Positions 1 to 64,000 of a stretch of DNA of 64,000 nt are shown in pieces. The notes under the pieces are model-generated. The model ran no database searches. It was not told where the DNA came from and saw only the letters and a list, made by a program, of their open reading frames with translations. Both the position numbers and the translations under genes were made by a program. This stretch comes from Pontiella desulfatans (GTDB lineage: Bacteria; Verrucomicrobiota; Kiritimatiellia; Kiritimatiellales; Pontiellaceae). The DNA is taken from contig NZ_CAAHFG010000001.1 of assembly GCF_900890425.1 (NCBI RefSeq), positions 248,001 through 312,000 of the forward strand. The letters run 5' to 3'. Numbering within the stretch: position 1 is the stretch's first letter; each line of letters opens with the position of its first letter.

Positions 1-771
1 GGTGAACAGTTGCTTGGTTTTTCCGAACTCTACCAGCACGCCTTCATACATGAAAGCCGTGAGGTCGGAGACGCGCGCGGCCTGCTGCATGTTGTGGGTG
101 ACGATGATGATGGTGTATTGCTTGCGGAGCTGGCCGATCAAGTCCTCGATCTTGGCGGTGGCCTTCGGGTCGAGCGCGGAGGTCGGCTCGTCCATCAGCA
201 GGATCTCGGGTTTGATGGCCAGGGCGCGGGCGATGCAGAGGCGCTGCTGCTGCCCGCCCGACATGCCGAGGGCATTGGCCTGGAGCCGATCCTTCACCTC
301 GTTCCAGATGGCCGCCTTGCGCAGGCTCTGCTCGACGATCTCGCCCAGCTCCTGCTTGTTCTTCACCCCCTGCAGGCGCGGGCCGTAGGCCACATTGTCG
401 AAAATGGATTTCGGGAACACATTGGGCTTCTGGAACACCATGCCAACCCGGGCGCGCAGGGTAACCACATCGATGTTCTTCGCGTAGATGTTGTGCCCAT
501 CGAAGATCATTTCGCCGCTGGCGCTAGTGGAGGGGATCAGGTCGTTCATGCGGTTGATCGAGCGCAGCAGCGTGCTCTTGCCGCAGCCACTGGGGCCGAT
601 CATGGCGGTAACCCTTTTTTTCGGCACCTTCATGCTCACTTTGCGGACGGCCTCGAAGTCGCCGTAGAACAGGGAAAAATCCTTGGCCTCGATATGCGTT
701 TCGCGCACTTTGTGGTCGTCGTCGTGGTTGGCGAACGTGTCGATCTTCTTCATGGTGATTTCTTCGGTCAT
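1..771 (-). CDS. pstB: phosphate ABC transporter ATP-binding protein PstB (3' end off window)
   Basis: This is the cytoplasmic ATPase that powers high-affinity phosphate uptake by the PstSCAB transporter. I read 257 codons from the ATG at 771, and the frame is still open at base 1, so only the C-terminus is missing. Visible motifs in order are the Walker A loop GPSGCGKST, the Q-loop in [12 protein letters not shown], the ABC signature [15 protein letters not shown], Walker [14 protein letters not shown] and the switch histidine in IIIVTHNM. About 20 polar residues precede the conserved core. It lies 31 bp downstream of pstA and is the last visible gene of pstC-pstA-pstB. A phoU gene could follow outside the window. 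Confidence 0.96.
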
Positions 772-802
772 ATTGGCCTCTAACGAGTAATTCGTAATGT
801 TC

Positions 803-2311
803 CTATCCACGGAGTTTCTTTGAAATACGCGCGCGCATCAGGATGGCGAACAGGTTCAGGAGCAGCACGATGGCCACCAGGGTGAACACCATGCCGTATT
901 GCACGTGGCGGATTTCGTCGACCGCCTCGTGCTCGGTGCACAGGTTGTAGATGTTCCAGGGCAGGGCGGGGGTCGGTTGGCTCAGGGTCTCCCAGATTTT
1001 GAGCGGGGCGCCCACGCTGACGGCCGCGGTAAAGATGATTGGCGCGGTTTCACCGGCCGCGCGGCCCATGCTGATGACGATGCCGGTCAGGATGCCGGGG
1101 AGGGCCGCGGGCAGGATGATGGTCATCACGGTGTGCCAGCGTCCGGCGCCGAGACCAAGGGCGGCTTCCTTGTAGGCGCGCGGCACGGCCAGGATCGCCT
1201 CTTCCGAGGAGCGGATGATGGTTGGCAGGATCAGCAGCGAAAGCGTCAACGACCCGGCCAACACACTCTTGGAGTCGGACACCTGGATCGTATTCAAAAA
1301 GAAGGCGAGGCCGAACAGGCCAAAGACAATGCTGGGTACGCCGGCCAGCGTGCTGATGCAGATGCGCAGGAAGCTGACCAGACGGCCTTCCTTGGCATAT
1401 TCGCAGAGATAGATGGCGGCGACCACGCCCATGGGGACGGCGAAAAGCATGGCTCCGAGCGTGAGGTAGATCGTGCCCAGCACCTCCGGCCAGATGCCGC
1501 CGAAAATGTGCGAGTCCTTCGATTTGTCGGTAATGAACTGCCAGTAGAGGGTGGTCTTTGGCTTCATCATCTCGCCGATGTGTTCCTCGAGGTAGGGGAA
1601 GAACGGCTCCAGCGTGGTGCCGGTGAACTGGTCGGCGCGCGGCTTTTCAACCAGAACGCCCATTGCGTCGGCATTGGAATAGTCCCACTCCTCGGAATAG
1701 AGCACCTCGTGCAGCTTAACCAAGGTGCGGTCCCAGCGCGTCTGGCCATATTGCTGCCGAAGCAGCACCGGGGTGCGCTGGCCGGGGAAGGGTCCCAGCA
1801 ATTCGCTCATGGCATCCTTCACGGCTTCGAAGGGGGCGTTGCGCGTCTCGTCGAGTTCCTGGATTTGTTCCTTCAGCGCCTTGGCTTCATCCTTGAGCCG
1901 ATCCTCTTCGGCTTCCAGCTTTTCGGCCTCTTCGGCCTTGCCTTCCTTCTTAAGTGCCCGGGCCTGGGTTTTCAGCTCCTTGGCTCGTTCTTTCCTGGCG
2001 TCCATGCCGGCTTCCAAGGAGGCCTCGAGTTCGCGGGTCTCGGCCTCGAACGCCTCCAGCATCTGGTAGGCGGGCGCGCGCGCGGCGGCAATCGCGGCCG
2101 ATTCCTGGTTGAATTGGTCCGGGTCTCCGCGGTCGAACTGTTCGAGCATCACGCGCCGGTGCTCGATGGTGCCCTTGAAAACGAAGGCCTTGGATCCGCG
2201 CCAGACGATGGGCGACAGGATCAGCAATAGCGCAACACCCATCACGGCAATGGCAATCAGGCCGACTCCGGAGAAGGCTTTGTCGAGGAGTTTTCGAGTC
2301 TCTAGGCGCAT
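803..2311 (-). CDS. pstA: phosphate ABC transporter permease PstA with a large coiled-coil insertion
   Basis: This is one of the two inner-membrane permease subunits of the Pst transporter. The C-terminal half (from about residue 275) is a normal PstA permease with several membrane segments and the loop that contacts the ATPase ([13 protein letters not shown]). After the first membrane segment (about residues 15-36) comes an insertion of roughly 220 residues. Its core (about 85-155) is very rich in Glu, Lys, Ala and Leu and should form a coiled coil. At 502 residues the protein is far longer than the roughly 280-300 usual for PstA. The insertion lies between membrane segments 1 and 2 and probably faces the periplasm. 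It starts 2 bp after pstC, so the two are translationally linked. Confidence 0.93.
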
Positions 2312-2313
2312 GG

Positions 2314-3462
2314 CTATTTCCCGAGCTTCTTGCGTGAGCGCTTGACGATGATTTCGCTGGCGAGGTTCATGATGAACGAGAAGGCGAGCAGGCAGAACGC
2401 CATGGCGAAGAGGACGTGGAAACGGGAGGAACCGGTCACGTGGTCGGCCTCGCCCATGTCGCCGGCGATGGTGGCGGTGAGCGTGCGGATGGGTTGGAGC
2501 ATGTTGTAGATCGGGTCCGGCAGGCGCGCGGCGTTGCCCGAGGCCATCCAGACCACCATGGTTTCGCCAATGGCGCGCATGACGCCCAGGATGACGGCGG
2601 CGAGGATGCCGCTGATGGAGGCGGGAATGATGGTTTTGATGATGGTTTCGGCGCGGGTGGCGCCGAGGGCATAGGACCCTTCGCGCAGCTCGCGGCCGGC
2701 CGCCTGCAGGGCGTCTTCCGAAACACTCACCACCGTGGGCAGCGCCATGATTCCTAGAATGACCGATACGTTCAGGGCGTTGGTTCCGGAGCTGATTTCG
2801 ATGCCGCTGAGCTGGGAGGAGAGGCGATAGAGGAACAGGAGGGCGAGGGCGCCGAGTGCGGAAAAGACGATTGCGCCGGCAACCTTTGGATTCACCTTGT
2901 TGCGCAGTTTGTCGGTTGCCATGTCGCCTATCACCACCACCAGCAGGGCAACGATGGGCCCCAGCACAATCCAGATTCCGGCCGAAAGGATCGCGCCGCC
3001 GTGGTTTTGCAACAGCGGGGCAAAGACCACCAGCGCAAAGAAGCCATAGGCAACCGAGGGGATTGCCGCCAGCACTTCGATGACCGGTTTAACAATTTGC
3101 CGGACATTGAAGGGAAGCAGGTCGCTCAGGCAGACCGCGGCGGCAATGCCCAGCGGAACGGCCACCACCACGGCGCCGAGGGTCACCAGCGCGGTTCCCA
3201 TGAAAATGGGCAGCGCGCCGAACTCGGCGGGCTTGCCGGATGGATACCAGCGTGTGCTGGTGAAGAATTCCTGGAAACCCTCCAGTTTGAAGAAGGGAAT
3301 GGCGTCTTTCAGGATGAAGTAAAAGATGAAGAACACCGCGAAGGTGGAGAGCGAGGTGATCAGGAACAGGACGCCCTGTCCAAACATTCCGGCCAGCCGT
3401 TGGCGAAAGCTCGCCGCATCGCTCAACATTAGGCTTTTATTTGCTGTTTCGCTCATAGACAC
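2314..3462 (-). CDS. pstC: phosphate ABC transporter permease PstC
   Basis: This is the second membrane subunit of the Pst phosphate importer, partner of PstA. It has a hydrophobic segment at about residues 30-52, multiple later membrane spans and the conserved permease loop AAGRELREGSYALGATRAET. At 382 residues it is somewhat longer than typical PstC, with an extra loop around residues 205-230. Two starts are possible: a GTG at 3462, six bases after AAGGG, or an ATG at 3456. I list the GTG because of its spacing. Three Pho-box-like repeats lie 40-70 bp upstream, so pstCAB appears to have its own promoter separate from pstS. Confidence 0.93.
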   Translation of the reverse strand: MSMSETANKSLMLSDAASFRQRLAGMFGQGVLFLITSLSTFAVFFIFYFILKDAIPFFKLEGFQEFFTSTRWYPSGKPAEFGALPIFMGTALVTLGAVVVAVPLGIAAAVCLSDLLPFNVRQIVKPVIEVLAAIPSVAYGFFALVVFAPLLQNHGGAILSAGIWIVLGPIVALLVVVIGDMATDKLRNKVNPKVAGAIVFSALGALALLFLYRLSSQLSGIEISSGTNALNVSVILGIMALPTVVSVSEDALQAAGRELREGSYALGATRAETIIKTIIPASISGILAAVILGVMRAIGETMVVWMASGNAARLPDPIYNMLQPIRTLTATIAGDMGEADHVTGSSRFHVLFAMAFCLLAFSFIMNLASEIIVKRSRKKLGK

Positions 3463-3500
3463 ACGAATCCCTTAAGAATGGGTGCAGATTGGGGGGGTAA

Positions 3501-3531
3501 TGTTAGCGAAAGATTAGGGGAAGATTAAGAA
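3501..3531 (-). promoter_or_regulatory. Pho-box-like triple repeat upstream of pstC
   Basis: On the minus strand three hexamers of the CTAACA/CTAATC type follow each other with an exact 11-bp period (TTAG or TTAA cores on the plus strand at 3503, 3514 and 3525). An 11-bp period of direct repeats is the known layout of PhoB boxes. The hexamer differs from the E. coli CTGTCA. Confidence 0.65.
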
Positions 3532-3560
3532 GCTGTGTTGAGTGGGGGACGTGTTTTTAC

Positions 3561-3590
3561 AAAAAAAGGCGCGACCCGGAGATCACGCCT
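3561..3590 (-). terminator. Rho-independent terminator after pstS
   Basis: Read on the minus strand, an 8-bp stem (AGGCGTGA pairing with TCGCGCCT, one G-U) closes an 8-nt loop and is followed by seven T residues. It lies 22 bp past the pstS stop and separates pstS from pstC. Confidence 0.85.
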
Positions 3591-3611
3591 CAATCGTCAC
3601 GCCTCACGTTT

Positions 3612-4430
3612 TTAGTATGCGGTCACCGGAACGAACCCGATTTCCTCAACCATTTCCTGGCCGTCCTCGGTCAGGTGGATGGTCACGAACTGGTAGACCG
3701 CGCTGCCCAGTTTCGGATAGGTGTTGGTGTAGAGGAACAGCGGGCGGGCAATCGGGTATTCGCCGGTCTGCACGGTTTCGGCGGACGGGTAGATGCCGTT
3801 GATCTTGAGCGCCTTGGTGGTTTTGTCGACAAACCCGAGGCCGGCATAGCCGATGGCGGCCGGGGTGCTTTGCACGCGCTGGCGGATGGCGCCGTTGGAG
3901 CCGACATATTCGCAGTTTTCATGGATCTTCTGTTTGCTCATGACCAGATTTTCGAAGGTTTCGTAGGTGCCCGAATTGGTGTCGCGCGAGATCGTCACGA
4001 TCGCCTTGTCGGGCCCGCCGACCTCCTTCCAGTTGCTGATCTTGCCGAGGTAGATGTTGCGAACCTGTTCAATGGTCAAATCCTGCACGGGGTTGGACGG
4101 ATGGACGAGGATCGGCAGGCCGTCGAGGGCCACCACGTGGGCAACCGGCTGGACGCCTTTTTCGGCGGCGGCCTTGAATTCGGTCTCCTTCATCGGGCGC
4201 GACATCGCGGCGACATCGCAGGTGCTGTTGACCATGCCCTTCGCGCCGTTCCCGCTGCCGGACTCGGATACGGTGATGTTCACGTCGGGATTGGCCGACA
4301 TGTAGTATTCGGCAAATGCCTTGGCGATGGGGCCCACGGTGGTGGAGCCGTCGATGACGATCTTGTCTGCGGCACCGGCCATGCCGGCAACGGCGATCGC
4401 CGTGGTGATTGCGAGGATCTGTTTCTTCAT
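3612..4430 (-). CDS. pstS: periplasmic phosphate-binding protein PstS
   Basis: This is the periplasmic receptor that captures phosphate and delivers it to PstC/PstA. The 272-residue protein starts with a clear signal peptide (MKKQILAITTAIAVAGMAGA, cleavage near residue 21). The mature part has the PstS family hallmarks: IDGSTTVGPIAKAFAE at the N-terminus, SESGSGNGAKG, the phosphate-contact segment ISRDTNSGTYETFEN and IGYAGLGFV. The start is supported by the ribosome-binding site AGGAGAG, spaced seven bases from the ATG. It is transcribed alone, with its own Pho-box-like repeats upstream and a terminator downstream, which allows higher expression than the membrane subunits. Confidence 0.95.
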   Translation of the reverse strand: MKKQILAITTAIAVAGMAGAADKIVIDGSTTVGPIAKAFAEYYMSANPDVNITVSESGSGNGAKGMVNSTCDVAAMSRPMKETEFKAAAEKGVQPVAHVVALDGLPILVHPSNPVQDLTIEQVRNIYLGKISNWKEVGGPDKAIVTISRDTNSGTYETFENLVMSKQKIHENCEYVGSNGAIRQRVQSTPAAIGYAGLGFVDKTTKALKINGIYPSAETVQTGEYPIARPLFLYTNTYPKLGSAVYQFVTIHLTEDGQEMVEEIGFVPVTAY

Positions 4431-4501
4431 TTGAATCTCTCCTGGTTTGTTATGGTTCCCTAACAGTTTTTTTTATAACCGCGGTTAAATTCGGCGATTG
4501 C

Positions 4502-4532
4502 TGTTAGGAAAGCATTAGGGTGAGATTAAGAA
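4502..4532 (-). promoter_or_regulatory. Pho-box-like triple repeat upstream of pstS
   Basis: Three repeats with an exact 11-bp period (TTAG/TTAA cores on the plus strand at 4504, 4515 and 4526) read on the minus strand as CTTAAT, CCTAAT and CCTAAC. A possible -10 (TTTAAC or TTATAA) follows about 10-20 bases downstream. The arrangement matches the pstC box. Confidence 0.68.
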
Positions 4533-4584
4533 GTGGTGAATTCCAACGTGTTGCTCACAGGATCGACATACGGGTGGCTCTTCT

Positions 4585-5898
4585 CTATAGCCCCTTCCCC
4601 GTTGCTGACACCAGGCGGAGCTGGGCCAGGTTGTATTGGGTTGCCACGTTGAGGTAGAGCCCTTCCGCTTCGGCCAGCGCCTTGATCGACTGCAGGGCTT
4701 CCAGCGGAAGGCCCTGGTTCTCGAACACGCGTTCCAGGTTCAGGTCATAGGATTTGCGGGCGCCATCGACTGCGCGTTTGGCGAGGTCGAGGCGGCGCCG
4801 GGCACCGTTCAGCTCGGCATGCGCCAGGCGGACTTCCGCGGCAATGTCGACCCGGGTCTGTTCCTGCATGGCCTTGGCTTCTTCCATCATGGCGCGTTGT
4901 TTCCGGATATTGTTGCGGTTGCGCAGGCCGAGACTGTCGAATTGCCAGTAGACCACCCCATACAGATCGTTCCGGCGGTCGTCGTAGTCGTTGCCGGTTC
5001 CCGGGCCGCCGCCAAAATTGCCATAGCTATACCCCACCTCGACCTTGGGCAGGAAGAGACCGAATTTTTCCTGCTTCAGCCGGGCATCGGCCGCGGCGAG
5101 CTCGGCATGGTTGCGTCCGATCTCCGGGCGGTCATCCAACGCCTGGGCCACCAGGCTTTGCAAATCCGCGCCGGCGTCCAGCAGGGCCAGCGGGGCAATC
5201 ATGCGATCGGCCGGAACCAACTGCACGGGGTTGTCGAGCCGCAACAGGCGGGCCAGCTTGATTCCCGCGGCCTCGGTGCGTTCCATGGCCAGTTCGACCT
5301 TCTGCTGCTGAATGAGCGATTCCACCTCGGCGCGTTCGGCGTCGGCCTGCAGGCCTTCGCCGCTCGACGAGAAGTCGGCGGTCTGCTTGGCCAACTTATC
5401 CGCATGGTCGGCGGAGAGCTTGGCCACCTCCACCTCGCGGGTGGAGCGCACGAGTTCATAGTAGGCTGAGGCCACTTCGAGCATCACGCGTAGCCGGGCC
5501 GACTCCTCGCCCAGCTCGGCGGCATGCAGGCGCTGCTTTGCGGCGAGGGGAGCGAAGATTGCCTCCGAAAGGTCGAGGCCCACCGAGAGGCCGGGCTGGG
5601 TCATGCCGCCCATGCCGTAGTAGCGCGCGTTGCGCTCGACGTCCATCACGTTGCCCGACGTCTCCTGCACCGCGCCGTCCTGCCACGCATAGCCCGCGCC
5701 GATCCGCAGGGTCGGAATCCACTGGTACCACGCCGCGGATTGGTCGAGCTCGGCCCGGGCCACGCGCTGCACCTCAATGGCGAGCTCGGTGTTTTTTTCA
5801 TCGGCCAACCGCAGGGCGGTCGGCAGGTCGATCAGCAGCGTTTCCGCATAGGCGGCCGCGCTGCAGGCGAGAATCAGACTGAAAAGAGCATTTTTCAT
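4585..5898 (-). CDS. TolC-family outer-membrane efflux channel
   Basis: This is the outer-membrane channel of a tripartite efflux system and the last gene of a three-gene operon with the adaptor and RND transporter upstream (18-bp gap to the RND gene). The 437-residue protein starts with a signal peptide ending near AAYA (residue 18). It is largely alpha-helical, with two repeated OEP domains (about 25-215 and 230-430) whose long Ala/Leu/Glu-rich helices would form the periplasmic tunnel. The C-terminal repeat contains QTRVDIAAEVRLAHAELN, typical of TolC-like proteins. Substrate cannot be told from sequence. Confidence 0.88.
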   Translation of the reverse strand: MKNALFSLILACSAAAYAETLLIDLPTALRLADEKNTELAIEVQRVARAELDQSAAWYQWIPTLRIGAGYAWQDGAVQETSGNVMDVERNARYYGMGGMTQPGLSVGLDLSEAIFAPLAAKQRLHAAELGEESARLRVMLEVASAYYELVRSTREVEVAKLSADHADKLAKQTADFSSSGEGLQADAERAEVESLIQQQKVELAMERTEAAGIKLARLLRLDNPVQLVPADRMIAPLALLDAGADLQSLVAQALDDRPEIGRNHAELAAADARLKQEKFGLFLPKVEVGYSYGNFGGGPGTGNDYDDRRNDLYGVVYWQFDSLGLRNRNNIRKQRAMMEEAKAMQEQTRVDIAAEVRLAHAELNGARRRLDLAKRAVDGARKSYDLNLERVFENQGLPLEALQSIKALAEAEGLYLNVATQYNLAQLRLVSATGKGL

Positions 5899-5916
5899 GG
5901 TTTCAATCTCCGGGGG

Positions 5917-8900
5917 CTAAGCGTGTTTGGGCTGGTGCTTTTTCGCCAGCGTATAGACACAGGGAACGAGGAACAGCGTCAGGATGGTGGAGGCAATCAT
6001 GCCGCCCATCATGGCCCGCGCCAGCGGAACCATTGCTTCGTTGCCGATCGAAAAGTTGAAGGCGAACGGAAGCATCGAGGCCAGCATGGTCAGCGAGGTC
6101 ATCAGGATCGGGCGCAGGCGGACGCAGGCCGCCTCGTAGGCCGCCTCGAACGGGCTATGCCCTTGGTCCATCTGCTTGTTGGCGAATTCCACCAGCAGGA
6201 TCGAGTTGTTCACCACCACGCCGATCAGCATCAGCGAGCCCATCAACGATTGGATGTTGATGTTGGTGCCCGTGGCGAACAGCGCCACCACCACCCCCGA
6301 AAGCGCCAGCGGAACGGCCAGCATGATGATCAGCGGTTCCGAGAACGAGCGGAACTGGGCCATCAGCACCAGGAAAACCAGCACCACCGCCGTAACCAGT
6401 CCGAAGCCGAGCGACGACGCGCCCTCGCGCATCGACTGCACCGGGCCGCGCAGGTTGACGGTCACGCCGTTGGGCAGCTCGATTCCCGCCAGCACCTGCT
6501 CGACGTCTTTCACAACCGAGCCGAGGTCGCGCCCTTCGACGTTCACATAGACGTCGTTGACGCGCGACATGTTGTAGTGGGCAATCTCGGCGGGAATATT
6601 CACCCGGTTGATTTCGGCCACGCTCGAAAGCGGCACGGTGGTGTGGGTGCCGTCGAGTTTGACCGGCAACGGGATGTTTTTCAGTTCTTCGATCGATTCA
6701 ATCTCGTTGTCCTCGTATTGGACGCCGATGAAGAAATCGACGCCGCCCTTGTCGATCCAGATCATCCGGGCATGGCCCAGGCTGGAGCCGTAGGCGGTCA
6801 CGACATTGCGCGCCACATCGTCCTGGGTCAGGCCATAGAGCGCGGCCTTGGCGCGGTCGACGTGGATGTCGAGCTGCGGGTAGTCGAGCGACTGCGCAAT
6901 CTGCACGTCGGCGGCACCCGGAACCTCCTTCACGGCGCGTTCGATCTTTTCGGCGGTGGCGCGGCAGGTTTCGAGCGAGCCGGCGGCAATCTGGATATCG
7001 ATCGGCGCGGCAACCCCTTCGTTCAAGGTGGCGTTGATGATGCCGCCCGTCACAAACAGGAACTTTTCATGCGGGAAGGTTTCGGCTAGCCCGGCGCGCA
7101 GCTCGCTGACATAGCGCATGACGCTCTTCCTGCGGCCCTTCTCCTGCAGGTTGATGATCAGGAACGCGGTGTCGGGGCCCGAGTTGGAGCTGAGCACTGT
7201 CGAAAAACCCGCACCTTTGCCTACCGGCATGCCGATGTTCGAGATGATCGATTTGATCTCCTCCTCCGGGATGGTCCGCTGGATGTAGGCTTCGATCTTC
7301 GCAATGATCGCTTCGGTGTTTTCCAGCCGGGTTCCCGGCGCGGTCTTGACGCGGATCTCGAACGATCCGGCATCGACCGCCGGGAACAGCTCGGTTCCCA
7401 CCTTGGGCAGCAGCAGGAATGCCGCGGCGGAAACGCCGCCGATGACGGCGATGGTGAGCCAGCGCGCCTTCATGGCTCCCGAGAGCAGCTTTTGGTAGAA
7501 GGTGGCCGGTTCGGAAATCCGCTCTTCCAGGTTGTGTTGAACCTTGGCTTTCCCGGAATCCTTCCCGAGGAAGCGCGCGCAGAAGGCGGGGGCAACCGTC
7601 ATGGCAATCACATAGGATGCGGCGATGGTCAGTACGGCGGCGGCCGCCAGCGGCAGGAACAGGAACTTGATCATGCCGGCCAGGAAGAGGGCGGGGATGA
7701 AGACCGCCAGCGTGGTGGCGATGCCTGCCAGGACGGGCATCGAAACCTCTTCGGCGCCTTCCCGGGCCGCATCGATGGCGTTTTTGCCCATCGAACGGTG
7801 GCGCATGATGTTTTCCACCACCACGATGCCGGCGTCCACCACGGTGCCGACGGCCAGGGCGAGGCCGCCGATGGTCATGACGTTGAGCGTTTCGCCGGTG
7901 AAGTAGAAGCCGAGCAAGCCGGAGAGCAGCGAGAGCGGCAGCATCAGCAGCACGGCGATCGACGGGCGCAGCTTGCGCAGGAACAGCACCACAATCAGCA
8001 CCACCAGCAGCGCGCCGAGCAGCACCTGTTTCTGCAGGCCGTCCATCGCCTGGCGGATGTAGGTGGACTGGTCGCTCACCAGCGTGATTTCGGTGGCCTC
8101 GGGAATATCGCCACGCGCCTTCATGTTGGGGACTTCGGCGGCGATGCCTTCGCGGATGCGGTCGACGACCTGCACGGTGTTTTCGCCGGGTTCGCGCAGC
8201 AGCGGGCAGTAGACCGAGCGCAGGCCGTTCACGCGGACAATGTTGTATTGCAGCGCGGCGTCATCCTTGGTGTGGCCGATATCCTTGATATGGATGGTCT
8301 GCCCGTTGCGCACGGCGATCGGCACCTCGTCGATGTCGGCCGGGGTGGGCAGGGTGTTGACGGGGTGCACCTGGTAGTCGAGCGCGCCCATCTTGACCGT
8401 GCCGCCGGCCATCACGAGGTTGGCCTTTTCCATCGCCTTGACGACGTCGTCGGCCGAGAGGTGGTGGGCGGCGAGTTTGTCGGGATCGACATAGATCATC
8501 ATCTGGCGGAACTTGCCGCCGAACGGGTGGGGGATCTGCACGCCCTGGAGTCCGCCCATCTTGTTGCGCACGGCATAGTAGCCAATCTTGTAGAGTTCGG
8601 TTTCGCTCATGCCTTCGCCGCTGATGGCCGCGAGCAGGACGGGCATGTTGCCGGGTTCGGAACGCATCGTGAACGGAACCTCGATGCCGGGCGGGAGGTG
8701 GAACAGGTCGGACATTTCATAGTTGATGATGTCGTTCATGGCCTGTCCCGGATCGGCGCCGGCCTGGAATGTGACCTTGATGAGCGCCGCGCCCGGCAGG
8801 ATGCGCGCCTCGATGGTCTCGCGCTTGCCCGCGAGGGTCAGGGCGCGCTCGACACGCGAGGAGACCGATTTTTCCATTTCGCCGGTGGGGAGGCCGGGAT

Positions 8901-9048
8901 AGGAATAGTAGCTCATCACGACGGGCTTGTTGAAGTTGGGCAGGATGTCGGTCTGTATTTTCGGGTAGACCGCGAAGCCGAGGAAGGCCAGCGCCAGCAC
9001 GGCGGCCAGTACGGCGAAGGAATTTTTGATGGAGAATTTTACGAGCAT
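5917..9048 (-). CDS. RND-family efflux transporter, AcrB/MexB-like
   Basis: This is the inner-membrane proton-driven pump of the tripartite system. It has about 1043 residues, the normal length for HAE1-type RND transporters. There is an N-terminal membrane helix, two large periplasmic porter domains (about 40-330 and 560-850) and two blocks of membrane helices. Helix 4 contains the Asp motif GLALAVGTVVDAGIVVVENI, which carries the proton-relay acidic residue. The reading frame continues upstream, but that extension is Pro/Ser/Arg-rich and overlaps the adaptor gene out of frame. The ATG at 9048, with GGGGAGA four bases upstream, is the start. Co-directional with adaptor and channel; drug versus metal or other substrate is undetermined. 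Confidence 0.93.
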   Translation of the reverse strand: MLVKFSIKNSFAVLAAVLALAFLGFAVYPKIQTDILPNFNKPVVMSYYSYPGLPTGEMEKSVSSRVERALTLAGKRETIEARILPGAALIKVTFQAGADPGQAMNDIINYEMSDLFHLPPGIEVPFTMRSEPGNMPVLLAAISGEGMSETELYKIGYYAVRNKMGGLQGVQIPHPFGGKFRQMMIYVDPDKLAAHHLSADDVVKAMEKANLVMAGGTVKMGALDYQVHPVNTLPTPADIDEVPIAVRNGQTIHIKDIGHTKDDAALQYNIVRVNGLRSVYCPLLREPGENTVQVVDRIREGIAAEVPNMKARGDIPEATEITLVSDQSTYIRQAMDGLQKQVLLGALLVVLIVVLFLRKLRPSIAVLLMLPLSLLSGLLGFYFTGETLNVMTIGGLALAVGTVVDAGIVVVENIMRHRSMGKNAIDAAREGAEEVSMPVLAGIATTLAVFIPALFLAGMIKFLFLPLAAAAVLTIAASYVIAMTVAPAFCARFLGKDSGKAKVQHNLEERISEPATFYQKLLSGAMKARWLTIAVIGGVSAAAFLLLPKVGTELFPAVDAGSFEIRVKTAPGTRLENTEAIIAKIEAYIQRTIPEEEIKSIISNIGMPVGKGAGFSTVLSSNSGPDTAFLIINLQEKGRRKSVMRYVSELRAGLAETFPHEKFLFVTGGIINATLNEGVAAPIDIQIAAGSLETCRATAEKIERAVKEVPGAADVQIAQSLDYPQLDIHVDRAKAALYGLTQDDVARNVVTAYGSSLGHARMIWIDKGGVDFFIGVQYEDNEIESIEELKNIPLPVKLDGTHTTVPLSSVAEINRVNIPAEIAHYNMSRVNDVYVNVEGRDLGSVVKDVEQVLAGIELPNGVTVNLRGPVQSMREGASSLGFGLVTAVVLVFLVLMAQFRSFSEPLIIMLAVPLALSGVVVALFATGTNINIQSLMGSLMLIGVVVNNSILLVEFANKQMDQGHSPFEAAYEAACVRLRPILMTSLTMLASMLPFAFNFSIGNEAMVPLARAMMGGMIASTILTLFLVPCVYTLAKKHQPKHA

Positions 9049-9061
9049 TGGATCTCCCCGG

Positions 9062-10108
9062 TTAGTCGCGGCTCTTGACGGAAACCGCGTCGCCGTCGCG
9101 TAGGCGGCCGATGCTGTTGGCGACGATCTGTTCGCCGCCGGTGAGGCCGGAGAGGATTTCGATCTCGGTGCCCGTGTCGGTTCCGGTGGCAACGGGGATG
9201 CGCTTGACGGCGTCGTTTTCAATGGCGTAGACGTGCGGGGCGCCGTCGTTGAGGCGGACGGCCCCGGCGGGCAGCACGAGGGCGTTGCGGCGATTTTCGA
9301 GTTCGACGCTCACCTTGCCGTACATGCCGGGGAAGAGCAGCCCCTTGGCGTTGTCGAGGTCGATCTCGGTACGCATGCGGCGGGTTTTGGGGTCGAGTAC
9401 GCCGGCCGTGCGGGAGATCAACGCTTCGAAGGTTTGGCCGGGATAGGCATCGAAGGCGAGCGTGGCCTTGTCGCCGTTGTTGAGCCAAACGGCTTCGCGT
9501 TCGGGGATGAAGGTCACGACGCGCAGCGGGGAAACGGAGGCCACTTCCAAAAGGATGTTGCCGGAGTCGGCTTCGACCAGATCGCCGGGATCAACGTTGC
9601 GGACGGATACGGTTCCATCGAACGGCGCGGGGATCCGGGTGTAGGCCAGCATCTGGTTCGCTTCCACCAGCTTGGCTTCGGTGACGGCCTTGGCGGCCTC
9701 GGCCTGCTGCAACCGGAGCTCCGCTTCCTGCGCCGCTTTTTCGGTGATGGATCCTTTTTCGGCCAGTTTCTTCACGCGTTGTTGTTCGGATTGGGCGGCG
9801 GCGAGGGCGGCCTCGCGATCCTTGATCTCGGCCTTGAGCACATCGACGGCGGCGGCCAGCTCGGGGGCATCGATTTCAACCATGGGCTGGCCTTTTTGGA
9901 CCGGGGTGCCGATATCGACCAGCACGGCCTTCACGTAGCCGGTAACGCGTGCGCCAATGCTGGCGGTGTGGAAGGCTTCAATGCTGGCGGGCTGGGTGGT
10001 GGTGATGGACAGATCCTTTTTCTGGACGGGCACGAGTTCAACCGGTGCGGTCGCAAATGCGGCTGCGCATGTGAAGGCGACTGCGTATGGAATATATATT
10101 TTTTTCAC
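9062..10108 (-). CDS. RND efflux periplasmic adaptor (membrane fusion protein)
   Basis: This protein bridges the RND pump and the outer-membrane channel in the periplasm. The 348-residue protein has a signal peptide (cleavage near residue 19). It follows the HlyD/AcrA layout: a lipoyl half (GARVTGYVKAVLVDIGTPVQKGQPM), a coiled-coil hairpin at about 75-145 rich in Ala, Glu and Gln, the second lipoyl half (IPAPFDGTVSVRNVDPGDLV), a beta-barrel and a membrane-proximal domain. It is the first gene of the operon, 13 bp ahead of the RND transporter. An inverted repeat about 50-65 bp upstream is a possible operator. Confidence 0.9.
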   Translation of the reverse strand: MKKIYIPYAVAFTCAAAFATAPVELVPVQKKDLSITTTQPASIEAFHTASIGARVTGYVKAVLVDIGTPVQKGQPMVEIDAPELAAAVDVLKAEIKDREAALAAAQSEQQRVKKLAEKGSITEKAAQEAELRLQQAEAAKAVTEAKLVEANQMLAYTRIPAPFDGTVSVRNVDPGDLVEADSGNILLEVASVSPLRVVTFIPEREAVWLNNGDKATLAFDAYPGQTFEALISRTAGVLDPKTRRMRTEIDLDNAKGLLFPGMYGKVSVELENRRNALVLPAGAVRLNDGAPHVYAIENDAVKRIPVATGTDTGTEIEILSGLTGGEQIVANSIGRLRDGDAVSVKSRD

Positions 10109-10155
10109 TGATATCTCCTGTTCGGCAATGGCATTGCGTCAATGTGTTTCCAAAA

Positions 10156-10174
10156 CATGATCATATTTATCATG
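10156..10174. promoter_or_regulatory. inverted repeat, possible operator of the efflux operon
   Basis: The hexamer CATGAT and its exact complement ATCATG are separated by seven AT-rich bases. It sits in the leader of the efflux operon, where a TetR- or MarR-type repressor could bind. No regulator gene is adjacent, so this is weak. Confidence 0.3.
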
Positions 10175-10235
10175 ATAATATGCGTAATGACGAGTCGTAT
10201 TAGTGTTTATGGACAGGAGCGATGCGTATCCAAAC

Positions 10236-10264
10236 GAAAAAAGGGCGCCCGATTGGGCGCCCTT
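10236..10264 (-). terminator. Rho-independent terminator after the porin gene
   Basis: On the minus strand a perfect 10-bp stem (AAGGGCGCCC with GGGCGCCCTT) around a 4-nt loop is followed by a run of T. It lies 40 bp past the porin stop codon. Confidence 0.9.
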
Positions 10265-10304
10265 GGGGGGGTAGGTAGGGTGGGTTAATCACCCAATGTA
10301 AAGC

Positions 10305-11435
10305 TTACCAGCTGATGCGCAGGGCGGAGGTTACTCCGTAGCCGTTGTAGTCTGCACCGGTTCCGCCGAGGTTTTTACCGAAGTTGTATTCGACGGCGTT
10401 ATGCCATTTCAGCTTGTGGCCATAGAGGTACCAGTTGAAGCCGGCCAGCAGGTTGTGCGCGGTTTCAACTTTGGTCTTGGCCACATTGCGGGAGGCGTAG
10501 CGGGCCATGTTGACATCCACTTCGCTGTCCAGACTGGTTACGCCGGCATATTCAAGCACGATCTGGAACTCGTCGGAGATATCGTAGAACGGCTTGATGG
10601 AACCGCCGAACAGGTCGCTCATTCCGTCCATGCCAACCGCATAGGAAAGGTCGGACCAGATGCCGATGTTGTCATTGATTTTGGTTTTGTGGACGAGGGC
10701 CACAATGTGCTCCAGATCGCGGGTTCCGTTATCGTAGCCTTGGTCGCTTTCTTCGGCACCGTTGTAGACATAATCAAGGCGGAGATCGCCCTTGCCGACT
10801 TTGTGCCCAACGGAAAACAGGCCGAAGTAGCCGTTGTCGAAGTGGCCGAATTCCGGCTCGCCGCTGGCCGAGAAAACCCCCGCTTTGTAGCTGAGGTCTT
10901 CAACGTCGCCACCCAGGGTTGCGCCGGTGAAGTACTCCGTGCCGAACCACATGTTGCCGGCCACAATGTTGCGTTCCGGTACGATCAACTTTTTGGAGGA
11001 AGTGCCACCATCAAGGGTGAACCCTGCGGACTGCTTACCCACTTTCAACGTTGCGGCGTCGGAAAACTTCCATTTGGCATAGACGTCGGTCAGGCGGTTG
11101 TAGAATTGATCCCACTCGCCGGAGTCGGCTTCGTTCATATCCATGTCCATTTCGGCATGCAGGGTCAGGTTCTGGAAGAACGTACCCTTGAAGCCGAAGC
11201 GGAAACGGCGCCAGACGATATCTTCGTTGGCGAGGTCTCCATCGTTAAAGGAGAAGGCGTCTCCCTGCAGGCGCCCGGTAATGCCGAAGTTCTGCATCAC
11301 CTTGGCTTCATCATTGTCATACCAGGTGCCGTAGCCCCAAATCGTATCGTAGATCGATGCCTCTTCCTCGGCAAAGACCGGTGCTGCGCAGAGCGCGAAG
11401 GCCAGGGCCATCCCAATTGCGGTTGTTTTTTTCAT
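10305..11435 (-). CDS. OprO/OprP-like phosphate-selective porin
   Basis: This is an outer-membrane beta-barrel porin of about 376 residues, probably letting phosphate or polyphosphate into the periplasm. It has a signal peptide (cleavage after VFA, about residue 22). Alternating aromatic/polar strands fill the rest, including FRFGFKGTFFQNLTLHAEMD and the loop DVYAKWKFSDAATLKVGKQ, a pattern of the OprO/OprP family, and it ends in an aromatic residue (ALRISW). The start at 11435 is chosen because GGAGG lies six bases upstream. Three Pho-box-like repeats about 170-200 bp upstream and a strong terminator make it a single-gene, phosphate-regulated unit. The substrate is inferred from family and context. 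Confidence 0.8.
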   Translation of the reverse strand: MKKTTAIGMALAFALCAAPVFAEEEASIYDTIWGYGTWYDNDEAKVMQNFGITGRLQGDAFSFNDGDLANEDIVWRRFRFGFKGTFFQNLTLHAEMDMDMNEADSGEWDQFYNRLTDVYAKWKFSDAATLKVGKQSAGFTLDGGTSSKKLIVPERNIVAGNMWFGTEYFTGATLGGDVEDLSYKAGVFSASGEPEFGHFDNGYFGLFSVGHKVGKGDLRLDYVYNGAEESDQGYDNGTRDLEHIVALVHKTKINDNIGIWSDLSYAVGMDGMSDLFGGSIKPFYDISDEFQIVLEYAGVTSLDSEVDVNMARYASRNVAKTKVETAHNLLAGFNWYLYGHKLKWHNAVEYNFGKNLGGTGADYNGYGVTSALRISW

Positions 11436-11605
11436 GTTCATCCTCCGTTCAGGTTTCATTAGGCAAAATGGTTTCAAACCTCTGAAATCCCCTTTGCCGC
11501 TTGTTTTAGCGGGTCTCTGCCCCCTTGTAGCACTCCAATGTTTGGGGAATGTTCGCCGCGCATTGGATCTCCTTGTTAAATATGTGCGTATGATTAGGGG
11601 TGAAG

Positions 11606-11635
11606 TGTTAGGGGATTGTGAGGAGGGTATTAGAG
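11606..11635 (-). promoter_or_regulatory. Pho-box-like triple repeat upstream of the porin
   Basis: On the plus strand TTAG, TGAG and TTAG cores at 11608, 11619 and 11630 keep an exact 11-bp period. The middle unit is degenerate. It faces the porin gene. Confidence 0.5.
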
Positions 11636-11700
11636 ATTAGTAACGGGCAAGCGCGGTGTTTGGAGTGTTGCCCGGGGGGTTGGATTTGGCTAGGGCGCAT

Positions 11701-11727
11701 AAAAAAGGCTCCCCCGCGAGGGGGAGC
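11701..11727 (-). terminator. Rho-independent terminator after the first Na+/phosphate cotransporter
   Basis: On the minus strand GCTCCCCC pairs perfectly with GGGGGAGC around a TCGC loop, followed by CTTTTTT. It lies 27 bp past the stop codon. Confidence 0.9.
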
Positions 11728-11753
11728 TTGGTCGTTAACGGATGGCCGTTTCG

Positions 11754-13430
11754 CTATTTTTCGCCCGCGACGACCTCGGCAATATTATAGGCGTGGTCTT
11801 TCATGCGGCGGTAGTTGTTGAGCATATCGGTGAAAACCAGGCTTTGAAGGGGCGAAGTTTTGCTTTCCGCGAGCCGTTGTAGATGTTGGCGCCGCGATGT
11901 TTTCATCTGGCGGGTGATGGCATCGCTGTCGGTTTGCGCTTTCCCGAGGATGTACAGGTTTTCGTTTCGCTCGGCTTCGTTGACCATTTTGATGTATTCG
12001 GAGACGCGCGAGTGAAGTTCCAGCAGTTCAATCCGGCCTTCCTGACACGTCTCCAACTGGTTGTTCCGCAGTTTAACGTGCCCTTTGAGCACGTTCACGA
12101 TGTAGTCCGAGAGACTTTCGTATTCATCGGCGATCCGCATTTCACGGCGGGCTTCCTCCATCACATCGTGCGGAACCTGGCCGGTGAGCATCTCGCTGAG
12201 GAAGACCACAATCTCTTTTTGCACATTGTCGAGGATGCCTTCGTAGTGGAAGATTTTGCTCTCCAGTTCATCGAGCTGTTCGGTGCTGTGGAGCACCTGG
12301 TCCAGCCAGCCGGCCATCTTTTCGACGCTTTCGGCCATGAACAGGATTTGCTTGCGCGATTGCACAATGGCCAGCGAGGGGGTATCCAGCATGCGCACAT
12401 CGAAATAGGTGAGATGGTTGATTTCGTCGATGGTCTTTTCCGGGACGAGTTTTTCAACCAGTTTGGCCAACGGTTTCATCAGCGGTAGGAAAATGATGGT
12501 GTTGATGAGGTTGAAGCCGGTATGGACCAGGGCGATCTTCGCGGTGATGTCGTCCCACCCCTCCTGTGTTTTGGCAAAGAATCCTTCCAGATGGACAAAG
12601 AGCCCTTCGATGCCCTTCACATAGGCAAAGAAGAAGGGGATCAGCCACAGGGTGCCGATGACATTGAAAATAATGTGTGCATAGGCCGCGCGCTTGGCAT
12701 TGGTGGAGGTGCCGATGGAGGCCAGGAAGGCGGTAATCGTGGTGCCGATGTTCAGGCCCAGCACAAGGGCCGCCGCCGTGTCGAACCCGATGATCCCGCC
12801 CTGGGCCAACACGATCGTGACGCCGATCGTGGCCGAGGAGGATTGCACGATCATGGTGGCAATGCACCCGAAGAAAGCGCATTTGAGCACGCCCCACAAG
12901 GTTCCGGCATCCATCACGGAAAACACTTGGGTGAGGTATGCCTTCACTTCCGGCGTCTTGAACGCGCCGCCCATGGTCTCGAGCCCGAAAAAGACCATGC
13001 CTACGCCCAGCAGGGCCATGGCGGTATAACGGACGCGCTCCTTTTTGGAGAACAGGAAGAAAAAGGCGGCAACCCCGAGCGCCGGAAGGCCAAACTTCCC
13101 GATCTTGAGCGCAATGATCCATGCCGTGACCGTGGTGCCGATGTTGGCGCCGAGAATCACGCCGATGGCCTGCATCAGCGTCATGAACCCGCTGTTCACA
13201 AAACCGACCACCATCACCGTGGTCACCGAGCTCGACTGGACAATGCCCGTAATCAGGGTGCCGATCGCACAGGCCGCCAAGCGGTTGTCGGTCACTGCGC
13301 TGATCATTTTGCGAAGCCGGCTGCCCGCAACCGCCTGCATGCCTTCGGACATGTATTTCATGCCCAGAAGAAAGATTCCGAGTCCTCCGACAACCTTGAA
13401 AAGGATCTCCTGAATTGCGTGCCATTCCAT
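11754..13430 (-). CDS. Na+/phosphate cotransporter with PhoU-like C-terminal domain (first copy)
   Basis: This is an inner-membrane Na+/Pi symporter of the NptA/YjbB type, 558 residues. The N-terminal membrane part (to about residue 315) contains two inverted Na_Pi_cotrans repeats, each with a QSSS signature (TGIVQSSSVTTVMVVGF and TMIVQSSSATIGVTIVL). The C-terminal part (about 340-558) is helical and PhoU-like, with many Glu/Met/Leu residues, and may link transport to Pho signalling. It is a paralogue of the gene at 16431-18131 with matching architecture. Pho-box-like repeats sit 40-57 bp upstream but point away from the gene. YjbB-type proteins can also export phosphate, so direction is uncertain. 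Confidence 0.9.
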   Translation of the reverse strand: MEWHAIQEILFKVVGGLGIFLLGMKYMSEGMQAVAGSRLRKMISAVTDNRLAACAIGTLITGIVQSSSVTTVMVVGFVNSGFMTLMQAIGVILGANIGTTVTAWIIALKIGKFGLPALGVAAFFFLFSKKERVRYTAMALLGVGMVFFGLETMGGAFKTPEVKAYLTQVFSVMDAGTLWGVLKCAFFGCIATMIVQSSSATIGVTIVLAQGGIIGFDTAAALVLGLNIGTTITAFLASIGTSTNAKRAAYAHIIFNVIGTLWLIPFFFAYVKGIEGLFVHLEGFFAKTQEGWDDITAKIALVHTGFNLINTIIFLPLMKPLAKLVEKLVPEKTIDEINHLTYFDVRMLDTPSLAIVQSRKQILFMAESVEKMAGWLDQVLHSTEQLDELESKIFHYEGILDNVQKEIVVFLSEMLTGQVPHDVMEEARREMRIADEYESLSDYIVNVLKGHVKLRNNQLETCQEGRIELLELHSRVSEYIKMVNEAERNENLYILGKAQTDSDAITRQMKTSRRQHLQRLAESKTSPLQSLVFTDMLNNYRRMKDHAYNIAEVVAGEK

Positions 13431-13469
13431 AGCCGTTCCCCTGCTTGGTGAAAAAAAATCGGGGGAAGG

Positions 13470-13487
13470 CTAACAAAATCCTAACAC
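13470..13487 (+). promoter_or_regulatory. Pho-box-like double repeat between the cotransporter and GNAT genes
   Basis: Two perfect CTAACA units at 13470 and 13481 have an 11-bp period. Their direction matches the GNAT gene (start 13678), yet they are closer to the start of the minus-strand cotransporter. Which promoter they serve is unclear. Confidence 0.5.
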
Positions 13488-13677
13488 GGGGTGCGACCCC
13501 ATAATCCCTCCGGTTGCGCCCGCCGGAAACCACGCCCCGGACCGGTTTTCCCGGGGGCGCTTATTTTATGTTTTATGGGTTGAAAAAACCCGGGGAATAA
13601 ACATATTCAGCGCCGAACGATCCGTTACGCCCAGGACTGGAATCCTGAGGGGGGTCTTTTTCTGATTTCAGGACATT

Positions 13678-14145
13678 ATGAATCCAATGGAAGATGTCGG
13701 CGTGCTTTGTCGCCGCGTTGGTTTGAATCGTGTGGACGACCTCCTCGATCTAGAGGAGGCCTGTTTCAGTTTCGACCGGATTTCCCGCCGAAACCTGCGT
13801 AACCTGCTGCGTTCGCCAAGCGCCTGTTGCCTGGGGGCCTATCACCGGGGTCGACTCGTCGGCAGCATGGTGGTTCTTTTCCGGCGCAATACCCGCACCG
13901 CCCGCATCTATTCCGTCGCCGTCTCTTCGGCCTATCGCGGGAAGGGGATCGCCCGGCGGCTGATGGACCGGGCGGAACGCGAGGCCCGGAGCCGCGGCTG
14001 CACCCGGATGCGCCTGGAGGTTCGCATGGACAATGTTTCGGCCATCAAACTCTACGAAAGCCTCGGCTACGTGGATGCGCGGGTCATGCCCGGCTATTAC
14101 GAAGACGGGACGCACGGCATGTTGTATCTCAAGGAACTGGGCTAG
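13678..14145 (+). CDS. GNAT-family N-acetyltransferase (RimI-like)
   Basis: This 155-residue protein has a single GNAT domain that would transfer an acetyl group from acetyl-CoA to an amine. Motif A, which binds CoA, is visible as VAVSSAYRGKGIARRLMDRAE (R/Q-x-x-G-x-G/A pattern). The C-terminal strand pair (MRLEVRMDNVSAIKLYESLGY) is the usual GNAT motif B. The start follows AGGACATT. It lies 55 bp ahead of a RimK-like ATP-grasp ligase on the same strand. GNAT plus ATP-grasp pairs are known from peptide or amino-acid-conjugate synthesis such as N-acetylglutaminylglutamine, which suggests a small-peptide or protein-modification role. The acceptor is unknown. Confidence 0.85.
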   Translation: MNPMEDVGVLCRRVGLNRVDDLLDLEEACFSFDRISRRNLRNLLRSPSACCLGAYHRGRLVGSMVVLFRRNTRTARIYSVAVSSAYRGKGIARRLMDRAEREARSRGCTRMRLEVRMDNVSAIKLYESLGYVDARVMPGYYEDGTHGMLYLKELG

Positions 14146-14200
14146 ATCGGTGGAACCCCCGCCTGTTTTTCGGGGCATGGCGGCGAATTGGAGCAACAGA

Positions 14201-15682
14201 ATGCCAAAACAATATATTGTCGTGGAGCAGCTGGACGATTGGGCTCCGTTCCTATCCAGCGAAAACCTCCTTACCTTCGAGGATTACCAGCAGCAGGATC
14301 CTTCGCCGGATCAGGGGACGCAGATCATCAACCTGTGCCGCGACCATGAATACATGGGCCGCGGCTACTACTGCTCGCTGCTGGCCGAGGCCCGGGGCGA
14401 CAAGGTGCTGCCTTCGGTGCGCACCATCAACGAGCTGAGCCGGCGGCAGATGTATTCGCTGGGCCTTTCCGCGCTCGATAAGCTTGTGAAGAAAAAGCAG
14501 GCCCATCTCGGCAAGGACGGTTCGGTTTTTGCCCTGCGCGTCTTCTTCGGGACCACCCTGGTCGAAGAGCTGCGGTCGTTGGCCCGCCAGTTGTTCGACC
14601 TCTTCCCGTGCCCGGTGCTGGAGGCGAACTTCCAGCGGATTGGCGAAACGTGGGCGATCGAGTCGGTCCGGTCGATCGGGATCCACCAGCTGGAAGAGGG
14701 CCAGCAGGATGAGTTTGCCGATGCGCTGGATCAGTTCAGCCGCCAGGTCTGGCGCCGCTCGCGCCGCAAGAAGCGCTATGCCTACGACCTGGCCATCCTC
14801 GCCGATCCCGAGGAAAAGCTCCCGCCCAGCAACAAGAAGGCGCTCGAAAACCTCGTTCTTGCCGGCCGGCAGATCGGGATCGACACCGAAATCGTCACGA
14901 AAAACGACTATGCGCGCCTCACCGAGTTCGACGCGCTATTCATTCGCGAAACCACGTCGGTCGACCACCACACCTATCAGTTTGCCCAGAAAGCCGAGCA
15001 TCTGCACATTCCGGTGGTCGACGACACCAACTCGATCCTCAAGTGCGCCAACAAGATCTATCTGGCCGAGCTGCTGCGCGACAACGAACTGGCCACGCCG
15101 AAGACCATGGTGCTCTATCGCGACAAGCCCGAGTCGCTCGCGACCGCCATCGACCAGCTCGGGCTGCCGATCGTGCTCAAGATTCCCGATGGCTCCTTTT
15201 CGAAGGGGGTCTACAAGGTCAATTCGCTGGCCGAGCTAACGGAGCGCACCGCGGAGCTCTTCGAATCCTCGGTGCTCGTGCTGGCGCAGGAGTTCATGTA
15301 TACCGATTTCGACTGGCGCATCGGCGTGCTGGGCGGCCGGCCCCTCTTCGCCTGCAAATATTTCATGTCGAAGGGGCATTGGCAGATCTACAACCACGCC
15401 GCCACCGGAAGCCGCCGCTCGGGCGGTTTCACCACCATGGCCGTCGAGCAGGCCCCGCAGGACGCCGTCAAACTGGCCGTCAAGGCGTGCGGATTGATCG
15501 GCAAGGGGCTCTATGGCGTCGATATCAAGCAGAGCGGCAACCGCTTCGCCGTCATCGAAATCAACGACAACCCCAACATTGATGCCGGGGTCGAAGATAT
15601 GCATCTGGGCAAACTCTGCTACCTGCGGGTGATGGAGCATTTCTTCAGCGAGATGGAGCGCTACCGCTACGGCACCCGTTAG
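14201..15682 (+). CDS. RimK-like ATP-grasp ligase with N-terminal RLAN-type domain
   Basis: This 493-residue enzyme probably joins a carboxylate to an amine using ATP. The N-terminal part (about 1-200) resembles the RimK-like ATP-grasp N-terminal (RLAN) domain. The C-terminal ATP-grasp fold (about 270-485) shows the central-domain segment IVLKIPDGSFSKGVYKV, the nucleotide-contacting ESSVLVLAQEFMYT and the Mg2+-binding acidic cluster FAVIEINDNPNIDAG. The ATG at 14201 is chosen because TGGAG lies seven bases upstream; an in-frame ATG at 14177 lacks this. It is co-directional with the GNAT gene and convergent with a SET-domain gene 15 bp away. The product is not predictable from sequence. Confidence 0.85.
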   Translation: MPKQYIVVEQLDDWAPFLSSENLLTFEDYQQQDPSPDQGTQIINLCRDHEYMGRGYYCSLLAEARGDKVLPSVRTINELSRRQMYSLGLSALDKLVKKKQAHLGKDGSVFALRVFFGTTLVEELRSLARQLFDLFPCPVLEANFQRIGETWAIESVRSIGIHQLEEGQQDEFADALDQFSRQVWRRSRRKKRYAYDLAILADPEEKLPPSNKKALENLVLAGRQIGIDTEIVTKNDYARLTEFDALFIRETTSVDHHTYQFAQKAEHLHIPVVDDTNSILKCANKIYLAELLRDNELATPKTMVLYRDKPESLATAIDQLGLPIVLKIPDGSFSKGVYKVNSLAELTERTAELFESSVLVLAQEFMYTDFDWRIGVLGGRPLFACKYFMSKGHWQIYNHAATGSRRSGGFTTMAVEQAPQDAVKLAVKACGLIGKGLYGVDIKQSGNRFAVIEINDNPNIDAGVEDMHLGKLCYLRVMEHFFSEMERYRYGTR

Positions 15683-15697
15683 TGGAAGGGTTCCTGG

Positions 15698-16285
15698 TCA
15701 GGCCGGGTCGTAGAAGCACTCGCGAATCGACCGGGCCGCGGCCTCTCCGTTGGCAATGAGCAGCAGCGTTTCCCAGGCCTCGTTGCCGAGCAGTCCGCGC
15801 AGGGGCTGTTCAACCTCGGCCAGCCGACCGTAGGCGCCCTCGAGCTTGTTGTCCCATTCGGGGTGGTGCCGGGTCAGGTCGTCCGGGAAAACGGTTTTGC
15901 GAGCGTGGCCTTCGTCGCAGGCGTCAAACGGTTCGATGATATTCAGGTAGCCGTAGTTGTCCGTCAGTTCCTCGCCCGGCTGGATGTCGCGCACGGCGAT
16001 TTCCAGTTGGTAGGGGGTCAGGATGCAGTTGGAGTCGAAGCTATGGTTGACGTAGCGGTTATGGTCCCAGCAGAGCACGAAATGGCCGTGGCGGTCGCGG
16101 AAGCAATATTTGAGCATGCGTTCGCGCAGGTCGGCCGGATAGCGCCCGACCTCTTCCGGGGGGAGCGTGCGGTCGAGCGCATCCTGCACCCACACGATGG
16201 TTCCTTTGGGAATGAAGCCGGTGGCGAAGACCCCGTGGCCGATTTCGGGGTTCACGAAGCGTAGTTCTGTTTCCGGGTGTATCAT
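15698..16285 (-). CDS. SET-domain protein (putative lysine methyltransferase)
   Basis: This 195-residue protein is essentially one SET domain, the S-adenosylmethionine-dependent lysine methyltransferase fold. The two key signatures are present: NRYVNHSFDSNC (the NHS cofactor motif) and GEELTDNYGY (the ELTxxY catalytic motif). The N-terminal strand GHGVFATGFIPKGTIVW is also typical. An open frame continues upstream of the ATG at 16285, but that region carries the terminator of the neighbouring gene, so I exclude it. It sits between the ATP-grasp ligase (convergent) and the second cotransporter (upstream, same strand). Bacterial SET proteins are uncommon and the target is unknown. Confidence 0.85.
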   Translation of the reverse strand: MIHPETELRFVNPEIGHGVFATGFIPKGTIVWVQDALDRTLPPEEVGRYPADLRERMLKYCFRDRHGHFVLCWDHNRYVNHSFDSNCILTPYQLEIAVRDIQPGEELTDNYGYLNIIEPFDACDEGHARKTVFPDDLTRHHPEWDNKLEGAYGRLAEVEQPLRGLLGNEAWETLLLIANGEAAARSIRECFYDPA

Positions 16286-16376
16286 GGGGCGCCGTCCTTC
16301 AAGGGGTGGTTTCTGGTGGTGCGCATTATGTTTTCCGGCGGAACCTTGTCGAGCCGGATTTTCGTCCAGACCCAAG

Positions 16377-16406
16377 AAAAAAGGCCCTCCCGCTGCCGGA
16401 AGGGCC
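16377..16406 (-). terminator. Rho-independent terminator after the second Na+/phosphate cotransporter
   Basis: Read on the minus strand, GGCCCTTCC pairs with GGGAGGGCC (one mismatch) around a GC-rich loop and is followed by TTTTTT. It begins 25 bp past the stop codon. Confidence 0.8.
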
Positions 16407-16430
16407 CGTCTGCCGACAGGGGCGTTTCCC

Positions 16431-18131
16431 CTATTTCTCGCCGACGACGACCTCGGCAATGTTGAGGGCGTGGTCTTTCATCCGGCGGTAGTAGTTGAGG
16501 ATGTCGGTGAAGGCCAGGCTGAAGAAGGGCGAAACCTCCTCGTTCTGGAGCCGTTCGAGGTGCTGGCGGCGGAACTCCTTCATCTGGGCGGTGATGGCCG
16601 CGCCTTCGGCTGTGGCCCAGGAAAGCAGGTCCGCCGTGCTTCCATCCTTCACATGCTTGTTGACGCGCTCGATGTATTTCCCGATCCGGTCGTTGAGCGC
16701 CAGCAGTTTTTCCCGGGCCGGCCCATCGAGCGGAAGCTCCATCTCTTCGAGTTTCTTGATGCCCTTGAGCACGTTTGCGGCGTAGTCGGAGAGCGATTCG
16801 TATTCATCGGCGATGCGCATCTGCTTCTGGGCTTTTTTGGTGATCTCCTGCGGTACCTGCCCCGATACCAGTTTGCTGAGGAAGATGAAGATTTCCTTCT
16901 GGACGTTGTCGAGGATCTCCTCGCGGTGGAACAGTTTGCGCTGGATTTCCGGATCGAGCTTTTCGCTCTCCAGGCAAACCCGCAGTTTGGCCATCATGCC
17001 TTCGACACTTTCGCCCATGAAGTTGAGCTGGCCCTGCGACTGGACGATGCCGAGCGAAGGCGTATCGAGCATGCGCACGTCGAGGAAGGTGAGGTGCGCG
17101 GCTTCCTTGACTTCCTTCTCCGGTGCGAGCCAGGTCACGAACTTGGCCAGCAGGCCGACGAACGGCAGGAAGATAATGACGTTTGCCACGTTGAACGTGG
17201 TGTGGGTGAGCGCAATGCCGGAGGTGATGATCAATCCGAACTCCTTCTCATCCATGTTGTCGATGCTGATATCCAGCGGATTGAAGCCCGTTTTCCACGC
17301 AACCAGGGCGGACAGGCCCTTGATCGCAAACGGGAACAGGGCAATAAACCAGGCCGTTCCCAGAACATTGAAGAAAAAGTGGGCGTAGGCCGCGCGCTTG
17401 GCATTGGTGGTGGTGCCGATCGAGGCGAGCAGGGCGGTGATGGTGGTTCCAATGTTTTCGCCCATCACCAGCGCGGCGGCGGTTCTGAATTCAATCACGC
17501 CCATGGCGGCAAGGCCGATCGTGATGCCGAGCGTGGCCGAGGAGGACTGGACGATCATGGTCAGCACCATGCCGACCAAGGCGCATTTGATGATGCCGAG
17601 GTAGGAGGTGGCCTGGAAGGCATGGAACCACGCGTTGAACTCCTCGTGCGAGCGCAGCGGTTTGAATCCGTTCTTCATCAGTTCAAGGCCATAGAAGACC
17701 ATGCCGATGCCCATGATGGTCATGCCGATGTAGCGGATGCGCTCGTTTTTGGAGAACAGGAAGAAAAAGGCGGCGATGCCCAGGATGGGGAGGCCCCATT
17801 TGCCAATGTTCAGCACCAGGATCCAGCCTGTGATGGTGGTGCCGATGTTGGCGCCGAGAATCACCCCGATCGCCTGCATCAGGTTCATGATGGCCGAGTT
17901 GACGAAGCCGACCACCATGACGGTGGTCACCGAACTCGACTGCACCAGCATTGTAACCAGCAGGCCCATCAGAACGCCCATGATCCGGTTGTTGGTGGCC
18001 GCGCTGATGATGGTGCGCAAGCGGTCGCCGGATACGGCCTGCAAGCCTTCCGACATATGTTTCATTCCGAGCAGGAAAATGCCCAATCCGCCTACGACCT
18101 TTAAAGCGATTTGCATGAAGCTGACGTCCAT
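16431..18131 (-). CDS. Na+/phosphate cotransporter with PhoU-like C-terminal domain (second copy)
   Basis: This 566-residue inner-membrane Na+/Pi symporter is a close paralogue of the gene at 11754-13430. Both share the start layout (KVVGGLGIFLLGMKHMSEG), two QSSS repeats (TMLVQSSSVTTVMVVGF and TMIVQSSSATLGITIGL) and the same C-terminal ending (YRRMKDHALNIAEVVVGEK). The PhoU-like tail spans about residues 345-566. It lies directly downstream of phoB-phoR on the same strand with Pho-box-like repeats in the 92-bp gap. The duplication looks old, because the two proteins differ throughout. Transport direction is not certain. Confidence 0.9.
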   Translation of the reverse strand: MDVSFMQIALKVVGGLGIFLLGMKHMSEGLQAVSGDRLRTIISAATNNRIMGVLMGLLVTMLVQSSSVTTVMVVGFVNSAIMNLMQAIGVILGANIGTTITGWILVLNIGKWGLPILGIAAFFFLFSKNERIRYIGMTIMGIGMVFYGLELMKNGFKPLRSHEEFNAWFHAFQATSYLGIIKCALVGMVLTMIVQSSSATLGITIGLAAMGVIEFRTAAALVMGENIGTTITALLASIGTTTNAKRAAYAHFFFNVLGTAWFIALFPFAIKGLSALVAWKTGFNPLDISIDNMDEKEFGLIITSGIALTHTTFNVANVIIFLPFVGLLAKFVTWLAPEKEVKEAAHLTFLDVRMLDTPSLGIVQSQGQLNFMGESVEGMMAKLRVCLESEKLDPEIQRKLFHREEILDNVQKEIFIFLSKLVSGQVPQEITKKAQKQMRIADEYESLSDYAANVLKGIKKLEEMELPLDGPAREKLLALNDRIGKYIERVNKHVKDGSTADLLSWATAEGAAITAQMKEFRRQHLERLQNEEVSPFFSLAFTDILNYYRRMKDHALNIAEVVVGEK

Positions 18132-18176
18132 CTTTATCCCCTGATTATTGGTTGGTTTTGGAATTGCGCGGCGAAC

Positions 18177-18229
18177 CTAACAGAAAGCTGACACAAAGCT
18201 AATACTTAAATGTTAGCGTTTTGTTAGGA
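18177..18229. promoter_or_regulatory. Pho-box-like repeats in both orientations upstream of the second cotransporter
   Basis: On the plus strand CTAACA, CTGACA and CTAATA at 18177, 18188 and 18199 keep an 11-bp period. Right beside them TTAG cores at 18213 and 18224 form a two-unit box facing the cotransporter. The second box overlaps the phoR stop codon. The CTGACA unit is one base from the E. coli CTGTCA. Confidence 0.6.
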
Positions 18230-20014
18230 CGCGCTGGCGGGGGGTTCGCCTGCGGGGAGGCTGATAATGAAGGTCGTGCCGGCTCCTAGCTGGCTTTCGA
18301 CCCGGATGGAGCCTTCGTGGCTTTGCACGATGTGTTTGACGATCGAAAGGCCAAGCCCCGTTCCGCCCAGTTTGCGGCTGCGGGCGGTATCGACGCGGTA
18401 GAAGCGTTCGAACAGGCGGTCGAGGTGCTTGCGCTCAATGCCGAAGCCTTCGTCCTTGATATAGATCAGCACCTGGTCGGCATGTTTTTCGGCCAGCACC
18501 AGCACCTTTTTGTCGGGCTCGGAATATTTGACGGCGTTGACGATGAGGTTGACGAGCGCCTGTTCCAGCAGGGGCGCGTTGATCGATAGTTCAAGGTCTT
18601 CGGGGCAGACGCAGTCGATCTGGATGTTTTTCTTGCCGGCCTGGAGCTGGCAGAGGTAAATGGCCGTCTCGATGACCGGGGAGAGCTTGCTCGTTTCTTT
18701 CATGACGAGGCCGCCCTTCTGCTCCAGCCGCGATAGCGTGAGCAGGTCGTCGATGATCGAGTTGAGCCGCCCGGACTGCTGGCTGATGATTTGCAGGAAG
18801 CGGAGAATGTCCGGTTCGTGGTTCCATTCGTCCGATAGCAGGGTTTCGACAAAGCCCTTGATGGAGGTGATCGGGGTTTTCAGTTCATGCGAAACGTTGG
18901 CCACAAAGTCGGCGCGCACCGTTTCGAGGTGCCGGATGTGGGTGACGTCGCGCAAGACGATGAGCGCGCCGATCGATTTGTTTTCGGCGTTCCAGAGGAC
19001 GGTGCCGCTGGCCAGAACCTGCTTTTCGGTGTCGCCGATCAGCGTCAAATCGCGCACGAGCGGCTTCTGGGAACCGATGACGGCCTTGATGAACTCCTGC
19101 AGATTGGAGAACCGGACCACTTGCTGGACCAGCTCGCGCTTGGTTTTCTCGTGGTCCACGCAAAGGATTTCGCCGGCGACGCGGTTCATGTGGATAATGC
19201 GTTCCTTGCGATCGACCGCCAGCACGCCTTCATCCATGGAGGAGAGGACGGCATTCTGTTCGTTGCGCTGTTCGATGATCGTGGACAGCGTCGTGTTGAG
19301 CTGCTCCGACATCGAGTTGAGCGCATTCGCCAGCTGGTCGAGTTCCAGCGCCTGCTGGGCGGGGATCCGGTGGTTGAAGTCGCCCTCCGCAAAGCGCCCC
19401 GCGGCGCGCCCCATGCCGCGCAAGGGGTAGGTGATGCGGCGGACAACGCCGATGCAGATAACCATGGCCAGGGCCCCGGAGAGAATCGCGGCCACGAAAA
19501 CCCGAACGGTCATCTTGTTCAGTTCACCCTTGATGTCGGTCATGGGCAGCGAGGCACGCACGGCGCAGAGGGTTTCCTGGTTGCCGCTTTTCAGCGGGAC
19601 GGCGATATACATCATTTCCTGTTTAACCGTTCGGCTGTAGCGCGTATCCATGCCAACGTCCCCGCCGAGCGCCTGCCGGATTTCGGGGCGGTCGCCGTGG
19701 TATTCCATCGTTGAGGGGGTTTCGTCGGAATCGCCGACCACCTTGCCATCGGGCATAATGATGGTGAAGCGGGTGTTTGCGGAGGTTCCTAGCTTTTTGC
19801 ACAAGGCGTCGAGGGCGGCCTCGTCCAGCTCTTCGACCAAGGGGGCCGCCTGCTCGGAAAGCAGTATCGTCCGTGTGCGGATGTCGTCTTCCATGGCCCG
19901 GAAATAGAGATCGGACATGGAGTGGAAGGAATAGAATGCCACCACGACAATCGCGATCGCCATCAGCACCCAATAGGAGGGGAGCAACAACCAGAACAGG
20001 TGCCTTTTCTTCAT
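18224..20014 (-). CDS. phoR: phosphate-regulon sensor histidine kinase PhoR-like
   Basis: This 596-residue membrane kinase should sense phosphate status and phosphorylate the PhoB-like regulator. Domains in order are membrane helix 1 (about 9-30), an extracytoplasmic sensor region, membrane helix 2 (about 168-190), HAMP (about 190-240), PAS (about 250-350), HisKA with the phospho-acceptor in VSHELKTPITSIKGF (near His376), and HATPase_c with N, G1 and G2 boxes (NLIVNAVKYSE, KDEGFGIERK, GGTGLGLSIVKHI). The start is 11 bp after the phoB stop. The large periplasmic sensor region makes it a PhoR/WalK-type kinase; the Pho assignment rests on its neighbours. Confidence 0.9.
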   Translation of the reverse strand: MKKRHLFWLLLPSYWVLMAIAIVVVAFYSFHSMSDLYFRAMEDDIRTRTILLSEQAAPLVEELDEAALDALCKKLGTSANTRFTIIMPDGKVVGDSDETPSTMEYHGDRPEIRQALGGDVGMDTRYSRTVKQEMMYIAVPLKSGNQETLCAVRASLPMTDIKGELNKMTVRVFVAAILSGALAMVICIGVVRRITYPLRGMGRAAGRFAEGDFNHRIPAQQALELDQLANALNSMSEQLNTTLSTIIEQRNEQNAVLSSMDEGVLAVDRKERIIHMNRVAGEILCVDHEKTKRELVQQVVRFSNLQEFIKAVIGSQKPLVRDLTLIGDTEKQVLASGTVLWNAENKSIGALIVLRDVTHIRHLETVRADFVANVSHELKTPITSIKGFVETLLSDEWNHEPDILRFLQIISQQSGRLNSIIDDLLTLSRLEQKGGLVMKETSKLSPVIETAIYLCQLQAGKKNIQIDCVCPEDLELSINAPLLEQALVNLIVNAVKYSEPDKKVLVLAEKHADQVLIYIKDEGFGIERKHLDRLFERFYRVDTARSRKLGGTGLGLSIVKHIVQSHEGSIRVESQLGAGTTFIISLPAGEPPASAS

Positions 20015-20025
20015 GGGGAATCCGC

Positions 20026-20721
20026 CTATTCTTCTTCCTTGAAGCGGTAGCCGATTCCCCGGACGGTTTCAATGCATTTCCCGGCCGCGCCCAGTTTTTT
20101 ACGTAGACCCACAATCTGGACATCCACCGAGCGGTCGGTCACCGGATAATCGTCGCCATGGACCGCGTCCACGATCTGGTAGCGCGTAAAGACCCGGCCC
20201 GGTTGCTGGGCCAAGAGCTGGAGCACCTTGAACTCGGTAAAGGTCAGGGCAACATCGGTTCCATCGACCTCCACCTTGTGGCGCGCAACATCGATCGAAA
20301 TGCCGTGGTTGCTGATCAGCTCCTCGCTGGCGACCGACCGGTTAGCCGTAATGCGCCGCAGGGCCGCCTTGACGCGGGCCAGCAGAACCCGCGGGCTGAA
20401 CGGTTTTGTCACATAGTCGTCTGCGCCCAGCTCCAGGCCGGTCACCACATCGGCCTCCTCGCACAGGGCGGTCAGCATAATGATTGGTATGCGCTCCGTC
20501 TTCGGGTCGGCCTTGAGGCGTTTGCAAACCTCCAGCCCATCCGCCCCCGGCAGCATGATATCGAGCAGGATCAGGTCGGGTTGGAATTGTGCGGCCAAGG
20601 TTAGTGCCTCCTCGCCCGAGTCCACCACCTTCACCCGATATTTGTTGCGCTCCAGGTTGAACAACAGCAGTTCCTGGATCGGCGCTTCGTCTTCCACGAC
20701 TAAAATTTTGATCTTTTCCAT
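20026..20721 (-). CDS. phoB: phosphate-regulon response regulator PhoB-like
   Basis: This is an OmpR/PhoB-family response regulator of about 231 residues. The receiver domain (about 1-120) has the acidic pocket VVEDE, the phospho-acceptor Asp54 in LILLDIMLPGADG, and the conserved Lys in DDYVTKPFSPRVLLAR. The C-terminal winged helix (about 135-230) contains LTFTEFKVLQLLAQQPGRVF and TDRSVDVQIVGLRKKLG. An in-frame ATG lies six codons upstream; neither start has a clear ribosome-binding site, and I prefer MEKIKILVVEDE, the usual family start. It is the first gene of phoB-phoR. A possible Pho box upstream suggests self-regulation. It is the likely reader of the 11-bp repeats in this window. Confidence 0.92.
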   Translation of the reverse strand: MEKIKILVVEDEAPIQELLLFNLERNKYRVKVVDSGEEALTLAAQFQPDLILLDIMLPGADGLEVCKRLKADPKTERIPIIMLTALCEEADVVTGLELGADDYVTKPFSPRVLLARVKAALRRITANRSVASEELISNHGISIDVARHKVEVDGTDVALTFTEFKVLQLLAQQPGRVFTRYQIVDAVHGDDYPVTDRSVDVQIVGLRKKLGAAGKCIETVRGIGYRFKEEE

Positions 20722-20765
20722 GCGCCCAATGTTTCGCATTTGCCGAACGCTAACAATCCTTAAAA

Positions 20766-20785
20766 TGTTAGAATCAGGTTATTCC
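20766..20785 (-). promoter_or_regulatory. possible Pho box upstream of phoB
   Basis: On the minus strand ATAACC and CTAACA are 11 bp apart (plus-strand cores at 20779 and 20768), 45-65 bp upstream of phoB. A further inverted TGTTAG lies ten bases downstream. Fewer and weaker units than at pstS or pstC. Confidence 0.4.
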
Positions 20786-20859
20786 GTTGTTTGCTAGATG
20801 TTTAGGGAATCCGTGCGCCGGGAGCCAAAGGGGGCTGTTTCGTGGTGGGTTTTCTTCGG

Positions 20860-20901
20860 TTGTGTAATCCAGATTGACGATCGTCAATCTGGATTACACA
20901 A
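20860..20901. repeat. perfect 42-nt palindrome between phoB and the HMG-CoA reductase gene
   Basis: Twenty-one bases beginning TTGTGTAATCC run directly into their exact reverse complement with no loop, centred between 20880 and 20881. One further arm (CGG with CCG) continues on both sides after a single-T offset. It is not followed by a T-run, so it is not an ordinary terminator. It lies in a 320-bp divergent intergenic region (20722-21041) that otherwise holds only the possible phoB box and the ribosome-binding site of the next gene. Confidence 0.9.
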
Positions 20902-21041
20902 ACCGTGCAGGGTGCCGGGTTGACTTTCATGGGGGCAGGTATTAGCTTCGGTGCGGAAATGAACCAGATAAACTAAGTTTATGGAGCCTCTTGCAAAACC
21001 CTTCGAGTTTGCGAGGCAGTTTTTTGTTAGAGGAGAATATG

Positions 21042-22085
21042 ATGGAACAAGGTTCGTTTGCGCAGATCCCCATGCAATTTGTGGGCCCTTTAAGGGTTTC
21101 CGGAATCCAGCTCGAAGGCGAATACGAGGTGCCGCTGGCCACCTATGAGATTCCGCTATGGCCTTCGGTCAACCGCGGCGCCCGTGTTTCGATGAACTGC
21201 GAAGGCGGAATCAAGTGCACGGTCGTGGACGACCGGATGACCCGCTCCGTGCTTTTCGAGGCGCCCGATGCCACCGCGGCATTCCTTGCCCTGGAAAAAA
21301 TAAAGGCGGGTCTTCCTATCCTTGAAAAGGTGGTCGAAGGCACCAGCCGCTTCGCGAAGCTGATCAACATCAACGCCCAGATTGCCGGCAACCTGTTGTT
21401 TGTCCGGTTCGAGTTCACCACCGGCGATGCCTCCGGGCATAACATGTGCACCCAGGCCGCCGAGGCGCTCATGAACCATATTCTCGGAAACCATCCCGAG
21501 CTCGAATATGGCTCCATCTCCGGGAACTATTGTTCCGACAAGAAGGCCACCGCCGTCAACGGCATCCTCGGGCGCGGGAAATACGTGGTGGCCGAACTGC
21601 TCATTCCCGGAAAAATCGTCCGCCGCTATCTCAAAACCACGCCCGCAAAGGTGGTGCAGCTCAACATCCGCAAAAACCTCATCGGCACCATGCTCGCCGG
21701 TGGTTCGCGCAGCGCCAACGCCCATTTCGCCAACATGCTGCTCGGCTTCTACCTCGCAACGGGGCAGGACGCCGCCAACATTGTCGAGGGCTCCCAGGGC
21801 ATGACCCTGGCCGAGGAGCGCGACGGCGACCTCTATTTTTCCGTCACCCTGCCCAACCTCATCATGGGCACCGTCGGCAACGGCAAGGGGCTCGATTTTG
21901 TCTTGGACAACATGCGGCGCATGGGGCTGGACGAAGAGCGCGCCCCCGGCGAGAATTCAAAACGCCTCGCCTGCCTCTGCGCCGCCACCGTCCTCTGCGG
22001 CGAGCTCTCCCTCCTCGCCGCCCAGACCAACCCGGGCGAGCTCATGGACGCCCACCGCCGCATCGAGCGCGGGCAGCAGAAGTAA
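21042..22085 (+). CDS. hydroxymethylglutaryl-CoA reductase family protein
   Basis: HMG-CoA reductase makes mevalonate, the committed precursor for isoprenoids. The 347-residue protein has all four catalytic positions of the family: Glu36 in VPLATYEIPLWPSVNRG, Lys in GNYCSDKKATAVNG (about 167), Asp243 in GQDAANIVEGSQ and the C-terminal His338 in LMDAHRRIERG. The cofactor-site motif reads TTGDASGHNM, and GTVGNGKG matches the usual GTVGGGT. The second of two adjacent ATGs is chosen because AGGAG lies six bases upstream. No other mevalonate-pathway gene is adjacent. The QTNP stretch before the catalytic His differs from common family members, so it may be a diverged subgroup. Confidence 0.85.
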   Translation: MEQGSFAQIPMQFVGPLRVSGIQLEGEYEVPLATYEIPLWPSVNRGARVSMNCEGGIKCTVVDDRMTRSVLFEAPDATAAFLALEKIKAGLPILEKVVEGTSRFAKLININAQIAGNLLFVRFEFTTGDASGHNMCTQAAEALMNHILGNHPELEYGSISGNYCSDKKATAVNGILGRGKYVVAELLIPGKIVRRYLKTTPAKVVQLNIRKNLIGTMLAGGSRSANAHFANMLLGFYLATGQDAANIVEGSQGMTLAEERDGDLYFSVTLPNLIMGTVGNGKGLDFVLDNMRRMGLDEERAPGENSKRLACLCAATVLCGELSLLAAQTNPGELMDAHRRIERGQQK

Positions 22086-22222
22086 GCGTTCCCTATGGGG
22101 TGAATGTGGGGCGGCGGGGTATTTGGAGTATCGAAAAATCTGGCAGGAACATCGCGTTCGCTAATGTTGCCTAATAACTGCCGGTCGGGTACCATGCTCC
22201 CGATGGTATATGGAGATAAATC

Positions 22223-22639
22223 ATGTCACTGGAGTTAGGCAGTTTAGAAAAGGCTATCGAGGCGCTTGGCCGGTCTTTGCGCGTGATTGAAGCAGAATCG
22301 GACTCCGCCAATTCCGATCTGATTGAAACGCTGCGAGCCGGGGTCGTACAGAATTTCGAGGTGGCGTACGAGCAGTCGTGGAAAATGATGAAGCGGTGGC
22401 TGGAAGCCAATGTGGGTTCGGTCGAGGTTGATGGAGTTACCCGCCGACAACTCTTCCGGCTATGCCATGAAAGCCGGTTGATTGACGATGTTGATGCCTG
22501 GATGGGATTCCACAAGTCGCGCAACGAAACCTCACATACCTATGATGCTGAAACCGCCGACGATGTTTTTAATATGGCGAAAGTGTTCTTGCCTGCCGCA
22601 ACGGATGTGCTTTCCAGGATTGCTGCCCGTAATGATTGA
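22223..22639 (+). CDS. HEPN-domain protein, HI0074-type nucleotidyltransferase substrate-binding partner
   Basis: This 138-residue helical protein belongs to the HEPN superfamily (HI0074-like). The HEPN motif R-x4-H is visible in SRNETSHTYD near residues 96-101, and FEVAYEQSWKMMKRWLE is typical of the subfamily. It overlaps the following nucleotidyltransferase gene by 8 bp. The HEPN-MNT pair is a known toxin-antitoxin arrangement: the HEPN protein is an RNase-like toxin and the MNT partner an adenylyltransferase antitoxin that modifies it. The intact R-x4-H suggests an active toxin. Confidence 0.85.
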   Translation: MSLELGSLEKAIEALGRSLRVIEAESDSANSDLIETLRAGVVQNFEVAYEQSWKMMKRWLEANVGSVEVDGVTRRQLFRLCHESRLIDDVDAWMGFHKSRNETSHTYDAETADDVFNMAKVFLPAATDVLSRIAARND

Positions 22640-22922
22640 TCTTCCTCAAGAACAGCTGGAAACCGTAAGGCGGATTCTTTCCGGACATGTTCACGGCGCT
22701 GAAATCCGGGTGTTTGGTTCGCGGGTGCAAGGCAATGCCAAGCCCTGGTCTGATCTTGATTTGGTAATCATCGGAAACAAAAAGCTGGAACTGGGTGCCC
22801 TTGGTGACCTCCGGGAAGCATTCGAAGAGTCCGACCTCCCTATTCGCATTGATGTGTTGGACTGGCATTCCATTTCATCCGAATTCCGCAAGGTCATCCA
22901 GGCCCGGTTCGAATTGCTTTGA
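22632..22922 (+). CDS. minimal nucleotidyltransferase (MNT) antitoxin-like protein
   Basis: This is a 96-residue minimal nucleotidyltransferase. The catalytic signature is complete: the GSRVQG loop followed by the metal-binding pair in WSDLDLVI, and a third acidic residue in IRIDVLDW. The start ATG at 22632 overlaps the HEPN gene's stop, so translation is coupled. By family knowledge it would adenylylate or otherwise neutralise the HEPN toxin. Both genes have ordinary-looking composition for the region. Confidence 0.85.
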   Translation: MIDLPQEQLETVRRILSGHVHGAEIRVFGSRVQGNAKPWSDLDLVIIGNKKLELGALGDLREAFEESDLPIRIDVLDWHSISSEFRKVIQARFELL

Positions 22923-23449
22923 TTGCATCGGGAAGCGCAGCAACGGGAACCGGCACGCACGGTTGGTGCATGTTGGCCTTTCGATAAAACCATGTTTTCC
23001 GGCACCAGTTCCGGTTGTTGGGCACATGCGACATTCATAATCCTGCCCTAATCTTTCTTTCCCTTTTCAAATGCATGCCTAACGATATGGGGCCTAAAGC
23101 CCTGGCCGGTAGTATGTTTTGCTAGATTAACCACTAGCGGAACCGTTGCATCCAAACCGTTTCCTAATGTTGCGCTAGCCTGTTCCTTGCCGAAAGCCAA
23201 CGGCATCCACAGCGCCTTCTAATGTTTCCTTAACACAAAAACCGCCCAATGTGCGGTGTCGAAGGGGACAACTCCGCTGGGACGGATAATTTTAACGAAC
23301 CCGACCACTTTGACGTTTCAGCGGGATGATCGGAAACCGGACGGACAAAACGTAAAGGCCGCCGGTTCCGCCCCGACGACATGGGTAGGCAGGACCAATG
23401 TTGCGGGAGACCGCAATTTATTATCGTTAATCATTAAAGGAGAAAGTTA
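22923..23449. other. 527-bp intergenic leader with candidate Pho boxes
   Basis: I see no convincing gene here. Several CTAA-type hexamers occur, and two pairs keep the 11-bp period (annotated separately). The last bases hold AAAGGAGAAAG, the ribosome-binding site of the next gene. The stretch between about 23240 and 23430 could be a long untranslated leader. Confidence 0.5.
23164..23236 (+). promoter_or_regulatory. candidate Pho boxes upstream of the secreted beta-helix-like protein
   Basis: CTAATG/CTAGCC at 23164 and 23175, and CTAATG/TTAACA at 23219 and 23230, are each 11 bp apart and point toward the gene at 23450. They are more degenerate than the pst boxes and 210-290 bp from the start codon. 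Confidence 0.4.
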
Positions 23450-25222
23450 ATGAAAAAACAGTTTATTATCGCAGCTGCCATGGCTGCAGCAGGTGCGGCT
23501 AGCGCGGCACATTATAACCATTCTGGTGATATCACCAGTTCTGTGACTTGGGCAGCCGGCGACACGCATAGCATGGTTGACCGCGTTACCGTGATGCCAG
23601 GGGCAACCCTGACCATCGAACCGGGTACCATTATCGCTAGTGACGGTGGTTCCTTGGCCGTCACGGCCGGTGCTCAGATCCACGCCGAAGGTACTCGCGC
23701 CAAGCCGATCATCTTCACTTCCGTCAACGACGACTTCGCAACCTGGCGCCCGGTGTGCCAGGAGTGGGGTTCGCTTGCGATCATGGGGGAAGGCATCATT
23801 TCCTCGCACCTTTACAAAGGCGCTCCGAAGAACGGTACGCAGAACACCCCGACTGCCGTTGGCACGCACACCCGCGTCATGGAAGGCCTGGTTGCCCGCG
23901 GCGATGGAACCGAAGAGTACGGCGGAAACAACGATGACTACGATGCCGGTACGCTCTCCTATGTTTCCTTCCGCTACGGCGGACAGGTGCTGGAAGAAAC
24001 ATCCGAGCTGAACGGTCTCTCCCTCGGGGGTATTGGCCGCGAAACCCAGATCGACCACATCGAAATCATGAACAACGTCGATGACGGTATCGAAATCTGG
24101 GGCGGCACGGTCTGCATGAAGTATATCTCCATCTGGAACATTGGCGACGACAGCCTCGACTGCGACCAGGGCTGGCGCGGCAAGGTTCAGCATGGCCTGA
24201 TCGTTCAGGGCTACTCCGCCGACGCGAAGCAGGGTTCCGGTGTGGGCGACAACTGCATCGAGATGGACGGTTCCGAAGACTCCGACTGCGAGCCGCACAC
24301 CACCTCCACCCTTTACAACTTCACCGTAATCGGCAACCCCACCAAGGGCGACCACGGCCTTGCGCTGCGCGACAACGTTCGCCTGCAGGTTCGCAACTCC
24401 ATCTTCATGGATATCCCGGACGTGCTGATCGACGAAGAGTATGACGGTGACGGCGGTTCCGGCTGGGGCTTCGCCCAGGGCACGACGGTTACTCCGGATG
24501 ACGGCGATGGAAACTTCTACGCTTCCCACGTTGCCCTGAAGACGGTTCCGAACATGGAAGACACCTATGGCGTTGCCTTCAACGCCAATGCCTATGCCGG
24601 CGACCTGGCCCGCATCGGTGTTGCTTCCAACGAAATCGTCTACTGGGCGCAGGCCGACGGCTACATGAACGAGCTGACCGATACGGTCCTTTACAATGTG
24701 GTCAAGGGTGGGCACATCGACGAGATCGAGCTTTTCGAGTATGCCGGCTACAATGCTGAAGTTGTAACCAACCTGCCGATCGTCGCCTTGGAGCGTGGCC
24801 CGTTGGTTAGCCTGTACGGGGGTGCGCTGTCCTGCGCGCCGGTGACCAACCTGAATCCGTGCGCAGCGAACGATGCCTTGGTTGCCGACTCCCTGCCGAC
24901 CAACGATGGCTTCTTCGATCCGGTATCCTACCGTGGCGCTTTCTCCGCGGATGAAAACTGGCTGGCTGGCTGGACGGCTGCCTATCAGTACGGAATGCTC
25001 GACGGCCGCACCGACGCTGGTGCGACTGAAATCGATGGCGGCGTTTATCTGACCGTTGCTGATTCGGTTGAGGGGCAGTACTACTACGTTGAAAGTTCGG
25101 ACAATCCCGGCTTCGCAAGCAACGTTGTTGTGGAAGCAACCTTGGTCGGTACCGGTTCCGAGATCTACTATGGTGATCCTGCGATCGAGTCGGCCAAGTT
25201 TTTCCGCATCACTTCCTACTAA
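23450..25222 (+). CDS. secreted beta-helix-like protein of unknown function, partner of a TonB receptor
   Basis: This 590-residue exported protein begins with a signal peptide (AAGAASAAH, cleavage near residue 20). The N-terminal part (VTVMPGATLTIEPGTII, then GAQIHAEGTRAKPIIFTS) and the middle (IDHIEIMNNVDDGIEIWGG) look like successive turns of a right-handed beta-helix. It resembles a family of exported proteins often next to TonB receptors in Bacteroidetes and proteobacteria. The protein is rich in Asp and Gly, which suggests Ca2+ binding, and has Cys pairs. Translation starts after AAAGGAGA. A hairpin follows the stop. It heads the cluster that includes the lipoprotein and TonB receptor. 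No enzymatic residues are recognised. Confidence 0.75.
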   Translation: MKKQFIIAAAMAAAGAASAAHYNHSGDITSSVTWAAGDTHSMVDRVTVMPGATLTIEPGTIIASDGGSLAVTAGAQIHAEGTRAKPIIFTSVNDDFATWRPVCQEWGSLAIMGEGIISSHLYKGAPKNGTQNTPTAVGTHTRVMEGLVARGDGTEEYGGNNDDYDAGTLSYVSFRYGGQVLEETSELNGLSLGGIGRETQIDHIEIMNNVDDGIEIWGGTVCMKYISIWNIGDDSLDCDQGWRGKVQHGLIVQGYSADAKQGSGVGDNCIEMDGSEDSDCEPHTTSTLYNFTVIGNPTKGDHGLALRDNVRLQVRNSIFMDIPDVLIDEEYDGDGGSGWGFAQGTTVTPDDGDGNFYASHVALKTVPNMEDTYGVAFNANAYAGDLARIGVASNEIVYWAQADGYMNELTDTVLYNVVKGGHIDEIELFEYAGYNAEVVTNLPIVALERGPLVSLYGGALSCAPVTNLNPCAANDALVADSLPTNDGFFDPVSYRGAFSADENWLAGWTAAYQYGMLDGRTDAGATEIDGGVYLTVADSVEGQYYYVESSDNPGFASNVVVEATLVGTGSEIYYGDPAIESAKFFRITSY

Positions 25223-25250
25223 GGTTCTGCTGCAGGAAAAATGATCAATA

Positions 25251-25275
25251 TGGTGGCAGGGTTCCCCTGCCACCA
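25251..25275 (+). terminator. hairpin between the secreted protein and lipoprotein genes
   Basis: A 10-bp perfect stem (TGGTGGCAGG with CCTGCCACCA) with a 5-nt loop lies 28 bp after the stop codon. No T-run follows, so it may be a leaky terminator or an mRNA 3'-end stabiliser that lets the first gene be expressed more than the next. Confidence 0.5.
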
Positions 25276-25298
25276 CTCTCTATTATTAGGTATGGAAT

Positions 25299-26546
25299 AT
25301 GAGTATACGGTTTTTCTTTCTCTGTTTGATCTCTTTGTCGTTGGTTGGTTGTGTTGCGCGGGATGGCGATGCCGGATCTCTCACGACAAGCCAACGGGAG
25401 CTGGTTCTACAGGTCAAGGGTGCGCTTGGGCAGCTTCCCGACGAGCCGCATAAACGAACCCGTAACCGGGAGCTGGGCCTTCTTGCGGAAGTGGCTCTGG
25501 AGGCGGATGAAGAATCGCTCGTACTTGAGGTTGTTGAGGCAATCGACAACTGGCGAAACATACAATTGAAAGCGGAGCTGGCAACGACCTGCTACAACAT
25601 GGGCCGGGAGGAGAAGGCCCGGCAACTCGTGGAGGAGGTTGAGCAGACGGTCGACACGGTTCTTGGAATTAAGAGCGGTAGGATCGTTGCGGCGGGAGAA
25701 AACAAAAACATCTTGGAGGAATACGACGATTTTCGCCTGGATCGTGTGAAAGTGGCGCTCTCCAAATATTATTTTACCAAGGGAGACAAGGAGTCTGCCA
25801 AAAAATGGAGCGAGGGTGTGCTGCCCGCCGAGCAGTCCGAGTTTATCAAACAACAGGCGCAGGCATTGGCTAAAGAGAATTACGACACCTCGCTTGCCGT
25901 AAATAATATTTTGATTAAGGGAGAGACCTTCGAGGGTAAGAAAGCCGGCATTGATGGGCTGGTGTTGCTATTCGACCTCTACTATGGCGAGGAAGGGAAA
26001 CGCAATGAATTGAAGGCCTTGATTGACGAGTTTTCTATCTCCATGCCGGTGATGTACCGGGTGGAGTGGTTGCACGGCATGGCACTTTCCGCTTTCGGCC
26101 ATGGCGATGCCGCGGTGGCAAGGTCGTTGTATATAGAGTCTTCCTTGCTTATATCGGAAGGCTCCTTCAAGCCCCGTCTCTTCTTTCCGTTGAAAGCGGA
26201 AAACATCATTACCTCGCATAAGCTTGGGTTTCGTGAAGAGGCGTCCGAAGCCGCCGACCTGCTTTACGGGGAATATGCCAGGTTCGAGGGCAACATCTAC
26301 AACATCCACCGGGCAGACGTGCTCTGCGCGGTTGGCGAAATGTTTGTTGCGATCGGGCGTATGGATCGTGCGGAAGAGGTTTATCTGAATGCGCTGGATC
26401 AGGCCGGCGTGAATCCGAACTCCAGACCCCGGGTCGAGGACTTGAACCTCATCGCGTGCTCCCTGATTAAGCATGATGTTCCGTTAACATCCGGACTGCA
26501 TGAAAAGATGGATGGATTCGTGGGATCGTTGGGGGCGCCTTGGTAG
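25299..26546 (+). CDS. lipoprotein with TPR-like helical repeats
   Basis: This is a 415-residue predicted lipoprotein. The signal peptide ends with a lipobox (SLSLVGC), so Cys17 would be lipidated. The rest is alpha-helical with pairs of helices resembling TPR or Sel1-like repeats, for example near 95-115 (LATTCYNMGREEKARQLVEE) and 335-365 (VGEMFVAIGRMDRAEEVYLN). It lies 77 bp after the secreted protein and 124 bp before the TonB receptor gene. By position it may be a surface or periplasmic helper of that receptor. I do not recognise a named family. Confidence 0.7.
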   Translation: MSIRFFFLCLISLSLVGCVARDGDAGSLTTSQRELVLQVKGALGQLPDEPHKRTRNRELGLLAEVALEADEESLVLEVVEAIDNWRNIQLKAELATTCYNMGREEKARQLVEEVEQTVDTVLGIKSGRIVAAGENKNILEEYDDFRLDRVKVALSKYYFTKGDKESAKKWSEGVLPAEQSEFIKQQAQALAKENYDTSLAVNNILIKGETFEGKKAGIDGLVLLFDLYYGEEGKRNELKALIDEFSISMPVMYRVEWLHGMALSAFGHGDAAVARSLYIESSLLISEGSFKPRLFFPLKAENIITSHKLGFREEASEAADLLYGEYARFEGNIYNIHRADVLCAVGEMFVAIGRMDRAEEVYLNALDQAGVNPNSRPRVEDLNLIACSLIKHDVPLTSGLHEKMDGFVGSLGAPW

Positions 26547-26557
26547 GCGGCCCGCAC

Positions 26558-26575
26558 TTAACATAACACTAACCC
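26558..26575 (+). promoter_or_regulatory. Pho-box-like double repeat upstream of the TonB receptor
   Basis: TTAACA at 26558 and CTAACC at 26569 keep the 11-bp period and point toward the receptor gene about 95 bp away. Confidence 0.5.
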
Positions 26576-26670
26576 TAAAAAGGTTGTTGCCGATTTTGGT
26601 GCACCGTAAAACCCATGCACCTATTTGTGTTTGAATGGGGTTTGGATTTGAATTGGTTTGGTAGGTTTTG

Positions 26671-29600
26671 GTGAAATATTCTTTAAAAACACTGTTGGTT
26701 GTCTGTTGTTCGTTCATTGTCGTCCAGGCGTATTCCCAGATGGGGGGTATCCGCGGCTCGGTGATGGACAAGGATTTCGAGGTGCCGTTGACCGGGGTGA
26801 AGGTTCGTATTTCGGAGACGGGACAGGAAGCCGAAACCGGGGATGCGGGGAGCTATTATCTCGAGCAGGTTCCTCCCGGCGCATACACGTTGCTCTTCAG
26901 CAAATCCGGATACACCCGGTTCACGAAACCAGAGGTTGTCGTGATGGGGGGGCAGCTGGCCGAGGTGGAGGCCGCCCTTGAGGGCGAATACGAAGAGATG
27001 GACGAGCTGGTGGTTCGCGATATCCAGCTGGGCGGCGCGTCCGAAATCGGCTTGCTTAACCTGCGTATGGAAAGCTCCGCGCTGATGGATTCCGTTGGCG
27101 CGGATCTGATCAGCCAGGCGGGCGCGAGCGATGCGGCGGGTGCGCTGAAACTGGTTTCGGGAACGACGGTTCAGGATGGCAAATATGCCGTAGTCCGCGG
27201 ATTGCCCGACCGCTATGTGGTATCGTTGCTCAACGGCGTGCGTCTGCCGACGGCCGATCCGGATAAACGCGCCGTGCAGCTGGATCAATATCCATCGTCG
27301 TTGATCGAGAGTGTTCGAGTCCTGAAATCATTCACTCCGGATCAGCAGGGCGATGCTTCCGGCGGTGCCGTGGACGTGGTCTTGCGGGGCATCCCTGAAA
27401 AGCGCGTGCTCAAGTTCAGTGTCGGTACCAAATACAACGAAAATTATGGCGGAGATGAATTTCTCTCATATGACACCAGCGAGAATGATTATTGGGGGCA
27501 GCGCGAATTTGAGCCCGCCGAAGACCTCGCTGAAACAATAGATGGTGAGCAGAGAAACGATCGACCCATTGCGCAATACCCCACGACTTCGTATGGGGTT
27601 AGCCAGACCGATCAACCGGAAAACTATAGTTGGGGCATCGAGCTGGGAGACCGGTATGACCTTGACCTGTTCGGTGAGGAGGTCTCGGTCGGGGGGCTTG
27701 CCGCATTCAACTACGAGCAAAGCGCAACCTACTATGAAGGAATTTCTGATAAATACACCCTGGCTCCGGATAACACCTATACGAATACGGGAACCATTTC
27801 CAAGGAGGTGGATAGCGAACACGTTGCGTTGACGGATATGTGGGATATTAAAAAAGGCACCTATGAGATTAACTGGAGTGGTGCGGTAGGGATTGGCCTG
27901 GAGCACGAACTCCTGAAACTCAATTATCTGCATGTGTTCACCCATAATACGGAAGATACCGCCATCCAGTCCCTGGATTTCCGTGGACGTGAGACCTATA
28001 ACCCCGAGTATGTTGATTTTGTCGAGCCGGAAAGCAGTTCGGATTACCTGCAAGACTTCTCGAGATACTACGCGCCATACCGGCGATCGGAATCGATCGT
28101 TTATGCAGAACGTGATACGGAGTCGGATCAGTTTGGCGGGGAGCTTACCCTTCCGGTTCCGGATTTGAACCTGGGGATCATTAAGTTCAAGCGGCCGGTA
28201 TTGGACATCAAATTGTCCGATAGCTCATCCTCGTTGTGGAAGCAGAAGGAAATGCTGGACTATTTTTGGTATCCCGGAAAGGCGACAACGGAGATTGCCG
28301 AGGGGTGGGAATGGGATGCGGGGATTCCTACGGATGACATTCTTCCGGGGGCGCTGGAAAACTTTGTGTCAGGGGCCGCCTGGTTGAATCCTTTCACGAA
28401 TTCCCTGGGGGAAGTGAAAGCCCCGCCTGCGGTAACTGAAAAGTGGATTACCGACTATGCGGCTTTTAAGAGCTATATCGAGCGTCATCCCGAGTTGGGT
28501 TTGGTTTTCCCGCAGTACGCCTGGTATAACGGAAACGTTAATGTGGACGGATCGAATCCGCAGGAGATAACCGGAGTTGAGTCCAACGGCACCTACGTGG
28601 CCGATTCGGGGATTCAGTTGGGCAACTATCAGGTGATTTGGCAAGAGGTGGTCGAGGATAGCGATCAGGTTGCCTTCAACTATAAGTGGGATTTTGAAAA
28701 CTGGACGGCCAACAAAGGGTTCTTTAAGGCCGGCATTTTCCAGGATCGCGTCGACCGCAAATATTTCCAACAAACCCTAAGCAACATTTCGCCGGATCCC
28801 AGTGTGTCGTTCGATACCGGATTCAAGGGCACTTGGGATGAGAGTCTGGCGGATCTGTTCGCGGCCGATTCGAATACCGCCGTGTATTCTTCCTTCGCCG
28901 ATATTCAATACGATGGCGAACAGGATCTTGATGCCCATTATTTCATGCTCGATTTCCCCGTATTCGATTTCCTCACCGTCCGCGGGGGGGTAAGGCACGA
29001 AGAATTTGCGCTGAAAACATTCCTGGAGCCCGACGACTATCAGTATGCGCGAACCATCAAGTCGGGGGGCGGGCTTGGGTATCTTACGTCCAATGAAACG
29101 GGGTATGTGGAGGATGCCGATTATAGCCGGGTCGATAACCTGCCCTCGATCGGTTTCGACCTGACTCCCGTCGAGCCGATTACGTTCCGGTTCAACTGGG
29201 CTCAGACGGTGGCCAAGCAGCAGTTCAAGGAGGTCGTCCCCATCATTCAGCGTGAATACGCGGGAGCGGATGCGTTTTACGGTAATCCGGATCTGGTCGC
29301 CAGCCCGGTGGATAATCTCGATTTGCGTTTGGATTACACGCCTTATCCCGGTGGATTGATCTCCGTCTCCTACTTCACCAAGGACATCACGGATCCCATT
29401 CAATATTATAAGGGATATGATGACTACGGAAATGGATATACCTTTGTTACCAACTATTCTTCGGCCTGGGTCGATGGCTATGAATTTGAAATCCGGCAGG
29501 ATCTAGGCCGCTTTTTCTCTCCGATGGAAGGCATGAGTGTCGGTGCCAACTACACGTACATTACCGGAGAGGTCGATCTGGGCAATGGCGAGACCAGCGA

Positions 29601-29946
29601 TGTCATGGAGATGCCCGAATATCTGTACAACCTCTTCTGCACCTACGGCATTGATTTCATGGACACGAAAATCGGTCTGTTCTACACGCATCAGGGCGAT
29701 ACGCTTAAAACGGTTAAAAACGACGAAGGGACGCCGTCTCCAGCGATCTATGCGCTCGATTACGGCGCGCTCAACTTCACGATCTCAACCAAGTTGACCG
29801 ATCATTTGAAACTCAGTTTCAAAGCCAAGAACCTAACCGACCCGGATATCCAAACGGTCTATCGGGTGGATGGATTGGGGGATGCGTTGCATACGTCGTA
29901 TACCAAAGGGCGCGAGTATTCGGTAGGAGTCACGGCCTCCTGGTAA
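26671..29946 (+). CDS. TonB-dependent outer-membrane receptor with N-terminal carboxypeptidase-regulatory-like domain
   Basis: This large outer-membrane gated channel has about 1091 residues. After a signal peptide (cleavage near residue 23) comes a CarboxypepD_reg-like beta-sandwich (about 25-105; GGIRGSVMDKDFEVPLTGVKV), then the plug (about 115-250; YAVVRGLPDRYVVSLLNGVRL) and a 22-strand-type barrel ending in the expected aromatic residue (VGVTASW). The start is uncommon: a GTG at 26671, or a TTG one codon earlier, with only a weak AGG upstream. It is followed by a dedicated TonB energising operon. Pho-box-like repeats upstream point to a phosphorus-containing substrate, but the ligand is unknown. 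Confidence 0.9.
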   Translation: MKYSLKTLLVVCCSFIVVQAYSQMGGIRGSVMDKDFEVPLTGVKVRISETGQEAETGDAGSYYLEQVPPGAYTLLFSKSGYTRFTKPEVVVMGGQLAEVEAALEGEYEEMDELVVRDIQLGGASEIGLLNLRMESSALMDSVGADLISQAGASDAAGALKLVSGTTVQDGKYAVVRGLPDRYVVSLLNGVRLPTADPDKRAVQLDQYPSSLIESVRVLKSFTPDQQGDASGGAVDVVLRGIPEKRVLKFSVGTKYNENYGGDEFLSYDTSENDYWGQREFEPAEDLAETIDGEQRNDRPIAQYPTTSYGVSQTDQPENYSWGIELGDRYDLDLFGEEVSVGGLAAFNYEQSATYYEGISDKYTLAPDNTYTNTGTISKEVDSEHVALTDMWDIKKGTYEINWSGAVGIGLEHELLKLNYLHVFTHNTEDTAIQSLDFRGRETYNPEYVDFVEPESSSDYLQDFSRYYAPYRRSESIVYAERDTESDQFGGELTLPVPDLNLGIIKFKRPVLDIKLSDSSSSLWKQKEMLDYFWYPGKATTEIAEGWEWDAGIPTDDILPGALENFVSGAAWLNPFTNSLGEVKAPPAVTEKWITDYAAFKSYIERHPELGLVFPQYAWYNGNVNVDGSNPQEITGVESNGTYVADSGIQLGNYQVIWQEVVEDSDQVAFNYKWDFENWTANKGFFKAGIFQDRVDRKYFQQTLSNISPDPSVSFDTGFKGTWDESLADLFAADSNTAVYSSFADIQYDGEQDLDAHYFMLDFPVFDFLTVRGGVRHEEFALKTFLEPDDYQYARTIKSGGGLGYLTSNETGYVEDADYSRVDNLPSIGFDLTPVEPITFRFNWAQTVAKQQFKEVVPIIQREYAGADAFYGNPDLVASPVDNLDLRLDYTPYPGGLISVSYFTKDITDPIQYYKGYDDYGNGYTFVTNYSSAWVDGYEFEIRQDLGRFFSPMEGMSVGANYTYITGEVDLGNGETSDVMEMPEYLYNLFCTYGIDFMDTKIGLFYTHQGDTLKTVKNDEGTPSPAIYALDYGALNFTISTKLTDHLKLSFKAKNLTDPDIQTVYRVDGLGDALHTSYTKGREYSVGVTASW

Positions 29947-29970
29947 CAACCCGCTAACATACCCCTCATT
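29943..29970 (+). promoter_or_regulatory. Pho-box-like triple repeat upstream of the DUF3450-ttpC-exbBD-tonB operon
   Basis: GTAACA, CTAACA and CTCATT start at 29943, 29954 and 29965, an exact 11-bp period, beginning on the receptor's stop codon. An AT-rich -10 candidate (TAATAT) follows about ten bases downstream. This is one of the best-formed boxes in the window. Confidence 0.6.
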
Positions 29971-30013
29971 CAGCAATAATATTTTGACAATAGAACTCTA
30001 GCCCGAGGTGAAC

Positions 30014-30766
30014 ATGAAAAAACAAATATGGATGATTTTAGCCGTCTCCGGCGCGGTGGCCTGCCTGGCGCAGGACAACGAGCTGGAGCTCACGAAGGAG
30101 ACGCTTTCGAAGTGGGTCGAAACCCGCAAGCTGATCTCTCAGGAAAAGGAAAAATGGGAACTCGAGCGTGAAGTGCTCGGCGACCGCATCGACCTGGTGC
30201 GCTCCGAACGCGACACCCTGTCCAGCAAGATCCACGAGACGCAGTCGCTCATTACCGACGCCGACAAGAAACGTGAGGATTTGGTTGAGGAGAACGATGC
30301 GCTCAAGAATGCCTCGGCCACGCTCGTTAACCGAATCTTCACATTGGAGCGCAGCGTGCTGAAGTTGCTGCCCACCCTCCCGGTACCGGTGCAGGATCGG
30401 ATGAAGCCGCTCAGCCAGCGCATCCCGAAAAACCAGGAGACCGAGCTCTCCCTCTCCGAGCGCTACCAGAACGTCGTCGGCATCATCAATGAGCTCAACA
30501 AGGGCGCCAACGAAATCTCGGTCGTCAGCGAAGTGCGCGAGCTTCCCGATGGCAGCACGGCCGAGGTTCAGACCCTGTACCTCGGTTTTGCCCGGGCCTT
30601 CTACTGCACCAACAAGGGCGACATTGCCGGCGTTGGCCATCCCGGAGCCGAGGGTTGGGTCTGGACGTCCAACAACGCCATCGCCCAGCAGGTGGCCGAT
30701 TCGATCTCCATTTTGAAAAACGAAAAAACGGCGGAGTTTATCCCGCTGCCCGTCGGCATCGATTAA
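30014..30766 (+). CDS. DUF3450-family periplasmic coiled-coil protein
   Basis: This 250-residue exported protein starts with a signal peptide (cleavage near residue 19, CLAQ). A long coiled coil follows (about 25-105) and then a small globular domain (about 130-245) with LYLGFARAFYCTNKGDIAGVG, typical of DUF3450. Genes of this family almost always precede TtpC-ExbB-ExbD-TonB operons in proteobacteria, where a role in assembling or tuning the TonB complex is presumed. The ATG at 30014 is chosen because GAGG lies five bases upstream. It is the first gene of the operon and has its own Pho-box-like site. Confidence 0.85.
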   Translation: MKKQIWMILAVSGAVACLAQDNELELTKETLSKWVETRKLISQEKEKWELEREVLGDRIDLVRSERDTLSSKIHETQSLITDADKKREDLVEENDALKNASATLVNRIFTLERSVLKLLPTLPVPVQDRMKPLSQRIPKNQETELSLSERYQNVVGIINELNKGANEISVVSEVRELPDGSTAEVQTLYLGFARAFYCTNKGDIAGVGHPGAEGWVWTSNNAIAQQVADSISILKNEKTAEFIPLPVGID

Positions 30767-30808
30767 TTCGTCACTCGGAAAACGCTTTAAACCCAAACAG
30801 GAAATCAG

Positions 30809-32251
30809 ATGAACGATTCAGGATTCTACCACACACACCTGCGGAACCGCATGGAGCGGATTGTGATTTTTATTGCGTCGGTATTAGTGCTTTGCTCGCT
30901 CTACGCATTCGCTGAACCCGAGGTGAAGATGCAGGAAAAACTCGATGCCAGCCTGCAGGAGCTTTCCAATATCAGGAAGGGCATCTCGCAGGAAAAGCTT
31001 CCGATGGTCAAAGGCCTTAATGCCCTTGAGGACGAGGTGATGGATGTTCGCCTCGAACACCAGAAGGTGATGCGCCAGCTCGATAGCCGCAATCTCGACC
31101 TCAACAACCTGCGCTCCGAAATCACGATGCGCAAGGGCGAGAAAAGCTATATTTCGAACCTGCTCGGCGAATATATCCGCAACTTCGAATCCCGCCTGCA
31201 CATTGCCGAACTCGACATGTACCAGGAGGTCATCAAGGCCGCCGTGCTTGCGCCCGACAACACGAACCTTTCCGACGAGGAAATCTTCGTCAAGCAGACC
31301 GAGCTGGTCGAGGCCTCGATCCTGCGCCTGCAGAATTCGGTCGGCGGATCGGCCTTTGCCGGAAATGCCGCCGGGGACGACGGCCTCGTTAAAGACGGGC
31401 AGTTCATCGTGGTTGGCCCCGTGGCAATCTTCGCCTCGGACGACGGTTCCATGGCCGGCATCGCCGAGCAGCAGCTCGGTTCGCTCGAGCCCACGGTCAT
31501 GCCGTTCGCCGACCCCGCCAACGCCGCCATGGTGGCTGCCACCATCAAGAACATGGGCGGCGACTTCCCGTTCGACGCGAGCCTGGGCAATGCCCGCAAG
31601 ATTGCCGAAACCAACGAGACCTTTTCGGAGCATTTGGCCAAGGGCGGCAAAGTGGGCTATGTGATCGTCGGCATGTTCGTCCTCTGCATACTGGTTTCCA
31701 TTTACAAGTGGATCCAGTTGTCGCTGGTGCCTCGCGTATCCGAAAAGCGGGCCATGCCGGTGCTGAAAGCTATTCTGGTGAACGACCATGAAACCGCCGC
31801 CGCCGAAATCCGGAAACTCAAGGGGCCGACCGGTGCCATGCTGACGGCCGGCATCGAGCATATCGACGAGCCGAAGGATCTGGTGGAGGAAGTCATGTAT
31901 GAAGAGCTGCTGACCACCCGCATGAGCGTCAACAGCCTCACACCGGTTCTTGCCGTGTGTGCTTCGACCGCCCCGCTGATGGGGCTGCTGGGTACGGTGA
32001 CCGGCATCATCAATACCTTCAAGATGATTACGGTCTTCGGATCGGGCGATGTGAAGACGCTTTCCGGCGGTATTTCCGAGGCGCTCGTCACCACCGAAAT
32101 GGGGCTGGTGGTCGCGATCAGCGCGCTGGTCTTCTACGCCTTCCTCTCCCGCAAGGCCAAGAGCATTACCGACCAGATGGAGCAGATCGGCATTCTCTTC
32201 ATCAACCGTTCGACCCGTGCGGTGGAAGACGAACCTGCCGCGGCAGCATAA
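30809..32251 (+). CDS. ttpC: TtpC-like protein: ExbB/MotA/TolQ-type proton channel with long periplasmic extension
   Basis: This 480-residue inner-membrane protein carries a signal-peptide-like segment (about 14-35), a periplasmic coiled-coil region (about 38-160) and a small domain (about 180-260). A C-terminal MotA/TolQ/ExbB module follows (about 285-460; STAPLMGLLGTVTGIINTFKMI). The layout matches TtpC of Vibrio TonB2 systems, an extra ExbB-like subunit needed for some TonB complexes. It is followed by a normal ExbB, so the operon has both. AGGA upstream supports the start. The dependence on TtpC suggests that the complex spans or contacts something larger than ordinary TonB machines. Confidence 0.88.
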   Translation: MNDSGFYHTHLRNRMERIVIFIASVLVLCSLYAFAEPEVKMQEKLDASLQELSNIRKGISQEKLPMVKGLNALEDEVMDVRLEHQKVMRQLDSRNLDLNNLRSEITMRKGEKSYISNLLGEYIRNFESRLHIAELDMYQEVIKAAVLAPDNTNLSDEEIFVKQTELVEASILRLQNSVGGSAFAGNAAGDDGLVKDGQFIVVGPVAIFASDDGSMAGIAEQQLGSLEPTVMPFADPANAAMVAATIKNMGGDFPFDASLGNARKIAETNETFSEHLAKGGKVGYVIVGMFVLCILVSIYKWIQLSLVPRVSEKRAMPVLKAILVNDHETAAAEIRKLKGPTGAMLTAGIEHIDEPKDLVEEVMYEELLTTRMSVNSLTPVLAVCASTAPLMGLLGTVTGIINTFKMITVFGSGDVKTLSGGISEALVTTEMGLVVAISALVFYAFLSRKAKSITDQMEQIGILFINRSTRAVEDEPAAAA

Positions 32252-32260
32252 ATGGAAATA

Positions 32261-32327
32261 ACCACAGAGCTCACTGAGGCACAGAGATAACTCAATTTCG
32301 ATAGCAACGCCTCCGTGCCTTTGTGGT
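32261..32327. repeat. family-A intergenic palindrome (ttpC-exbB gap)
   Basis: The left arm ACCACAGAGCTCACTGAGGC pairs imperfectly with the right arm GCCTCCGTGCCTTTGTGGT. It fills almost the whole 85-bp gap between two operon genes. Related copies occur at 34210, 35760, 46344, 46470 and 50385. Confidence 0.8.
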
Positions 32328-32336
32328 GAAAATACT

Positions 32337-32960
32337 ATGAATCTGGATTTACAAGCTTTTTGGGAACAGACCCTCGCCATCTGGACGTCGGGCGGGTGGG
32401 CCATGATTGCCCTCGCGGCCGATGCCTTTCTGATCTTCTATCTGGGCATGAGTATCTTTTCCCGCATTCGGGCCAAGGGATACCTCTATGTTTCCGAGAA
32501 GAAGATGAAGCGTTGGGTGAAGGAGCCTGCCAAGGGGCGCGGCCCGGTCGGCAAAATGATCCGTTTTGTAATGGGCGCGCGCTCCCTGGAGGAGATCGGC
32601 ATTTTCTTCGATGAGTTGAACCAGACCGAGATCGCGCCGCTCAACCGCGACCTGAAGGTGATGCAGACCTGCGTGAGCATCGCGCCGCTGATGGGGCTGC
32701 TCGGAACGGTGACCGGCATGCTGGCCACGTTCGCCGCGTTGGCCGGCGGATCGGGCGGCGACAAGACCATGGGCATGGTGGCCGGCGGCATTTCCGAGGC
32801 GTTGATCACCACCGAGACCGGCCTGCTGGTCGCGCTGCCGGGGCTTATTTTCCAATACAAACTGGCGCGCGAGCATGCGCAGTACAAGGCCTTCCTCGCC
32901 CACCTGCAGACCGTCTGCTCGCAGCGCATCTACAAACAAAGCCTAAGGAAGGCGGCGTAG
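32337..32960 (+). CDS. exbB: ExbB-type proton channel subunit
   Basis: This 207-residue inner-membrane protein forms, with ExbD, the proton channel that energises TonB. It has an N-terminal membrane helix (about 20-40) and a C-terminal pair of helices (about 115-185) with the conserved SIAPLMGLLGTVTGMLATF and GISEALITTETGLLVALPG. It is shorter than TtpC and is the core channel subunit. It directly precedes exbD, with a palindrome in the 136-bp gap. Confidence 0.92.
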   Translation: MNLDLQAFWEQTLAIWTSGGWAMIALAADAFLIFYLGMSIFSRIRAKGYLYVSEKKMKRWVKEPAKGRGPVGKMIRFVMGARSLEEIGIFFDELNQTEIAPLNRDLKVMQTCVSIAPLMGLLGTVTGMLATFAALAGGSGGDKTMGMVAGGISEALITTETGLLVALPGLIFQYKLAREHAQYKAFLAHLQTVCSQRIYKQSLRKAA

Positions 32961-32961
32961 G

Positions 32962-33077
32962 GAATTAAGAATGCAGAATTATGAATTAAGAATGGTTGGC
33001 GGGGCTTCCCCGCACCCCTTTAAAGGAAAGCGTCGCAGACCAATCATTCTTCATTCTGAAATCTTAATTCTTCATTA
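32962..33077. repeat. family-B AT-rich palindrome (exbB-exbD gap)
   Basis: Tandem GAATTAAGAATG/GAATTATGAATT units on the left pair with ATTCTTCATTCTG and TTAATTCTTCATT on the right around a GC-rich centre. It is unrelated to family A in sequence but occupies the same kind of site. Confidence 0.7.
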
Positions 33078-33096
33078 AATATACGGAGTACATACC

Positions 33097-33507
33097 ATGG
33101 GACGTTTTAGTAGCAGCAGCGAAGACAGCTCGGAAGTGGCAGTGGATATTTCACCGCTCATCGACTGTGTATTCATTCTTCTCATCTTCTTCATCGTCAC
33201 CACCACCTTCGTGGAGGAGACCGGTGTTGAAGTGGATAAACCGCAGGCCGCGTCGTCGGTGCAGTTGGAAAAGACCAGCATCATGATTGCGGTCACCGAC
33301 AAGGGGCAGATCGTGTACGGCGGAAACGATATCGGCATTGCCGGAGTCCAGCCGCTGGTCAAGCGCATGATGCAGAAGGAAGACGTGCCGGTGATCGTGC
33401 AGGCCGACCAGAACGTGGCATCCGGCCTCATGGTGCGCGTGATCGACGAAGCGAAGCTGGCCGGCGCGGTCAAGGTGAGCATCGCCACCCGCAAGAAGCA
33501 GGGATAA
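33097..33507 (+). CDS. exbD: ExbD-type TonB-complex subunit
   Basis: This 136-residue protein has one membrane helix (about 20-42) and a periplasmic domain. The helix starts with the essential aspartate in VDISPLIDCVFILLIFFIV, the proton-handling residue of ExbD/TolR. The C-terminal part has the ExbD fold (VPVIVQADQNVASGLMVRVID). It lies 3 bp before tonB, so the two are translationally coupled. Confidence 0.93.
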   Translation: MGRFSSSSEDSSEVAVDISPLIDCVFILLIFFIVTTTFVEETGVEVDKPQAASSVQLEKTSIMIAVTDKGQIVYGGNDIGIAGVQPLVKRMMQKEDVPVIVQADQNVASGLMVRVIDEAKLAGAVKVSIATRKKQG

Positions 33508-33510
33508 TCC

Positions 33511-34173
33511 GTGAGCGACCATGCCATAGTGAAATCCTTCCAGTGGGTGCTGAAGCAGGCGATGTATGCCGGCAGCGGGGTCGTGTTCGCGTTTCTGCTG
33601 TTCCTGCTGCTGCCGATTCTCCAGGTCATCACCAGTCCGCCGGCAAAGGATCTGACCATCCGTTCGGTCGATGCCGTGGTCGAGCCGCCGCCTCCGCCGC
33701 CTCCGATGGAGGAGCAGGAGGAACCGGAACCGGAGGAGCAGCCTCCGCCGCCCCCCGCGGTCGATGCGCAGCCGCTCGACCTTTCGCAGCTCGAGCTCGC
33801 GCTTAATCCGGGCGACGGTGGATTCGGTGGCGGCGACTTCGCCATCAATCTGGCGGGCGTGACCGGCAACAGCGACGAGGTGGATGCCATCTTTTCGCTC
33901 TCCGACCTCGACCAGAAGCCGCGCGTGGTCTACCAGCCCGCGCCGATCTATCCGCCGGAGCTGGCGCGCAAGAACATGCAGGGCACCGTCTATGTTTTGT
34001 TCATTGTCGACAAGACCGGCCGTACCCGCGACCTCAAGGTTCAGAAATCAACCCACCCGGCCTTCAACAACCCCGCGCTCAAGGCCGTGAAGCAGTGGAA
34101 GTTCGAGCCGGGTAAACGCAAGGGCAAGCCCGTCCAGTTCCGGATGCGCGTGCCGATCACCTTCCAAAAATAG
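33511..34173 (+). CDS. tonB: TonB energy-transducing protein
   Basis: This 220-residue protein links the ExbB/ExbD motor to the outer-membrane receptor. It has an N-terminal membrane anchor (about 20-42), a Pro/Glu-rich stretch (runs of PPPP and EPEPEE, about 55-90) that spans the periplasm, and the C-terminal TonB fold (about 135-218; YPPELARKNMQGTVYVLFIVD and WKFEPGKRKGKPV). The start codon is GTG three bases after the exbD stop. A Gly/Phe-rich linker separates the Pro region from the domain. The spacer is short for a TonB. Confidence 0.93.
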   Translation: MSDHAIVKSFQWVLKQAMYAGSGVVFAFLLFLLLPILQVITSPPAKDLTIRSVDAVVEPPPPPPPMEEQEEPEPEEQPPPPPAVDAQPLDLSQLELALNPGDGGFGGGDFAINLAGVTGNSDEVDAIFSLSDLDQKPRVVYQPAPIYPPELARKNMQGTVYVLFIVDKTGRTRDLKVQKSTHPAFNNPALKAVKQWKFEPGKRKGKPVQFRMRVPITFQK

Positions 34174-34182
34174 GTACTCAAC

Positions 34183-35751
34183 ATGATTGCAAAACAACAG
34201 AATGAATTGGCCACGAAAGGCCGCAAAGAAAACAAAGCATTCCCTTTTGCGTCCTTTGCGCTCTCTTGTGGCAAAAAAATAATATTGCCGAGCCTGCTGT
34301 TTGTGGCAGCTTCCGTTTCCGCCAACGAAATGCTTGAACTGCTCGATGGGCTTCCGGGCGCCAAGGCGTCGGTGGCGCCCGCCGTGGCCGAGGCCGTGCA
34401 TGCCGAAAAGGATATGTCCGCCATCGAGAAGAAGGAAGTCTCCATCAAGAAACCGGAATCGATGCAGGATCTCTCCATCTGGGACGAGGAACTCTTCCAG
34501 AAACAGTTCCTGGCCAGCTATGGCGCGAACGCCGAAATCGAACCGCGCGTCTCCGCCGTCGAGCACGAGCAGATGCAGAAGGTCATGGATATCATGTCGG
34601 ACGGCGACGATATGGAAAAAGCCATCAATCAACTCAGGAAGTATACCAAGGATTCCTCCTCCGCCATCTTCGACTTCACCATCGGCAACCTCTATTTCCA
34701 GCAGGACAACCTGGAGGAAGCCTTGGCCTGGTACGACAAGGCGATCGAAAAGTTTCCATCCTTCCGCCGCGCCTACAAGAACGCCGGACTCATCCACGTC
34801 CGCAATGGCGATTTCAAGAAGGCGCTGCCGCTGATGACCAAGGTCATTGAACTGGGCGGCCACACCTCCATCGCCTACGGGCTGCTCGGTTTCGCCTACG
34901 GCTCGATCGAAAACCACCTCTGTGCCGAGTCGGCCTATCGCCAGGCCATCCTGCTCGATCCGGAAACGATCGACTGGCAGCTCGGCCTCGCCCGCAGTTT
35001 CTTTAAGCAGCAAAAGTTCGGCGACGCCGTCAGCCTGTGCAACACGCTCATCGCGAGGAAGCCCGACAATGCCGATTTCTGGTTGCTGCAGGCCAATGCC
35101 TATCTCGGCCTTAAGCAGCCGATGAAGGCCGCCGAAAACTATGAATATGTCAACGCCATGGGCACGGCCACCGCGGCCAGCATGACCATGCTCGCCGACA
35201 TCTATGTGAACGAATCCCGTTGGGACATGGCGGCCGATGCCTACCTGCGCGCCTACGAACTCGACAACGGGAACAATCCCTCCAAGCCGTTGCGCGCCGC
35301 CAAGATCCTGGCCTCCCGCGGTTCGCTCGACCAGTCCAACCGCATGCTCAACCGCGTGGCCGAAAAGAAGAGCGCGCTCGACCAGTCCGACCTCAAGGAA
35401 CTCCTCAAGCTCCAGGCGCGGGTTGCCGTGGCCGCCGGCGGGGGCGAGGATGTGGTGAAGATTCTCGAGGAGGTGGTCGAGGTCGATCCGCTCGATGGCG
35501 AGGCGCTCATCCTGCTCGCCCAGCACTATGGCCGCAACGTTCCTGAAAAGGCGGTCTTCTACTACGAACGCGCCGCCAACATCGAGAGCCACGAGGCCGA
35601 GGCCAAGCTCTACCACGGACAGCTGCTCGTCGGGCAGGCCAAATATGCCGATGCCCTGCCGCTCCTGCGCCGCGCCTACGAGCTCAAACCCCGTTCCGAC
35701 ATCGAGGACTACGTCAAGCAAGTCGAGCGCATCGCCAAAACCCGCAGTTAG
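34183..35751 (+). CDS. exported TPR-repeat protein of the TonB operon; N-terminus derived from a palindrome
   Basis: This 522-residue protein consists mainly of tetratricopeptide repeats (about 140-520; for example NLEEALAWYDKAIEKFPSF and CAESAYRQAILLDPETIDW). TPR proteins commonly end TtpC-type TonB operons, and in Vibrio a TPR-type partner is needed for full activity. A hydrophobic stretch (about 35-48, ending SVSA) acts as a signal peptide. Unusually, residues 10-30 before it are encoded by a family-A palindrome, so the original start was replaced or extended. The translation start is therefore less certain than elsewhere in the operon. It begins 9 bp after tonB. Confidence 0.85.
   Translation: MIAKQQNELATKGRKENKAFPFASFALSCGKKIILPSLLFVAASVSANEMLELLDGLPGAKASVAPAVAEAVHAEKDMSAIEKKEVSIKKPESMQDLSIWDEELFQKQFLASYGANAEIEPRVSAVEHEQMQKVMDIMSDGDDMEKAINQLRKYTKDSSSAIFDFTIGNLYFQQDNLEEALAWYDKAIEKFPSFRRAYKNAGLIHVRNGDFKKALPLMTKVIELGGHTSIAYGLLGFAYGSIENHLCAESAYRQAILLDPETIDWQLGLARSFFKQQKFGDAVSLCNTLIARKPDNADFWLLQANAYLGLKQPMKAAENYEYVNAMGTATAASMTMLADIYVNESRWDMAADAYLRAYELDNGNNPSKPLRAAKILASRGSLDQSNRMLNRVAEKKSALDQSDLKELLKLQARVAVAAGGGEDVVKILEEVVEVDPLDGEALILLAQHYGRNVPEKAVFYYERAANIESHEAEAKLYHGQLLVGQAKYADALPLLRRAYELKPRSDIEDYVKQVERIAKTRS
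34210..34272. repeat. family-A palindrome inside the TPR gene's 5' coding region
   Basis: The arms GCCACGAAAGGCCGCAAAG and CTTTGCGCTCTCTTGTGGC pair imperfectly. The element is read in frame as residues 10-30 of the TPR protein. Confidence 0.8.
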
Positions 35752-35759
35752 GAGTGTTG

Positions 35760-35840
35760 AACCACAAAGGCACGAAGGACACAAAGATATCTGAGACGCC
35801 GGAAATGCTGTAGCTTAGTGTCCTTTGTGTCTTTGTGGTT
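35760..35840. repeat. family-A palindrome upstream of the GH67-like gene
   Basis: The left arm AACCACAAAGGCACGAAGGA pairs with the right arm TCCTTTGTGTCTTTGTGGTT. It fills nearly the whole 97-bp gap and ends 8 bp before the next start codon. Confidence 0.85.
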
Positions 35841-35848
35841 AAATCCAC

Positions 35849-37564
35849 ATGGACTTGTTTTTGATAGACGGTATTGCGCCGTTTTTCCGGGGCTACGACC
35901 AGGAGGTCGTCAACTGGTCGAAGGCCCCGTTTTCGCATATCGAGTCCGGCGACCATCTCGACTTCGACCGGTGCCGGCAGATCCGCGCCGACTTCAAGAC
36001 CTTCTGCCGCAAGGCCGCCGGGGCGGGCTATAACGCCATCACGCTCGACGACCTCGCCCACCTGTGCATCTTCGGTTTCTACGATGCCGCGTTGGTCAAC
36101 AAGATTGCCGACTACCGCTGCTTCTTCGGCGAGTTGTTCAAGGATGCCGTGGCCGCTGGGTTGACGCCCTACATCACCACCGACCTGCTCTTTTTCAACG
36201 AAGCCATCGACCGGCACATCGCTTCCAACGACGATGCCCTGCGCACCTTTGCCGCCGATGCCTGCCGCCAGTTGTTTGAGAAATATCCGATGGTCGGCGG
36301 CATCATTGTCCGCATCGGCGAGGCCGACGGGCTGGACGTGGAGGGCGACTTCCATAGCCGCCTGGTGATTCGCCGCCCGCAGCAGGCGCGCAAAATGATC
36401 CAGGCCTTGCTGCCGGTCTTCGAGGAGTTCGATCGCCAACTGGTTTTCCGCACCTGGAGTGTCGGCGTGGGCCGGGTGGGGGACATCATCTGGAACCCCG
36501 ACACCTTCGATGCCGTCTTTGCCGGATTGGAAAACGACCACCTCATCATTTCCATGAAATACGGCCAGTCCGACTTTTTCCGCTACCTCCCACTCAATCG
36601 CCTTTTCTTTCGCGGCGGCCACCGCAAGCTGGTCGAGTTCCAGGCGCGGCGCGAATACGAAGGCTTCGGCGAATATCCCTCCTTCATCGGCTACGACTAC
36701 GAAAAAGTACGCAACAAGCTCGTCGGCCAGCACAACGTGGTCGGCATGTCCGTCTGGTGCCAGACCGGCGGATGGAGCGGCTTCCGGCGCCTGACGTTTC
36801 TCGACGACAACGCCGTCTGGAACGAGATCAACACGTTTGTCACCGTCCGCCTTTTTCGCGATGGCATCACCGCCGACCAGGCCATCCAGCACTATTACCG
36901 GGAGCACTATCCCGATCCGCACTGGCGCCCGCTGCAGGAGTTGCTACGCCTCTCCGATGAAGTCATCAAGGAGCTGCTCTATATCGAGGACTTTGCCTCG
37001 CGCAAAATATATTTCCGGCGGTTGCGCGTTCCGCCGCTGGTCACCGTCTACTGGCGCCACATTGTGGCCAACCATTTCATGCGCAAATTCATGCGGTGCT
37101 ATGTCGGCGACGGCCAGCGCACCGTGAAGCAGGGTTTCCGGGCGCTGCAGAAAATCAAGCGCATGCAGGAACTTGCCGGGCCGCTCGGGTTGCCCGTCGA
37201 AGACCTCAAGTTCCAATACGACACCTTCAAGATCATCGCCACCGTCCGCGAATACTATTTCCTCGATTTCACCGATGAGCTCGAAGCGCGGCTAACGCGG
37301 ATGAAGGAAGAGTATGAAGCGAAGTACGACGAGCCGCGCTACACCCTCATGCTCGACTTTTCACGCGTCAAGCTCCGCCGCGCCCACCTGCACCTCATGC
37401 TGAAAATGATGTTCCGCGGCGAACATGGCTACCGCCTGTTCGACCGAATCGTCACCCTCAACCTGCTTTCGGTGCTTTATCCAATGCTCAAGCGCTTCGG
37501 CAAAAACGCCGTCCCCGAATTCGCCTCCGAATCCGCCATGGGCTTCGACTCCATCTTTAAATGA
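35849..37564 (+). CDS. GH67-like TIM-barrel protein of unknown substrate
   Basis: This 571-residue protein has no signal peptide and looks like a TIM-barrel glycoside hydrolase. Segments such as LIISMKYGQSDFFRY and RKLVEFQARREYEGFGEYPS resemble the strands and catalytic loops of GH67 alpha-glucuronidases (the KNGP-DFQ and EFQITQEY regions). The C-terminal third (about 390-571) is helical, again as in GH67. Identity to true alpha-glucuronidases is clearly low and I cannot assign the two catalytic acids with certainty. It is close to the TonB operon but separated by a palindrome, and no ribosome-binding site is obvious. Confidence 0.55.
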   Translation: MDLFLIDGIAPFFRGYDQEVVNWSKAPFSHIESGDHLDFDRCRQIRADFKTFCRKAAGAGYNAITLDDLAHLCIFGFYDAALVNKIADYRCFFGELFKDAVAAGLTPYITTDLLFFNEAIDRHIASNDDALRTFAADACRQLFEKYPMVGGIIVRIGEADGLDVEGDFHSRLVIRRPQQARKMIQALLPVFEEFDRQLVFRTWSVGVGRVGDIIWNPDTFDAVFAGLENDHLIISMKYGQSDFFRYLPLNRLFFRGGHRKLVEFQARREYEGFGEYPSFIGYDYEKVRNKLVGQHNVVGMSVWCQTGGWSGFRRLTFLDDNAVWNEINTFVTVRLFRDGITADQAIQHYYREHYPDPHWRPLQELLRLSDEVIKELLYIEDFASRKIYFRRLRVPPLVTVYWRHIVANHFMRKFMRCYVGDGQRTVKQGFRALQKIKRMQELAGPLGLPVEDLKFQYDTFKIIATVREYYFLDFTDELEARLTRMKEEYEAKYDEPRYTLMLDFSRVKLRRAHLHLMLKMMFRGEHGYRLFDRIVTLNLLSVLYPMLKRFGKNAVPEFASESAMGFDSIFK

Positions 37565-37655
37565 GGAAAAGCTTTCCGGTGAACGGTGCGGACGGTTTTG
37601 CCACAGGACAATTGAACGACAAGACTATTTCGGTGCGGGTGGATTTTTTAAACCG

Positions 37656-37690
37656 CTGCGTCCGCACCGGAAAGTGTCCTGTTGTTAATC
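37656..37690 (+). repeat. 35-bp direct repeat, copy 1
   Basis: Starts CTGCGTCCGCACCGGAAA and matches the copy at 37920 at 32 of 35 positions by eye. Confidence 0.8.
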
Positions 37691-37751
37691 GTCTTGTGAA
37701 AAAAACGGGTTGGAGGGCGAGGTTCCATCCGAGCCGCCGCACGGTACTTTC

Positions 37752-37801
37752 ATGGAGGGGCGGACGCTGTCCGCCCAGGCGCACGGCGTGCGCCCCTCCA
37801 T
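37752..37801. repeat. three-way-junction palindrome, copy 1
   Basis: An outer stem ATGGAGG/CCTCCAT encloses two complete hairpins: GGCGGAC-GCT-GTCCGCC and GGCGCAC-GGC-GTGCGCC. The single strand would fold like a cloverleaf with two arms. The element at 39250 has the same architecture with different sequence. Confidence 0.8.
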
Positions 37802-37919
37802 CAAGGCATCGCAGGTGTTGGGATGGCCACGAAGAGGCGCATAATTCACAAGACAGGATAATGGAATGACAGGATCATTTGCTTAACCGCGAATGAACAC
37901 GAATGAACACGAATTCCCC

Positions 37920-37954
37920 CTGCGTCCGCACCGGAAATTGTCCTGTCGCTAATC
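37920..37954 (+). repeat. 35-bp direct repeat, copy 2
   Basis: Second copy of the repeat at 37656. It ends exactly where the VOC-protein reading frame becomes recognisable, so the repeat marks a recombination or insertion junction. Confidence 0.8.
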
Positions 37955-38149
37955 TATAACTTTTCAGTAGATGATGTGGATGCAGAATATCAACGTCTTA
38001 CAGAGGCAGGATTAACACCCGTCATGCCACTTGAAGACCATCCTTGGGGTGATCGTGGGTTCTCAGTTGTCGATCCCAATGGAGTCTCTCTTTACATTTT
38101 TTCTGAAAGAGATCCATCTGAAGAATTCAAACAATACTACAAAAACTAG
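37955..38149 (+). pseudogene. C-terminal remnant of a VOC (glyoxalase/bleomycin-resistance) family protein
   Basis: About 64 codons remain: YNFSVDDVDAEYQRLTEAG, then HPWGDRGFSVVDPNGVSLYI, the classic end of a VOC domain (FxxxDPxGxxxxF), and a stop at 38147. No start codon or N-terminal metal-binding half remains. A 35-bp repeat replaces the missing part. AT-rich codons differ from the surrounding genes. Confidence 0.8.
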
Positions 38150-38406
38150 CCGAACCAGCTTGACCCTACCGTGAAAACGCCCTTTGAGTCAGGCAATGAA
38201 CAAGGCACGGCAGGTCAGCTTTAACGTTCATATGGCTGAAGTTTGGTCAACAGGGTGAAAAAAAAGAATTAGACCCACCTTTTTCGCGCGTTGAAAAAGG
38301 GCCTTGACAACCGAACCCGAGGGGCGAAAAGAGCGCTCACAGGGTGGGCGGTTTTTTCCGCATGCAGGGTATGCTCATATCCGTGTACTTTGCCACAGAA
38401 GAGTTG

Positions 38407-38433
38407 ACGTGTACGCACAATAGATGTACACGT
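38407..38433. promoter_or_regulatory. inverted repeat, likely toxin-antitoxin operator
   Basis: Eight bases ACGTGTAC and their exact complement GTACACGT are separated by 11 bases, just ahead of the toxin gene. Autoregulatory operators of this kind are normal for ribbon-helix-helix antitoxins. It overlaps an upstream in-frame ATG (38424), which argues for the later start. Confidence 0.5.
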
Positions 38434-38438
38434 ATTTC

Positions 38439-38717
38439 ATGAAATTTGAGTGGAACCCAGAGAAAAACGAAAAACTAAAGAAGGAGCGAAATGTATCCTT
38501 TGAACATATCATTTTCCATCTATCGGAAGGTGATTTATGGAAAACAGCAGATCATCCCAACCAGGAAGATTATCCAGGTCAAAAGATCTATTTCGTAATC
38601 GTTGATGAATATATCTATCTGGTTCCACATGTAATTGATGATGAATACATATTCTTAAAAACCATCATCCCAAGCAGAAAAGCCACAAAACAATACAAAC
38701 AGGAAAGTGGTGATTAA
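38439..38717 (+). CDS. BrnT-like toxin
   Basis: This 92-residue protein resembles BrnT-family ribonuclease toxins. The start MKFEWNPEKNEKLKKERNVS matches the family's F-W-D/N-P-x-K-x-x-x-N/K pattern and the LHxG-like VSFEHI follows. The conserved Arg/Lys-containing C-terminus (IIPSRKATKQYKQ) is compatible with the active site. An ATG five codons upstream lies inside the operator repeat and is less likely to be used. It directly precedes the antitoxin gene. Codons are AT-rich relative to neighbours, which suggests acquisition by transfer. Confidence 0.75.
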   Translation: MKFEWNPEKNEKLKKERNVSFEHIIFHLSEGDLWKTADHPNQEDYPGQKIYFVIVDEYIYLVPHVIDDEYIFLKTIIPSRKATKQYKQESGD

Positions 38718-38718
38718 A

Positions 38719-38994
38719 ATGAAATTGGATAAAGAAGAAAAAGACATTTTGGAAGCGCTCGAAAGAGATGAGATTAATACCCTTACTCCGTCGAAGAAAG
38801 AGATCGCTGAAATCAAAGCGATGGCAGAAAATACACTCCGTAAAGACAGACGAGTAACCATTCGTCTTTATGATCATGATTTAAAAGGCATTCAGAAAAA
38901 AGCCATCGAAAAAGGTATGCCCTATCAAACTCTCATATCTTCAATGATTCATCAGTATGTTGAGGGGGATCTGATTGAAAGAAAAATCGGCTAA
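38719..38994 (+). CDS. ribbon-helix-helix antitoxin (CopG/BrnA-like)
   Basis: This 91-residue protein has an N-terminal acidic helix and a C-terminal ribbon-helix-helix DNA-binding segment (KDRRVTIRLYDHDLKGIQKKA then KGMPYQTLISSMIHQYVEG), typical of CopG/BrnA-type antitoxins. It begins one base after the toxin's stop codon at ATG 38719; GTG codons at 38707 or 38710 would give a small overlap. It would neutralise the toxin and repress the pair through the upstream inverted repeat. Confidence 0.75.
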   Translation: MKLDKEEKDILEALERDEINTLTPSKKEIAEIKAMAENTLRKDRRVTIRLYDHDLKGIQKKAIEKGMPYQTLISSMIHQYVEGDLIERKIG

Positions 38995-39448
38995 CCAGCC
39001 ATCTGAGGTTCTCCGTCAACCCAAAAAATGATTTTCCAAGGGGCCGTTCAACCTAATGGAATCAGGGTGTTCGGCTATTGTTTTCCATAATTTTGATCCT
39101 CGTTTTTTCAAGATGCTCAAATAGTGCATTTCGTCATACGGCACCTGTTCTTTCCAGCAGCGATATAGCTAAGGGGTCCTTTGATCTTTGTGTTTGATGA
39201 GCAAAGGAGTCACCCAAGAGGCCATTTTCCGGCGGGAATGGCTTGTGCGGGAGCGGGGACATTCCTGTCCCCGGCGGGGGCAGGAAAGCCCCCGCTCCGT
39301 TGGAACCGCCCCTTGACCCCGCCCCTTCTGTTAACACAACATGAATGGCTTGCTCATTTCGGTTAAACCGGTGGTTGCTTCACTTTCCCCGATGTAAGTC
39401 GGCGAGGCTTCGACGGTCGAGGTCGCCGGAAACTGAATGGGAGAAATC
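38995..39448. other. 454-bp intergenic region with palindromes
   Basis: I see no gene. It contains a small hairpin (GCCATT...AATGGC near 39222), the second three-way palindrome at 39250 and the leader of the next gene, which ends in GGGAGA. Confidence 0.6.
39250..39298. repeat. three-way-junction palindrome, copy 2
   Basis: An outer stem GGAGC/GCTCC encloses the hairpins GGGGACA-TTCC-TGTCCCC and GGGGGC-AGGAAA-GCCCCC. The architecture and length match the element at 37752, but the sequence does not. Confidence 0.8.
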
Positions 39449-41020
39449 ATGAAAAAACGCACTACCTTTATTGTCGCCGCAGCGATGACTGCCGTCACCT
39501 TGGCGAATGCCGCACCGTCATCCATTTCCCTCTCACCGCTCTCAACCTATGCCTCGGGTATCTTCGATGAAGGGGCCGCCGAGATTGTGGCCCACGATGC
39601 CGCGTCGCAGCGCCTGTTTGTTACCAATGCCGATGAAAACACGCTGGACGTACTCGATATTTCCGAACCGGCCAATCCGTCGCTCCTCACCAAGATCGAT
39701 CTTGCACCGTATGGCGACGGCGTTAACTCGGTGGCGGTGCACGATGGCGTGGTTGCCGTCGCCTGCGAGGCGGATCCCAAGCAGGATCCCGGGACGGTTG
39801 CTTTTCTCGATATCGATGGAACCTTCGTTTCTTCGGTCGTCGTGGGAGCCCTGCCGGATATGCTGACGTTTACGCCCGACGGTACAAAGGTGTTGGTGGC
39901 CAACGAAGGCGAGCCGGACGACGACTATGTGGTCGATCCCGAAGGTTCCGTGAGCATTATTGATCTTTCGGGCGGAGTGGAACTGTTGACGCAAGCTAAC
40001 GTGAAAACCGTGTCGTTCACCCCGTTCAATTCCCTTGAAAATCGCCTGAAGCGCGGTCAAGTCCGCATCTTTGGGCCCAACGCGACGGTGGCGCAGGATC
40101 TGGAGCCGGAATACATCGCCCTCAGCGAGGATGGTAAGACCGCGTTTGTTACGCTGCAGGAAAACAATGCGATTGCCATGGTCGATGTCGAGCGAGCCCA
40201 AGTGAAGCGGATCAAGAGCCTCGGTTATAAATGGCATGCGCTTCCGGGAAACGGGTTGGATGCCTCCGACAAAGATGATGCGATAAATATCGAAAATTGG
40301 CCCGTGGCGGGCATGTTCCAGCCCGATGCCATCGCATCCTACAATGTGCGCGGTCGCAACTATTATATTACGGCCAATGAAGGCGATGCCCGCGACTACG
40401 ACGGCTTCTCCGAGGAGAGCGACATCGGGAGTCTCCAGCTTTCGGGGTGGCTCACCAACCGCTTCCCGACCATCCAGGCCAATGAACACCTTGGGCGCCT
40501 CGGCACCACCACCGAACCGCCGTTCGGCAAATGCGGCGAGGTGAGCCATGTGCTCTTCAGCTATGGCGCGCGGTCGTTCTCGATCCTGGATGATCGCGGC
40601 AGCAGGGTGTTCGACTCCGGCGACGATTTCGAGCGCATCACCGCCGAAGCCCTTCCGGAATTCTTCAATGCCAGCAACGACAACTCCAAATTCGACAACC
40701 GTTCCGATAACAAGGGGCCGGAGCCGGAGGGTGTTGTGGTCGGCAAGGTTGAGGGGCGCCACTATGCATTCATTGGTTTGGAGCGCATCGGCGGCATCAT
40801 GGTCTACGACGTGACCAACCCGCGCCGCCCGGAGTTCATCGAGTATTACAACAACCGCGACTTCACGCAGGATGTCGAAACGGCGGGAGCCGGCGACCTC
40901 GGGCCCGAAGGCCTCGCCTTCATTTCGGCGAATGACAGCCCGAACGGCACGCCGTTGCTGGTGGTGGCCAACGAAGTCAGCGGCACCACGACCATCTACG
41001 AAATTCTTTCATCCAAATAG
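39449..41020 (+). CDS. exported choice-of-anchor-I-type beta-propeller protein
   Basis: This 523-residue exported protein has a signal peptide (cleavage near ANA, residue 21). The mature part consists of repeated beta-propeller blades (AEIVAHDAASQRLFVTNADENTLDVLDIS; MLTFTPDGTKVLVANEGEPDDDY; YITANEGDARDYDGF; GPEGLAFI). This is the choice-of-anchor I family, found alone or fused to 5'-nucleotidase, phytase-like or alkaline-phosphatase modules. Clusters such as NEGEPDDDY and NEGDARDYD suggest Ca2+ binding. A phosphatase-related role fits the phosphate theme but I saw no Pho box. The start is supported by GGGAGA upstream, and a strong terminator follows. Confidence 0.75.
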   Translation: MKKRTTFIVAAAMTAVTLANAAPSSISLSPLSTYASGIFDEGAAEIVAHDAASQRLFVTNADENTLDVLDISEPANPSLLTKIDLAPYGDGVNSVAVHDGVVAVACEADPKQDPGTVAFLDIDGTFVSSVVVGALPDMLTFTPDGTKVLVANEGEPDDDYVVDPEGSVSIIDLSGGVELLTQANVKTVSFTPFNSLENRLKRGQVRIFGPNATVAQDLEPEYIALSEDGKTAFVTLQENNAIAMVDVERAQVKRIKSLGYKWHALPGNGLDASDKDDAINIENWPVAGMFQPDAIASYNVRGRNYYITANEGDARDYDGFSEESDIGSLQLSGWLTNRFPTIQANEHLGRLGTTTEPPFGKCGEVSHVLFSYGARSFSILDDRGSRVFDSGDDFERITAEALPEFFNASNDNSKFDNRSDNKGPEPEGVVVGKVEGRHYAFIGLERIGGIMVYDVTNPRRPEFIEYYNNRDFTQDVETAGAGDLGPEGLAFISANDSPNGTPLLVVANEVSGTTTIYEILSSK

Positions 41021-41044
41021 CTGCACACGCGGTAGCAACACCCT

Positions 41045-41087
41045 GGAAGCCCGGCATGGAATCCCCTCCCATGCCGGGCTTCCTTTT
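41045..41087 (+). terminator. Rho-independent terminator
   Basis: A perfect 15-bp stem (GGAAGCCCGGCATGG with its complement) around a 9-nt loop is followed by TTTT. It ends the beta-propeller gene. Confidence 0.9.
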
Positions 41088-41188
41088 GGGGGCATACAAA
41101 TAACGTATTCCTAATACGCTTTATATTATCTGCCAACGGAACAAAGGCTATATGAGCCCCTTGAGCAAACAACCCACAGGAGTTCATC

Positions 41189-41392
41189 ATGTCGAAAAAA
41201 AGATACTATTTGGAAAATGCACCCCAAGCCTGGAGCGGGATTCGCCAACTACACTCGGCCGATTGCGCACTGCTGCCGGAAAAGGCCGAAGTCAAGTTGG
41301 TCGGTACGTTCAGCAGGGCCGTCACGGCCATGAGCATGGCCCGCAAGATTCACCGCAAAGCCGTAGGCTGCTATTCCTGCTGCCGGGCTTAG
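41189..41392 (+). CDS. small basic protein with Cys-rich C-terminus, unknown function
   Basis: This 67-residue protein is preceded by a strong ribosome-binding site (CAGGAG, six bases from the ATG). It is basic and ends with CYSCCRA; an earlier Cys is at residue 26. A hydrophobic/basic segment (VKLVGTFSRAVTAMSMARKIH) precedes the Cys cluster. There is no signal peptide. I do not recognise it. It stands alone between a terminator and the PHP-glycosyltransferase gene. Confidence 0.6.
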   Translation: MSKKRYYLENAPQAWSGIRQLHSADCALLPEKAEVKLVGTFSRAVTAMSMARKIHRKAVGCYSCCRA

Positions 41393-41508
41393 GCATTGGC
41401 AAATTGCACAACTTGTGGTGGGGCTACTCATGGCTTCACCACAAGCAACGCATGGAATTCTAACGATCCGCCAATCTGTCCGTAACGGGGCGGGGTGAAG
41501 TTACGCGC

Positions 41509-43905
41509 ATGAAAACGACAGATGCTGTATCGAAGGCCGACCTGCACGTTCACAGTAAATTCTCCAACCGCCCCTCCGAGTGGTTCCTGCGCCGCATCGG
41601 TGCGCCGGAAAGTTTCATGGAGCCGTTGGAGGTCTACAACGCCTGCCGGGCCGCGGGCATGGACTATGTGACCCTCTCCGACCACAACTGCATTTGCGGC
41701 GCCAAGTCGATTGCGCATTTGCCGGGCACCTTCATCTCCTCGGAACTGACGACCTATTTCCCGGAAAACGGCTGCAAGATCCACTGCCTGGTGTCGGGGA
41801 TTACGGAAAAGCAGTTCCACGAAATGGATAAGCTGCGCGAAAACATCTACGACCTGCAGCACTACATGAACGACAACCGGGTGATCCACACCATCGCCCA
41901 CCCGCTGTTCAGCATCAACGACAAGCTGACGATCGACCTCTTCGAAAAGCTGATCGTCATGTTCAACCGCTTCGAGGGCATCAACGGGTCGCGCGTTCCA
42001 CGCGCCTGCGAAATCGGCAACGCCATCTTCAGCAGCCTGACGCCGGAAATGATTGTCGACATGGCCAGCCGCCACAACCTCAACCCGGTCGGTCTCGAGC
42101 CGTGGAACAAGACCTTGACCGGAGGATCGGACGATCACGGCGGGCTCTACATCGCCAGCGCCTACACGGTCACGCCCAAGGCGGCCAGCGTGATCGATTT
42201 CCTGGAATACATCCGCGAGGGGCAGCACGAACCCGGCGGCGCGGGCGGAACCAGCGTGCGGCTGGCCAACAGCCTTTACCGCATTGCCTACTGCTACTAC
42301 AAGGATCGCTTCCTCGCCGACGGCACCCCCGACCGCTCCGTGATCGGTGCCGTGCTGAAAAACCTGGCGGTTCAGCCGGAAGAGCGCGAGCCGGCGCCGG
42401 TCGGCTTCCGCGCCAACGTCCGCGCCGCCTTCCGCCGGAAGGTCAAGAAGGCCTATGTCAAAAAACAGATGAGCGAGATCGAGCAGATGATCGTGGAGGA
42501 ATTCTCCCGCGTGCTCGAAGATACGAACCACGACCTGTCGCTCGAGGAAGCGGACATGGCCAACTTCAAGTCGGCCTGCCGCCTGAGCCAGGAGCTCAGC
42601 TTTGTCTTCATGAAAAAGGCGGCCAAAAAAATCCAGAAGGGCGAGCTGATCGGCTCCCTGCAGGCGGTTTCGTCGCTCGGGCCCGTGGCGTTGGGCATTG
42701 CGCCCTACCTGACGGCCTTCTCCACCCAGCACAAGGACGAGGCTTTGCTGAAAGCGGTTGCGGCGCATTTCCCGGCTGCGGGCACGTTCCGCCACAAGAC
42801 GGGCAGGAAGGCGTGGGTCACCGACACCTTCACCGACGTCAACGGCGTCACCAAGACCATCCGCACCTTGGCGGGTATGGCCAAGGATGCCGAAAAGGAC
42901 ATTACGGTCGTCACTAGCCTGGATGAAGAGCCGAGCGGGGACTTCCCGATCAAGAATTTCAAGCCGGTCGGTTCGTTCCATTTGCCGGAATACGAATCGA
43001 TTGTCGTCAGCTACCCGCCGTTCATGGAAATGCTGGCCTGGTTCGAACAGGAGCAGTTCGACGAAATCATCATCTCCACGCCGGGTACGCTCGGCATCTG
43101 CGCCTTGGGCGCGGCCAAGCTGCTGGGGCTCGAAACCAAGGGAATCTACCACACCGACTTCCCGCGCTTTTTCGCCGACATCACCGAGGACGAAAAATTG
43201 GGCGAGGTGGCCTGGCGCTTCATGCGCTGGTTCTACGACAAGGTCGACCAGATCCTTGTGCCCACCAAGCAGTACAAGCGGTTGCTGATGGATGGCGGGT
43301 TCGCCGAAGAAAAGATCGATGTGATGCCGCGGGGCATCAACCGCGAAAAGTTCAATCCCGGCTTCCGCGACCGCGAAATGTGGACCACCTACAACCGCAA
43401 CGGCAGCTTTAAGTTTATCTATGCCGGCCGCGTGTCGAAGGAAAAGAACATCGAGGTCATGCTCAAGGCCTTCACCCTGCTGATTGGAACCGGGTGCGAT
43501 GCCGACCTGGTCGTCGTGGGCGACGGCCCCCTGCGCGATGAGCTGCAGTTGAAATACAACGATCCGCAGATCGTTTTCACCGGCTACCTCTACGGCGAAG
43601 AGCTGGCCAAGGCCTACGCCAGCGCCGACCTCTTCGTCTTCCCGAGCCTGACCGACACCTTCGGCAACGTGGTGCTCGAGGCGCACGCCTCCGGACTGCC
43701 GGCGATCGTTTCGAACGAAGGCGGGCCGCAGGAGATCGTCGAGTCCCACGGCTCCGGACTGGTTGTCAACGCCCGCACACCGGAAGAGCTGTTTCAGGCC
43801 ATGAAGCGCGTGGTGGACGATGTGGCGCTTTACGAACTCCTGAAAGCAAACGCAGGATTGAAGGCGCAGGAGAGCCGCTGGGAACACGCTTTGGAGAAGC
43901 TGTAG
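41509..43905 (+). CDS. fusion of a PHP-type phosphoesterase domain and a GT4 glycosyltransferase
   Basis: This 798-residue protein joins two enzymes. The N-terminal PHP domain (about 1-270) has the metal-binding pattern ADLHVHSKFS, TLSDHN, HTIAHPLF and GGSDDHG, as in PHP phosphoesterases. A helical linker (about 290-400) follows. The C-terminal half (about 410-795) is a GT4 glycosyltransferase with the nucleotide-sugar site (FIYAGRVSKEKNIEVMLKAF) and the E-x7-E motif (PSLTDTFGNVVLEAHASGLP). A shared pathway step, such as transferring a sugar to a lipid or making a glycosylated phosphoester, is possible. It starts the envelope/glycan block and is followed 23 bp later by an exported protein. 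Confidence 0.88.
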   Translation: MKTTDAVSKADLHVHSKFSNRPSEWFLRRIGAPESFMEPLEVYNACRAAGMDYVTLSDHNCICGAKSIAHLPGTFISSELTTYFPENGCKIHCLVSGITEKQFHEMDKLRENIYDLQHYMNDNRVIHTIAHPLFSINDKLTIDLFEKLIVMFNRFEGINGSRVPRACEIGNAIFSSLTPEMIVDMASRHNLNPVGLEPWNKTLTGGSDDHGGLYIASAYTVTPKAASVIDFLEYIREGQHEPGGAGGTSVRLANSLYRIAYCYYKDRFLADGTPDRSVIGAVLKNLAVQPEEREPAPVGFRANVRAAFRRKVKKAYVKKQMSEIEQMIVEEFSRVLEDTNHDLSLEEADMANFKSACRLSQELSFVFMKKAAKKIQKGELIGSLQAVSSLGPVALGIAPYLTAFSTQHKDEALLKAVAAHFPAAGTFRHKTGRKAWVTDTFTDVNGVTKTIRTLAGMAKDAEKDITVVTSLDEEPSGDFPIKNFKPVGSFHLPEYESIVVSYPPFMEMLAWFEQEQFDEIIISTPGTLGICALGAAKLLGLETKGIYHTDFPRFFADITEDEKLGEVAWRFMRWFYDKVDQILVPTKQYKRLLMDGGFAEEKIDVMPRGINREKFNPGFRDREMWTTYNRNGSFKFIYAGRVSKEKNIEVMLKAFTLLIGTGCDADLVVVGDGPLRDELQLKYNDPQIVFTGYLYGEELAKAYASADLFVFPSLTDTFGNVVLEAHASGLPAIVSNEGGPQEIVESHGSGLVVNARTPEELFQAMKRVVDDVALYELLKANAGLKAQESRWEHALEKL

Positions 43906-43928
43906 AAGTAACCAACGAGGAACCTCGA

Positions 43929-44606
43929 ATGTCGAAAATGAAGCTTTGCGCCCTTTGCGTTCTTTTGTGGCAGTTCGTTGTTCCTGCGCTGGCACTCGAT
44001 ACGTTGGCCTTGCTGGGGACAGGGCCATCCAAAACGCTGTTGCAGGACAAGAAGCCGATCGTTGCCGAAGCCAAGGGTTCCGTGCCGGTCAATTTCGATG
44101 CGGCACTGCACGTGCTCCGGCACCCGGATTTCATAACCCATGTCCAGGACGCCTACTGCGAACTGATCGACGAGGACGGCACGCCGGAATTCACCATCCA
44201 GAAAACCTCCACCAACACCTATTTTTACGTGAACCGCAAGGATGAGCGAACCGACATCACGGAGGTGGTGCGCCGGGAAACAGTGGAAGGTTGCTTCGAC
44301 ATCATCCTCTATTCCGCCGGCAAACGGTTCTTCGGGGCCTACCAGGCCTTGATCCATATCCAGGTGCTGAAGGAGGGCGAAAACAACTCAACCTATGTGG
44401 CGTCCGTCTACGCCTATCCCGAAAACGCCTTCAATCGTTTTTTCGCGCGCCACCTCGGTGTGGTGGAACGCTACTTCAAAAAGAAGACCGGCCACATGTC
44501 CGAGATCGTCACCACCATCACCAGCAGTTTGTGCGAAGAGGAAGTGCAGCCTGCGCTACGCGCCGGCTTTCAGCAAGGACTGCCCGCCGGGGAAGCCGGC
44601 TCGTAG
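43929..44606 (+). CDS. exported protein of unknown function with palindrome-derived ends
   Basis: This 225-residue exported protein has a signal peptide (cleavage near ALA, residue 22). The middle (about 60-195) looks like a lipid-binding-type fold, with YAYPENAFNRFFARHLGVVERYFKKKTG. I do not recognise a named family. Two parts come from palindromes. The hydrophobic signal-peptide core (residues 6-15, LCALCVLLW) is encoded by the right arm of a family-A element. The last 19 residues (from about 207) together with the stop codon come from the hairpin at 44548. It lies 23 bp after the PHP-GT gene. Confidence 0.7.
   Translation: MSKMKLCALCVLLWQFVVPALALDTLALLGTGPSKTLLQDKKPIVAEAKGSVPVNFDAALHVLRHPDFITHVQDAYCELIDEDGTPEFTIQKTSTNTYFYVNRKDERTDITEVVRRETVEGCFDIILYSAGKRFFGAYQALIHIQVLKEGENNSTYVASVYAYPENAFNRFFARHLGVVERYFKKKTGHMSEIVTTITSSLCEEEVQPALRAGFQQGLPAGEAGS
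43944..43971. repeat. half copy of a family-A palindrome inside a signal-peptide coding region
   Basis: CTTTGCGCCCTTTGCGTTC and the following TTTTGTGGC match the right arm of family A. No left arm is visible upstream, so this is a half element. Confidence 0.6.
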
Positions 44607-44615
44607 CGCAGGCTT
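44548..44615. repeat. long hairpin spanning the ends of two convergent genes
   Basis: The left arm (AGCCTGCGCTACG, then GCCGGCTT) pairs with the right arm (AAGCCGGC, then CGTAGCGCAGGCT). It covers the final codons of the plus-strand gene and reaches the stop of the minus-strand DUF3108 gene. It could act as a terminator for both. Confidence 0.85.
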
Positions 44616-45580
44616 TACTTTGCCGCCACCTTTTTCGGCGTTCCGAACGAACGGCCTTCGATGCTTTCGAGATGGCAGCGGATATAGCCAACCGGGCGTT
44701 TGTAGTTCATCCGCAGGGGAATCATCGACCAGTCGGGCGACTGGTTGGCGAGCTCGACCAGGTTTGAATCCCCGGAGGTTTCCGCCAGCTCGGAAAAGGG
44801 AACACCCCACAGGGTCATGTCGCCGGCCTTGCCTTCGGCCTCCGGTGCCAGGCTGACATCGACGCGCAACGATTCCAGTTTCTTGTTGATCGGCTTCACC
44901 TTGAACGTTTCCCTCGAGCTTGCGGCGGCAAAGGGCTTCACCTCGCCGGCCACGTTGAAATAGACGCGGAAGTCGGACGCGTGCGTCAGTTTTTCCTCCT
45001 TGCCGAGGTAGACGTTCGACATGCGCCGCAACGTGGCAGCCACGGCATTGCTTTGCTCCAGCAGCTCGTCGGCGTTTTCCAACTCCGTCTTGCGTTCGCC
45101 GGTGTGGTGGTCGAGCTTGAAATAATCGATGCCGCCATCTTTCACCGCATAGTAGTCGCGGTAGTATTCATGCTTGGGATCCTTGAAGAAGGGATTCAGG
45201 TATTCGTCGGCATCCTTGTAGTAAATCATGGTCTGGAGGCCGGGGTCCGACATGACGGCAACCATCTTGTTATGGATCGAAATGCGGCCGCGCTTGCCGG
45301 ACGCCGGATCGTCGCGTGTGTCGAAGCGGACTTCGGAATAGTAGGCCGGAACCACTTCGCCCTCATCGTTCAGCCATTCGCCTTGCACCGAGTAGGAACG
45401 CGCCTCGCCGATGCGCAGCAGCTTGAGGCCTAACACATGGTAGGAGATTTGGTAGGTGAGCTCCACACCTGCTTTGGTGGCTGTGAAACGTTCCGGGATG
45501 GCAAGGTTGGGTGCCTTGGCAACGGCCGAACTGCAAACCACTAATACGGCCCAAACAATACGCTCACATCGTCTTCGCAT
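44615..45580 (-). CDS. DUF3108-family exported protein
   Basis: This 321-residue exported protein has a signal peptide (cleavage near AVA/KAP, residue 20). DUF3108 features include ATKAGVELTYQISYHVLG, EARSYSVQG and the domain end VRVDVSLAPEAEGKAGDMTLWGVPF. DUF3108 proteins are periplasmic beta-rich proteins, sometimes linked to lipid or glycan transport. The start at 45580 (MRRRCER) is preferred because GGGG precedes it; an ATG four codons upstream is possible. It is convergent with the gene at 43929 and divergent from the acetyltransferase at 45636. Function unknown. Confidence 0.75.
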   Translation of the reverse strand: MRRRCERIVWAVLVVCSSAVAKAPNLAIPERFTATKAGVELTYQISYHVLGLKLLRIGEARSYSVQGEWLNDEGEVVPAYYSEVRFDTRDDPASGKRGRISIHNKMVAVMSDPGLQTMIYYKDADEYLNPFFKDPKHEYYRDYYAVKDGGIDYFKLDHHTGERKTELENADELLEQSNAVAATLRRMSNVYLGKEEKLTHASDFRVYFNVAGEVKPFAAASSRETFKVKPINKKLESLRVDVSLAPEAEGKAGDMTLWGVPFSELAETSGDSNLVELANQSPDWSMIPLRMNYKRPVGYIRCHLESIEGRSFGTPKKVAAK

Positions 45581-45635
45581 AATGACCCCCATAAAAATAA
45601 ACGGCGCATTTATATGCGACCGGTGTTAGGAGAAA

Positions 45636-46337
45636 ATGAGCGATAATGATCTCAATCTACCCACGGCGCCCGGCGTGGAAAAACGCAGGGGATGCAAGGC
45701 GCGTCAATACAAGCCCTCCGACCGCGAGGCCATCCGGCGCATCTGCTGCGAAACGGGCTTCATGGGCAAGCCGGTCGATCCGCTTTATTCCGACCGCAAT
45801 GCCTTCGCCGACTTTTTTACCGGCTACTATACCGACTTTGAGCCCGAGTACTGCATCGTGGCCGAGAGCGACGAAGGGGAGGTGGTTGGCTACCTCATCA
45901 CGGCGACCGATTTCAAACGCTATCCCCGCCGCCAGGCCTGGGTGGTGCTGCGCAACATTCCCTCCGTCATTTGGAAAATGGTCGCCGGGCGGTATGGCAA
46001 GAGCGATTTCACCTTCCTGGGCTGGCTGTTGCGCAAGGCCGGCAAGGAGACGCCCGATGCGCCGAAGAATGCCGCGCATTTCCACGTGAATATCCTGCCC
46101 GGGTGGCGGGGCGAGGCCGGGCGGCCTATGCTCATCCTGTTCCTGCGCTCCATCCCCAAGTGGGGCATCGGGCTGATGTATGGCCAGATGCAGGTCTATG
46201 GATCGCGCCGCGCGGAAAAACTGTTCGCCCGCTTCGGCTTCCACATCTACGACAAACGCACCGTCACCAAGTTCGAGCGCTTCGGCGTCACCGGCGTCGA
46301 AGTCGCCACTCTCGTGCGCGACTTTTCGACCGACTAA
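45636..46337 (+). CDS. GNAT-like acetyltransferase
   Basis: This 233-residue protein resembles a GNAT-family acyltransferase. KARQYKPSDREAIRRICCETG starts the domain, AESDEGEVVGYLITATD forms the central strands and AAHFHVNILPGWRGEAGRPMLILFL is the CoA-binding motif A. The region about 95-140 is an insert compared with minimal GNATs. The start follows TTAGGAGAAA. The acceptor is unknown; it sits between envelope-related genes, so a role in glycan or lipid acylation is possible. Confidence 0.75.
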   Translation: MSDNDLNLPTAPGVEKRRGCKARQYKPSDREAIRRICCETGFMGKPVDPLYSDRNAFADFFTGYYTDFEPEYCIVAESDEGEVVGYLITATDFKRYPRRQAWVVLRNIPSVIWKMVAGRYGKSDFTFLGWLLRKAGKETPDAPKNAAHFHVNILPGWRGEAGRPMLILFLRSIPKWGIGLMYGQMQVYGSRRAEKLFARFGFHIYDKRTVTKFERFGVTGVEVATLVRDFSTD

Positions 46338-46343
46338 CTATGC

Positions 46344-46418
46344 AACCACGAAATACACTCAATACACGAAAGTGGTGCCGCAATTCTGGTTTTCGTGTGT
46401 TTAGTGTATTTCGTGGTT
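46344..46418. repeat. family-A intergenic palindrome
   Basis: AACCACGAAATACACTCAAT pairs imperfectly with GTGTATTTCGTGGTT. It begins 7 bp after the acetyltransferase stop. A second copy follows at 46470. Confidence 0.8.
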
Positions 46419-46469
46419 CAATATTGCTCCGGCGATTAAACATTGTGAATTCTCAGCAGGGAAGGTTTG

Positions 46470-46539
46470 GCCACGAAAGAGCGCATAGAACTCAGAACCA
46501 TATGGAGAATTCCTTGTTATCCTTGCGTTCTCTTGTGGC
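46470..46539. repeat. family-A intergenic palindrome, tandem neighbour
   Basis: GCCACGAAAGAGCGCATAGA pairs imperfectly with CTTGCGTTCTCTTGTGGC. With the copy at 46344 it fills most of the 253-bp gap before the deacetylase-like gene. Confidence 0.8.
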
Positions 46540-46590
46540 AAATAAATCCCGATATTTAGCCGCCGTATCTATAAGAAAGTGGTTCAGGTA

Positions 46591-47313
46591 ATGAAACCAA
46601 AGTTGGTGGTGAGTTTCCACGATCTCCATCCGGGGTCGATGGCCTGTTGCGACCGGTTCCTGAATCGGCTCGCGGCACTCGGTGTGCCGGAGGCCTCCTT
46701 GCTCGTGGTGCCGAACTGGTACGGCGAAGCCCCGTTGAGCGAACACCCGGATTTCTGCGAATGGCTGCGCGGGCTCCCGCACGACATCAGCCTGCATGGC
46801 TGCACCCATGTGGCCGGGCACCGCCCCGAAAAGCCGCTCGAATGGTTGATGGCCAACAAATATACCGCCGGGGAAGGGGAGTTCTATAAACTCTCCCTGC
46901 CCGAGGCCGACCACCTGATGTTCCAGGGGCTGGAAATCTTCCGGGAGGTGGGCATCGAGGCCAACGGGTTCATTGCACCGGCGTGGCTGATCCAGGACGA
47001 CCATATCCCGTTGGTTGGCAAGCTTGGTCTCGACTATTGCGTGACCTTCAAAAAAATCTACGACATGAACCGGCTCGACATCCTGCGCGCCCCGGTGCTC
47101 TGCACCACATCGCGCACCGGGTTGCGCCGCGCCCTCACCCGGCAGGTCGTTTCCATGCTGGCCAGCAAACATGCGCACGAAGACATCCTCCGCATCGCCG
47201 TCCATCCCATCGACTTCCGGTTCCCGGAAATCGAAAACTTCATCCATGGCCTCATCGCCCGCACCCTCGAAACCCGCGAACCCACCACCTACGCCAAACT
47301 AGTCGCGCATTAG
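46591..47313 (+). CDS. DUF2334-type polysaccharide-deacetylase-like protein
   Basis: This 240-residue protein has the NodB/polysaccharide-deacetylase-like fold of DUF2334. The first metal-binding motif is visible in LVVSFHDLHPG, the second in ISLHGCTHVAG (H-x3-H type) and a further His in ILRIAVHPIDFRF. No signal peptide is present. The ATG at 46591 is preferred over an in-frame GTG at 46579. Its 3' end overlaps the convergent flippase-like gene by 15 bp. The substrate is unknown, but the neighbouring glycosyltransferase suggests a sugar with N-acyl groups. Confidence 0.8.
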   Translation: MKPKLVVSFHDLHPGSMACCDRFLNRLAALGVPEASLLVVPNWYGEAPLSEHPDFCEWLRGLPHDISLHGCTHVAGHRPEKPLEWLMANKYTAGEGEFYKLSLPEADHLMFQGLEIFREVGIEANGFIAPAWLIQDDHIPLVGKLGLDYCVTFKKIYDMNRLDILRAPVLCTTSRTGLRRALTRQVVSMLASKHAHEDILRIAVHPIDFRFPEIENFIHGLIARTLETREPTTYAKLVAH

Positions 47314-48321
47314 CTTCCTGAACGTGGCCGCGAAGACGGCGCCGCCGAAGAGAAGGTAGAAGTGGTACGTAAAGATGCGCCACAGCAGGATGGCGACGCC
47401 GACGAGGTGCGTCGGCATCAGCTGGGGCAGGGCCAGGGCGGCGAGCAGCTCGACGCTGCCGCCTCCGCCGGGTGCGACGACCAGCATCGATATCATAAAG
47501 AGCGTACCCTGCATCATGATCAGCGGCAGGGGATTGACGGGGATGCCAAGCAGCCAGATGGCGAACGGCAGGATGCTGTAGCGGGCGGTAAACTGCAGGG
47601 CACTGAGCATAAAGTTGATCAGCAGCACCCCTCGGTGGTTTCTGAAAATGAGGGCGGTCGCGGTTTTGCCCTGCCGGAAACCATGCAGTGCTTTCTGGCG
47701 GGCAAGGCGGATGCGCCCGGCCACGCGGTGCTTCTGCATCTGTTCGTTCTTCTTCACCGACTGGAACATCCGTTTGCGCAGGGCATAAACGGCAATAGGA
47801 ATCAGCAAGAGGAGCAACCACAGTGGGTTCCAGGTCCTGGCAAGCGAGGTTTTGTCGAAGGAGAGGTATTGGAGCAGGGCATAAAGTGCAAACGGAGTGA
47901 TGCTGACAAAGAACAGGAGATCGAGGAAGACGTCGGCGGCAAGCAGTGATCCGCCATGTACAAACGAGATGCCCGACCTTTTCAGGAAGCCCAGTCGTAC
48001 GGCTGTACCGCCGACTCCCCCGGGCGAAGCCATCACGCCAAATTCGGACGACACGGCGATCGACCAGGCGCGGCGCAGGCTCAACGGGTTTCCGATGCAG
48101 CGGCACATGAGCCAGAAGCGCAGGCCGTTACACGTCCATGAAACCAACACGGGCAGGGCAAGCAATGGAACGAGCATCCAGTTGACCTGATTCTTGAGCT
48201 CGCCGACCGTCTCCGCATCGAGGGTGAAGAGCAGGACCAGGCTGGAAACCACCACCGTGATGACCAGGCCCTGGATCGCGATGATGGTAAACTTGCGGAG
48301 GTTGAGCTCGGCCTGTTTCAT
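47299..48321 (-). CDS. UPF0104 / lysylphosphatidylglycerol-synthase-TM-like integral membrane protein
   Basis: This 340-residue inner-membrane protein has about eight hydrophobic segments and belongs to the UPF0104/AglD-like family, related to the membrane part of lysylphosphatidylglycerol synthase. Family features include SSEFGVMASPGGVGGTAVRLGFLKRSG and VVAPGGGGSVELLAALALPQLMP. Related proteins act as lipid flippases or in glycolipid synthesis. It overlaps the glycosyltransferase gene upstream by 4 bp (ATGA), so the two form one operon. Together they may make and move a glycosylated lipid. Confidence 0.8.
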   Translation of the reverse strand: MKQAELNLRKFTIIAIQGLVITVVVSSLVLLFTLDAETVGELKNQVNWMLVPLLALPVLVSWTCNGLRFWLMCRCIGNPLSLRRAWSIAVSSEFGVMASPGGVGGTAVRLGFLKRSGISFVHGGSLLAADVFLDLLFFVSITPFALYALLQYLSFDKTSLARTWNPLWLLLLLIPIAVYALRKRMFQSVKKNEQMQKHRVAGRIRLARQKALHGFRQGKTATALIFRNHRGVLLINFMLSALQFTARYSILPFAIWLLGIPVNPLPLIMMQGTLFMISMLVVAPGGGGSVELLAALALPQLMPTHLVGVAILLWRIFTYHFYLLFGGAVFAATFRKLMRD

Positions 48322-49535
48322 CGACCAGTCGGTTCCAATGCTTGGAAGGTTTCTATGGGCTCGTTGGATGCCCCATGGTGTTCAGCCAATACAACCTCGT
48401 AGAGATCGACCAGCAAGCCGCAGGTGGTATCGCGGCCATAGTAGCGGATGACGCGCTCGCGCCGGGCATGGCGGTCTTCGAAATCCTCTTTGCGTTTGAG
48501 TTGCTCATCCACTGCGTTTTTCAGGGCGCGGGGCGTGGCTTCGGCGGCGAATACGGCATCGGGGTCATATTGCAGGGTGGAGTCGACCCCACCTCCTTTT
48601 ACGGCAACCACCGGTGCGCCGCAGGCCTGCGCTTCGAGCGAAACCAATCCGTATGTCTCGTTGGTGCCGGGATGCACGAACACATCCGCCGCGGAATAAA
48701 AGACGGACAGCAGCTCCGGGCTGTTGCAGTAGGGATGCCAGATGATGTTGCGGTTTTCCCAGGCGGCCAGGCGGACGAGGTCGCCCTGTTCGCCGTCGCC
48801 GACCATCAGCAGGACGACGTTGTCCTGTTCCGCGAACAGTTTCATCATTTCGGTAAGCGGAACAACATTTTTCTCGCGCGCCATGCGCCCAACATAAAGG
48901 AGGAGCTTGGTGTCTTCACCTACACCGAGGTCGTTGAGTACTCCCGACCGCTGTTCAACGGGGTGGAAGCGCTCAATGTCGGTGCCCAGCGGTACTTGGA
49001 TCACCCGCTTGATCCCGAGCTTGATCAGGAGTTTGCGTCCTTTGCGGGTGGCCTCGATCGTGGCGGCCATGTGGTTGTAGAGCCGCAAGAGGTAGGAATT
49101 GATCACCTGGATGGAAACCAGGCCGATGTATTTACCGAAGTATTTGGTGATGGTGCGACCGGCGGCGCGGGGATAGTCGCTGTGGTAATAGGCCACCACC
49201 GGGATGTTCAGCCGTTTGGCAATGCTTTGCACGATCCACGCGGTCTGGCAGGGGTCGCCCACTTCGATGATGTTGGGTTGCTCGGCTTTGATGATCTTTT
49301 TGATGCGCAAGGGGGAAAGGAGGAGACGGTAGCTTTTAGACCCAATGACGGGGAGCGATTTGACTTCGTGGATACGCGTGCAACCCTCCGTCCTGACCGC
49401 ATTGCGGTGGGAGGGAACAATCAGAACATGCTCGATGTCGGGCTGGGTGGCGTAGTAGCGCGCCTTGTCGTCGATGTAGCGCTTCACCCCGCCGCTCAAT
49501 GCACTGTAGAATTGGACGATGTCGCAGACTTTCAT
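48318..49535 (-). CDS. GT4-family glycosyltransferase
   Basis: This 405-residue GT-B fold enzyme has both expected domains. The N-terminal part has YSALSGGVKRYIDDKARYY and EVGDPCQTAWIVQSIAKRL. The C-terminal part has the donor site LLLYVGRMAREKNVVPLTEM and the E-x7-E motif in PGTNETYGLVSLEAQACGAP. It probably transfers a nucleotide-activated sugar to a lipid or glycan. It is the first gene of the pair with the flippase-like protein. Confidence 0.9.
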   Translation of the reverse strand: MKVCDIVQFYSALSGGVKRYIDDKARYYATQPDIEHVLIVPSHRNAVRTEGCTRIHEVKSLPVIGSKSYRLLLSPLRIKKIIKAEQPNIIEVGDPCQTAWIVQSIAKRLNIPVVAYYHSDYPRAAGRTITKYFGKYIGLVSIQVINSYLLRLYNHMAATIEATRKGRKLLIKLGIKRVIQVPLGTDIERFHPVEQRSGVLNDLGVGEDTKLLLYVGRMAREKNVVPLTEMMKLFAEQDNVVLLMVGDGEQGDLVRLAAWENRNIIWHPYCNSPELLSVFYSAADVFVHPGTNETYGLVSLEAQACGAPVVAVKGGGVDSTLQYDPDAVFAAEATPRALKNAVDEQLKRKEDFEDRHARRERVIRYYGRDTTCGLLVDLYEVVLAEHHGASNEPIETFQALEPTGR

Positions 49536-49716
49536 AATCTGCGCTCAGGATGGGCTACCCGCGTTAGGGGATCGCAAGCGCAGGATTATGCTTATGTGAG
49601 CGGCTGGTGGTTTCGCCAGGCCTGATCCGGCGGCGGTACCATCCGCCCGCTTGCAGGGGGTGTTGTTTATACGCATTAGCTTGGAGTTGCGGGGGCGGGG
49701 ATGCTAAAGAGAACGG

Positions 49717-49908
49717 ATGAAACTTCAACAGAACCAGCTTTATAAACAGGGCGAGGATTATATTCGCATTGTCGAGCTTGCCCGCTTGGCCGTCAGCTAC
49801 AAGACCATGAAAGATCCGGTCGATGGCGAAGGAACCACCCATCTCGTCACGAAAAAGGAGTTCTGCCGCCTGATCAAAGGCGCCGAGCTACTCGACTACG
49901 AGCCCTGA
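49717..49908 (+). CDS. small conserved-looking protein of unknown function
   Basis: This 63-residue soluble protein (MKLQQNQLYKQGEDYIRIVE) is rich in charged residues and has no signal peptide. It lies 9 bp before the GreA-like gene on the same strand, so the two are probably co-translated. I do not recognise it. YKTMKDPVDGEGTTHLVTKKEF looks like a small beta/alpha module. Confidence 0.55.
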   Translation: MKLQQNQLYKQGEDYIRIVELARLAVSYKTMKDPVDGEGTTHLVTKKEFCRLIKGAELLDYEP

Positions 49909-49917
49909 TTCCGTCCC

Positions 49918-50382
49918 ATGAAACAAGCGATTGTAGATGCGGTGATTGCGGCGTTGGAGCAGGAGCTGGCCTTGCGGTTGAACGCCAATGTCCAATCGAA
50001 CGCGGGGGCGGCGTTCAGTGCGGCCGGTGCGGAAAAGCAGCGCGACACGACCGGATACGAAGCGGCCCACCTTGCCCGGGGCCATGCCATGCACGCGATA
50101 CATCTCCGGCACCGGATCGATGAGCTCAAGGCCATGGAGGTCGAGGACTTCACGGGACAGGAGATTGATCTGGGTGCCATCGCCGAAGTGGAGATGGATG
50201 GTGCGGTCGATGGCTACATGCTGCTCAACTGCGGCGGCGGCACGGAGGTGGAAGTGGATGGGAAAACCATCACGGTCATCACGCCCGAATCGCCGCTGGG
50301 TTCGCGTTTGATGGGCAACATCGAAGCGGGCTTCATCGAGCTCCCCTCCGGCCTCGAAGGCATCATCCTCGATGTGTACTAA
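49918..50382 (+). CDS. GreA/GreB C-terminal-like domain protein
   Basis: This 154-residue protein resembles GreA-type transcription elongation factors. A helical N-terminal part (about 1-80) is followed by a C-terminal region like the GreA/B FKBP-type domain (ITVITPESPLGSRLMGNIEAG matches the family's VTPxSPxGxALLG). The N-terminal helices lack an obvious acidic tip pair as in true GreA. It may bind RNA polymerase as an accessory factor. The start lies 9 bp after the small gene at 49717. Confidence 0.65.
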   Translation: MKQAIVDAVIAALEQELALRLNANVQSNAGAAFSAAGAEKQRDTTGYEAAHLARGHAMHAIHLRHRIDELKAMEVEDFTGQEIDLGAIAEVEMDGAVDGYMLLNCGGGTEVEVDGKTITVITPESPLGSRLMGNIEAGFIELPSGLEGIILDVY

Positions 50383-50384
50383 AT

Positions 50385-50459
50385 AGCCACGAAGAGGCAC
50401 AAAAGGCACGAAGACCCATGCTTCTGGAAGTCTTGTGATTCTTGCGCCTCTTCGTGGCT
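50385..50459. repeat. family-A intergenic palindrome
   Basis: AGCCACGAAGAGGCACAAAA pairs with TTGCGCCTCTTCGTGGCT; the outer 13 bases are perfect. It fills the gap between the convergent GreA-like and tcdA genes, where it may also act as a terminator. Confidence 0.85.
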
Positions 50460-50463
50460 ATAC

Positions 50464-51267
50464 TTATTCCGGAAATGTGGTGAGGTCGTTGACGATGCGG
50501 GCGGCCATGGCGAAGCCGAAGCTGCCGGTTACGAAAGAGGCCGCGCCGAACCCGAACTGGCAGTCGAGCTGCTTGGGGCCTGCGCCCGCCGCGGGCTTCT
50601 CGAAGCAGACGCCGCCGTCGGGATGGGGATAGCGGATGGTTTCGGCGGAAAAGACGCAGGGGATGCCGAACTTCTTTTTATGGTGCAGGTGCATGCCGGG
50701 TATGTTTTTGCGCAGCTGCTTGCGGCAGGCGGCGAGCAGGGGGTCGTTATAGGAATCCCGCAGGTCGGTGGTCTGCACCTTGGACGGATCCACCCGGCCG
50801 CCGGCGCCGCCGGAGACGATCACCGGAATCCCCATGGTTTTGCATTGCGTAATCAGATGGATCTTGGCGTTTTTCTTGTCGATCGCATCAACGACATACG
50901 AAAGGCCGGGGGTGATCAGCTCGTCGGCGTTCTTGTCGGAATAAAATTCGCGGATCGGGGTGATGTTGCAACCGGGATTGATGAGCCCGATGCGCTCGGC
51001 GAGGATGTCGACCTTGGCGCGCCCGGCGGTGCCGGTCATGGCGTGGATCTGCCGGTTGGTGTTGGAAAAGCAGATGTCGTCCCAATCGACCAGCGTGAGG
51101 TTTCCAATGCCGCTGCGCGCCAGCGATTCGGCCACCCACGAGCCCACGCCGCCAATGCCGACAATCAGCACGTGCGCTTTTTGCAACGCCTCCATGGCCT
51201 CTTTTCCGTAGAGCCGGAAAAGCCCGCCGAAGCGATGTTCATATCCACCTGTTTCAATTTCGCTCAT
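50464..51267 (-). CDS. tcdA: tRNA threonylcarbamoyladenosine dehydratase TcdA (E1-like)
   Basis: This 267-residue E1-like enzyme would cyclise tRNA t6A37 using ATP. It has the nucleotide-binding loop VLIVGIGGVGSWVAESLARSG, the Rossmann acidic residue and Arg in DWDDICFSNTNRQ, and the Cys-containing segment of the family. LIADAID-like VVDAIDKKNAKIHLI and the C-terminal GSFGFAMAARIVNDL are also typical. An upstream frame exists but is encoded by the palindrome at 51272, so I take MSEIETGG at 51267 as the start, although no clear ribosome-binding site is seen. Housekeeping function; no link to neighbours. Confidence 0.88.
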   Translation of the reverse strand: MSEIETGGYEHRFGGLFRLYGKEAMEALQKAHVLIVGIGGVGSWVAESLARSGIGNLTLVDWDDICFSNTNRQIHAMTGTAGRAKVDILAERIGLINPGCNITPIREFYSDKNADELITPGLSYVVDAIDKKNAKIHLITQCKTMGIPVIVSGGAGGRVDPSKVQTTDLRDSYNDPLLAACRKQLRKNIPGMHLHHKKKFGIPCVFSAETIRYPHPDGGVCFEKPAAGAGPKQLDCQFGFGAASFVTGSFGFAMAARIVNDLTTFPE

Positions 51268-51271
51268 AAAA

Positions 51272-51333
51272 GTATGTAGTTCCGCCTTCAGGCCGTTCCT
51301 CTCGCATGGCCGCCTGAAGGCGGAACTACGTAC
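51272..51333. repeat. 22-bp-arm hairpin upstream of tcdA
   Basis: Arms of 22 bases containing GTAGTTCCGCCTTCAGGC and its complement (one mismatch) enclose an 18-nt loop. It sits immediately upstream of the tcdA start. Confidence 0.85.
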
Positions 51334-51473
51334 CTTATCCACCGGCAAAACAACGAGCTAAATTTTGCTCTAATGCGGCGACGTGCCTCGGAATCCCGCA
51401 CACCACTGCCTTCGCTCAGATCGTGATAGGAAAATAGTCGCGTTCCCAATCGGTCTGGTTGTATGTTGCGGCC

Positions 51474-51641
51474 ATGGAAAAAGAATGGGAAGTCCATGAA
51501 GATGTTGAACGGTACGGGGTTGATATTTCGTTGCTCCGTGCCAACCTGCGTCTTTCACCGGTCGAGCGTCTCCGTCGCCATGACCGCGCACTGACAACGA
51601 TGCAAAAGCTCCGCGTCGCCATGGAGAAAAAACGTGGCTGA
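51474..51641 (+). CDS. small helical protein, partner of a decayed nucleotidyltransferase
   Basis: This 55-residue protein starts MEKEWEVHEDVERYGVDIS and contains LSPVERLRRHDRALTTMQKLR, a pattern of small proteins that commonly precede a nucleotidyltransferase gene of the AbiEii/MNT-like class. An ATG five codons upstream is in frame but less likely. The frame is intact although the downstream partner has decayed. It overlaps the remnant by 8 bp. Function unknown; possibly a former toxin-antitoxin member. Confidence 0.6.
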   Translation: MEKEWEVHEDVERYGVDISLLRANLRLSPVERLRRHDRALTTMQKLRVAMEKKRG

Positions 51642-51865
51642 TCTAACGGACATCATCGAGCGGCTCATTGATGGCGACCCAGGATATTGATATCTGCTGT
51701 GACTTTTCGGAGGAAAATCTTCTCCGCCTCCAATCGGCGCTGGACGGACGCTCTTGCAGCATACTCCGGCTCGATGCGCTCATTAGATCCAAGCAGGCGA
51801 TGGGCCGTCCAAAGGATTTGGAAACCATAAAACAGCTTGAGGCGATTCAGCGGGAGAGGTTGTAG
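51634..51865 (+). pseudogene. decayed nucleotidyltransferase (two internal deletions)
   Basis: A GTG start encodes VADLTDIIERLIDGDPGY and then hits TGA. The next frame resumes as TQDIDICCDFSEENLLRLQSAL, then jumps to ILRLDALIRSKQAMGRPKDLE and ends at 51863-51865. Together these are the beginning, the metal-site strand and the C-terminus of a nucleotidyltransferase (the catalytic GG/GS motif is gone). At least two deletions removed the middle. An ATG at 51671 could still make a 64-residue fragment. Confidence 0.75.
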
Positions 51866-51933
51866 CGCCGGAACCCCGGGCGCTGTGCGACGATCCTTAT
51901 ATCCACCAGCAAAACGACGAGCCAAATGTTGCT

Positions 51934-52320
51934 CTAATGCGGTGCAAGGCAGGCGAAGGCGGGGAGGTTGCGCAGGATGCCGAAGAGGATGAAGACGGCC
52001 GCCAGCAGCCAGAGCCAAACCGGGGGGATGCGCGTGGCGATGTCGTGGCGGCGGAAGAGGAGTTCCGCGATGCCGAGGAAGACCAGGCCCGGAAGGAGCA
52101 GGATGGTGAGCGGATTCATGGCCCACGCGGCCGCAAGGTTGCCTTGCAGCAGGAAATGGATGGAGCGGAGGGAGCCGCAACCGGGACAATGGAGACCCGT
52201 GGTCTGCAGCAACAGGCATTGGGGGATGGCCTTGTTTTCCGCCGGATGGATCCACCACAATAAAAAAGCCGCCGCCCCGATCAGGGCGACGACCAACAGG
52301 TTTTTCAGGCCTGGCCGCAT
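51934..52320 (-). CDS. DUF2752 membrane protein
   Basis: This 128-residue protein has three to four membrane segments. The DUF2752 signature is visible as TTGLHCPGCGSLRSIHFLLQG followed by WAMNPLTILLLPG, including the Cys pair CPGC. It lies 5 bp downstream of the CD225 gene, forming a two-gene operon. Function is unknown; DUF2752 and CD225 genes are frequently together, which suggests a joint membrane role. Confidence 0.85.
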   Translation of the reverse strand: MRPGLKNLLVVALIGAAAFLLWWIHPAENKAIPQCLLLQTTGLHCPGCGSLRSIHFLLQGNLAAAWAMNPLTILLLPGLVFLGIAELLFRRHDIATRIPPVWLWLLAAVFILFGILRNLPAFACLAPH

Positions 52321-52325
52321 GCGGG

Positions 52326-52589
52326 CTAGAATTGGGCGGCCTGGGTGGCGCCAATTGCGGTTACAATGCCCTGGATGACGCCGGCGGCAATGCCGAGGCC
52401 TAGGCTGATCCAGCACCACATCTTGGCTTTGGCCGAGGCCGCCTGGGCTTCCTCGATTTGGCCGGCGGCGACCAGTCCGTTGACCTTGGCCGCGAAGATG
52501 ATGGCCGGGATGCCAAATGGAAGACAGCAGAGAACGGTTACAACGATCGACTGCCATAGATAGTTCGGGATGTTTGCCTGTTCGCTCAT
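52326..52589 (-). CDS. CD225/dispanin-family membrane protein
   Basis: This 87-residue protein has two hydrophobic segments (about 12-33 and 58-80) with the CD225 signature NYLWQSIVVTVLCCLPFGIPA and AQAASAKAKMWCWISLGLG. The CC pair at the end of the first helix and KAKxWCWI are conserved in the family, including eukaryotic interferon-induced transmembrane proteins. In bacteria the role is unknown. It starts the operon with DUF2752. Confidence 0.85.
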   Translation of the reverse strand: MSEQANIPNYLWQSIVVTVLCCLPFGIPAIIFAAKVNGLVAAGQIEEAQAASAKAKMWCWISLGLGIAAGVIQGIVTAIGATQAAQF

Positions 52590-52689
52590 ATCAAGTTCCT
52601 TATGTTGGTTTTAAAACAGATCAACACTTTATGGACTGCCGCGATAAAAGGCAAACAACGGTTGCGGTTTTCCTGTGCCGCACTTCCGT

Positions 52690-52845
52690 GAACAACCAGG
52701 CGTGGTCTTCACGCAGGCAACGAGCACGCTCCCGGTTTACAGTCCCCGCCGGGCCATGCTGATGTCGGGCATATACCCGAGCCGCAACGGGATGGAAGAC
52801 GTCAACCGGGGTGGGGGAAATATCCAGTTAAAATTCGGCAGGAAT
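52690..52845 (+). pseudogene. fragment of a sulfatase gene
   Basis: About 50 codons read VVFTQATSTLPVYSPRRAML then MSGIYPSRNGM, the catalytic segment of a type I sulfatase. The formylglycine Cys is replaced by Tyr (VYSPRRA instead of C-x-P-S-R), no N-terminal metal site precedes it and the frame ends soon after. It lies just upstream of intact sulfatase genes, so it is probably a decayed duplicate. Confidence 0.7.
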
Positions 52846-52888
52846 CGGAGGGGAGGTTCGTTCCTTGGGTAAACATGGGTGGGTTCGT

Positions 52889-54277
52889 ATGTATAAACAG
52901 CTTCTATTTTCTCTTTTGGTGGGCGTTTCGGTTCAGGCCGGACGGCCCAATGTCCTCTTCATTCTGGTGGATGATCTCGGCTACTCGGATGTCGCCTGCT
53001 ATGGCAACACGCTGCACGAAACACCCAACGTGGACCGGTTGGCGCGCGAGGGGATGCGCTTCACCGCCGCCTACACCGCCTGCGCGGTCTGCTCGCCGAC
53101 ACGCGCGAGCATCCAGACCGGGCAATATCCCATCCGCTTCGGCATCACCGACTGGATCGCCGGGGCGCGCAAACCCAATACGCCGCTGAAGGAGCAGTGG
53201 ACCAAGCGCATGCTGCCGCTCGAGGCGGTCACCGTGGCCGAGGCCTTCAAGGGGCAGGGCTACAAGACGGCCTTCGTTGGCAAATGGCACCTCAACGACC
53301 ACGACCACACGACCGGCTTCCCGGAGGACCAGGGCTACGATGTCAACATCGGCGGCCACCACAAGGGTTCGCCGCCGGGCGGCTACTTCGCGCCCTTCAA
53401 AAACCCGAAGATGGACGACCGGCCCGACGACCTCTATCTGACCGACCGGCTCGGCGACGAGGCCATCGGCCTGATCGAAAGCCATGCCGGCGGCTCCGAT
53501 CCGTTTTTCCTGATGCTCGCGTTCTACACCGTCCACACCCCGATCCAGCCCAAGCCGGAGCTGCAGCGGCACTACGAGAAAAAACTGGCGAAGCAGCCGG
53601 CCGGCCATTGGAACAACCCGAAGTATGCCGCCATGGTGCACAGCATGGACGAAAACGTCGGGCGCGTGCTGGATGCGCTGGACCGGCAGGGGATGGCCAA
53701 CGATACCATCGTCGTCTTTTTTTCCGACAACGGCGGGCTCAGCCGGCAAACCTCGTGCTGGCCGCTCAGCCGCGGCAAGGGATTCTATCACGAAGGTGGC
53801 ATCCGCGTCCCGCTCATCGTCCGCATGCCGGGAACGGTCAAACCCGGATCGGAAACCGATGAGCCGGTGATCTCGAACGATCTTTTCCCGACGCTGCTCG
53901 ACCTGGCCGGCCTGCCGCTGCGGCCGGATGCCCACAAGGACGGCCTTTCGCTCAAGCCCCTGCTCGAAACCCAACGGTTCAAGAGCCACGACCTGCTCTG
54001 CTGGCACTATCCGCACTACCACGGCGCCGGCGAAACCCCCGCCAGCGCCATCCGCATGGGCGATTTCAAGTTCATCCGCCACTACGAGGATGCCACGCGC
54101 GAGCTCTACAACCTGAAGGAAGACATCGGCGAGGCCGACAACCTGGTGGACAAGATGCCCGAAATGGCGGATAAATACGAAGCCGCGCTGGACCGATGGC
54201 TGTCGCAACGGGAGGCCTACATTCCCAAGGCCGATCCCGGCTTCGATCCGTCGAAGCCCGTCGGCAAGAAACGCTGA
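52889..54277 (+). CDS. type I sulfatase (formylglycine-dependent), exported
   Basis: This 462-residue enzyme hydrolyses a sulfate ester. A signal peptide (cleavage near VQA, residue 17) is followed by the metal-binding start RPNVLFILVDDLGYSDVACYG. The formylglycine motif is CSPTRAS with Cys68, canonical C-x-P-x-R, and GKWHL follows. Further site residues lie in YTVHTPIQP and FFSDNGG. Activity needs a formylglycine-generating or anaerobic sulfatase-maturating enzyme, which is not in the window. It heads a run of three sulfatase genes. The start ATG at 52889 is chosen over an upstream TTG because it begins the signal peptide. Confidence 0.93.
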   Translation: MYKQLLFSLLVGVSVQAGRPNVLFILVDDLGYSDVACYGNTLHETPNVDRLAREGMRFTAAYTACAVCSPTRASIQTGQYPIRFGITDWIAGARKPNTPLKEQWTKRMLPLEAVTVAEAFKGQGYKTAFVGKWHLNDHDHTTGFPEDQGYDVNIGGHHKGSPPGGYFAPFKNPKMDDRPDDLYLTDRLGDEAIGLIESHAGGSDPFFLMLAFYTVHTPIQPKPELQRHYEKKLAKQPAGHWNNPKYAAMVHSMDENVGRVLDALDRQGMANDTIVVFFSDNGGLSRQTSCWPLSRGKGFYHEGGIRVPLIVRMPGTVKPGSETDEPVISNDLFPTLLDLAGLPLRPDAHKDGLSLKPLLETQRFKSHDLLCWHYPHYHGAGETPASAIRMGDFKFIRHYEDATRELYNLKEDIGEADNLVDKMPEMADKYEAALDRWLSQREAYIPKADPGFDPSKPVGKKR

Positions 54278-54294
54278 TTCATAAAGGAGAAACC

Positions 54295-56133
54295 ATGCTG
54301 AAAAAAATATCCGTCCTGTTGCTGTGGTCGGCCGTGGCCTGCGTCGCGAAGCCGGAAAAGCCCAATGTGGTCTGGCTGGTGAGCGAGGACAACTCGGCCA
54401 GCTGGCTGAAGCTCTACAACGCGAACGGCGCTTCGATGCCGAACATTGAAAAGCTTGCCGCCAATGGGCTGGTGTTCAACCATGCCTTCTCCTGCGGCGT
54501 TGTCTGCTCGGTGGCGCGCAGCACGATCATCTCCGGTTGCTATGCGCCGCGCACCGGCGCGGAATACCACCGCAGGGAAAAGACGGTGCCGATGCCCGAG
54601 GGCATCCGGATGTTTCCGTACTATCTCCGCCAGGCGGGCTACCACACCACCAACTGCTCGAAGGAGGACTATAACTTCAACCCCGAGGAGAAGGAGGGCG
54701 TCTGGGACGCTTCCTCGAAGAAGGCCAGCTACCGCAACCGCCAACCCGGCCAGCCCTTCTTCCACGTCCAGAACTATGGAACCACCCACGAGAGTTCGCT
54801 CCATTTCAAGGACATGCAACAGGCGAACACCACCGATGCCGCCGCCGTCCGGCTCTTCGCCTACCATCCCGACACCGAAACCTTCCGCTACACCTACGCG
54901 CGCTATCTCGACAACCATGCCAAGGTCGATGCCGAGATGGGCCGGTTCATCCAGAGGCTTGAAGCGGACGGCCTGATGGACGACACCTTCATCTTCTACT
55001 ACGGCGACCACGGCGGCGTCCTCCCGCGCGGAAAAGGCTATGCCTACAACAACGGCCAGCAGGTGCCCATGGTCGTCCATGTGCCGAAAAACTGGCGCCA
55101 CCTCGTGCCCGCCAAGCCCGGAAGCCGCATCGACGGCTTTGTTGAATTCGTCGATCTCTCCGCCACCGTGCTCAACCTGGCCGGCGTCGATATCCCCGCG
55201 GGCATCGACGGCGAGCCCTTCCTGGGCAAAGGCGTTGATCTCGACGAACTCAATGCGCGCGACACCGCCTTTGGCTACGCCGACCGCTTCGATGAAAAAT
55301 ACGACCTCGTCCGCACGCTCCGCAAGGGCGACTTTGTCTACATGCGCAGCTACCAGCCCTTCAACTTCGACGGCCTGCACAACGACTACCGCTACAAGAT
55401 GCTCGCCTACCAGGAGTGGCGCGAGATGCACCAGGCCGGTGAACTCAACGCCACCCAGGCCCGCTTCTTCGAAAAGCGCCCGCCCGAAATCCTCTACAAC
55501 GTCAAGGCCGATCCCGACGAGGTCGACAACCTGGCGGGCAACCCGGCCTATGCCGCAAAGCTCGCCGAAATGCGCGGGCTGATGCAGGAGCGGGTGAAGT
55601 CGATGCCCGACCTCAGCTTCATCCCCGAACCGGTCTTTCTACGCGAGGGGCGCGGCAACCCGACCGGATTTGGCCAGCAGAACAAGGCGCGGATCGGCAA
55701 GCTGGTGGAACTCGCCGATCTCAGCCTCCGGCAGTTCCCGGAAGTGAAGCAGGGCATCGCCCGCGCGCTGGCCTCGGCCGATCCGCTCGAACGCTACTGG
55801 GGGCTTATCGTCTGCTCCTCGTTCGGTGGGCAGGCCGCGCCGTTCCACGATAAGGCGAAGGAGCTCGCCGCGTCCGATGCCGATCCGCTCGTGCGCGTCC
55901 GCGCCGCCGAGTTCCTCGGGCTCAATGGCGAGGCCGATCCGCGCCCCGTCATCATGGCGGCCCTCGGGCAGGCCGCCGATGCGGTCGAGGCCAACCTGAT
56001 CCTCAACTCCGCCGCGCTGCTCGAGGATTCGGAGCCCGGCTACAACTTCGACCTCTCCGCTTTCGGCGACGCCCCGTGGGCGAAGGGTAAGAAGAGTCTG
56101 GCCAAGCAGCGCCTGGACTATCTGGCAAAATGA
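54295..56133 (+). CDS. type I sulfatase-like enzyme with non-canonical CSVAR motif and helical C-terminus
   Basis: This 612-residue exported enzyme has a sulfatase domain (about 20-430) with the metal-binding start KPNVVWLVSEDNSASWL and the later FYYGDHGGVLPRGKG. The modification site reads CSVARST (Cys71): the third position is Val, not the usual Pro or Ala, while the Arg is kept. Whether the maturation enzyme accepts this needs testing. A C-terminal region (about 500-600) looks like HEAT-type helical repeats (LVELADLSLRQFPEVKQGI; DPLVRVRAAEFLGL). It starts 17 bp after the first sulfatase with AAAGGAGA upstream. Confidence 0.88.
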   Translation: MLKKISVLLLWSAVACVAKPEKPNVVWLVSEDNSASWLKLYNANGASMPNIEKLAANGLVFNHAFSCGVVCSVARSTIISGCYAPRTGAEYHRREKTVPMPEGIRMFPYYLRQAGYHTTNCSKEDYNFNPEEKEGVWDASSKKASYRNRQPGQPFFHVQNYGTTHESSLHFKDMQQANTTDAAAVRLFAYHPDTETFRYTYARYLDNHAKVDAEMGRFIQRLEADGLMDDTFIFYYGDHGGVLPRGKGYAYNNGQQVPMVVHVPKNWRHLVPAKPGSRIDGFVEFVDLSATVLNLAGVDIPAGIDGEPFLGKGVDLDELNARDTAFGYADRFDEKYDLVRTLRKGDFVYMRSYQPFNFDGLHNDYRYKMLAYQEWREMHQAGELNATQARFFEKRPPEILYNVKADPDEVDNLAGNPAYAAKLAEMRGLMQERVKSMPDLSFIPEPVFLREGRGNPTGFGQQNKARIGKLVELADLSLRQFPEVKQGIARALASADPLERYWGLIVCSSFGGQAAPFHDKAKELAASDADPLVRVRAAEFLGLNGEADPRPVIMAALGQAADAVEANLILNSAALLEDSEPGYNFDLSAFGDAPWAKGKKSLAKQRLDYLAK

Positions 56134-56162
56134 TGCTGACAATGGAATTCAGTAGAGGGCTC

Positions 56163-57533
56163 ATGATGAAGAAGGTTTTATTCTTATTGGTATTCGCGGT
56201 TGCTGGTGCGTGCGCGGCCGCGAAACCGAACATCATCTACATCCTGGCCGACGACCTGGGCTATGGCGACCTCGGCTGCTATGGCCAGCAGGAGATCCAG
56301 ACGCCGAACATCGACGCGCTGTGCCGGGAAGGCATGAAGTTCACGAACCACCATTCGGGCAGCACGGTCTGCGCGCCGTCGCGATCCTGCCTGCTGACCG
56401 GGCAGCACACCGGCCACACCTGGGTGCGCGCCAACGGCAACTTCCAGATGCGCGAGGATGGCGAAGACATCACCCTGGCCCGTGTGCTGAAGAGTGCCGG
56501 CTACCACACCGCCATGGTCGGCAAGTCCGGCACGGGCTGCAACACCGATCCCGGGCACGCCAACCGCAAGGGGTTCGACCATTTCTTTGGCTTTAACGGC
56601 CACGGTGCGGCGCACCACTATTTCCCGCCGGAAGTCTACCGCAACGAGCAACCGGTCAAATTCCCGAACAACACGAAGCACACCGGCGATACCTACATCC
56701 ACGACGAGTTCATGAAGGAAATCATGGGCTACCTCGACGGGCGCGCCAAAGACGGCCGCCCCTTTTTCCTGCACTATGCCGCGCTCATCCCCCACGCGAG
56801 CCTCGTGGCCCCGGAGGAGTGGGTGGCCCAATACCGCGGCAAGGTGAAGGAGGAAAAGCAGGGCGCGCGCGGCGGCTATGCCAAGTGCGACGAGCCCAAG
56901 GCCACCTTCGCCGGCATGGTCAGCCGTCTGGATTGGGAGGTGGGCGAAATCATGAACAAGCTGGAAGAGCTGGGCATGGCCGAAAACACCCTCGTCATGT
57001 TCGCGTCCGACAACGGCCCGCACAGCGCCGGCGGAAACCAGGCGGAATGGTTCAACTCCAACGGAGACCTGCGCGGCGAAAAGCGCGACCTGTTCGAGGG
57101 CGGCGTGCGCGTCCCGATGATTGCCCACTGGCCAGGCAGGATCCCGGCCGGAACGACGAGCGACCATCTCTCCGCGTTCTGGGATGTGTTGCCCACGTTG
57201 TGCGAACTGACCGGTGCGAAGCCGCCGAAAAACATCGACGGCATCAGCTTCCTGCCGACGCTGCTGGGGCAGGGCGGGCAGGGGCGGCACGACTACCTCT
57301 ATTGGGAATTCTATGAAAAGGGCGGCAAGCGCGCCGCGCTGACGCACCGGTGGAAGGCGGTTCAGCTCAATATGTTCAAGGGCGGCGACCCCGTTCTGCT
57401 GTTCGCCGCCGCCGACCGGGCCGAGGAAAACAATGTTGCTTCCAGCCACCCGGAAGTGGTTGCGGAATTCCTGGAAATCTTCAACGAGGCGCACTCGCCT
57501 TCGCCCATCGTCTCGTGGAAAAAGAAAAAATAA
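56163..57533 (+). CDS. type I sulfatase, exported
   Basis: This 456-residue enzyme has a signal peptide (cleavage near ACA, residue 18), the metal site KPNIIYILADDLGYGDLGCYG and the canonical formylglycine motif CAPSRS (Cys70). MFASDNGPHSAGG provides further site residues. The sequence is closest in style to arylsulfatase A-like or endo-acting family members; the exact substrate cannot be read. A start at 56166 is equally possible (AGAGGG upstream). An ATGA overlap with the previous gene also exists at 56130. Its stop overlaps the next gene's start by one base, so this is one operon. Confidence 0.93.
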   Translation: MMKKVLFLLVFAVAGACAAAKPNIIYILADDLGYGDLGCYGQQEIQTPNIDALCREGMKFTNHHSGSTVCAPSRSCLLTGQHTGHTWVRANGNFQMREDGEDITLARVLKSAGYHTAMVGKSGTGCNTDPGHANRKGFDHFFGFNGHGAAHHYFPPEVYRNEQPVKFPNNTKHTGDTYIHDEFMKEIMGYLDGRAKDGRPFFLHYAALIPHASLVAPEEWVAQYRGKVKEEKQGARGGYAKCDEPKATFAGMVSRLDWEVGEIMNKLEELGMAENTLVMFASDNGPHSAGGNQAEWFNSNGDLRGEKRDLFEGGVRVPMIAHWPGRIPAGTTSDHLSAFWDVLPTLCELTGAKPPKNIDGISFLPTLLGQGGQGRHDYLYWEFYEKGGKRAALTHRWKAVQLNMFKGGDPVLLFAAADRAEENNVASSHPEVVAEFLEIFNEAHSPSPIVSWKKKK

Positions 57534-59266
57534 TGCGCATCCTCTCGCAGCGGTTGATGTTGGCGGCCGTTTTCCTGCTGGGTCTTCCGGCGTTGGCCGG
57601 GCCGCGTGAATGCCTGCATCTGGTCTATGTGACGAACCGCGACCGCCCCCCGCTGGCGGATTATGAAAACCGGGTCCATCGCATGATGGTGGATGTGCAG
57701 GATTTCTACCGCACCGAGATGGCGCGCAATGGCCATGGGCCGAAAACCTTCCGGCTCGACCTCGGCGTGGACGGCAAGGCCAACGTCCATCTGGTCACCC
57801 TGGATTGGGATTTCGATCCGCACCGCAAATTTACGCCGGGGGAGCTGCGCCCGGCCATCGCCGAAACCCTCTCCAGGAAGGGGATCGACATCGAGCAGGA
57901 ATACCTCGTTGTGTTCGAAAACGCCTATTGGAAGGATGGCGACACGTGGACCTACGACGTGGTCTATACCGGAAGCGGGAATCCGGTGAAGGGCGCAACG
58001 TGGGTGGCCGACCACGAATGGCTCGATCCCCGGAATCTTGATCCGAAGCGGAAGGAGCGCATCAACGATCGCGGGCACCGGATGGCCATCGGGCAGTTCA
58101 ACGTCAAGATGATCGGCGGCGTGGCGCACGAATTAGGCCATGGGCTCGGCCTGCCGCACAACCGCGAAACCGAGGCGGAGTCCAAGCGGCTGGGCAAGGC
58201 GCTGATGGGGGCGGGCAATTATACCTACCGGCAGGAGCGGCTGGGCTCGAAGCCGCATGGCTCCTTCCTGACGCCGGCGCACGCCTTCATCCTTTCGCTG
58301 CATCCCCTGTTCAGTGGACGGGTGCCCGGTGGTTTTGCCATCCCGCCGGTGTTTCCGGAAGAGTTGGCTTTCACGACCGAAGGCGGCCGGTTGATGGTTT
58401 CCGGCCGTGTGGCGCCGGTGGGGGAGGTTGCGGGGGTTGTGCTTTACCACGATGCCTTGCCGACGGGAACCAACAAGGATTACGACGCCTTTTCGTATCT
58501 CGCCGAAATGAAGCCGGATGGCGCCTTCCGCGCAACCCTGCCGCTGTTGGATGGCCAGGAGTGCGCGCTGCACGTGAAGGTCTATTTCAAGAACGGCATG
58601 CACCGGAAATTTAGTTTTACCCAGGGCCAGGATGGCGGGCTTGAACGCTTGCGGACGGGCTATCTCAAGGAACAGGCCAGGCATGCCTTTGAGGTCAAGG
58701 ATGCCGCCCGGCTCCGGACGGTCATCAAGGAACTGGAGACCGCCGACCCTGCATCGGTCAAGGCCGCCCGGTTGTTCCTCGGGCTGACGGAACAGTGGGA
58801 GGGGTTTTGCGCCCCGGTCGAGGTTGCTGCCGCGGAACAGGCCATTGGCCTCTCCTCCTGCCGGTGGAGCGCCGCCTCGGTGGGGTGGCATGTGCCGAGT
58901 TTCAACGGGGTGCTGGATCCCGACGGGAAATGGTTCCAGCCGCTGGCCAGTGCGAAAGGGAAGTGCCCGCAAGGGTTGTATGCGCACGCACCATCCTCCT
59001 ATGCCTATGCCCTTGGCGGAAAATGGAAATCGTTCGAATCCCGCATGGCCCTCCATCGCGGCCACCAAGGCTCCGTCGTTTTTGTGGTTAAGGGCGATGG
59101 CCGCGAACTGTTCCGTTCGTCCCTGCTGCGTCTCGCGGATGGCGAAGCCGATGTGAGGGTGAATGTTTCAGGCATCCAAACCCTCGAACTCGTCACCGAG
59201 CCGGGGCCCGACGGCAAGGATGGCGACTGGGGAATTTGGATTGCGCCGTCGCTCCTTCGCCATTGA
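57533..59266 (+). CDS. exported metzincin-like metalloprotease with C-terminal NPCBM-like domain
   Basis: This 577-residue exported protein has a signal peptide (cleavage near LAG, residue 23). The peptidase region contains VAHELGHGLGLPHN, a full HExxHxxGxxH zinc motif (His199, Glu200, His203, His209), as in metzincins. The last 130 residues (about 445-577) resemble an NPCBM carbohydrate-binding module (KGKCPQGLYAHAPSSYAYALGGKWKSFESRMAL). It is co-transcribed with three sulfatases, so it may cleave a glycoprotein or proteoglycan core, or act on other enzymes of the locus. The stop-start overlap TAATG couples it to the third sulfatase. Confidence 0.8.
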   Translation: MRILSQRLMLAAVFLLGLPALAGPRECLHLVYVTNRDRPPLADYENRVHRMMVDVQDFYRTEMARNGHGPKTFRLDLGVDGKANVHLVTLDWDFDPHRKFTPGELRPAIAETLSRKGIDIEQEYLVVFENAYWKDGDTWTYDVVYTGSGNPVKGATWVADHEWLDPRNLDPKRKERINDRGHRMAIGQFNVKMIGGVAHELGHGLGLPHNRETEAESKRLGKALMGAGNYTYRQERLGSKPHGSFLTPAHAFILSLHPLFSGRVPGGFAIPPVFPEELAFTTEGGRLMVSGRVAPVGEVAGVVLYHDALPTGTNKDYDAFSYLAEMKPDGAFRATLPLLDGQECALHVKVYFKNGMHRKFSFTQGQDGGLERLRTGYLKEQARHAFEVKDAARLRTVIKELETADPASVKAARLFLGLTEQWEGFCAPVEVAAAEQAIGLSSCRWSAASVGWHVPSFNGVLDPDGKWFQPLASAKGKCPQGLYAHAPSSYAYALGGKWKSFESRMALHRGHQGSVVFVVKGDGRELFRSSLLRLADGEADVRVNVSGIQTLELVTEPGPDGKDGDWGIWIAPSLLRH

Positions 59267-59350
59267 TCGGCGGAAGGATGGGCCGGGTGGGGATTTATCC
59301 CGGCGGAAGCGTCTCGCAACGCGGAGCCATTCGAACTATATTCCCGGGCC

Positions 59351-60913
59351 ATGAAGAACCGTCTATTTTTTACCGTTGGATTCGTTGCGCTTGCCTGCCA
59401 GGGCGAGACGTTGGTTACGCTGGATTTTTCGAAGCGGGCGCAAACCATCGAGAACATCGGTTCCTCAACGGGGATGCACGGCGACCATATGGCCAAGCAT
59501 TGGGCCCCCGAAACCGTCGATGCGGTTGCCGACCTTTTGTTTAGCCGGGAATTCGATGGGGCCGGCACGCCGAAGGGGATCGGCCTTTCCTGTTTCCGGA
59601 TCCAGATTGGCGCGGGCGGAGCAGGGGAAGAGGGGGGGATTCGGGCGCCTTGGCGCAGAACCGACTGCTTCCTCCGGGCCGATGGGTCGTATGATTGGGT
59701 CAACCAGGGACAGGGCGTTCACTACTGGCGCAGGAAGGCAAGCGAATACGAAGTGCCGACGGTGATCGGCTATCTCAACTCGCCGCCGGTTTGGTTCACC
59801 GAAAGCGGCTATGTGTTCAAGACCTCGAAAAGCTTCACCTCCAATCTCAAGCCGGAGCACTATGGCAACTACGCCGCATTCCTGACCGCCGTCGCAACGC
59901 ATTTCCAGGAAACGGGCTTGCCGTTCTCCCACATCAGTCCGGTCAACGAACCGCAGTGGTACTGGGACGGGGTTCCGGGCAGGGCCAAGCAGGAAGGCTC
60001 TCCGTGGACGAACGAACAGATTGCCGAGGTGGTGCGGTTGACCGATCAGCGGTTTCTTGCCAACCGGATCTCGACCCGGCTGCTCATTCCCGAGGCGGCC
60101 GAATATCCCGCGTTGGTTGAGCCGCTTCCGGGGCGATACTTTGCCGCGGCCTCCGACCAAATCGACGCATTCTGGAACCGCAAGAGCCCGGACTATGTCG
60201 GAAACCTCAAGTCGGTGGAGCCGGCGGTGGCCGGGCATGCCTACTTTTCCGATGGCAGCGTTGTCAAGATCATCAACACCCGGGAAGCCGTGAAGGAAGC
60301 CGTGGCCCGCTCCGGTTCCAACCTCCGGTTCTGGCAAACCGAATACAGCTTGCTGGGCGAGGGGTGGACGGGCGGGTTGCCCGTTTCGGAGGTGGATGAG
60401 ATGACCGCCGCCCTCCTGCTGGCGCGCAACATCCATGCCGACCTCACACTGGCCAATGCCTCGGCGTGGCAATGGTGGTCGTCCACCGAGCCTCGGATGG
60501 GGCGGGTGCCGCGCTATTGCCTGATCGAGTGCGGGGACGACGACGAGGAAACCTATCGCGCAACGAAACTGCTATGGGCGCTGGGCCACTATAGCCGCTT
60601 TGTGCGGCCCGGCATGGTGCGCATCGAAGCGCAGACCGGGCGGCCGGCCGGAAAAGACCTCGAAGGGTTGATGGCCTCCGCCTACCACGACGCCGGGCGC
60701 AACCGCTGGGTGATGGTGCTCGTCAACTTTTCCGATGTCGAGCAGGAGGTCGCCTACCGCACCCGCATGCTCCCGCCCGCGCGAGGCCGCTGGGAAACCC
60801 AGGGTTTCCTGACGCGCAAGGACTCCCATATGCAACGGTTCAGCATCCATGACGAACGGTTGACCCTGCCGCCCAAGAGCATGGCAACCATCGTCAGCGG
60901 CGCAGTCCGCTGA
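59351..60913 (+). CDS. GH30-like exported glycoside hydrolase
   Basis: This 520-residue exported hydrolase has a signal peptide (cleavage near ACQG, residue 18). It resembles GH30 (beta-1,6-galactanase or xylanase-like), with the acid/base Glu200 in SHISPVNEPQWYW and the probable nucleophile Glu331 in RFWQTEYSLLGEG. A C-terminal beta-sandwich (about 430-520) follows the TIM barrel, as usual for GH30. It lies 84 bp after the protease gene. GH30 enzymes release sugars from xylan, galactan or fucan-type chains; the exact one is not visible. Confidence 0.8.
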   Translation: MKNRLFFTVGFVALACQGETLVTLDFSKRAQTIENIGSSTGMHGDHMAKHWAPETVDAVADLLFSREFDGAGTPKGIGLSCFRIQIGAGGAGEEGGIRAPWRRTDCFLRADGSYDWVNQGQGVHYWRRKASEYEVPTVIGYLNSPPVWFTESGYVFKTSKSFTSNLKPEHYGNYAAFLTAVATHFQETGLPFSHISPVNEPQWYWDGVPGRAKQEGSPWTNEQIAEVVRLTDQRFLANRISTRLLIPEAAEYPALVEPLPGRYFAAASDQIDAFWNRKSPDYVGNLKSVEPAVAGHAYFSDGSVVKIINTREAVKEAVARSGSNLRFWQTEYSLLGEGWTGGLPVSEVDEMTAALLLARNIHADLTLANASAWQWWSSTEPRMGRVPRYCLIECGDDDEETYRATKLLWALGHYSRFVRPGMVRIEAQTGRPAGKDLEGLMASAYHDAGRNRWVMVLVNFSDVEQEVAYRTRMLPPARGRWETQGFLTRKDSHMQRFSIHDERLTLPPKSMATIVSGAVR

Positions 60914-60919
60914 GCGGCG

Positions 60920-61786
60920 TCAGCCGACCATGCGGATGGCGTAGCCGGTCTCGAAGGTTTCGGCTGGGGCGAGCCGCAGTATGCCGGGTTTGTTTTCAAA
61001 GTTTCCGTTGCTATCCGGTGCATCGTCGTATGAATGCCACGGCTCGATGCAGACATAGGCCGCACCGGGCTTCGCCCAGATGCCGAGGTGCGGGCAGTTG
61101 CCCAGGTCAATCTCGAGACCGCCCGTCCGGTGCCTTGGTTTCAGCCGTACCCGCCGTGAGCGGATGTTTTTGAAAATCAGCGCGTCGTCGTCGAACAGGG
61201 TTTCCGAGAGCCGGATGCAGTTGTTGTTTTCCAGATAACCGCCCTGCTTGAAGGCCAGCAAGCCATCGGTCAATCCATATAGATCCAGCGATTCCGGCTT
61301 TTCGAATTCGAGGTCATACCCATCAAGCGCGGCCTGTTCGAGGTCGAGCGCCAGTGCCGGGTGGGAGCCGATGGTGAAGAGCATCTCTTCGGCTCCCTCA
61401 TTCTTTACCCGGTAGTCGATAAGCAGTTGTTTCCCATCCAGCCGGAACTCGACTTCAAGCGTGAAGGTGAAGGGATAGTGCTGGAGGGTTTCCGCATCGG
61501 ACGAAAATGAAAAGACCACAACGTCGCGCCCCTGTTCAATACACTTGGCAGTGCGGGTGCGGACGAGGCCGTGTTTTGGAATCCCATACGTTTGGCCATT
61601 AATCCGGGTCTTGCCATCGCGCAGTTTTCCAACGATCGGAAAAAGGATGGGCGCGCTGCCGCCCCAGATTTCCGGATCGGCTTGCCACATCATTTCGCGG
61701 CCGGTGGATTTTTCCTTGAAGGAGCGGAGCTCCGCGCCCCGCAGGTCAACCGTAGCGGAGAACTGTTCGTTTTCAATCGTGATCAT
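60920..61786 (-). CDS. aldose 1-epimerase family protein (LacX-like)
   Basis: This 288-residue cytoplasmic protein is an aldose-1-epimerase-like beta-sandwich enzyme that interconverts alpha and beta anomers of a sugar. Segments such as GSAPILFPIVGKLRDGKT, IPKHGLVRTR and LFTIGSHPALALDLE carry the family's conserved Arg, His and substrate-binding residues, and WAKPGAAYVCIEPWHSYDD ends the pocket. AGGATCC immediately before the start overlaps the end of the beta-helix gene, so the two are an operon. It probably prepares released sugars for catabolism. Confidence 0.88.
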   Translation of the reverse strand: MITIENEQFSATVDLRGAELRSFKEKSTGREMMWQADPEIWGGSAPILFPIVGKLRDGKTRINGQTYGIPKHGLVRTRTAKCIEQGRDVVVFSFSSDAETLQHYPFTFTLEVEFRLDGKQLLIDYRVKNEGAEEMLFTIGSHPALALDLEQAALDGYDLEFEKPESLDLYGLTDGLLAFKQGGYLENNNCIRLSETLFDDDALIFKNIRSRRVRLKPRHRTGGLEIDLGNCPHLGIWAKPGAAYVCIEPWHSYDDAPDSNGNFENKPGILRLAPAETFETGYAIRMVG

Positions 61787-61791
61787 GGATC

Positions 61792-63324
61792 CTATCGGGA
61801 TGCGGTTTTTTTCTTTTTATTGTCGTCGCCCCGGTCTTTGACGGAGCTATGGGTGATGACTTCGCAGTTGGAGGAAAATTCCGTCAGGAAGACCGGATGG
61901 GGTGTTTCGTTGATCAGGGTGATGCCGTTCGCGTTGTTTTTCTCGCGGAGTTCCTTTTCGTCGGTATTGTCCTCCCGATAGCGCTCGCCGGTGGATCCAA
62001 TGCAGATTTCGCGTAGCTTCTTCGGCCGCGTTTTGCCGGAATAGGTGATCGTGATCCGGTGATTGCTGCCAACAATATTGGCCAATGCATGATCCCCGGC
62101 ATCCTGGTCGGTCTCGACCAGCTCCAGCTCGATGTCCGCGTTGCGCCGGTTGCTATAGGGGATGGAAAGCAGCGGGCTGTACGACGCATCGCCTTTGCAC
62201 CGGCGAATCGTGCAGTTGGACGGCAGGCCATAGGCCGTGCCGCCCGCTTCGCGCACCGTGCAGTCGGTAACGTCGGCACTCGAGGCCGCCGCCAGCGCAA
62301 CGCAGGTGCGCATGCGGACGATGGTGCAGTTTTCCATGGTGACGTGTCCGGTGTTGCGCTCTACTCCCTCTTTGTTGGTGCCCCGGACATACGCCCGGAT
62401 GCCGTCTTCCGTCAGGCTCAGCATCTGCCCCTTCGGAATCGGCTGCCCCTGCATCCAGTCGGGAAACATGATTTTATAGTCGTGCTCGGCCGCCGGCCCC
62501 GACTTCTCGTTGTAGATCTCGTCCGTCAGGCGCAACGCCCCCAGCATCTTCACATTGCGGAACACATTATCCTGCGAGCCGTGCATGTGAATGCCGTGGC
62601 CATAGGAAAAGACCTTGAAGTCGCAGTCTTCAATCAGGATGCGGTCGCCCATCACCGACATCAACGCATGCTTCTGCAACCGCACAAATGCGCCACGCCC
62701 TTTGCCGTACATATCACCATAGCCATAGGGCGCCGAACCGCGAACCGTAACCGAGCTGCCCTTCATTGTGAAATCGTTGCCCATAATCTCGAATTCGTTG
62801 GCCCCGCGCGGCCCCACCTTTTCGCCGATGTCTTCAAACTCGCCGCCGAGAATCGTGATGTGATCTCCATGCATGCGGAAGCCCATATACCCATGCGGGT
62901 TCTTGGAGTTCGGCATATCCGCATAGACCTGCGTGTCGATTTCAATCCGCACATCCGTCAGATCAAAGGTGTTGTTCGATCCGCTGAAGTTGAAAATAAT
63001 TTTAGGGTCGTCCGCATAATACGTTTTCTTAACGACATAGGTTCCGGGCTTCATGCGGATCAGGTTGCCGCTCTGCGCCGCATAGTCCGCCAGCTCATCC
63101 AGCGAGGAGATCAGCGTGTATCCCGCAGGAATCTCGAAATCCGCCGTAACCGGCGCGGGTTTGGGCTCGGGGACGGGTTTCGGTTCCGGGGTCTTTTGCT
63201 CAACCGGGGCCGGAACCGGAGCCGCGATCGTTGTGGCCTCCGGCACCGGTTCCCGTTCCATGAAATAATAGACCCCGGCAAAGCCGGCCGTGCAGAGCAT
63301 CAAAAACAAGATAAACTTTTTCAT
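61792..63324 (-). CDS. membrane-anchored right-handed beta-helix protein
   Basis: This 510-residue protein has an N-terminal membrane anchor or signal (about 4-22), a Pro/Glu/Lys-rich linker (about 25-62) and a right-handed parallel beta-helix (about 70-430; GGEFEDIGEKVG, VTMENCTIVRMRT and ADVTDCTVREAG mark rungs). The fold is shared with pectate lyases and alginate or heparin-type lyases. I cannot place catalytic residues confidently. The start at 63324 follows GAGGA by six bases. It is the first gene of an operon with the aldose epimerase, divergent from the GH95 gene. Confidence 0.75.
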   Translation of the reverse strand: MKKFILFLMLCTAGFAGVYYFMEREPVPEATTIAAPVPAPVEQKTPEPKPVPEPKPAPVTADFEIPAGYTLISSLDELADYAAQSGNLIRMKPGTYVVKKTYYADDPKIIFNFSGSNNTFDLTDVRIEIDTQVYADMPNSKNPHGYMGFRMHGDHITILGGEFEDIGEKVGPRGANEFEIMGNDFTMKGSSVTVRGSAPYGYGDMYGKGRGAFVRLQKHALMSVMGDRILIEDCDFKVFSYGHGIHMHGSQDNVFRNVKMLGALRLTDEIYNEKSGPAAEHDYKIMFPDWMQGQPIPKGQMLSLTEDGIRAYVRGTNKEGVERNTGHVTMENCTIVRMRTCVALAAASSADVTDCTVREAGGTAYGLPSNCTIRRCKGDASYSPLLSIPYSNRRNADIELELVETDQDAGDHALANIVGSNHRITITYSGKTRPKKLREICIGSTGERYREDNTDEKELREKNNANGITLINETPHPVFLTEFSSNCEVITHSSVKDRGDDNKKKKTASR

Positions 63325-63483
63325 CACATTCCTCGGAACCCGCCTCCATTCGCTGGCCGCCCCCGGTGCAAGCCGAGCGATCTGCTGCCACCAAGCAAAC
63401 CAACAGGGTATCCCAAGCCCGCGGCGGCGGAAGTCGTTCGTGGATTAACATGTTAACTTGACATGGCATAGGTTGAGAAACCC

Positions 63484-63497
63484 TTCCACGTGTGGAA
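63484..63497. promoter_or_regulatory. short inverted repeat in the divergent promoter region
   Basis: TTCCAC and GTGGAA are separated by GT, between the divergent beta-helix and GH95 genes. A 12-bp palindrome TTAACATGTTAA lies nearby at 63442. Either could bind a sugar-responsive regulator. Weak evidence. Confidence 0.3.
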
Positions 63498-63608
63498 TCC
63501 TACACAGGCGGGTTGTAATTATGCAATACGCACAGTATGTGTTTGCGGTAGCTTACCCAAGCTCGATGGAAAGCACGCCGAATGAAAACGATGACGAGGA
63601 GGAAGATG

Positions 63609-64000
63609 ATGGATAAAAAACAGATGACCCTGGGTTGGGTTGCAGGCCTTGCAATTCTCGTTTGCCTGGATACGGGCGCGGCTCCCGCCAATAAAAAGGC
63701 CAACAAGTTCAGTTATAAGGAAGCGGTTGAAGTGCTGCCGTTGAACCAGCCGCCGGAATCCGAACTCTCGCTGTGGTACGATGCCCCCGCGACCTATTGG
63801 GAAGAGGCCCTGCCGATCGGTAACGGGCGGCTCGGCGCCATGGTCTACGGCGGCGTTGCAAACGAACTGATCCAACTGAACGAGGATTCGATCTGGGCCG
63901 GCCCACCGATCCCGGAGGCGAACGGAAACATCAGCGAGACGGTCGATCGCGTCCGGGAGCTGCTGTTCGCCGGCAACTATGCGGAAGGGCAAAAGCTCAT
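63609..64000 (+). CDS. GH95-like alpha-L-fucosidase (3' end off window)
   Basis: Only the first 130 codons are visible. After a signal peptide (cleavage near TGAA, about residue 25) the N-terminal domain reads ESELSLWYDAPATYWEEALP and then IGNGRLGAMVYGGVANELIQ, the hallmark of GH95 alpha-L-fucosidases, followed by LNEDSIWAG. The active-site region lies outside the window. AGGAGG lies six bases before the ATG at 63609; in-frame ATGs occur upstream. With the sulfatases it points to a sulfated, fucose-containing substrate such as fucoidan. Confidence 0.85.
   Translation, partial: MDKKQMTLGWVAGLAILVCLDTGAAPANKKANKFSYKEAVEVLPLNQPPESELSLWYDAPATYWEEALPIGNGRLGAMVYGGVANELIQLNEDSIWAGPPIPEANGNISETVDRVRELLFAGNYAEGQKL

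Follow-up and report, generated by a model that had tools for sequence, protein, structure and literature searches.

Dispersed bacterial palindromes include the repetitive extragenic palindromes (REPs), which are tied to tyrosine transposases, and the CGTC REPs, which have no known partner (Di Nocera, 2013; PMC3733652). In REP/RAYT systems the gene is found between two repeats and has cognate dispersed copies elsewhere (Nunvar, 2010; PMC2817692). The CGTC REPs have a stem of 8-9 bp, a loop of 4-5 nt and an unpaired CGTC end; like the Rickettsia palindromic elements, they are dispersed, and some lie in frame in genes, including DNA repair genes (PMC3733652).

Starting from one palindrome in a 64-kb stretch of Pontiella desulfatans DNA (the window), we found a family that resembles REP/RAYT (REPtron, REPIN) in many ways. 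The two have in common (Nunvar, 2010; PMC2817692; Bertels and Rainey, 2011; PMC3116915) short, dispersed and mostly intergenic palindromes (60/67 here), a gene flanked by two copies (9/9 here) with a cognate set of repeats (64/67 here), co-evolution of gene and repeat, and repeats that are abundant where the gene is present. The REP/RAYT protein is an IS200/IS605-like tyrosine (HUH) transposase, whereas the one found here is PaaX/Cas2-like. The palindromes themselves are loopless and symmetric, with a CGATCG or CGGCCG centre and without the unpaired GTAG (or CGTC) tag at the end of the stem-loop, and the dispersed copies found per type range from few to about 10. Some types do have CGTC beside the centre, as in the CGTC REP tag, yet here it is paired within the centre; other types read CGTG or CGCA, unlike the CGTC REPs. 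The system behaves like REP/RAYT, minus its defining protein and tag.

We read the window palindrome, with a probability of about 0.7, as a solo and non-autonomous member of a mobile family that flanks, matches and is most likely spread by a PaaX/Cas2-like protein. Members of this family of mobile loopless palindromes are about 36-52 nt long, usually 42. The full unit consists of a palindrome, a paaX/cas2-like gene (~270 aa) and a second palindrome, 856 to ~1100 bp from centre to centre, and to each gene belong a palindrome sequence of its own and a set of dispersed copies.

The palindrome between phoB and the HMG-CoA reductase gene

An arm search of the window sequence located a perfect, loopless 42-nt palindrome at positions 20860-20901, just as the initial annotation had described it: two arms of 21 nt (20860-20880 and 20881-20901) that are 100% complementary, with a spacer of 0 nt and no assigned strand. 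At the base composition of the window, a 64-kb stretch should contain 2.6e-8 such palindromes, in agreement with the annotation's view that a chance origin is essentially impossible, and this is the sole perfect loopless palindrome in the window with arms of at least 14 nt. It is a member of the AATCCAGATTGACGA group and of the TTGTGTAATCC sub-type, and its centre (20878-20883), CGATCG, is the core sequence conserved across the palindrome superfamily. Outside the 42-nt arms, an imperfect extension (20857-20905) pairs as CGG...(A)CCG with a single bulged A at 20902. Judging from the window sequence and from the flank symmetry statistics of the dispersed copies given below, this extension is possibly part of a small hairpin that was present at the target before insertion.

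The position upstream of phoB was also correctly annotated. The centre of the palindrome lies ~160 bp from the start of each of two divergent neighbors, a gene for a PhoB-like response regulator on the minus strand (20026-20739), whose start may instead be the internal ATG at 20721, and the HMG-CoA reductase (HMGR) gene on the plus strand (21042-22085). Comparison with orthologous phoB regions, a check suggested in the annotation, gave a partial answer. We collected 25 related HMGR loci, and none of the 22 with at least 200 bases of upstream sequence has a palindrome of the window family; PhoB is upstream of HMGR in eight related loci, and one locus (L301) has an inverted repeat with 4 mismatches and without the centre of the window family. 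The related phoB-HMGR intergenic regions were too diverged to align, and the window copy is therefore left without a clean empty allele. By eye, a RAYT-looking gene and GC-rich repeats lie between phoB and HMGR in two relatives (L300 and L303, from genomes G012 and G013), and repeats may thus be drawn to this intergenic region.

Dispersed copies and insertions in mfd

The genome of P. desulfatans (8,658,305 bases in 6 contigs) was searched for the arm, as the annotation had advised, and the search proved productive: with as many as 3 mismatches allowed, 12 matches were found against 0 for a control pattern. They include an identical 42-mer at C2:356520-356561, with flanks unrelated to those of the window, and decayed copies at two further places; BLAST added shorter relatives of the window palindrome. 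In a wider search of relatives, matches were present in 10/58 genomes, P. desulfatans included, several of them as pairs ~856 bp apart.

A covariance model was built from 38 palindromes, types from P. desulfatans among them, so the dispersed set leans towards the types of this genome; the model gave at least 143 strand-wise matches there (150 scored out of 1,519 candidates). We collected 67 dispersed loopless palindromes, among them the window copy and its identical copy but leaving out the 18 palindromes that flank the nine PaaX/Cas2-like genes of the genome. Of these, 64 agree with one of the nine gene types in at least 15 of 19 arm positions and 53 in at least 17, whereas nine random foreign loci gave on average 6.2 and at most 14 matches at the lower level.

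According to a simple codon-usage gene caller, 28 copies lie between tandem genes, 17 between divergent and 15 between convergent ones, 6 are in genes and 1 is unclassified. The copies are therefore mostly intergenic (60/67, vs. ~16% of intergenic bases in the same loci), with no promoter preference among the 67 and a convergent excess that is not significant (p = 0.07). They also tend to lie in inverted flanks. Among the 55 copies with at most 2 mismatches, the summed run of symmetric flank beyond the arms was 88, against a mean of 22.9 and a maximum of 58 in 10,000 permutations, and 11 of the 55 had flank runs of 4 or more against 0.67 expected, as if small hairpins were the insertion targets.

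One palindrome type, that of locus L088, also occurs within a ~355-bp MITE-like repeat with inverted ends TCTTCACGGAAG/CTTCCGTGAAGA, seen at positions 1878-2235 of L223 (C4:1122813-1126854) and also in L214, L215, L216, L218 and L227. At L218, the repeat begins exactly at the palindrome. Every copy of the 355-bp repeat that we found holds the L088-type palindrome, and no empty allele of it was seen among them.

That the palindromes are mobile is shown by mfd. Among 30 genomes searched (P. desulfatans included), 27 had an Mfd match and the site was read in 16. It is empty in 12 of these, while P. desulfatans, G016, G008 and G013 carry four different palindromes there, all in frame. The gain in length is exactly 42 nt in the first three and 33 nt in G013, with no visible target duplication. 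The copy in G016 has decayed below the symmetry rule of our script; it was identified by eye and because it matches a G016 gene. In three of the four genomes the type in mfd agrees with that of a PaaX-like gene found in that very genome, at 18 (P. desulfatans), 17 (G016) and 19 (G008) of 19 positions; in G013, an 85% complete draft, we found only dispersed copies that are apparently of its mfd palindrome type.

Three further conserved genes of P. desulfatans, encoding UxaC (L243), SRAP (L219) and GH2 (L234) proteins, contain palindromes of the genome's own types in frame. These add no length relative to solved homologues, as if they had taken the place of native sequence. Simple insertion does not explain such cases, and they count against the reading that we prefer.

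PaaX/Cas2-like genes between palindromes

In relatives, palindrome pairs enclose a gene of ~270 aa with PaaX_M (Cas2-like) and PaaX_C domains. P. desulfatans encodes nine such PaaX/Cas2-like genes, and in a motif-free scan for loopless palindromes every one of the nine had a palindrome on either side, with a sequence specific to each gene. Under a rule of at most 4 mismatches in 18 arm pairs and at most 350 bp from the gene, both sides were again flanked at 9/9 loci of this genome; among 56 loci from named genomes, some of them on contigs that end at the gene, 30 were flanked on both sides, 18 on one and 8 on none. The same rule was reached by 0/10 canonical PaaX controls on plasmids on both sides (2/10 on one side) and by 1/630 first-order Markov resamples of the flanks.

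The centres of 42 palindrome pairs are 856 to 1099 bp apart. Among 104 gene-flanking palindromes, 68 have CGATCG as their centre and 27 have CGGCCG; pairing is best close to the centre and from position 10 to 18, and poorer at positions 4-9. An alignment of 38 palindromes has two-sided changes in 266/722 cells, a figure that is descriptive only, since the palindromes were chosen for their symmetry. Over 50 loci, palindrome similarity rises with the similarity of the PaaX-like proteins (Mantel r of 0.28 for the outer arms and 0.40 for the middle, reached in 0/2000 permutations).

Gene and palindrome also co-occur. Among 32 genomes, palindromes are present in 11/11 with a PaaX/Cas2-like gene vs. 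4/21 without (Fisher p 1e-5); the flanking palindromes were counted, so the 11/11 is partly automatic and the informative part is the 17/21 gene-less genomes that have no palindromes. The four genomes with palindromes and no detected gene are G012 (85% complete), G031 (98%), G034 (90%) and G037 (91%). On plasmids, the PaaX-like genes found (13 records) are all distant ones, and no PaaX-like relatives were found in IMG/VR and phage records.

The types nearest to the window copy belong to genes of related species, with 18/19 (L128) and 17/19 (L127) matching arm positions; L125, L126, L130 and L093, the last from P. desulfatans itself, reach 16/19. None of the nine PaaX-like genes of the genome carries exactly the palindrome of the window, and since the best of them reaches only 16/19, the window copy may be what remains from a gene since lost.

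The palindromes also border other genes. In one relative (L066, 3854-8837), they lie between successive genes for the PaaX/Cas2-like protein, a TOTE primase-helicase and an unknown protein, and in another (L069, 1931-9187) between PaaX/Cas2-like, TOTE primase-helicase and SNF2 helicase genes; both layouts are cassette-like. In P. desulfatans (L092, C5:20000-34000), a Wadjet-like set (JetD_C, SMC-like, DUF2397) at 136-8014 is bordered by palindromes of the type of the adjacent PaaX/Cas2-like gene. From these neighbors, the palindromes may help assemble defence-like loci.

The L066 protein matches PaaX_M (PF20803) at 78 bits against a gathering threshold of 24, and PaaX_C (PF08223) at 29.1 against 22. 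Besides these Pfam domains, the product of the flanked gene gave a weak PADLOC Cas2 match (residues 104-152 to Cas2 2-46) and no transposase match. An AlphaFold model based on 41 sequences has a mean pLDDT of 79; residues 1-90 are weak, the N-terminal part being poorly modelled (pLDDT 51-69). The best matches of the model among solved folds are PaaX (8a39) and Rv0674 (3kfw); as VIA-align covered mostly residues 101-274, the N-terminal part is barely tested in these comparisons. Over residues 103-178, the model resembles Cas2 from Cas1-Cas2 integrases, with 71 residues aligned (VIA Z 8.5, rmsd 2.4). Unlike the Cas2 of CRISPR adaptation, the protein has extra N- and C-terminal parts, and no Cas1 was recognised next to the gene in those loci that we read.

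With the PaaX repressors (TIGR02277, PDB 8a39), these proteins share the overall fold and the PaaX_M/PaaX_C domains. They differ from them in being flanked by palindromes, in an Asp at the presumed Cas2 position and in scoring far below the TIGR02277 cut-off (62.6 bits against 264.55; 9 matches in P. desulfatans, none above it). Asp111, within a YD(V/I)PE motif, is invariant in 41/41 PaaX/Cas2-like proteins, as are Gln136 and Ser138; this aspartate sits, as in Cas2, on strand one of the ferredoxin-like domain. In eight canonical PaaX proteins, position 111 is S, P, Q or Y and never Asp (0/8). From the YD motif of Cas2, together with the PADLOC match, we take Asp111 to be the Cas2 catalytic position, which would place it in an active site of the Cas2 type.

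A possible route of mobility and its alternatives

We infer that the PaaX/Cas2-like protein moves the palindrome. It would bind its palindrome, which could be in duplex form or folded into a hairpin within cruciform or single-stranded DNA; the Cas2-like domain of the protein would cut at the bound palindrome, and the hairpin would then be copied or moved into small pre-existing hairpins. More tentatively, a Cas2-fold dimer with an intact active site could be the mobilising enzyme itself, recognising and cutting its cognate hairpin and reinserting a copy, without target duplication, at other small hairpins. Among the guesses of the initial annotation, a hairpin recognised by a mobile element came nearest; the repeat is dispersed and mobile.

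Another enzyme could move the palindromes, with the PaaX-like gene as a passenger or as an antagonist that silences them. Such an enzyme would fit the relatives in which palindromes also delimit a TOTE primase-helicase, an SNF2 helicase and an unknown gene, and RAYT-like genes are present in relatives (by eye). We find this rather unlikely: the PaaX-like gene alone is tied to the palindromes at 9/9 loci of P. desulfatans, with little else between the pair, and palindrome types track the PaaX-like protein.

The strong regulator site suggested in the annotation would correspond to an operator regulon, in which the PaaX-like proteins are repressors and the palindromes are operators at their own genes and at others, phoB for example. 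In its favour, canonical PaaX acts as a repressor (from the molecule name of 8a39), the window copy has a divergent gene start on either side, and a regulon would likewise show one palindrome type per protein. Against this, the gene is followed downstream by a second palindrome at 9/9 loci, 15/67 dispersed copies are convergent and 6/67 inside genes, the in-frame copy in mfd occupies a site that is empty in relatives, and such pairs occur around 0/10 plasmid PaaX regulators. Because the palindrome flanks its gene on both sides, shows no promoter bias and has entered mfd in frame, we consider a purely regulatory role improbable; an operator role in addition to mobility is possible.

A bidirectional terminator or an RNA hairpin of the phoB/HMGR leader, the latter also raised in the annotation, would agree with a strong hairpin potential (single-stranded fold z = -5.3, equal folding in 0/200 shuffles) and with the location of some copies just downstream of genes. 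There is no T-run on either side of 20860-20901, as the annotation had noted in setting aside an intrinsic terminator, Rfam gave 0 matches for the palindrome region and six related loci, the same kind of palindrome occurs in coding and divergent positions, and the window family is absent from all 22 related HMGR loci cited above; we regard such a role as very improbable. Chimeric reads can yield perfect inverted repeats, but a fold-back assembly artefact, which the annotation had named as a refutation, is excluded for practical purposes by the identical 42-mer in unrelated flanks at C2:356520 and by matching palindromes in independently assembled relatives.

Gene by gene, these dispersed palindromes pair with a fold other than that of the tyrosine transposases, namely that of Cas2 in CRISPR adaptation. 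This gives a testable partner, nine protein/palindrome pairs in one genome as substrates, and natural insertion alleles in mfd, and it bears on the origin of Cas2 and on the in-frame entry of short palindromes into genes. Palindrome families that each match one PaaX/Cas2-like gene hint at a previously undescribed DNA-moving route. If a Cas2-fold enzyme does mobilise them, it would be the first transposition machinery on this fold and a candidate mobile-element source of Cas2, comparable to the link of Cas1 with casposons. In the open-licence literature, we found nothing joining PaaX with Cas2 or the PaaX family with perfect palindromes, and nothing on transposition in P. desulfatans. Works on PaaX and transposition, among the matches listed, appeared unrelated, as did those on Cas2 with repetitive extragenic palindromes, and for such palindromes in Verrucomicrobia only PMC3733652 was on the subject.

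The window contains two other kinds of feature. Six imperfect inverted repeats (37742-37811, 39250-39298, 44542-44620, 46339-46423, 50383-50461 and 51269-51336) differ from the loopless family in having spacers, 1-25 nt long, and the palindrome model matches none of them. At 22223-22922, two small adjacent open reading frames resemble what is presumably a HEPN/MNT (nucleotidyltransferase) toxin-antitoxin pair.

Follow-up and report, generated by a model that had tools for sequence, protein, structure and literature searches.

A nine-gene cluster of the marine bacterium Pontiella desulfatans, encoded entirely on the forward strand, raises the question of what a TonB-dependent receptor with its own motor imports when it adjoins the phosphate genes. 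In order, the genes encode a beta-helix protein, a TPR lipoprotein, a TonB-dependent receptor, DUF3450, TtpC, ExbB, ExbD, TonB and a TPR protein, as an earlier note on this DNA had listed them. Having analysed the cluster within a 64-kb window (the whole stretch of DNA under study), we propose that it probably pulls a phosphorus-containing molecule through the outer membrane, and we regard it as fairly likely to be a phosphate-starvation-induced outer-membrane import system built of two modules.

Phosphate neighbourhood

The cluster is adjoined by pst, phoBR, Na/Pi transporters and a porin O/P. On the reverse strand lie pstA, pstC and pstS (803–4430; Pho boxes at 4502 and 3501), a phosphate/polyphosphate-selective porin (Porin_O_P; 10305–11477, Pho box at 11606), a Na/Pi cotransporter with a PhoU domain (16431–18131, strong Pho box at 18211–18228), a PhoR/PnpS-type histidine kinase (18224–20014, 394.9 of 400 bits to PnpS) and a PhoB-type response regulator (20026–20739, best match TIGR02154 with 257 of 296 bits). 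Scores of PstS, PstC, PstA and the Na/Pi neighbours exceed curated cut-offs; PhoB and PhoR are the top matches of the two regulators, with scores slightly below their cut-offs. Profile scores thereby bear out the pst, phoBR and phosphate porin neighbours named in the earlier note, the porin being Porin_O_P. Linkage to phoBR, pst and Porin_O_P is repeated in other taxa, and porin O/P was the sole recurrent phosphate-linked family among 217 neighbouring proteins scanned near related loci (7 of 110 in the PVC set, 3 of 107 in the other set). Among the cluster genes themselves we found no phosphatase, phytase or lipase that would point to one of the substrates considered in the earlier note (phosphoester, polyphosphate, phytate or a phospholipid-like compound), and no CAZyme or sulfatase.

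Pho boxes

A Pho-box matrix (half-site SCTAACA, 11-bp repeat) was trained on sites at pstS, two Na/Pi transporter sites, the porin and phoB, using only genes outside the cluster and leaving out all cluster sites. Sites scoring at least 14 number 12 in the window, training sites counted, versus 0.3 in shuffles. Boxes of 11-bp direct repeats, as in the PhoB regulon, precede three transcription units on the forward strand: the beta-helix gene (TCTAATGTTTCCTTAACA, 23218–23235, score 14.0), the receptor gene (CTTAACATAACACTAACC, 26557–26574, score 16.5) and the motor operon, 5' of DUF3450 (GGTAACAACCCGCTAACA, 29942–29959, score 16.3, with a third repeat at 29964). A weaker Pho-box-like pair on the same strand lies upstream (CCAAACCGTTTCCTAATG, 23152–23169, score 13.0). 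The repeats previously noticed before three units were therefore recovered by an independently trained matrix.

Of eight relatives at genus and order level, all keep the box before DUF3450 and six the one before the beta-helix gene, but just one has a box before the receptor gene; the check for such repeats in other genomes, which the earlier note advised, came out positive for two units and mostly negative for the receptor. None of the eight has a box before the lipoprotein gene or the inner genes of the motor, which served as negative controls. The first half-site of the DUF3450 box shares letters with the TGG-TAA end of the receptor gene. A strict Pho pattern searched across the whole genome was not enriched (8 matches versus 12 for the reversed control), so we did not use it as a regulon map; three of the eight matches fall inside the window, and of the five outside it only ppx then ppk is clearly phosphate-related. 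The boxes in the window and in relatives support the phosphate control put forward earlier, and the cluster is apparently switched on by phosphate shortage.

Motor

The motor is, by gene content, a complete six-gene set of the Vibrio TonB2 type, whose genes run ttpB-ttpC-exbB-exbD-tonB-ttpD in the Vibrio TonB2 and TonB3 systems (PMC6957404). Here a DUF3450 protein of TtpB type (30008–30766; PF11932, E 2.5e-28) comes first, followed on the forward strand by a TtpC-type MotA/TolQ/ExbB-family protein with a long N-terminal part (30809–32251; PF01618), ExbB (32337–32960; PF01618), ExbD (33097–33507; PF02472), TonB (33511–34173; PF03544, TIGR01352) and a TPR protein in the TtpD-type position (34183–35751). 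Gene types and order are identical to those of Vibrio, DUF3450 first and TPR last, in agreement with the TonB2/TtpC assignment of the earlier note.

Sharing its motor type with a Fur-controlled Vibrio set (PMC6957404), the cluster could be an iron or siderophore system that lies near pst and phoBR by chance. We consider this highly improbable: no Fur box above shuffle expectation precedes any unit, Pho boxes kept in relatives are present instead, and elpS, a related Caulobacter gene, does not respond to iron (PMC2996285). Fur control was accordingly rejected, and the motor is of TonB2 type without being the TonB2 iron system.

Beta-helix protein, lipoprotein and receptor

The first gene (23450–25222, forward strand) encodes a secreted right-handed beta-helix protein of 590 aa related to ElpS, F-I and F-II. 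It has a signal peptide, lacks a lipobox and matches no Pfam family significantly. In its AlphaFold2 model, short strands wind into a coil (pLDDT 76), and the closest solved folds are right-handed beta-helices, although these matches are weak and none reaches E <= 0.001; a PDB sequence search with the profile gave no match. Signal peptide and modelled coil thus agree with the secreted beta-helix protein first proposed. By tblastn, it matches proteobacterial and Bacteroidota family members at 28–36% (E 1e-15 to 2e-34), and the family shares an invariant core in 62 sequences. In these, D211, D212, E215, D233 and D237 form an invariant acidic ladder, and D234, D239, E271 and D273 are almost invariant. 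Such conservation suggests that the ladder is a binding or catalytic site; together with the modelled strand order, it indicates that the stacked acidic site probably holds a divalent metal. T9SS tails occur on some relatives, and for one there is a match to an S-layer glycoprotein model.

The second gene (25299–26546, forward strand) encodes a TPR/alpha-solenoid lipoprotein of 415 aa with lipobox LVGC, an NPNSRPR-type C-terminal motif and a terminal PW; its model is an alpha-solenoid (pLDDT 87). A SusD-like role for it was rejected, with no SusD Pfam match and no SusD among the best 50 folds, and the cluster has no SusD-family surface lipoprotein beside its receptor, as SusCD or PusCD systems would. 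Directly after the lipoprotein gene, as expected of the ElpS/F-I/F-II family with its nearby receptors, comes the TonB-dependent receptor, comprising an N-terminal carboxypeptidase-regulatory domain, plug and barrel (26668–29946, forward strand).

These parts could also serve glycan import, in which the beta-helix protein binds or cuts a polysaccharide, the receptor takes up oligosaccharides for carbon and phosphate control is incidental. The fold neighbours of the beta-helix are polysaccharide-active (polygalacturonases, lyases), F-I and F-II were modelled as polygalacturonase-like by the Flavobacterium authors (PMC8115612), and algal polysaccharides sustain Pontiella species (PMC10880615). 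We nevertheless hold glycan import to be unlikely, given the missing CAZyme, sulfatase and SusD partner, the repeated phosphate linkage in other taxa and the behaviour of the Flavobacterium relatives, whose expression is induced when Pi is depleted and tightly shut down when N or Fe is limiting (PMC8115612).

Distribution and two modules

A TonB receptor lies within 4 kb of the beta-helix gene in 99 of 120 loci from many phyla; the remainder are mostly on contigs that end close to the gene, and in two Planctomycetota loci the receptor is 5.8 kb away. DUF3450 is present in 40 of 42 genomes with the beta-helix protein versus 37 of 247 without it, counts that are uncorrected for descent. The full cluster order recurs in Planctomycetota, so gene order is conserved beyond this strain, the opposite of what the earlier note gave as grounds for abandoning its proposal.

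Beta-helix protein, lipoprotein and receptor co-vary closely (rho 0.91–0.95), as do the motor genes among themselves (rho 0.77–0.90), whereas the receptor block and the motor block do not (rho −0.32 to 0.07). The genus forms a clade in the motor tree (100/100), but this clade is rejected by the receptor tree (p-AU 1.4e-4). The receptor cassette therefore seems to have been swapped above a fixed motor, capture and motor being separately inherited modules, although part of the receptor-block divergence may reflect fast evolution, not exchange. A direct Planctomycetota origin of the cassette was considered and is not claimed, because an order-level relative's receptor (locus L060) groups there and the window receptor does not. 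This split is absent from the earlier note.

The beta-helix protein might instead be a surface coat or adhesin made at phosphorus shortage, which the TonB machinery arranges or releases in envelope remodelling with no nutrient import. Under starvation, relatives rank among the most plentiful exoproteins (PMC8115612) or are located in the stalk (PMC2996285), and the T9SS tails and S-layer match would suit such a role. The invariant polar ladder and the tight receptor co-variation are more readily explained by ligand handling than by a passive coat, and we judge this explanation quite unlikely.

Proposed mechanism

Under the import model, PhoR/PhoB would at low phosphate activate the beta-helix gene, receptor and motor through separate promoters bearing the observed 11-bp repeats. 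The exported beta-helix protein may catch a phosphorus-bearing ligand, or aid an enzyme that frees one, through its stacked acidic site, and, because of co-variation and co-transfer, it is predicted to join the TPR lipoprotein and the receptor in a working complex. By homology with TonB2, the receptor would move the ligand to the periplasm, powered by the DUF3450-TtpC-ExbB-ExbD-TonB-TPR motor; phosphate would be freed there and taken up by Pst or Na/Pi symport. Weighing against this model are the lack of a substrate-processing enzyme among the cluster genes, the poor conservation of the receptor's box and the Caulobacter findings on cc0171 and ElpS described below. Swapping the cassette while keeping the motor could let relatives change ligand or evade phages without losing a Pho-driven motor. 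More tentatively, and on balance doubtfully, ElpS-type beta-helices might be secreted phosphorus-capture proteins, counterparts of hemophores, whose ladder holds phosphorylated or metal-bridged ligands and hands them to a matched receptor, with the trio as a replaceable ligand cartridge that plugs into a shared Pho-driven TonB motor.

Of the proteins that phosphate-starved bacteria secrete, those of the ElpS/F-I/F-II kind rank with the most abundant. Their movement and co-variation together with a TonB receptor, and the dedicated Pho-controlled TonB motor that accompanies them in several phyla, argue for a role in energy-driven outer-membrane import. If so, TonB-dependent import of phosphorus compounds would be widespread outside the SusCD-like systems of Bacteroidota.

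Comparison with known systems

The earlier note called the cluster a candidate new system, a label that goes too far, its parts being known as ElpS/Cc0171, as F-I/F-II pairs with TonB-dependent transporters and as the TonB2-type motor. In Caulobacter crescentus, ElpS (Cc0170) is made under phosphate starvation and adjoins the TonB receptor Cc0171, whose gene is constitutive, and a T2SS; deleting elpS leaves supernatant phosphatase unaltered, and purified ElpS has no phosphatase activity (PMC2996285). Both loci place a beta-helix-family protein beside a TonB receptor, with Pho boxes here and phosphate starvation there. However, ElpS is a lipoprotein, whereas the protein studied here carries an ordinary signal peptide without lipobox and is for that reason termed an ElpS relative and not an orthologue, and the lipoprotein gene and TonB motor occupy the place of the T2SS genes. 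Homology to the Caulobacter and F. johnsoniae proteins rests on the papers and on Sphingomonas and Indioceanicola loci of the same gene order (beta-helix, receptor, gsp genes), which match the window protein at 33–35% identity.

Flavobacterium johnsoniae PUSIII and PUSIV (Fjoh_3856/3857, Fjoh_0545/0546) each pair a Pi-induced beta-helix-fold lipoprotein with a TonB transporter, Fjoh_0545/0546 inside the phoBR operon (PMC8115612), and five Bacteroidota loci (L107, L116, L117, L139, L144) have the same make-up. The F. johnsoniae loci resemble the window in this pairing and, for one pair, in nearby phoBR; unlike it, they have a lipidated beta-helix and neither a dedicated motor nor a TPR lipoprotein. 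Vibrio TonB2 is Fur-controlled and serves siderophores, whereas the window motor has a Pho box in front of it and goes with an ElpS-type receptor pair. A further similar locus is that of Alteromonas macleodii pBGP9 (NZ_OX359244.1), where phoB, phoR, pstS, beta-helix, TonB receptor, DUF3450, TtpC, ExbB, ExbD, TonB and TPR form a single run; it lacks the TPR lipoprotein, and its beta-helix protein, annotated just as hypothetical, has 1356 aa against 590 aa here. What is new is the coupling of the beta-helix/receptor pair to a dedicated, separately Pho-boxed motor in several phyla; further novelty seems to lie in cassette exchange, with co-variation tight within the trio and none with the motor, and is suggested for the invariant acidic ladder as a binding or catalytic site.

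Gene content and predicted phosphate control

The window (C1:248001-312000, in a genome of 8.66 Mb) carries all nine genes that the earlier note had listed, in that order on the + strand: beta-helix protein, TPR lipoprotein and TonB receptor (the receptor cassette), then DUF3450, TtpC, ExbB, ExbD, TonB and TPR (the motor). The phosphate-related neighbours it had named are also present (pstS/pstC/pstA, a PhoB-like regulator, a PhoR/PnpS-like kinase and porin O/P), and Na/Pi cotransporter genes lie near the cluster too. A 42-base perfect palindrome, TTGTGTAATCCAGATTGACGATCGTCAATCTGGATTACACAA, lies between phoB and an HMG-CoA reductase gene (20860-20901), without an obvious terminator T-run. Downstream of the cluster is a choice-of-anchor I family protein (39437-41020, +), a possible extracellular partner; a relative occurs at L050:16929 (+), close to the cluster and phoBR of that locus.

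SCTAACA half-sites with an 11-bp period are common to the regions preceding pstS, the Na/Pi genes, the porin gene and phoB. Using a matrix built from these non-cluster genes, we found 12 sites scoring ≥14 in the window, training sites included, versus 0.3 in shuffles. The Pho-box-like repeats reported before three units were recovered, upstream of the receptor (26557; 16.5), DUF3450 (29942; 16.3) and beta-helix (23218; 14.0) genes. Among eight genus- and order-level relatives, a Pho box preceded DUF3450 in 8/8, the beta-helix gene in 6/8, the receptor gene in 1/8 and the ExbB, TonB, TPR or lipoprotein gene in none, with the caveat that the first half-site of the DUF3450 box shares bases with the receptor's terminal TGG-TAA. 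Because boxes are kept in relatives and absent before inner genes, the beta-helix gene and the motor are each predicted in silico to have their own conserved Pho promoter. A Fur box scan returned none above chance. The cluster is well supported, in silico, as a phosphate-controlled TonB import system; as small phosphates can pass the co-regulated porin, our best guess at the putative cargo is a larger or scarce phosphorus-bearing ligand.

Similar patterns occur outside the cluster, both in the window and elsewhere in the genome. Two overlapping Pho-box-like pairs (16.7, 15.8; window 45540-45568) precede a gene (45636-46337, +) whose 233-aa product lacks a Pfam match and may be an unrecognised Pho-regulon member. 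Another pair (14.0; 41099) precedes a gene (41509-43905, +) for a long protein with a terminal GT4 glycosyltransferase domain and weak likeness to lipid glycosyltransferases, possibly serving phosphorus-free lipid synthesis during Pi starvation. Strong patterns also stand upstream of a gene for exopolyphosphatase, after which polyphosphate kinase is encoded (L161, G000:C1:2522000-2530000, site 5810) and directly upstream of the gene for a 1629-aa secreted protein with lamin-tail and CotH kinase domains (L162, G000:C1:4188000-4196000, site 6128).

Two evolutionary modules

Pairwise identities across twelve loci of the genus and order correlated at 0.91-0.95 among beta-helix, lipoprotein and receptor and at 0.77-0.90 among the six motor genes, versus -0.32 to 0.07 between the two blocks. 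Loci L056 and L057, from different families, share 81% (beta-helix) and 66% (receptor) identity, with motor genes except ExbD at 45-60%; within a single genus, L055 and L058 are 80-94% identical across the motor, 58% in the beta-helix and 55% in the receptor. The genus forms a single clade in the motor tree (100/100), and a genus clade is rejected in the receptor tree (p-AU 1.4e-4). Comparison of L056 and L057/L059 with L055 and L058 shows an apparent exchange of cassettes between two families of the order, with the motor following taxonomy. The likeliest reading is that the receptor trio was replaced over a resident motor, with the DUF3450 Pho box at the junction. This two-module pattern is the best evidence in our analysis to suggest that beta-helix, lipoprotein and receptor act jointly.

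Beta-helix protein and lipoprotein

Across 62 beta-helix sequences, five acidic residues are invariant (D211, D212, E215, D233, D237) and four others (D234, D239, E271, D273) are ≥97% conserved. D211-D212-x2-E215 and D233-D234-x2-D237 lie 22 residues apart, on equivalent turns of successive modelled coils; since these acidic motifs appear stacked on one face of the modelled helix, they suggest a putative metal or ligand site. The Caulobacter homologue ElpS, refolded or immunoprecipitated, had no phosphatase activity, and its overexpression increased supernatant activity (PMC2996285); binding or activation is therefore favoured over catalysis. Export routes vary, in that relatives are lipoproteins, bear a T9SS tail, have T2SS genes as neighbours or carry a plain signal peptide, and this diversity suggests a function outside the cell.

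The lipoprotein has an invariant NPNxRPR-type motif and a terminal PW. Its fold is a TPR-type alpha-solenoid; neither a Pfam search nor its 50 best fold matches gave a SusD, and a SusD-like role is not supported. Searches recovered this lipoprotein solely from relatives within the genus, order and class and from Planctomycetota, so it is an accessory of these lineages.

Distribution

We searched 289 phylum genomes, 80 named loci and plasmid records, and found members of the beta-helix family in Verrucomicrobiota (wide sense), Planctomycetota, Bacteroidota, Gemmatimonadota, Alpha- and Gammaproteobacteria and further groups. At 99 of 120 loci a TonB receptor is encoded no more than 4 kb away, exceptions being mostly contigs that end close to the gene. 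The complete gene order, lipoprotein and motor included, which the earlier note had proposed to seek in other PVC genomes, recurs in Planctomycetota (L074, L076, L078, L084). Bacteroidota loci have beta-helix and receptor, often with phoBR, and no motor. Alteromonas macleodii has phoB-phoR-pstS-oxygenase-beta-helix-receptor-DUF3450-TtpC-ExbB-ExbD-TonB-TPR, the oxygenase (L166:6377-7168) being of 2OG-Fe(II) type, and in Pseudoalteromonas the motor precedes the beta-helix gene, with the receptor last. Of the 42 phylum genomes that carry the beta-helix gene at E ≤ 1e-14, 40 also have DUF3450, versus 37 of the 247 that lack it (Fisher p 4e-25, genomes counted without correction for descent).

Comparison with known systems

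Caulobacter ElpS (Cc0170) is made solely under phosphate starvation, and elpS adjoins TonB receptor Cc0171 and T2SS genes, a functional link already suspected by its authors (PMC2996285); Sphingomonas and Indioceanicola loci with the identical gene order match the window beta-helix protein at 33-35%. The Flavobacterium ElpS homologues F-I and F-II are strongly Pi-induced and adjoin TonB transporters, one pair within the phoBR operon (PMC8115612). In gene composition the motor corresponds to Vibrio TonB2, from ttpB2 (first) through ttpC2, exbB2, exbD2 and tonB2 to ttpD2 (TPR, last), in which ttpB2 and ttpD2 are essential (PMC6957404). As the beta-helix/receptor pair resembles the ElpS and F-I/F-II pairs and the motor resembles TonB2, the parts of the proposed 'candidate new system' are already known. 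We found no description of their combination with the motor in the open literature, and the cluster is a new variant, uniting a known Pi-starvation pair with a known, TonB2-type motor.
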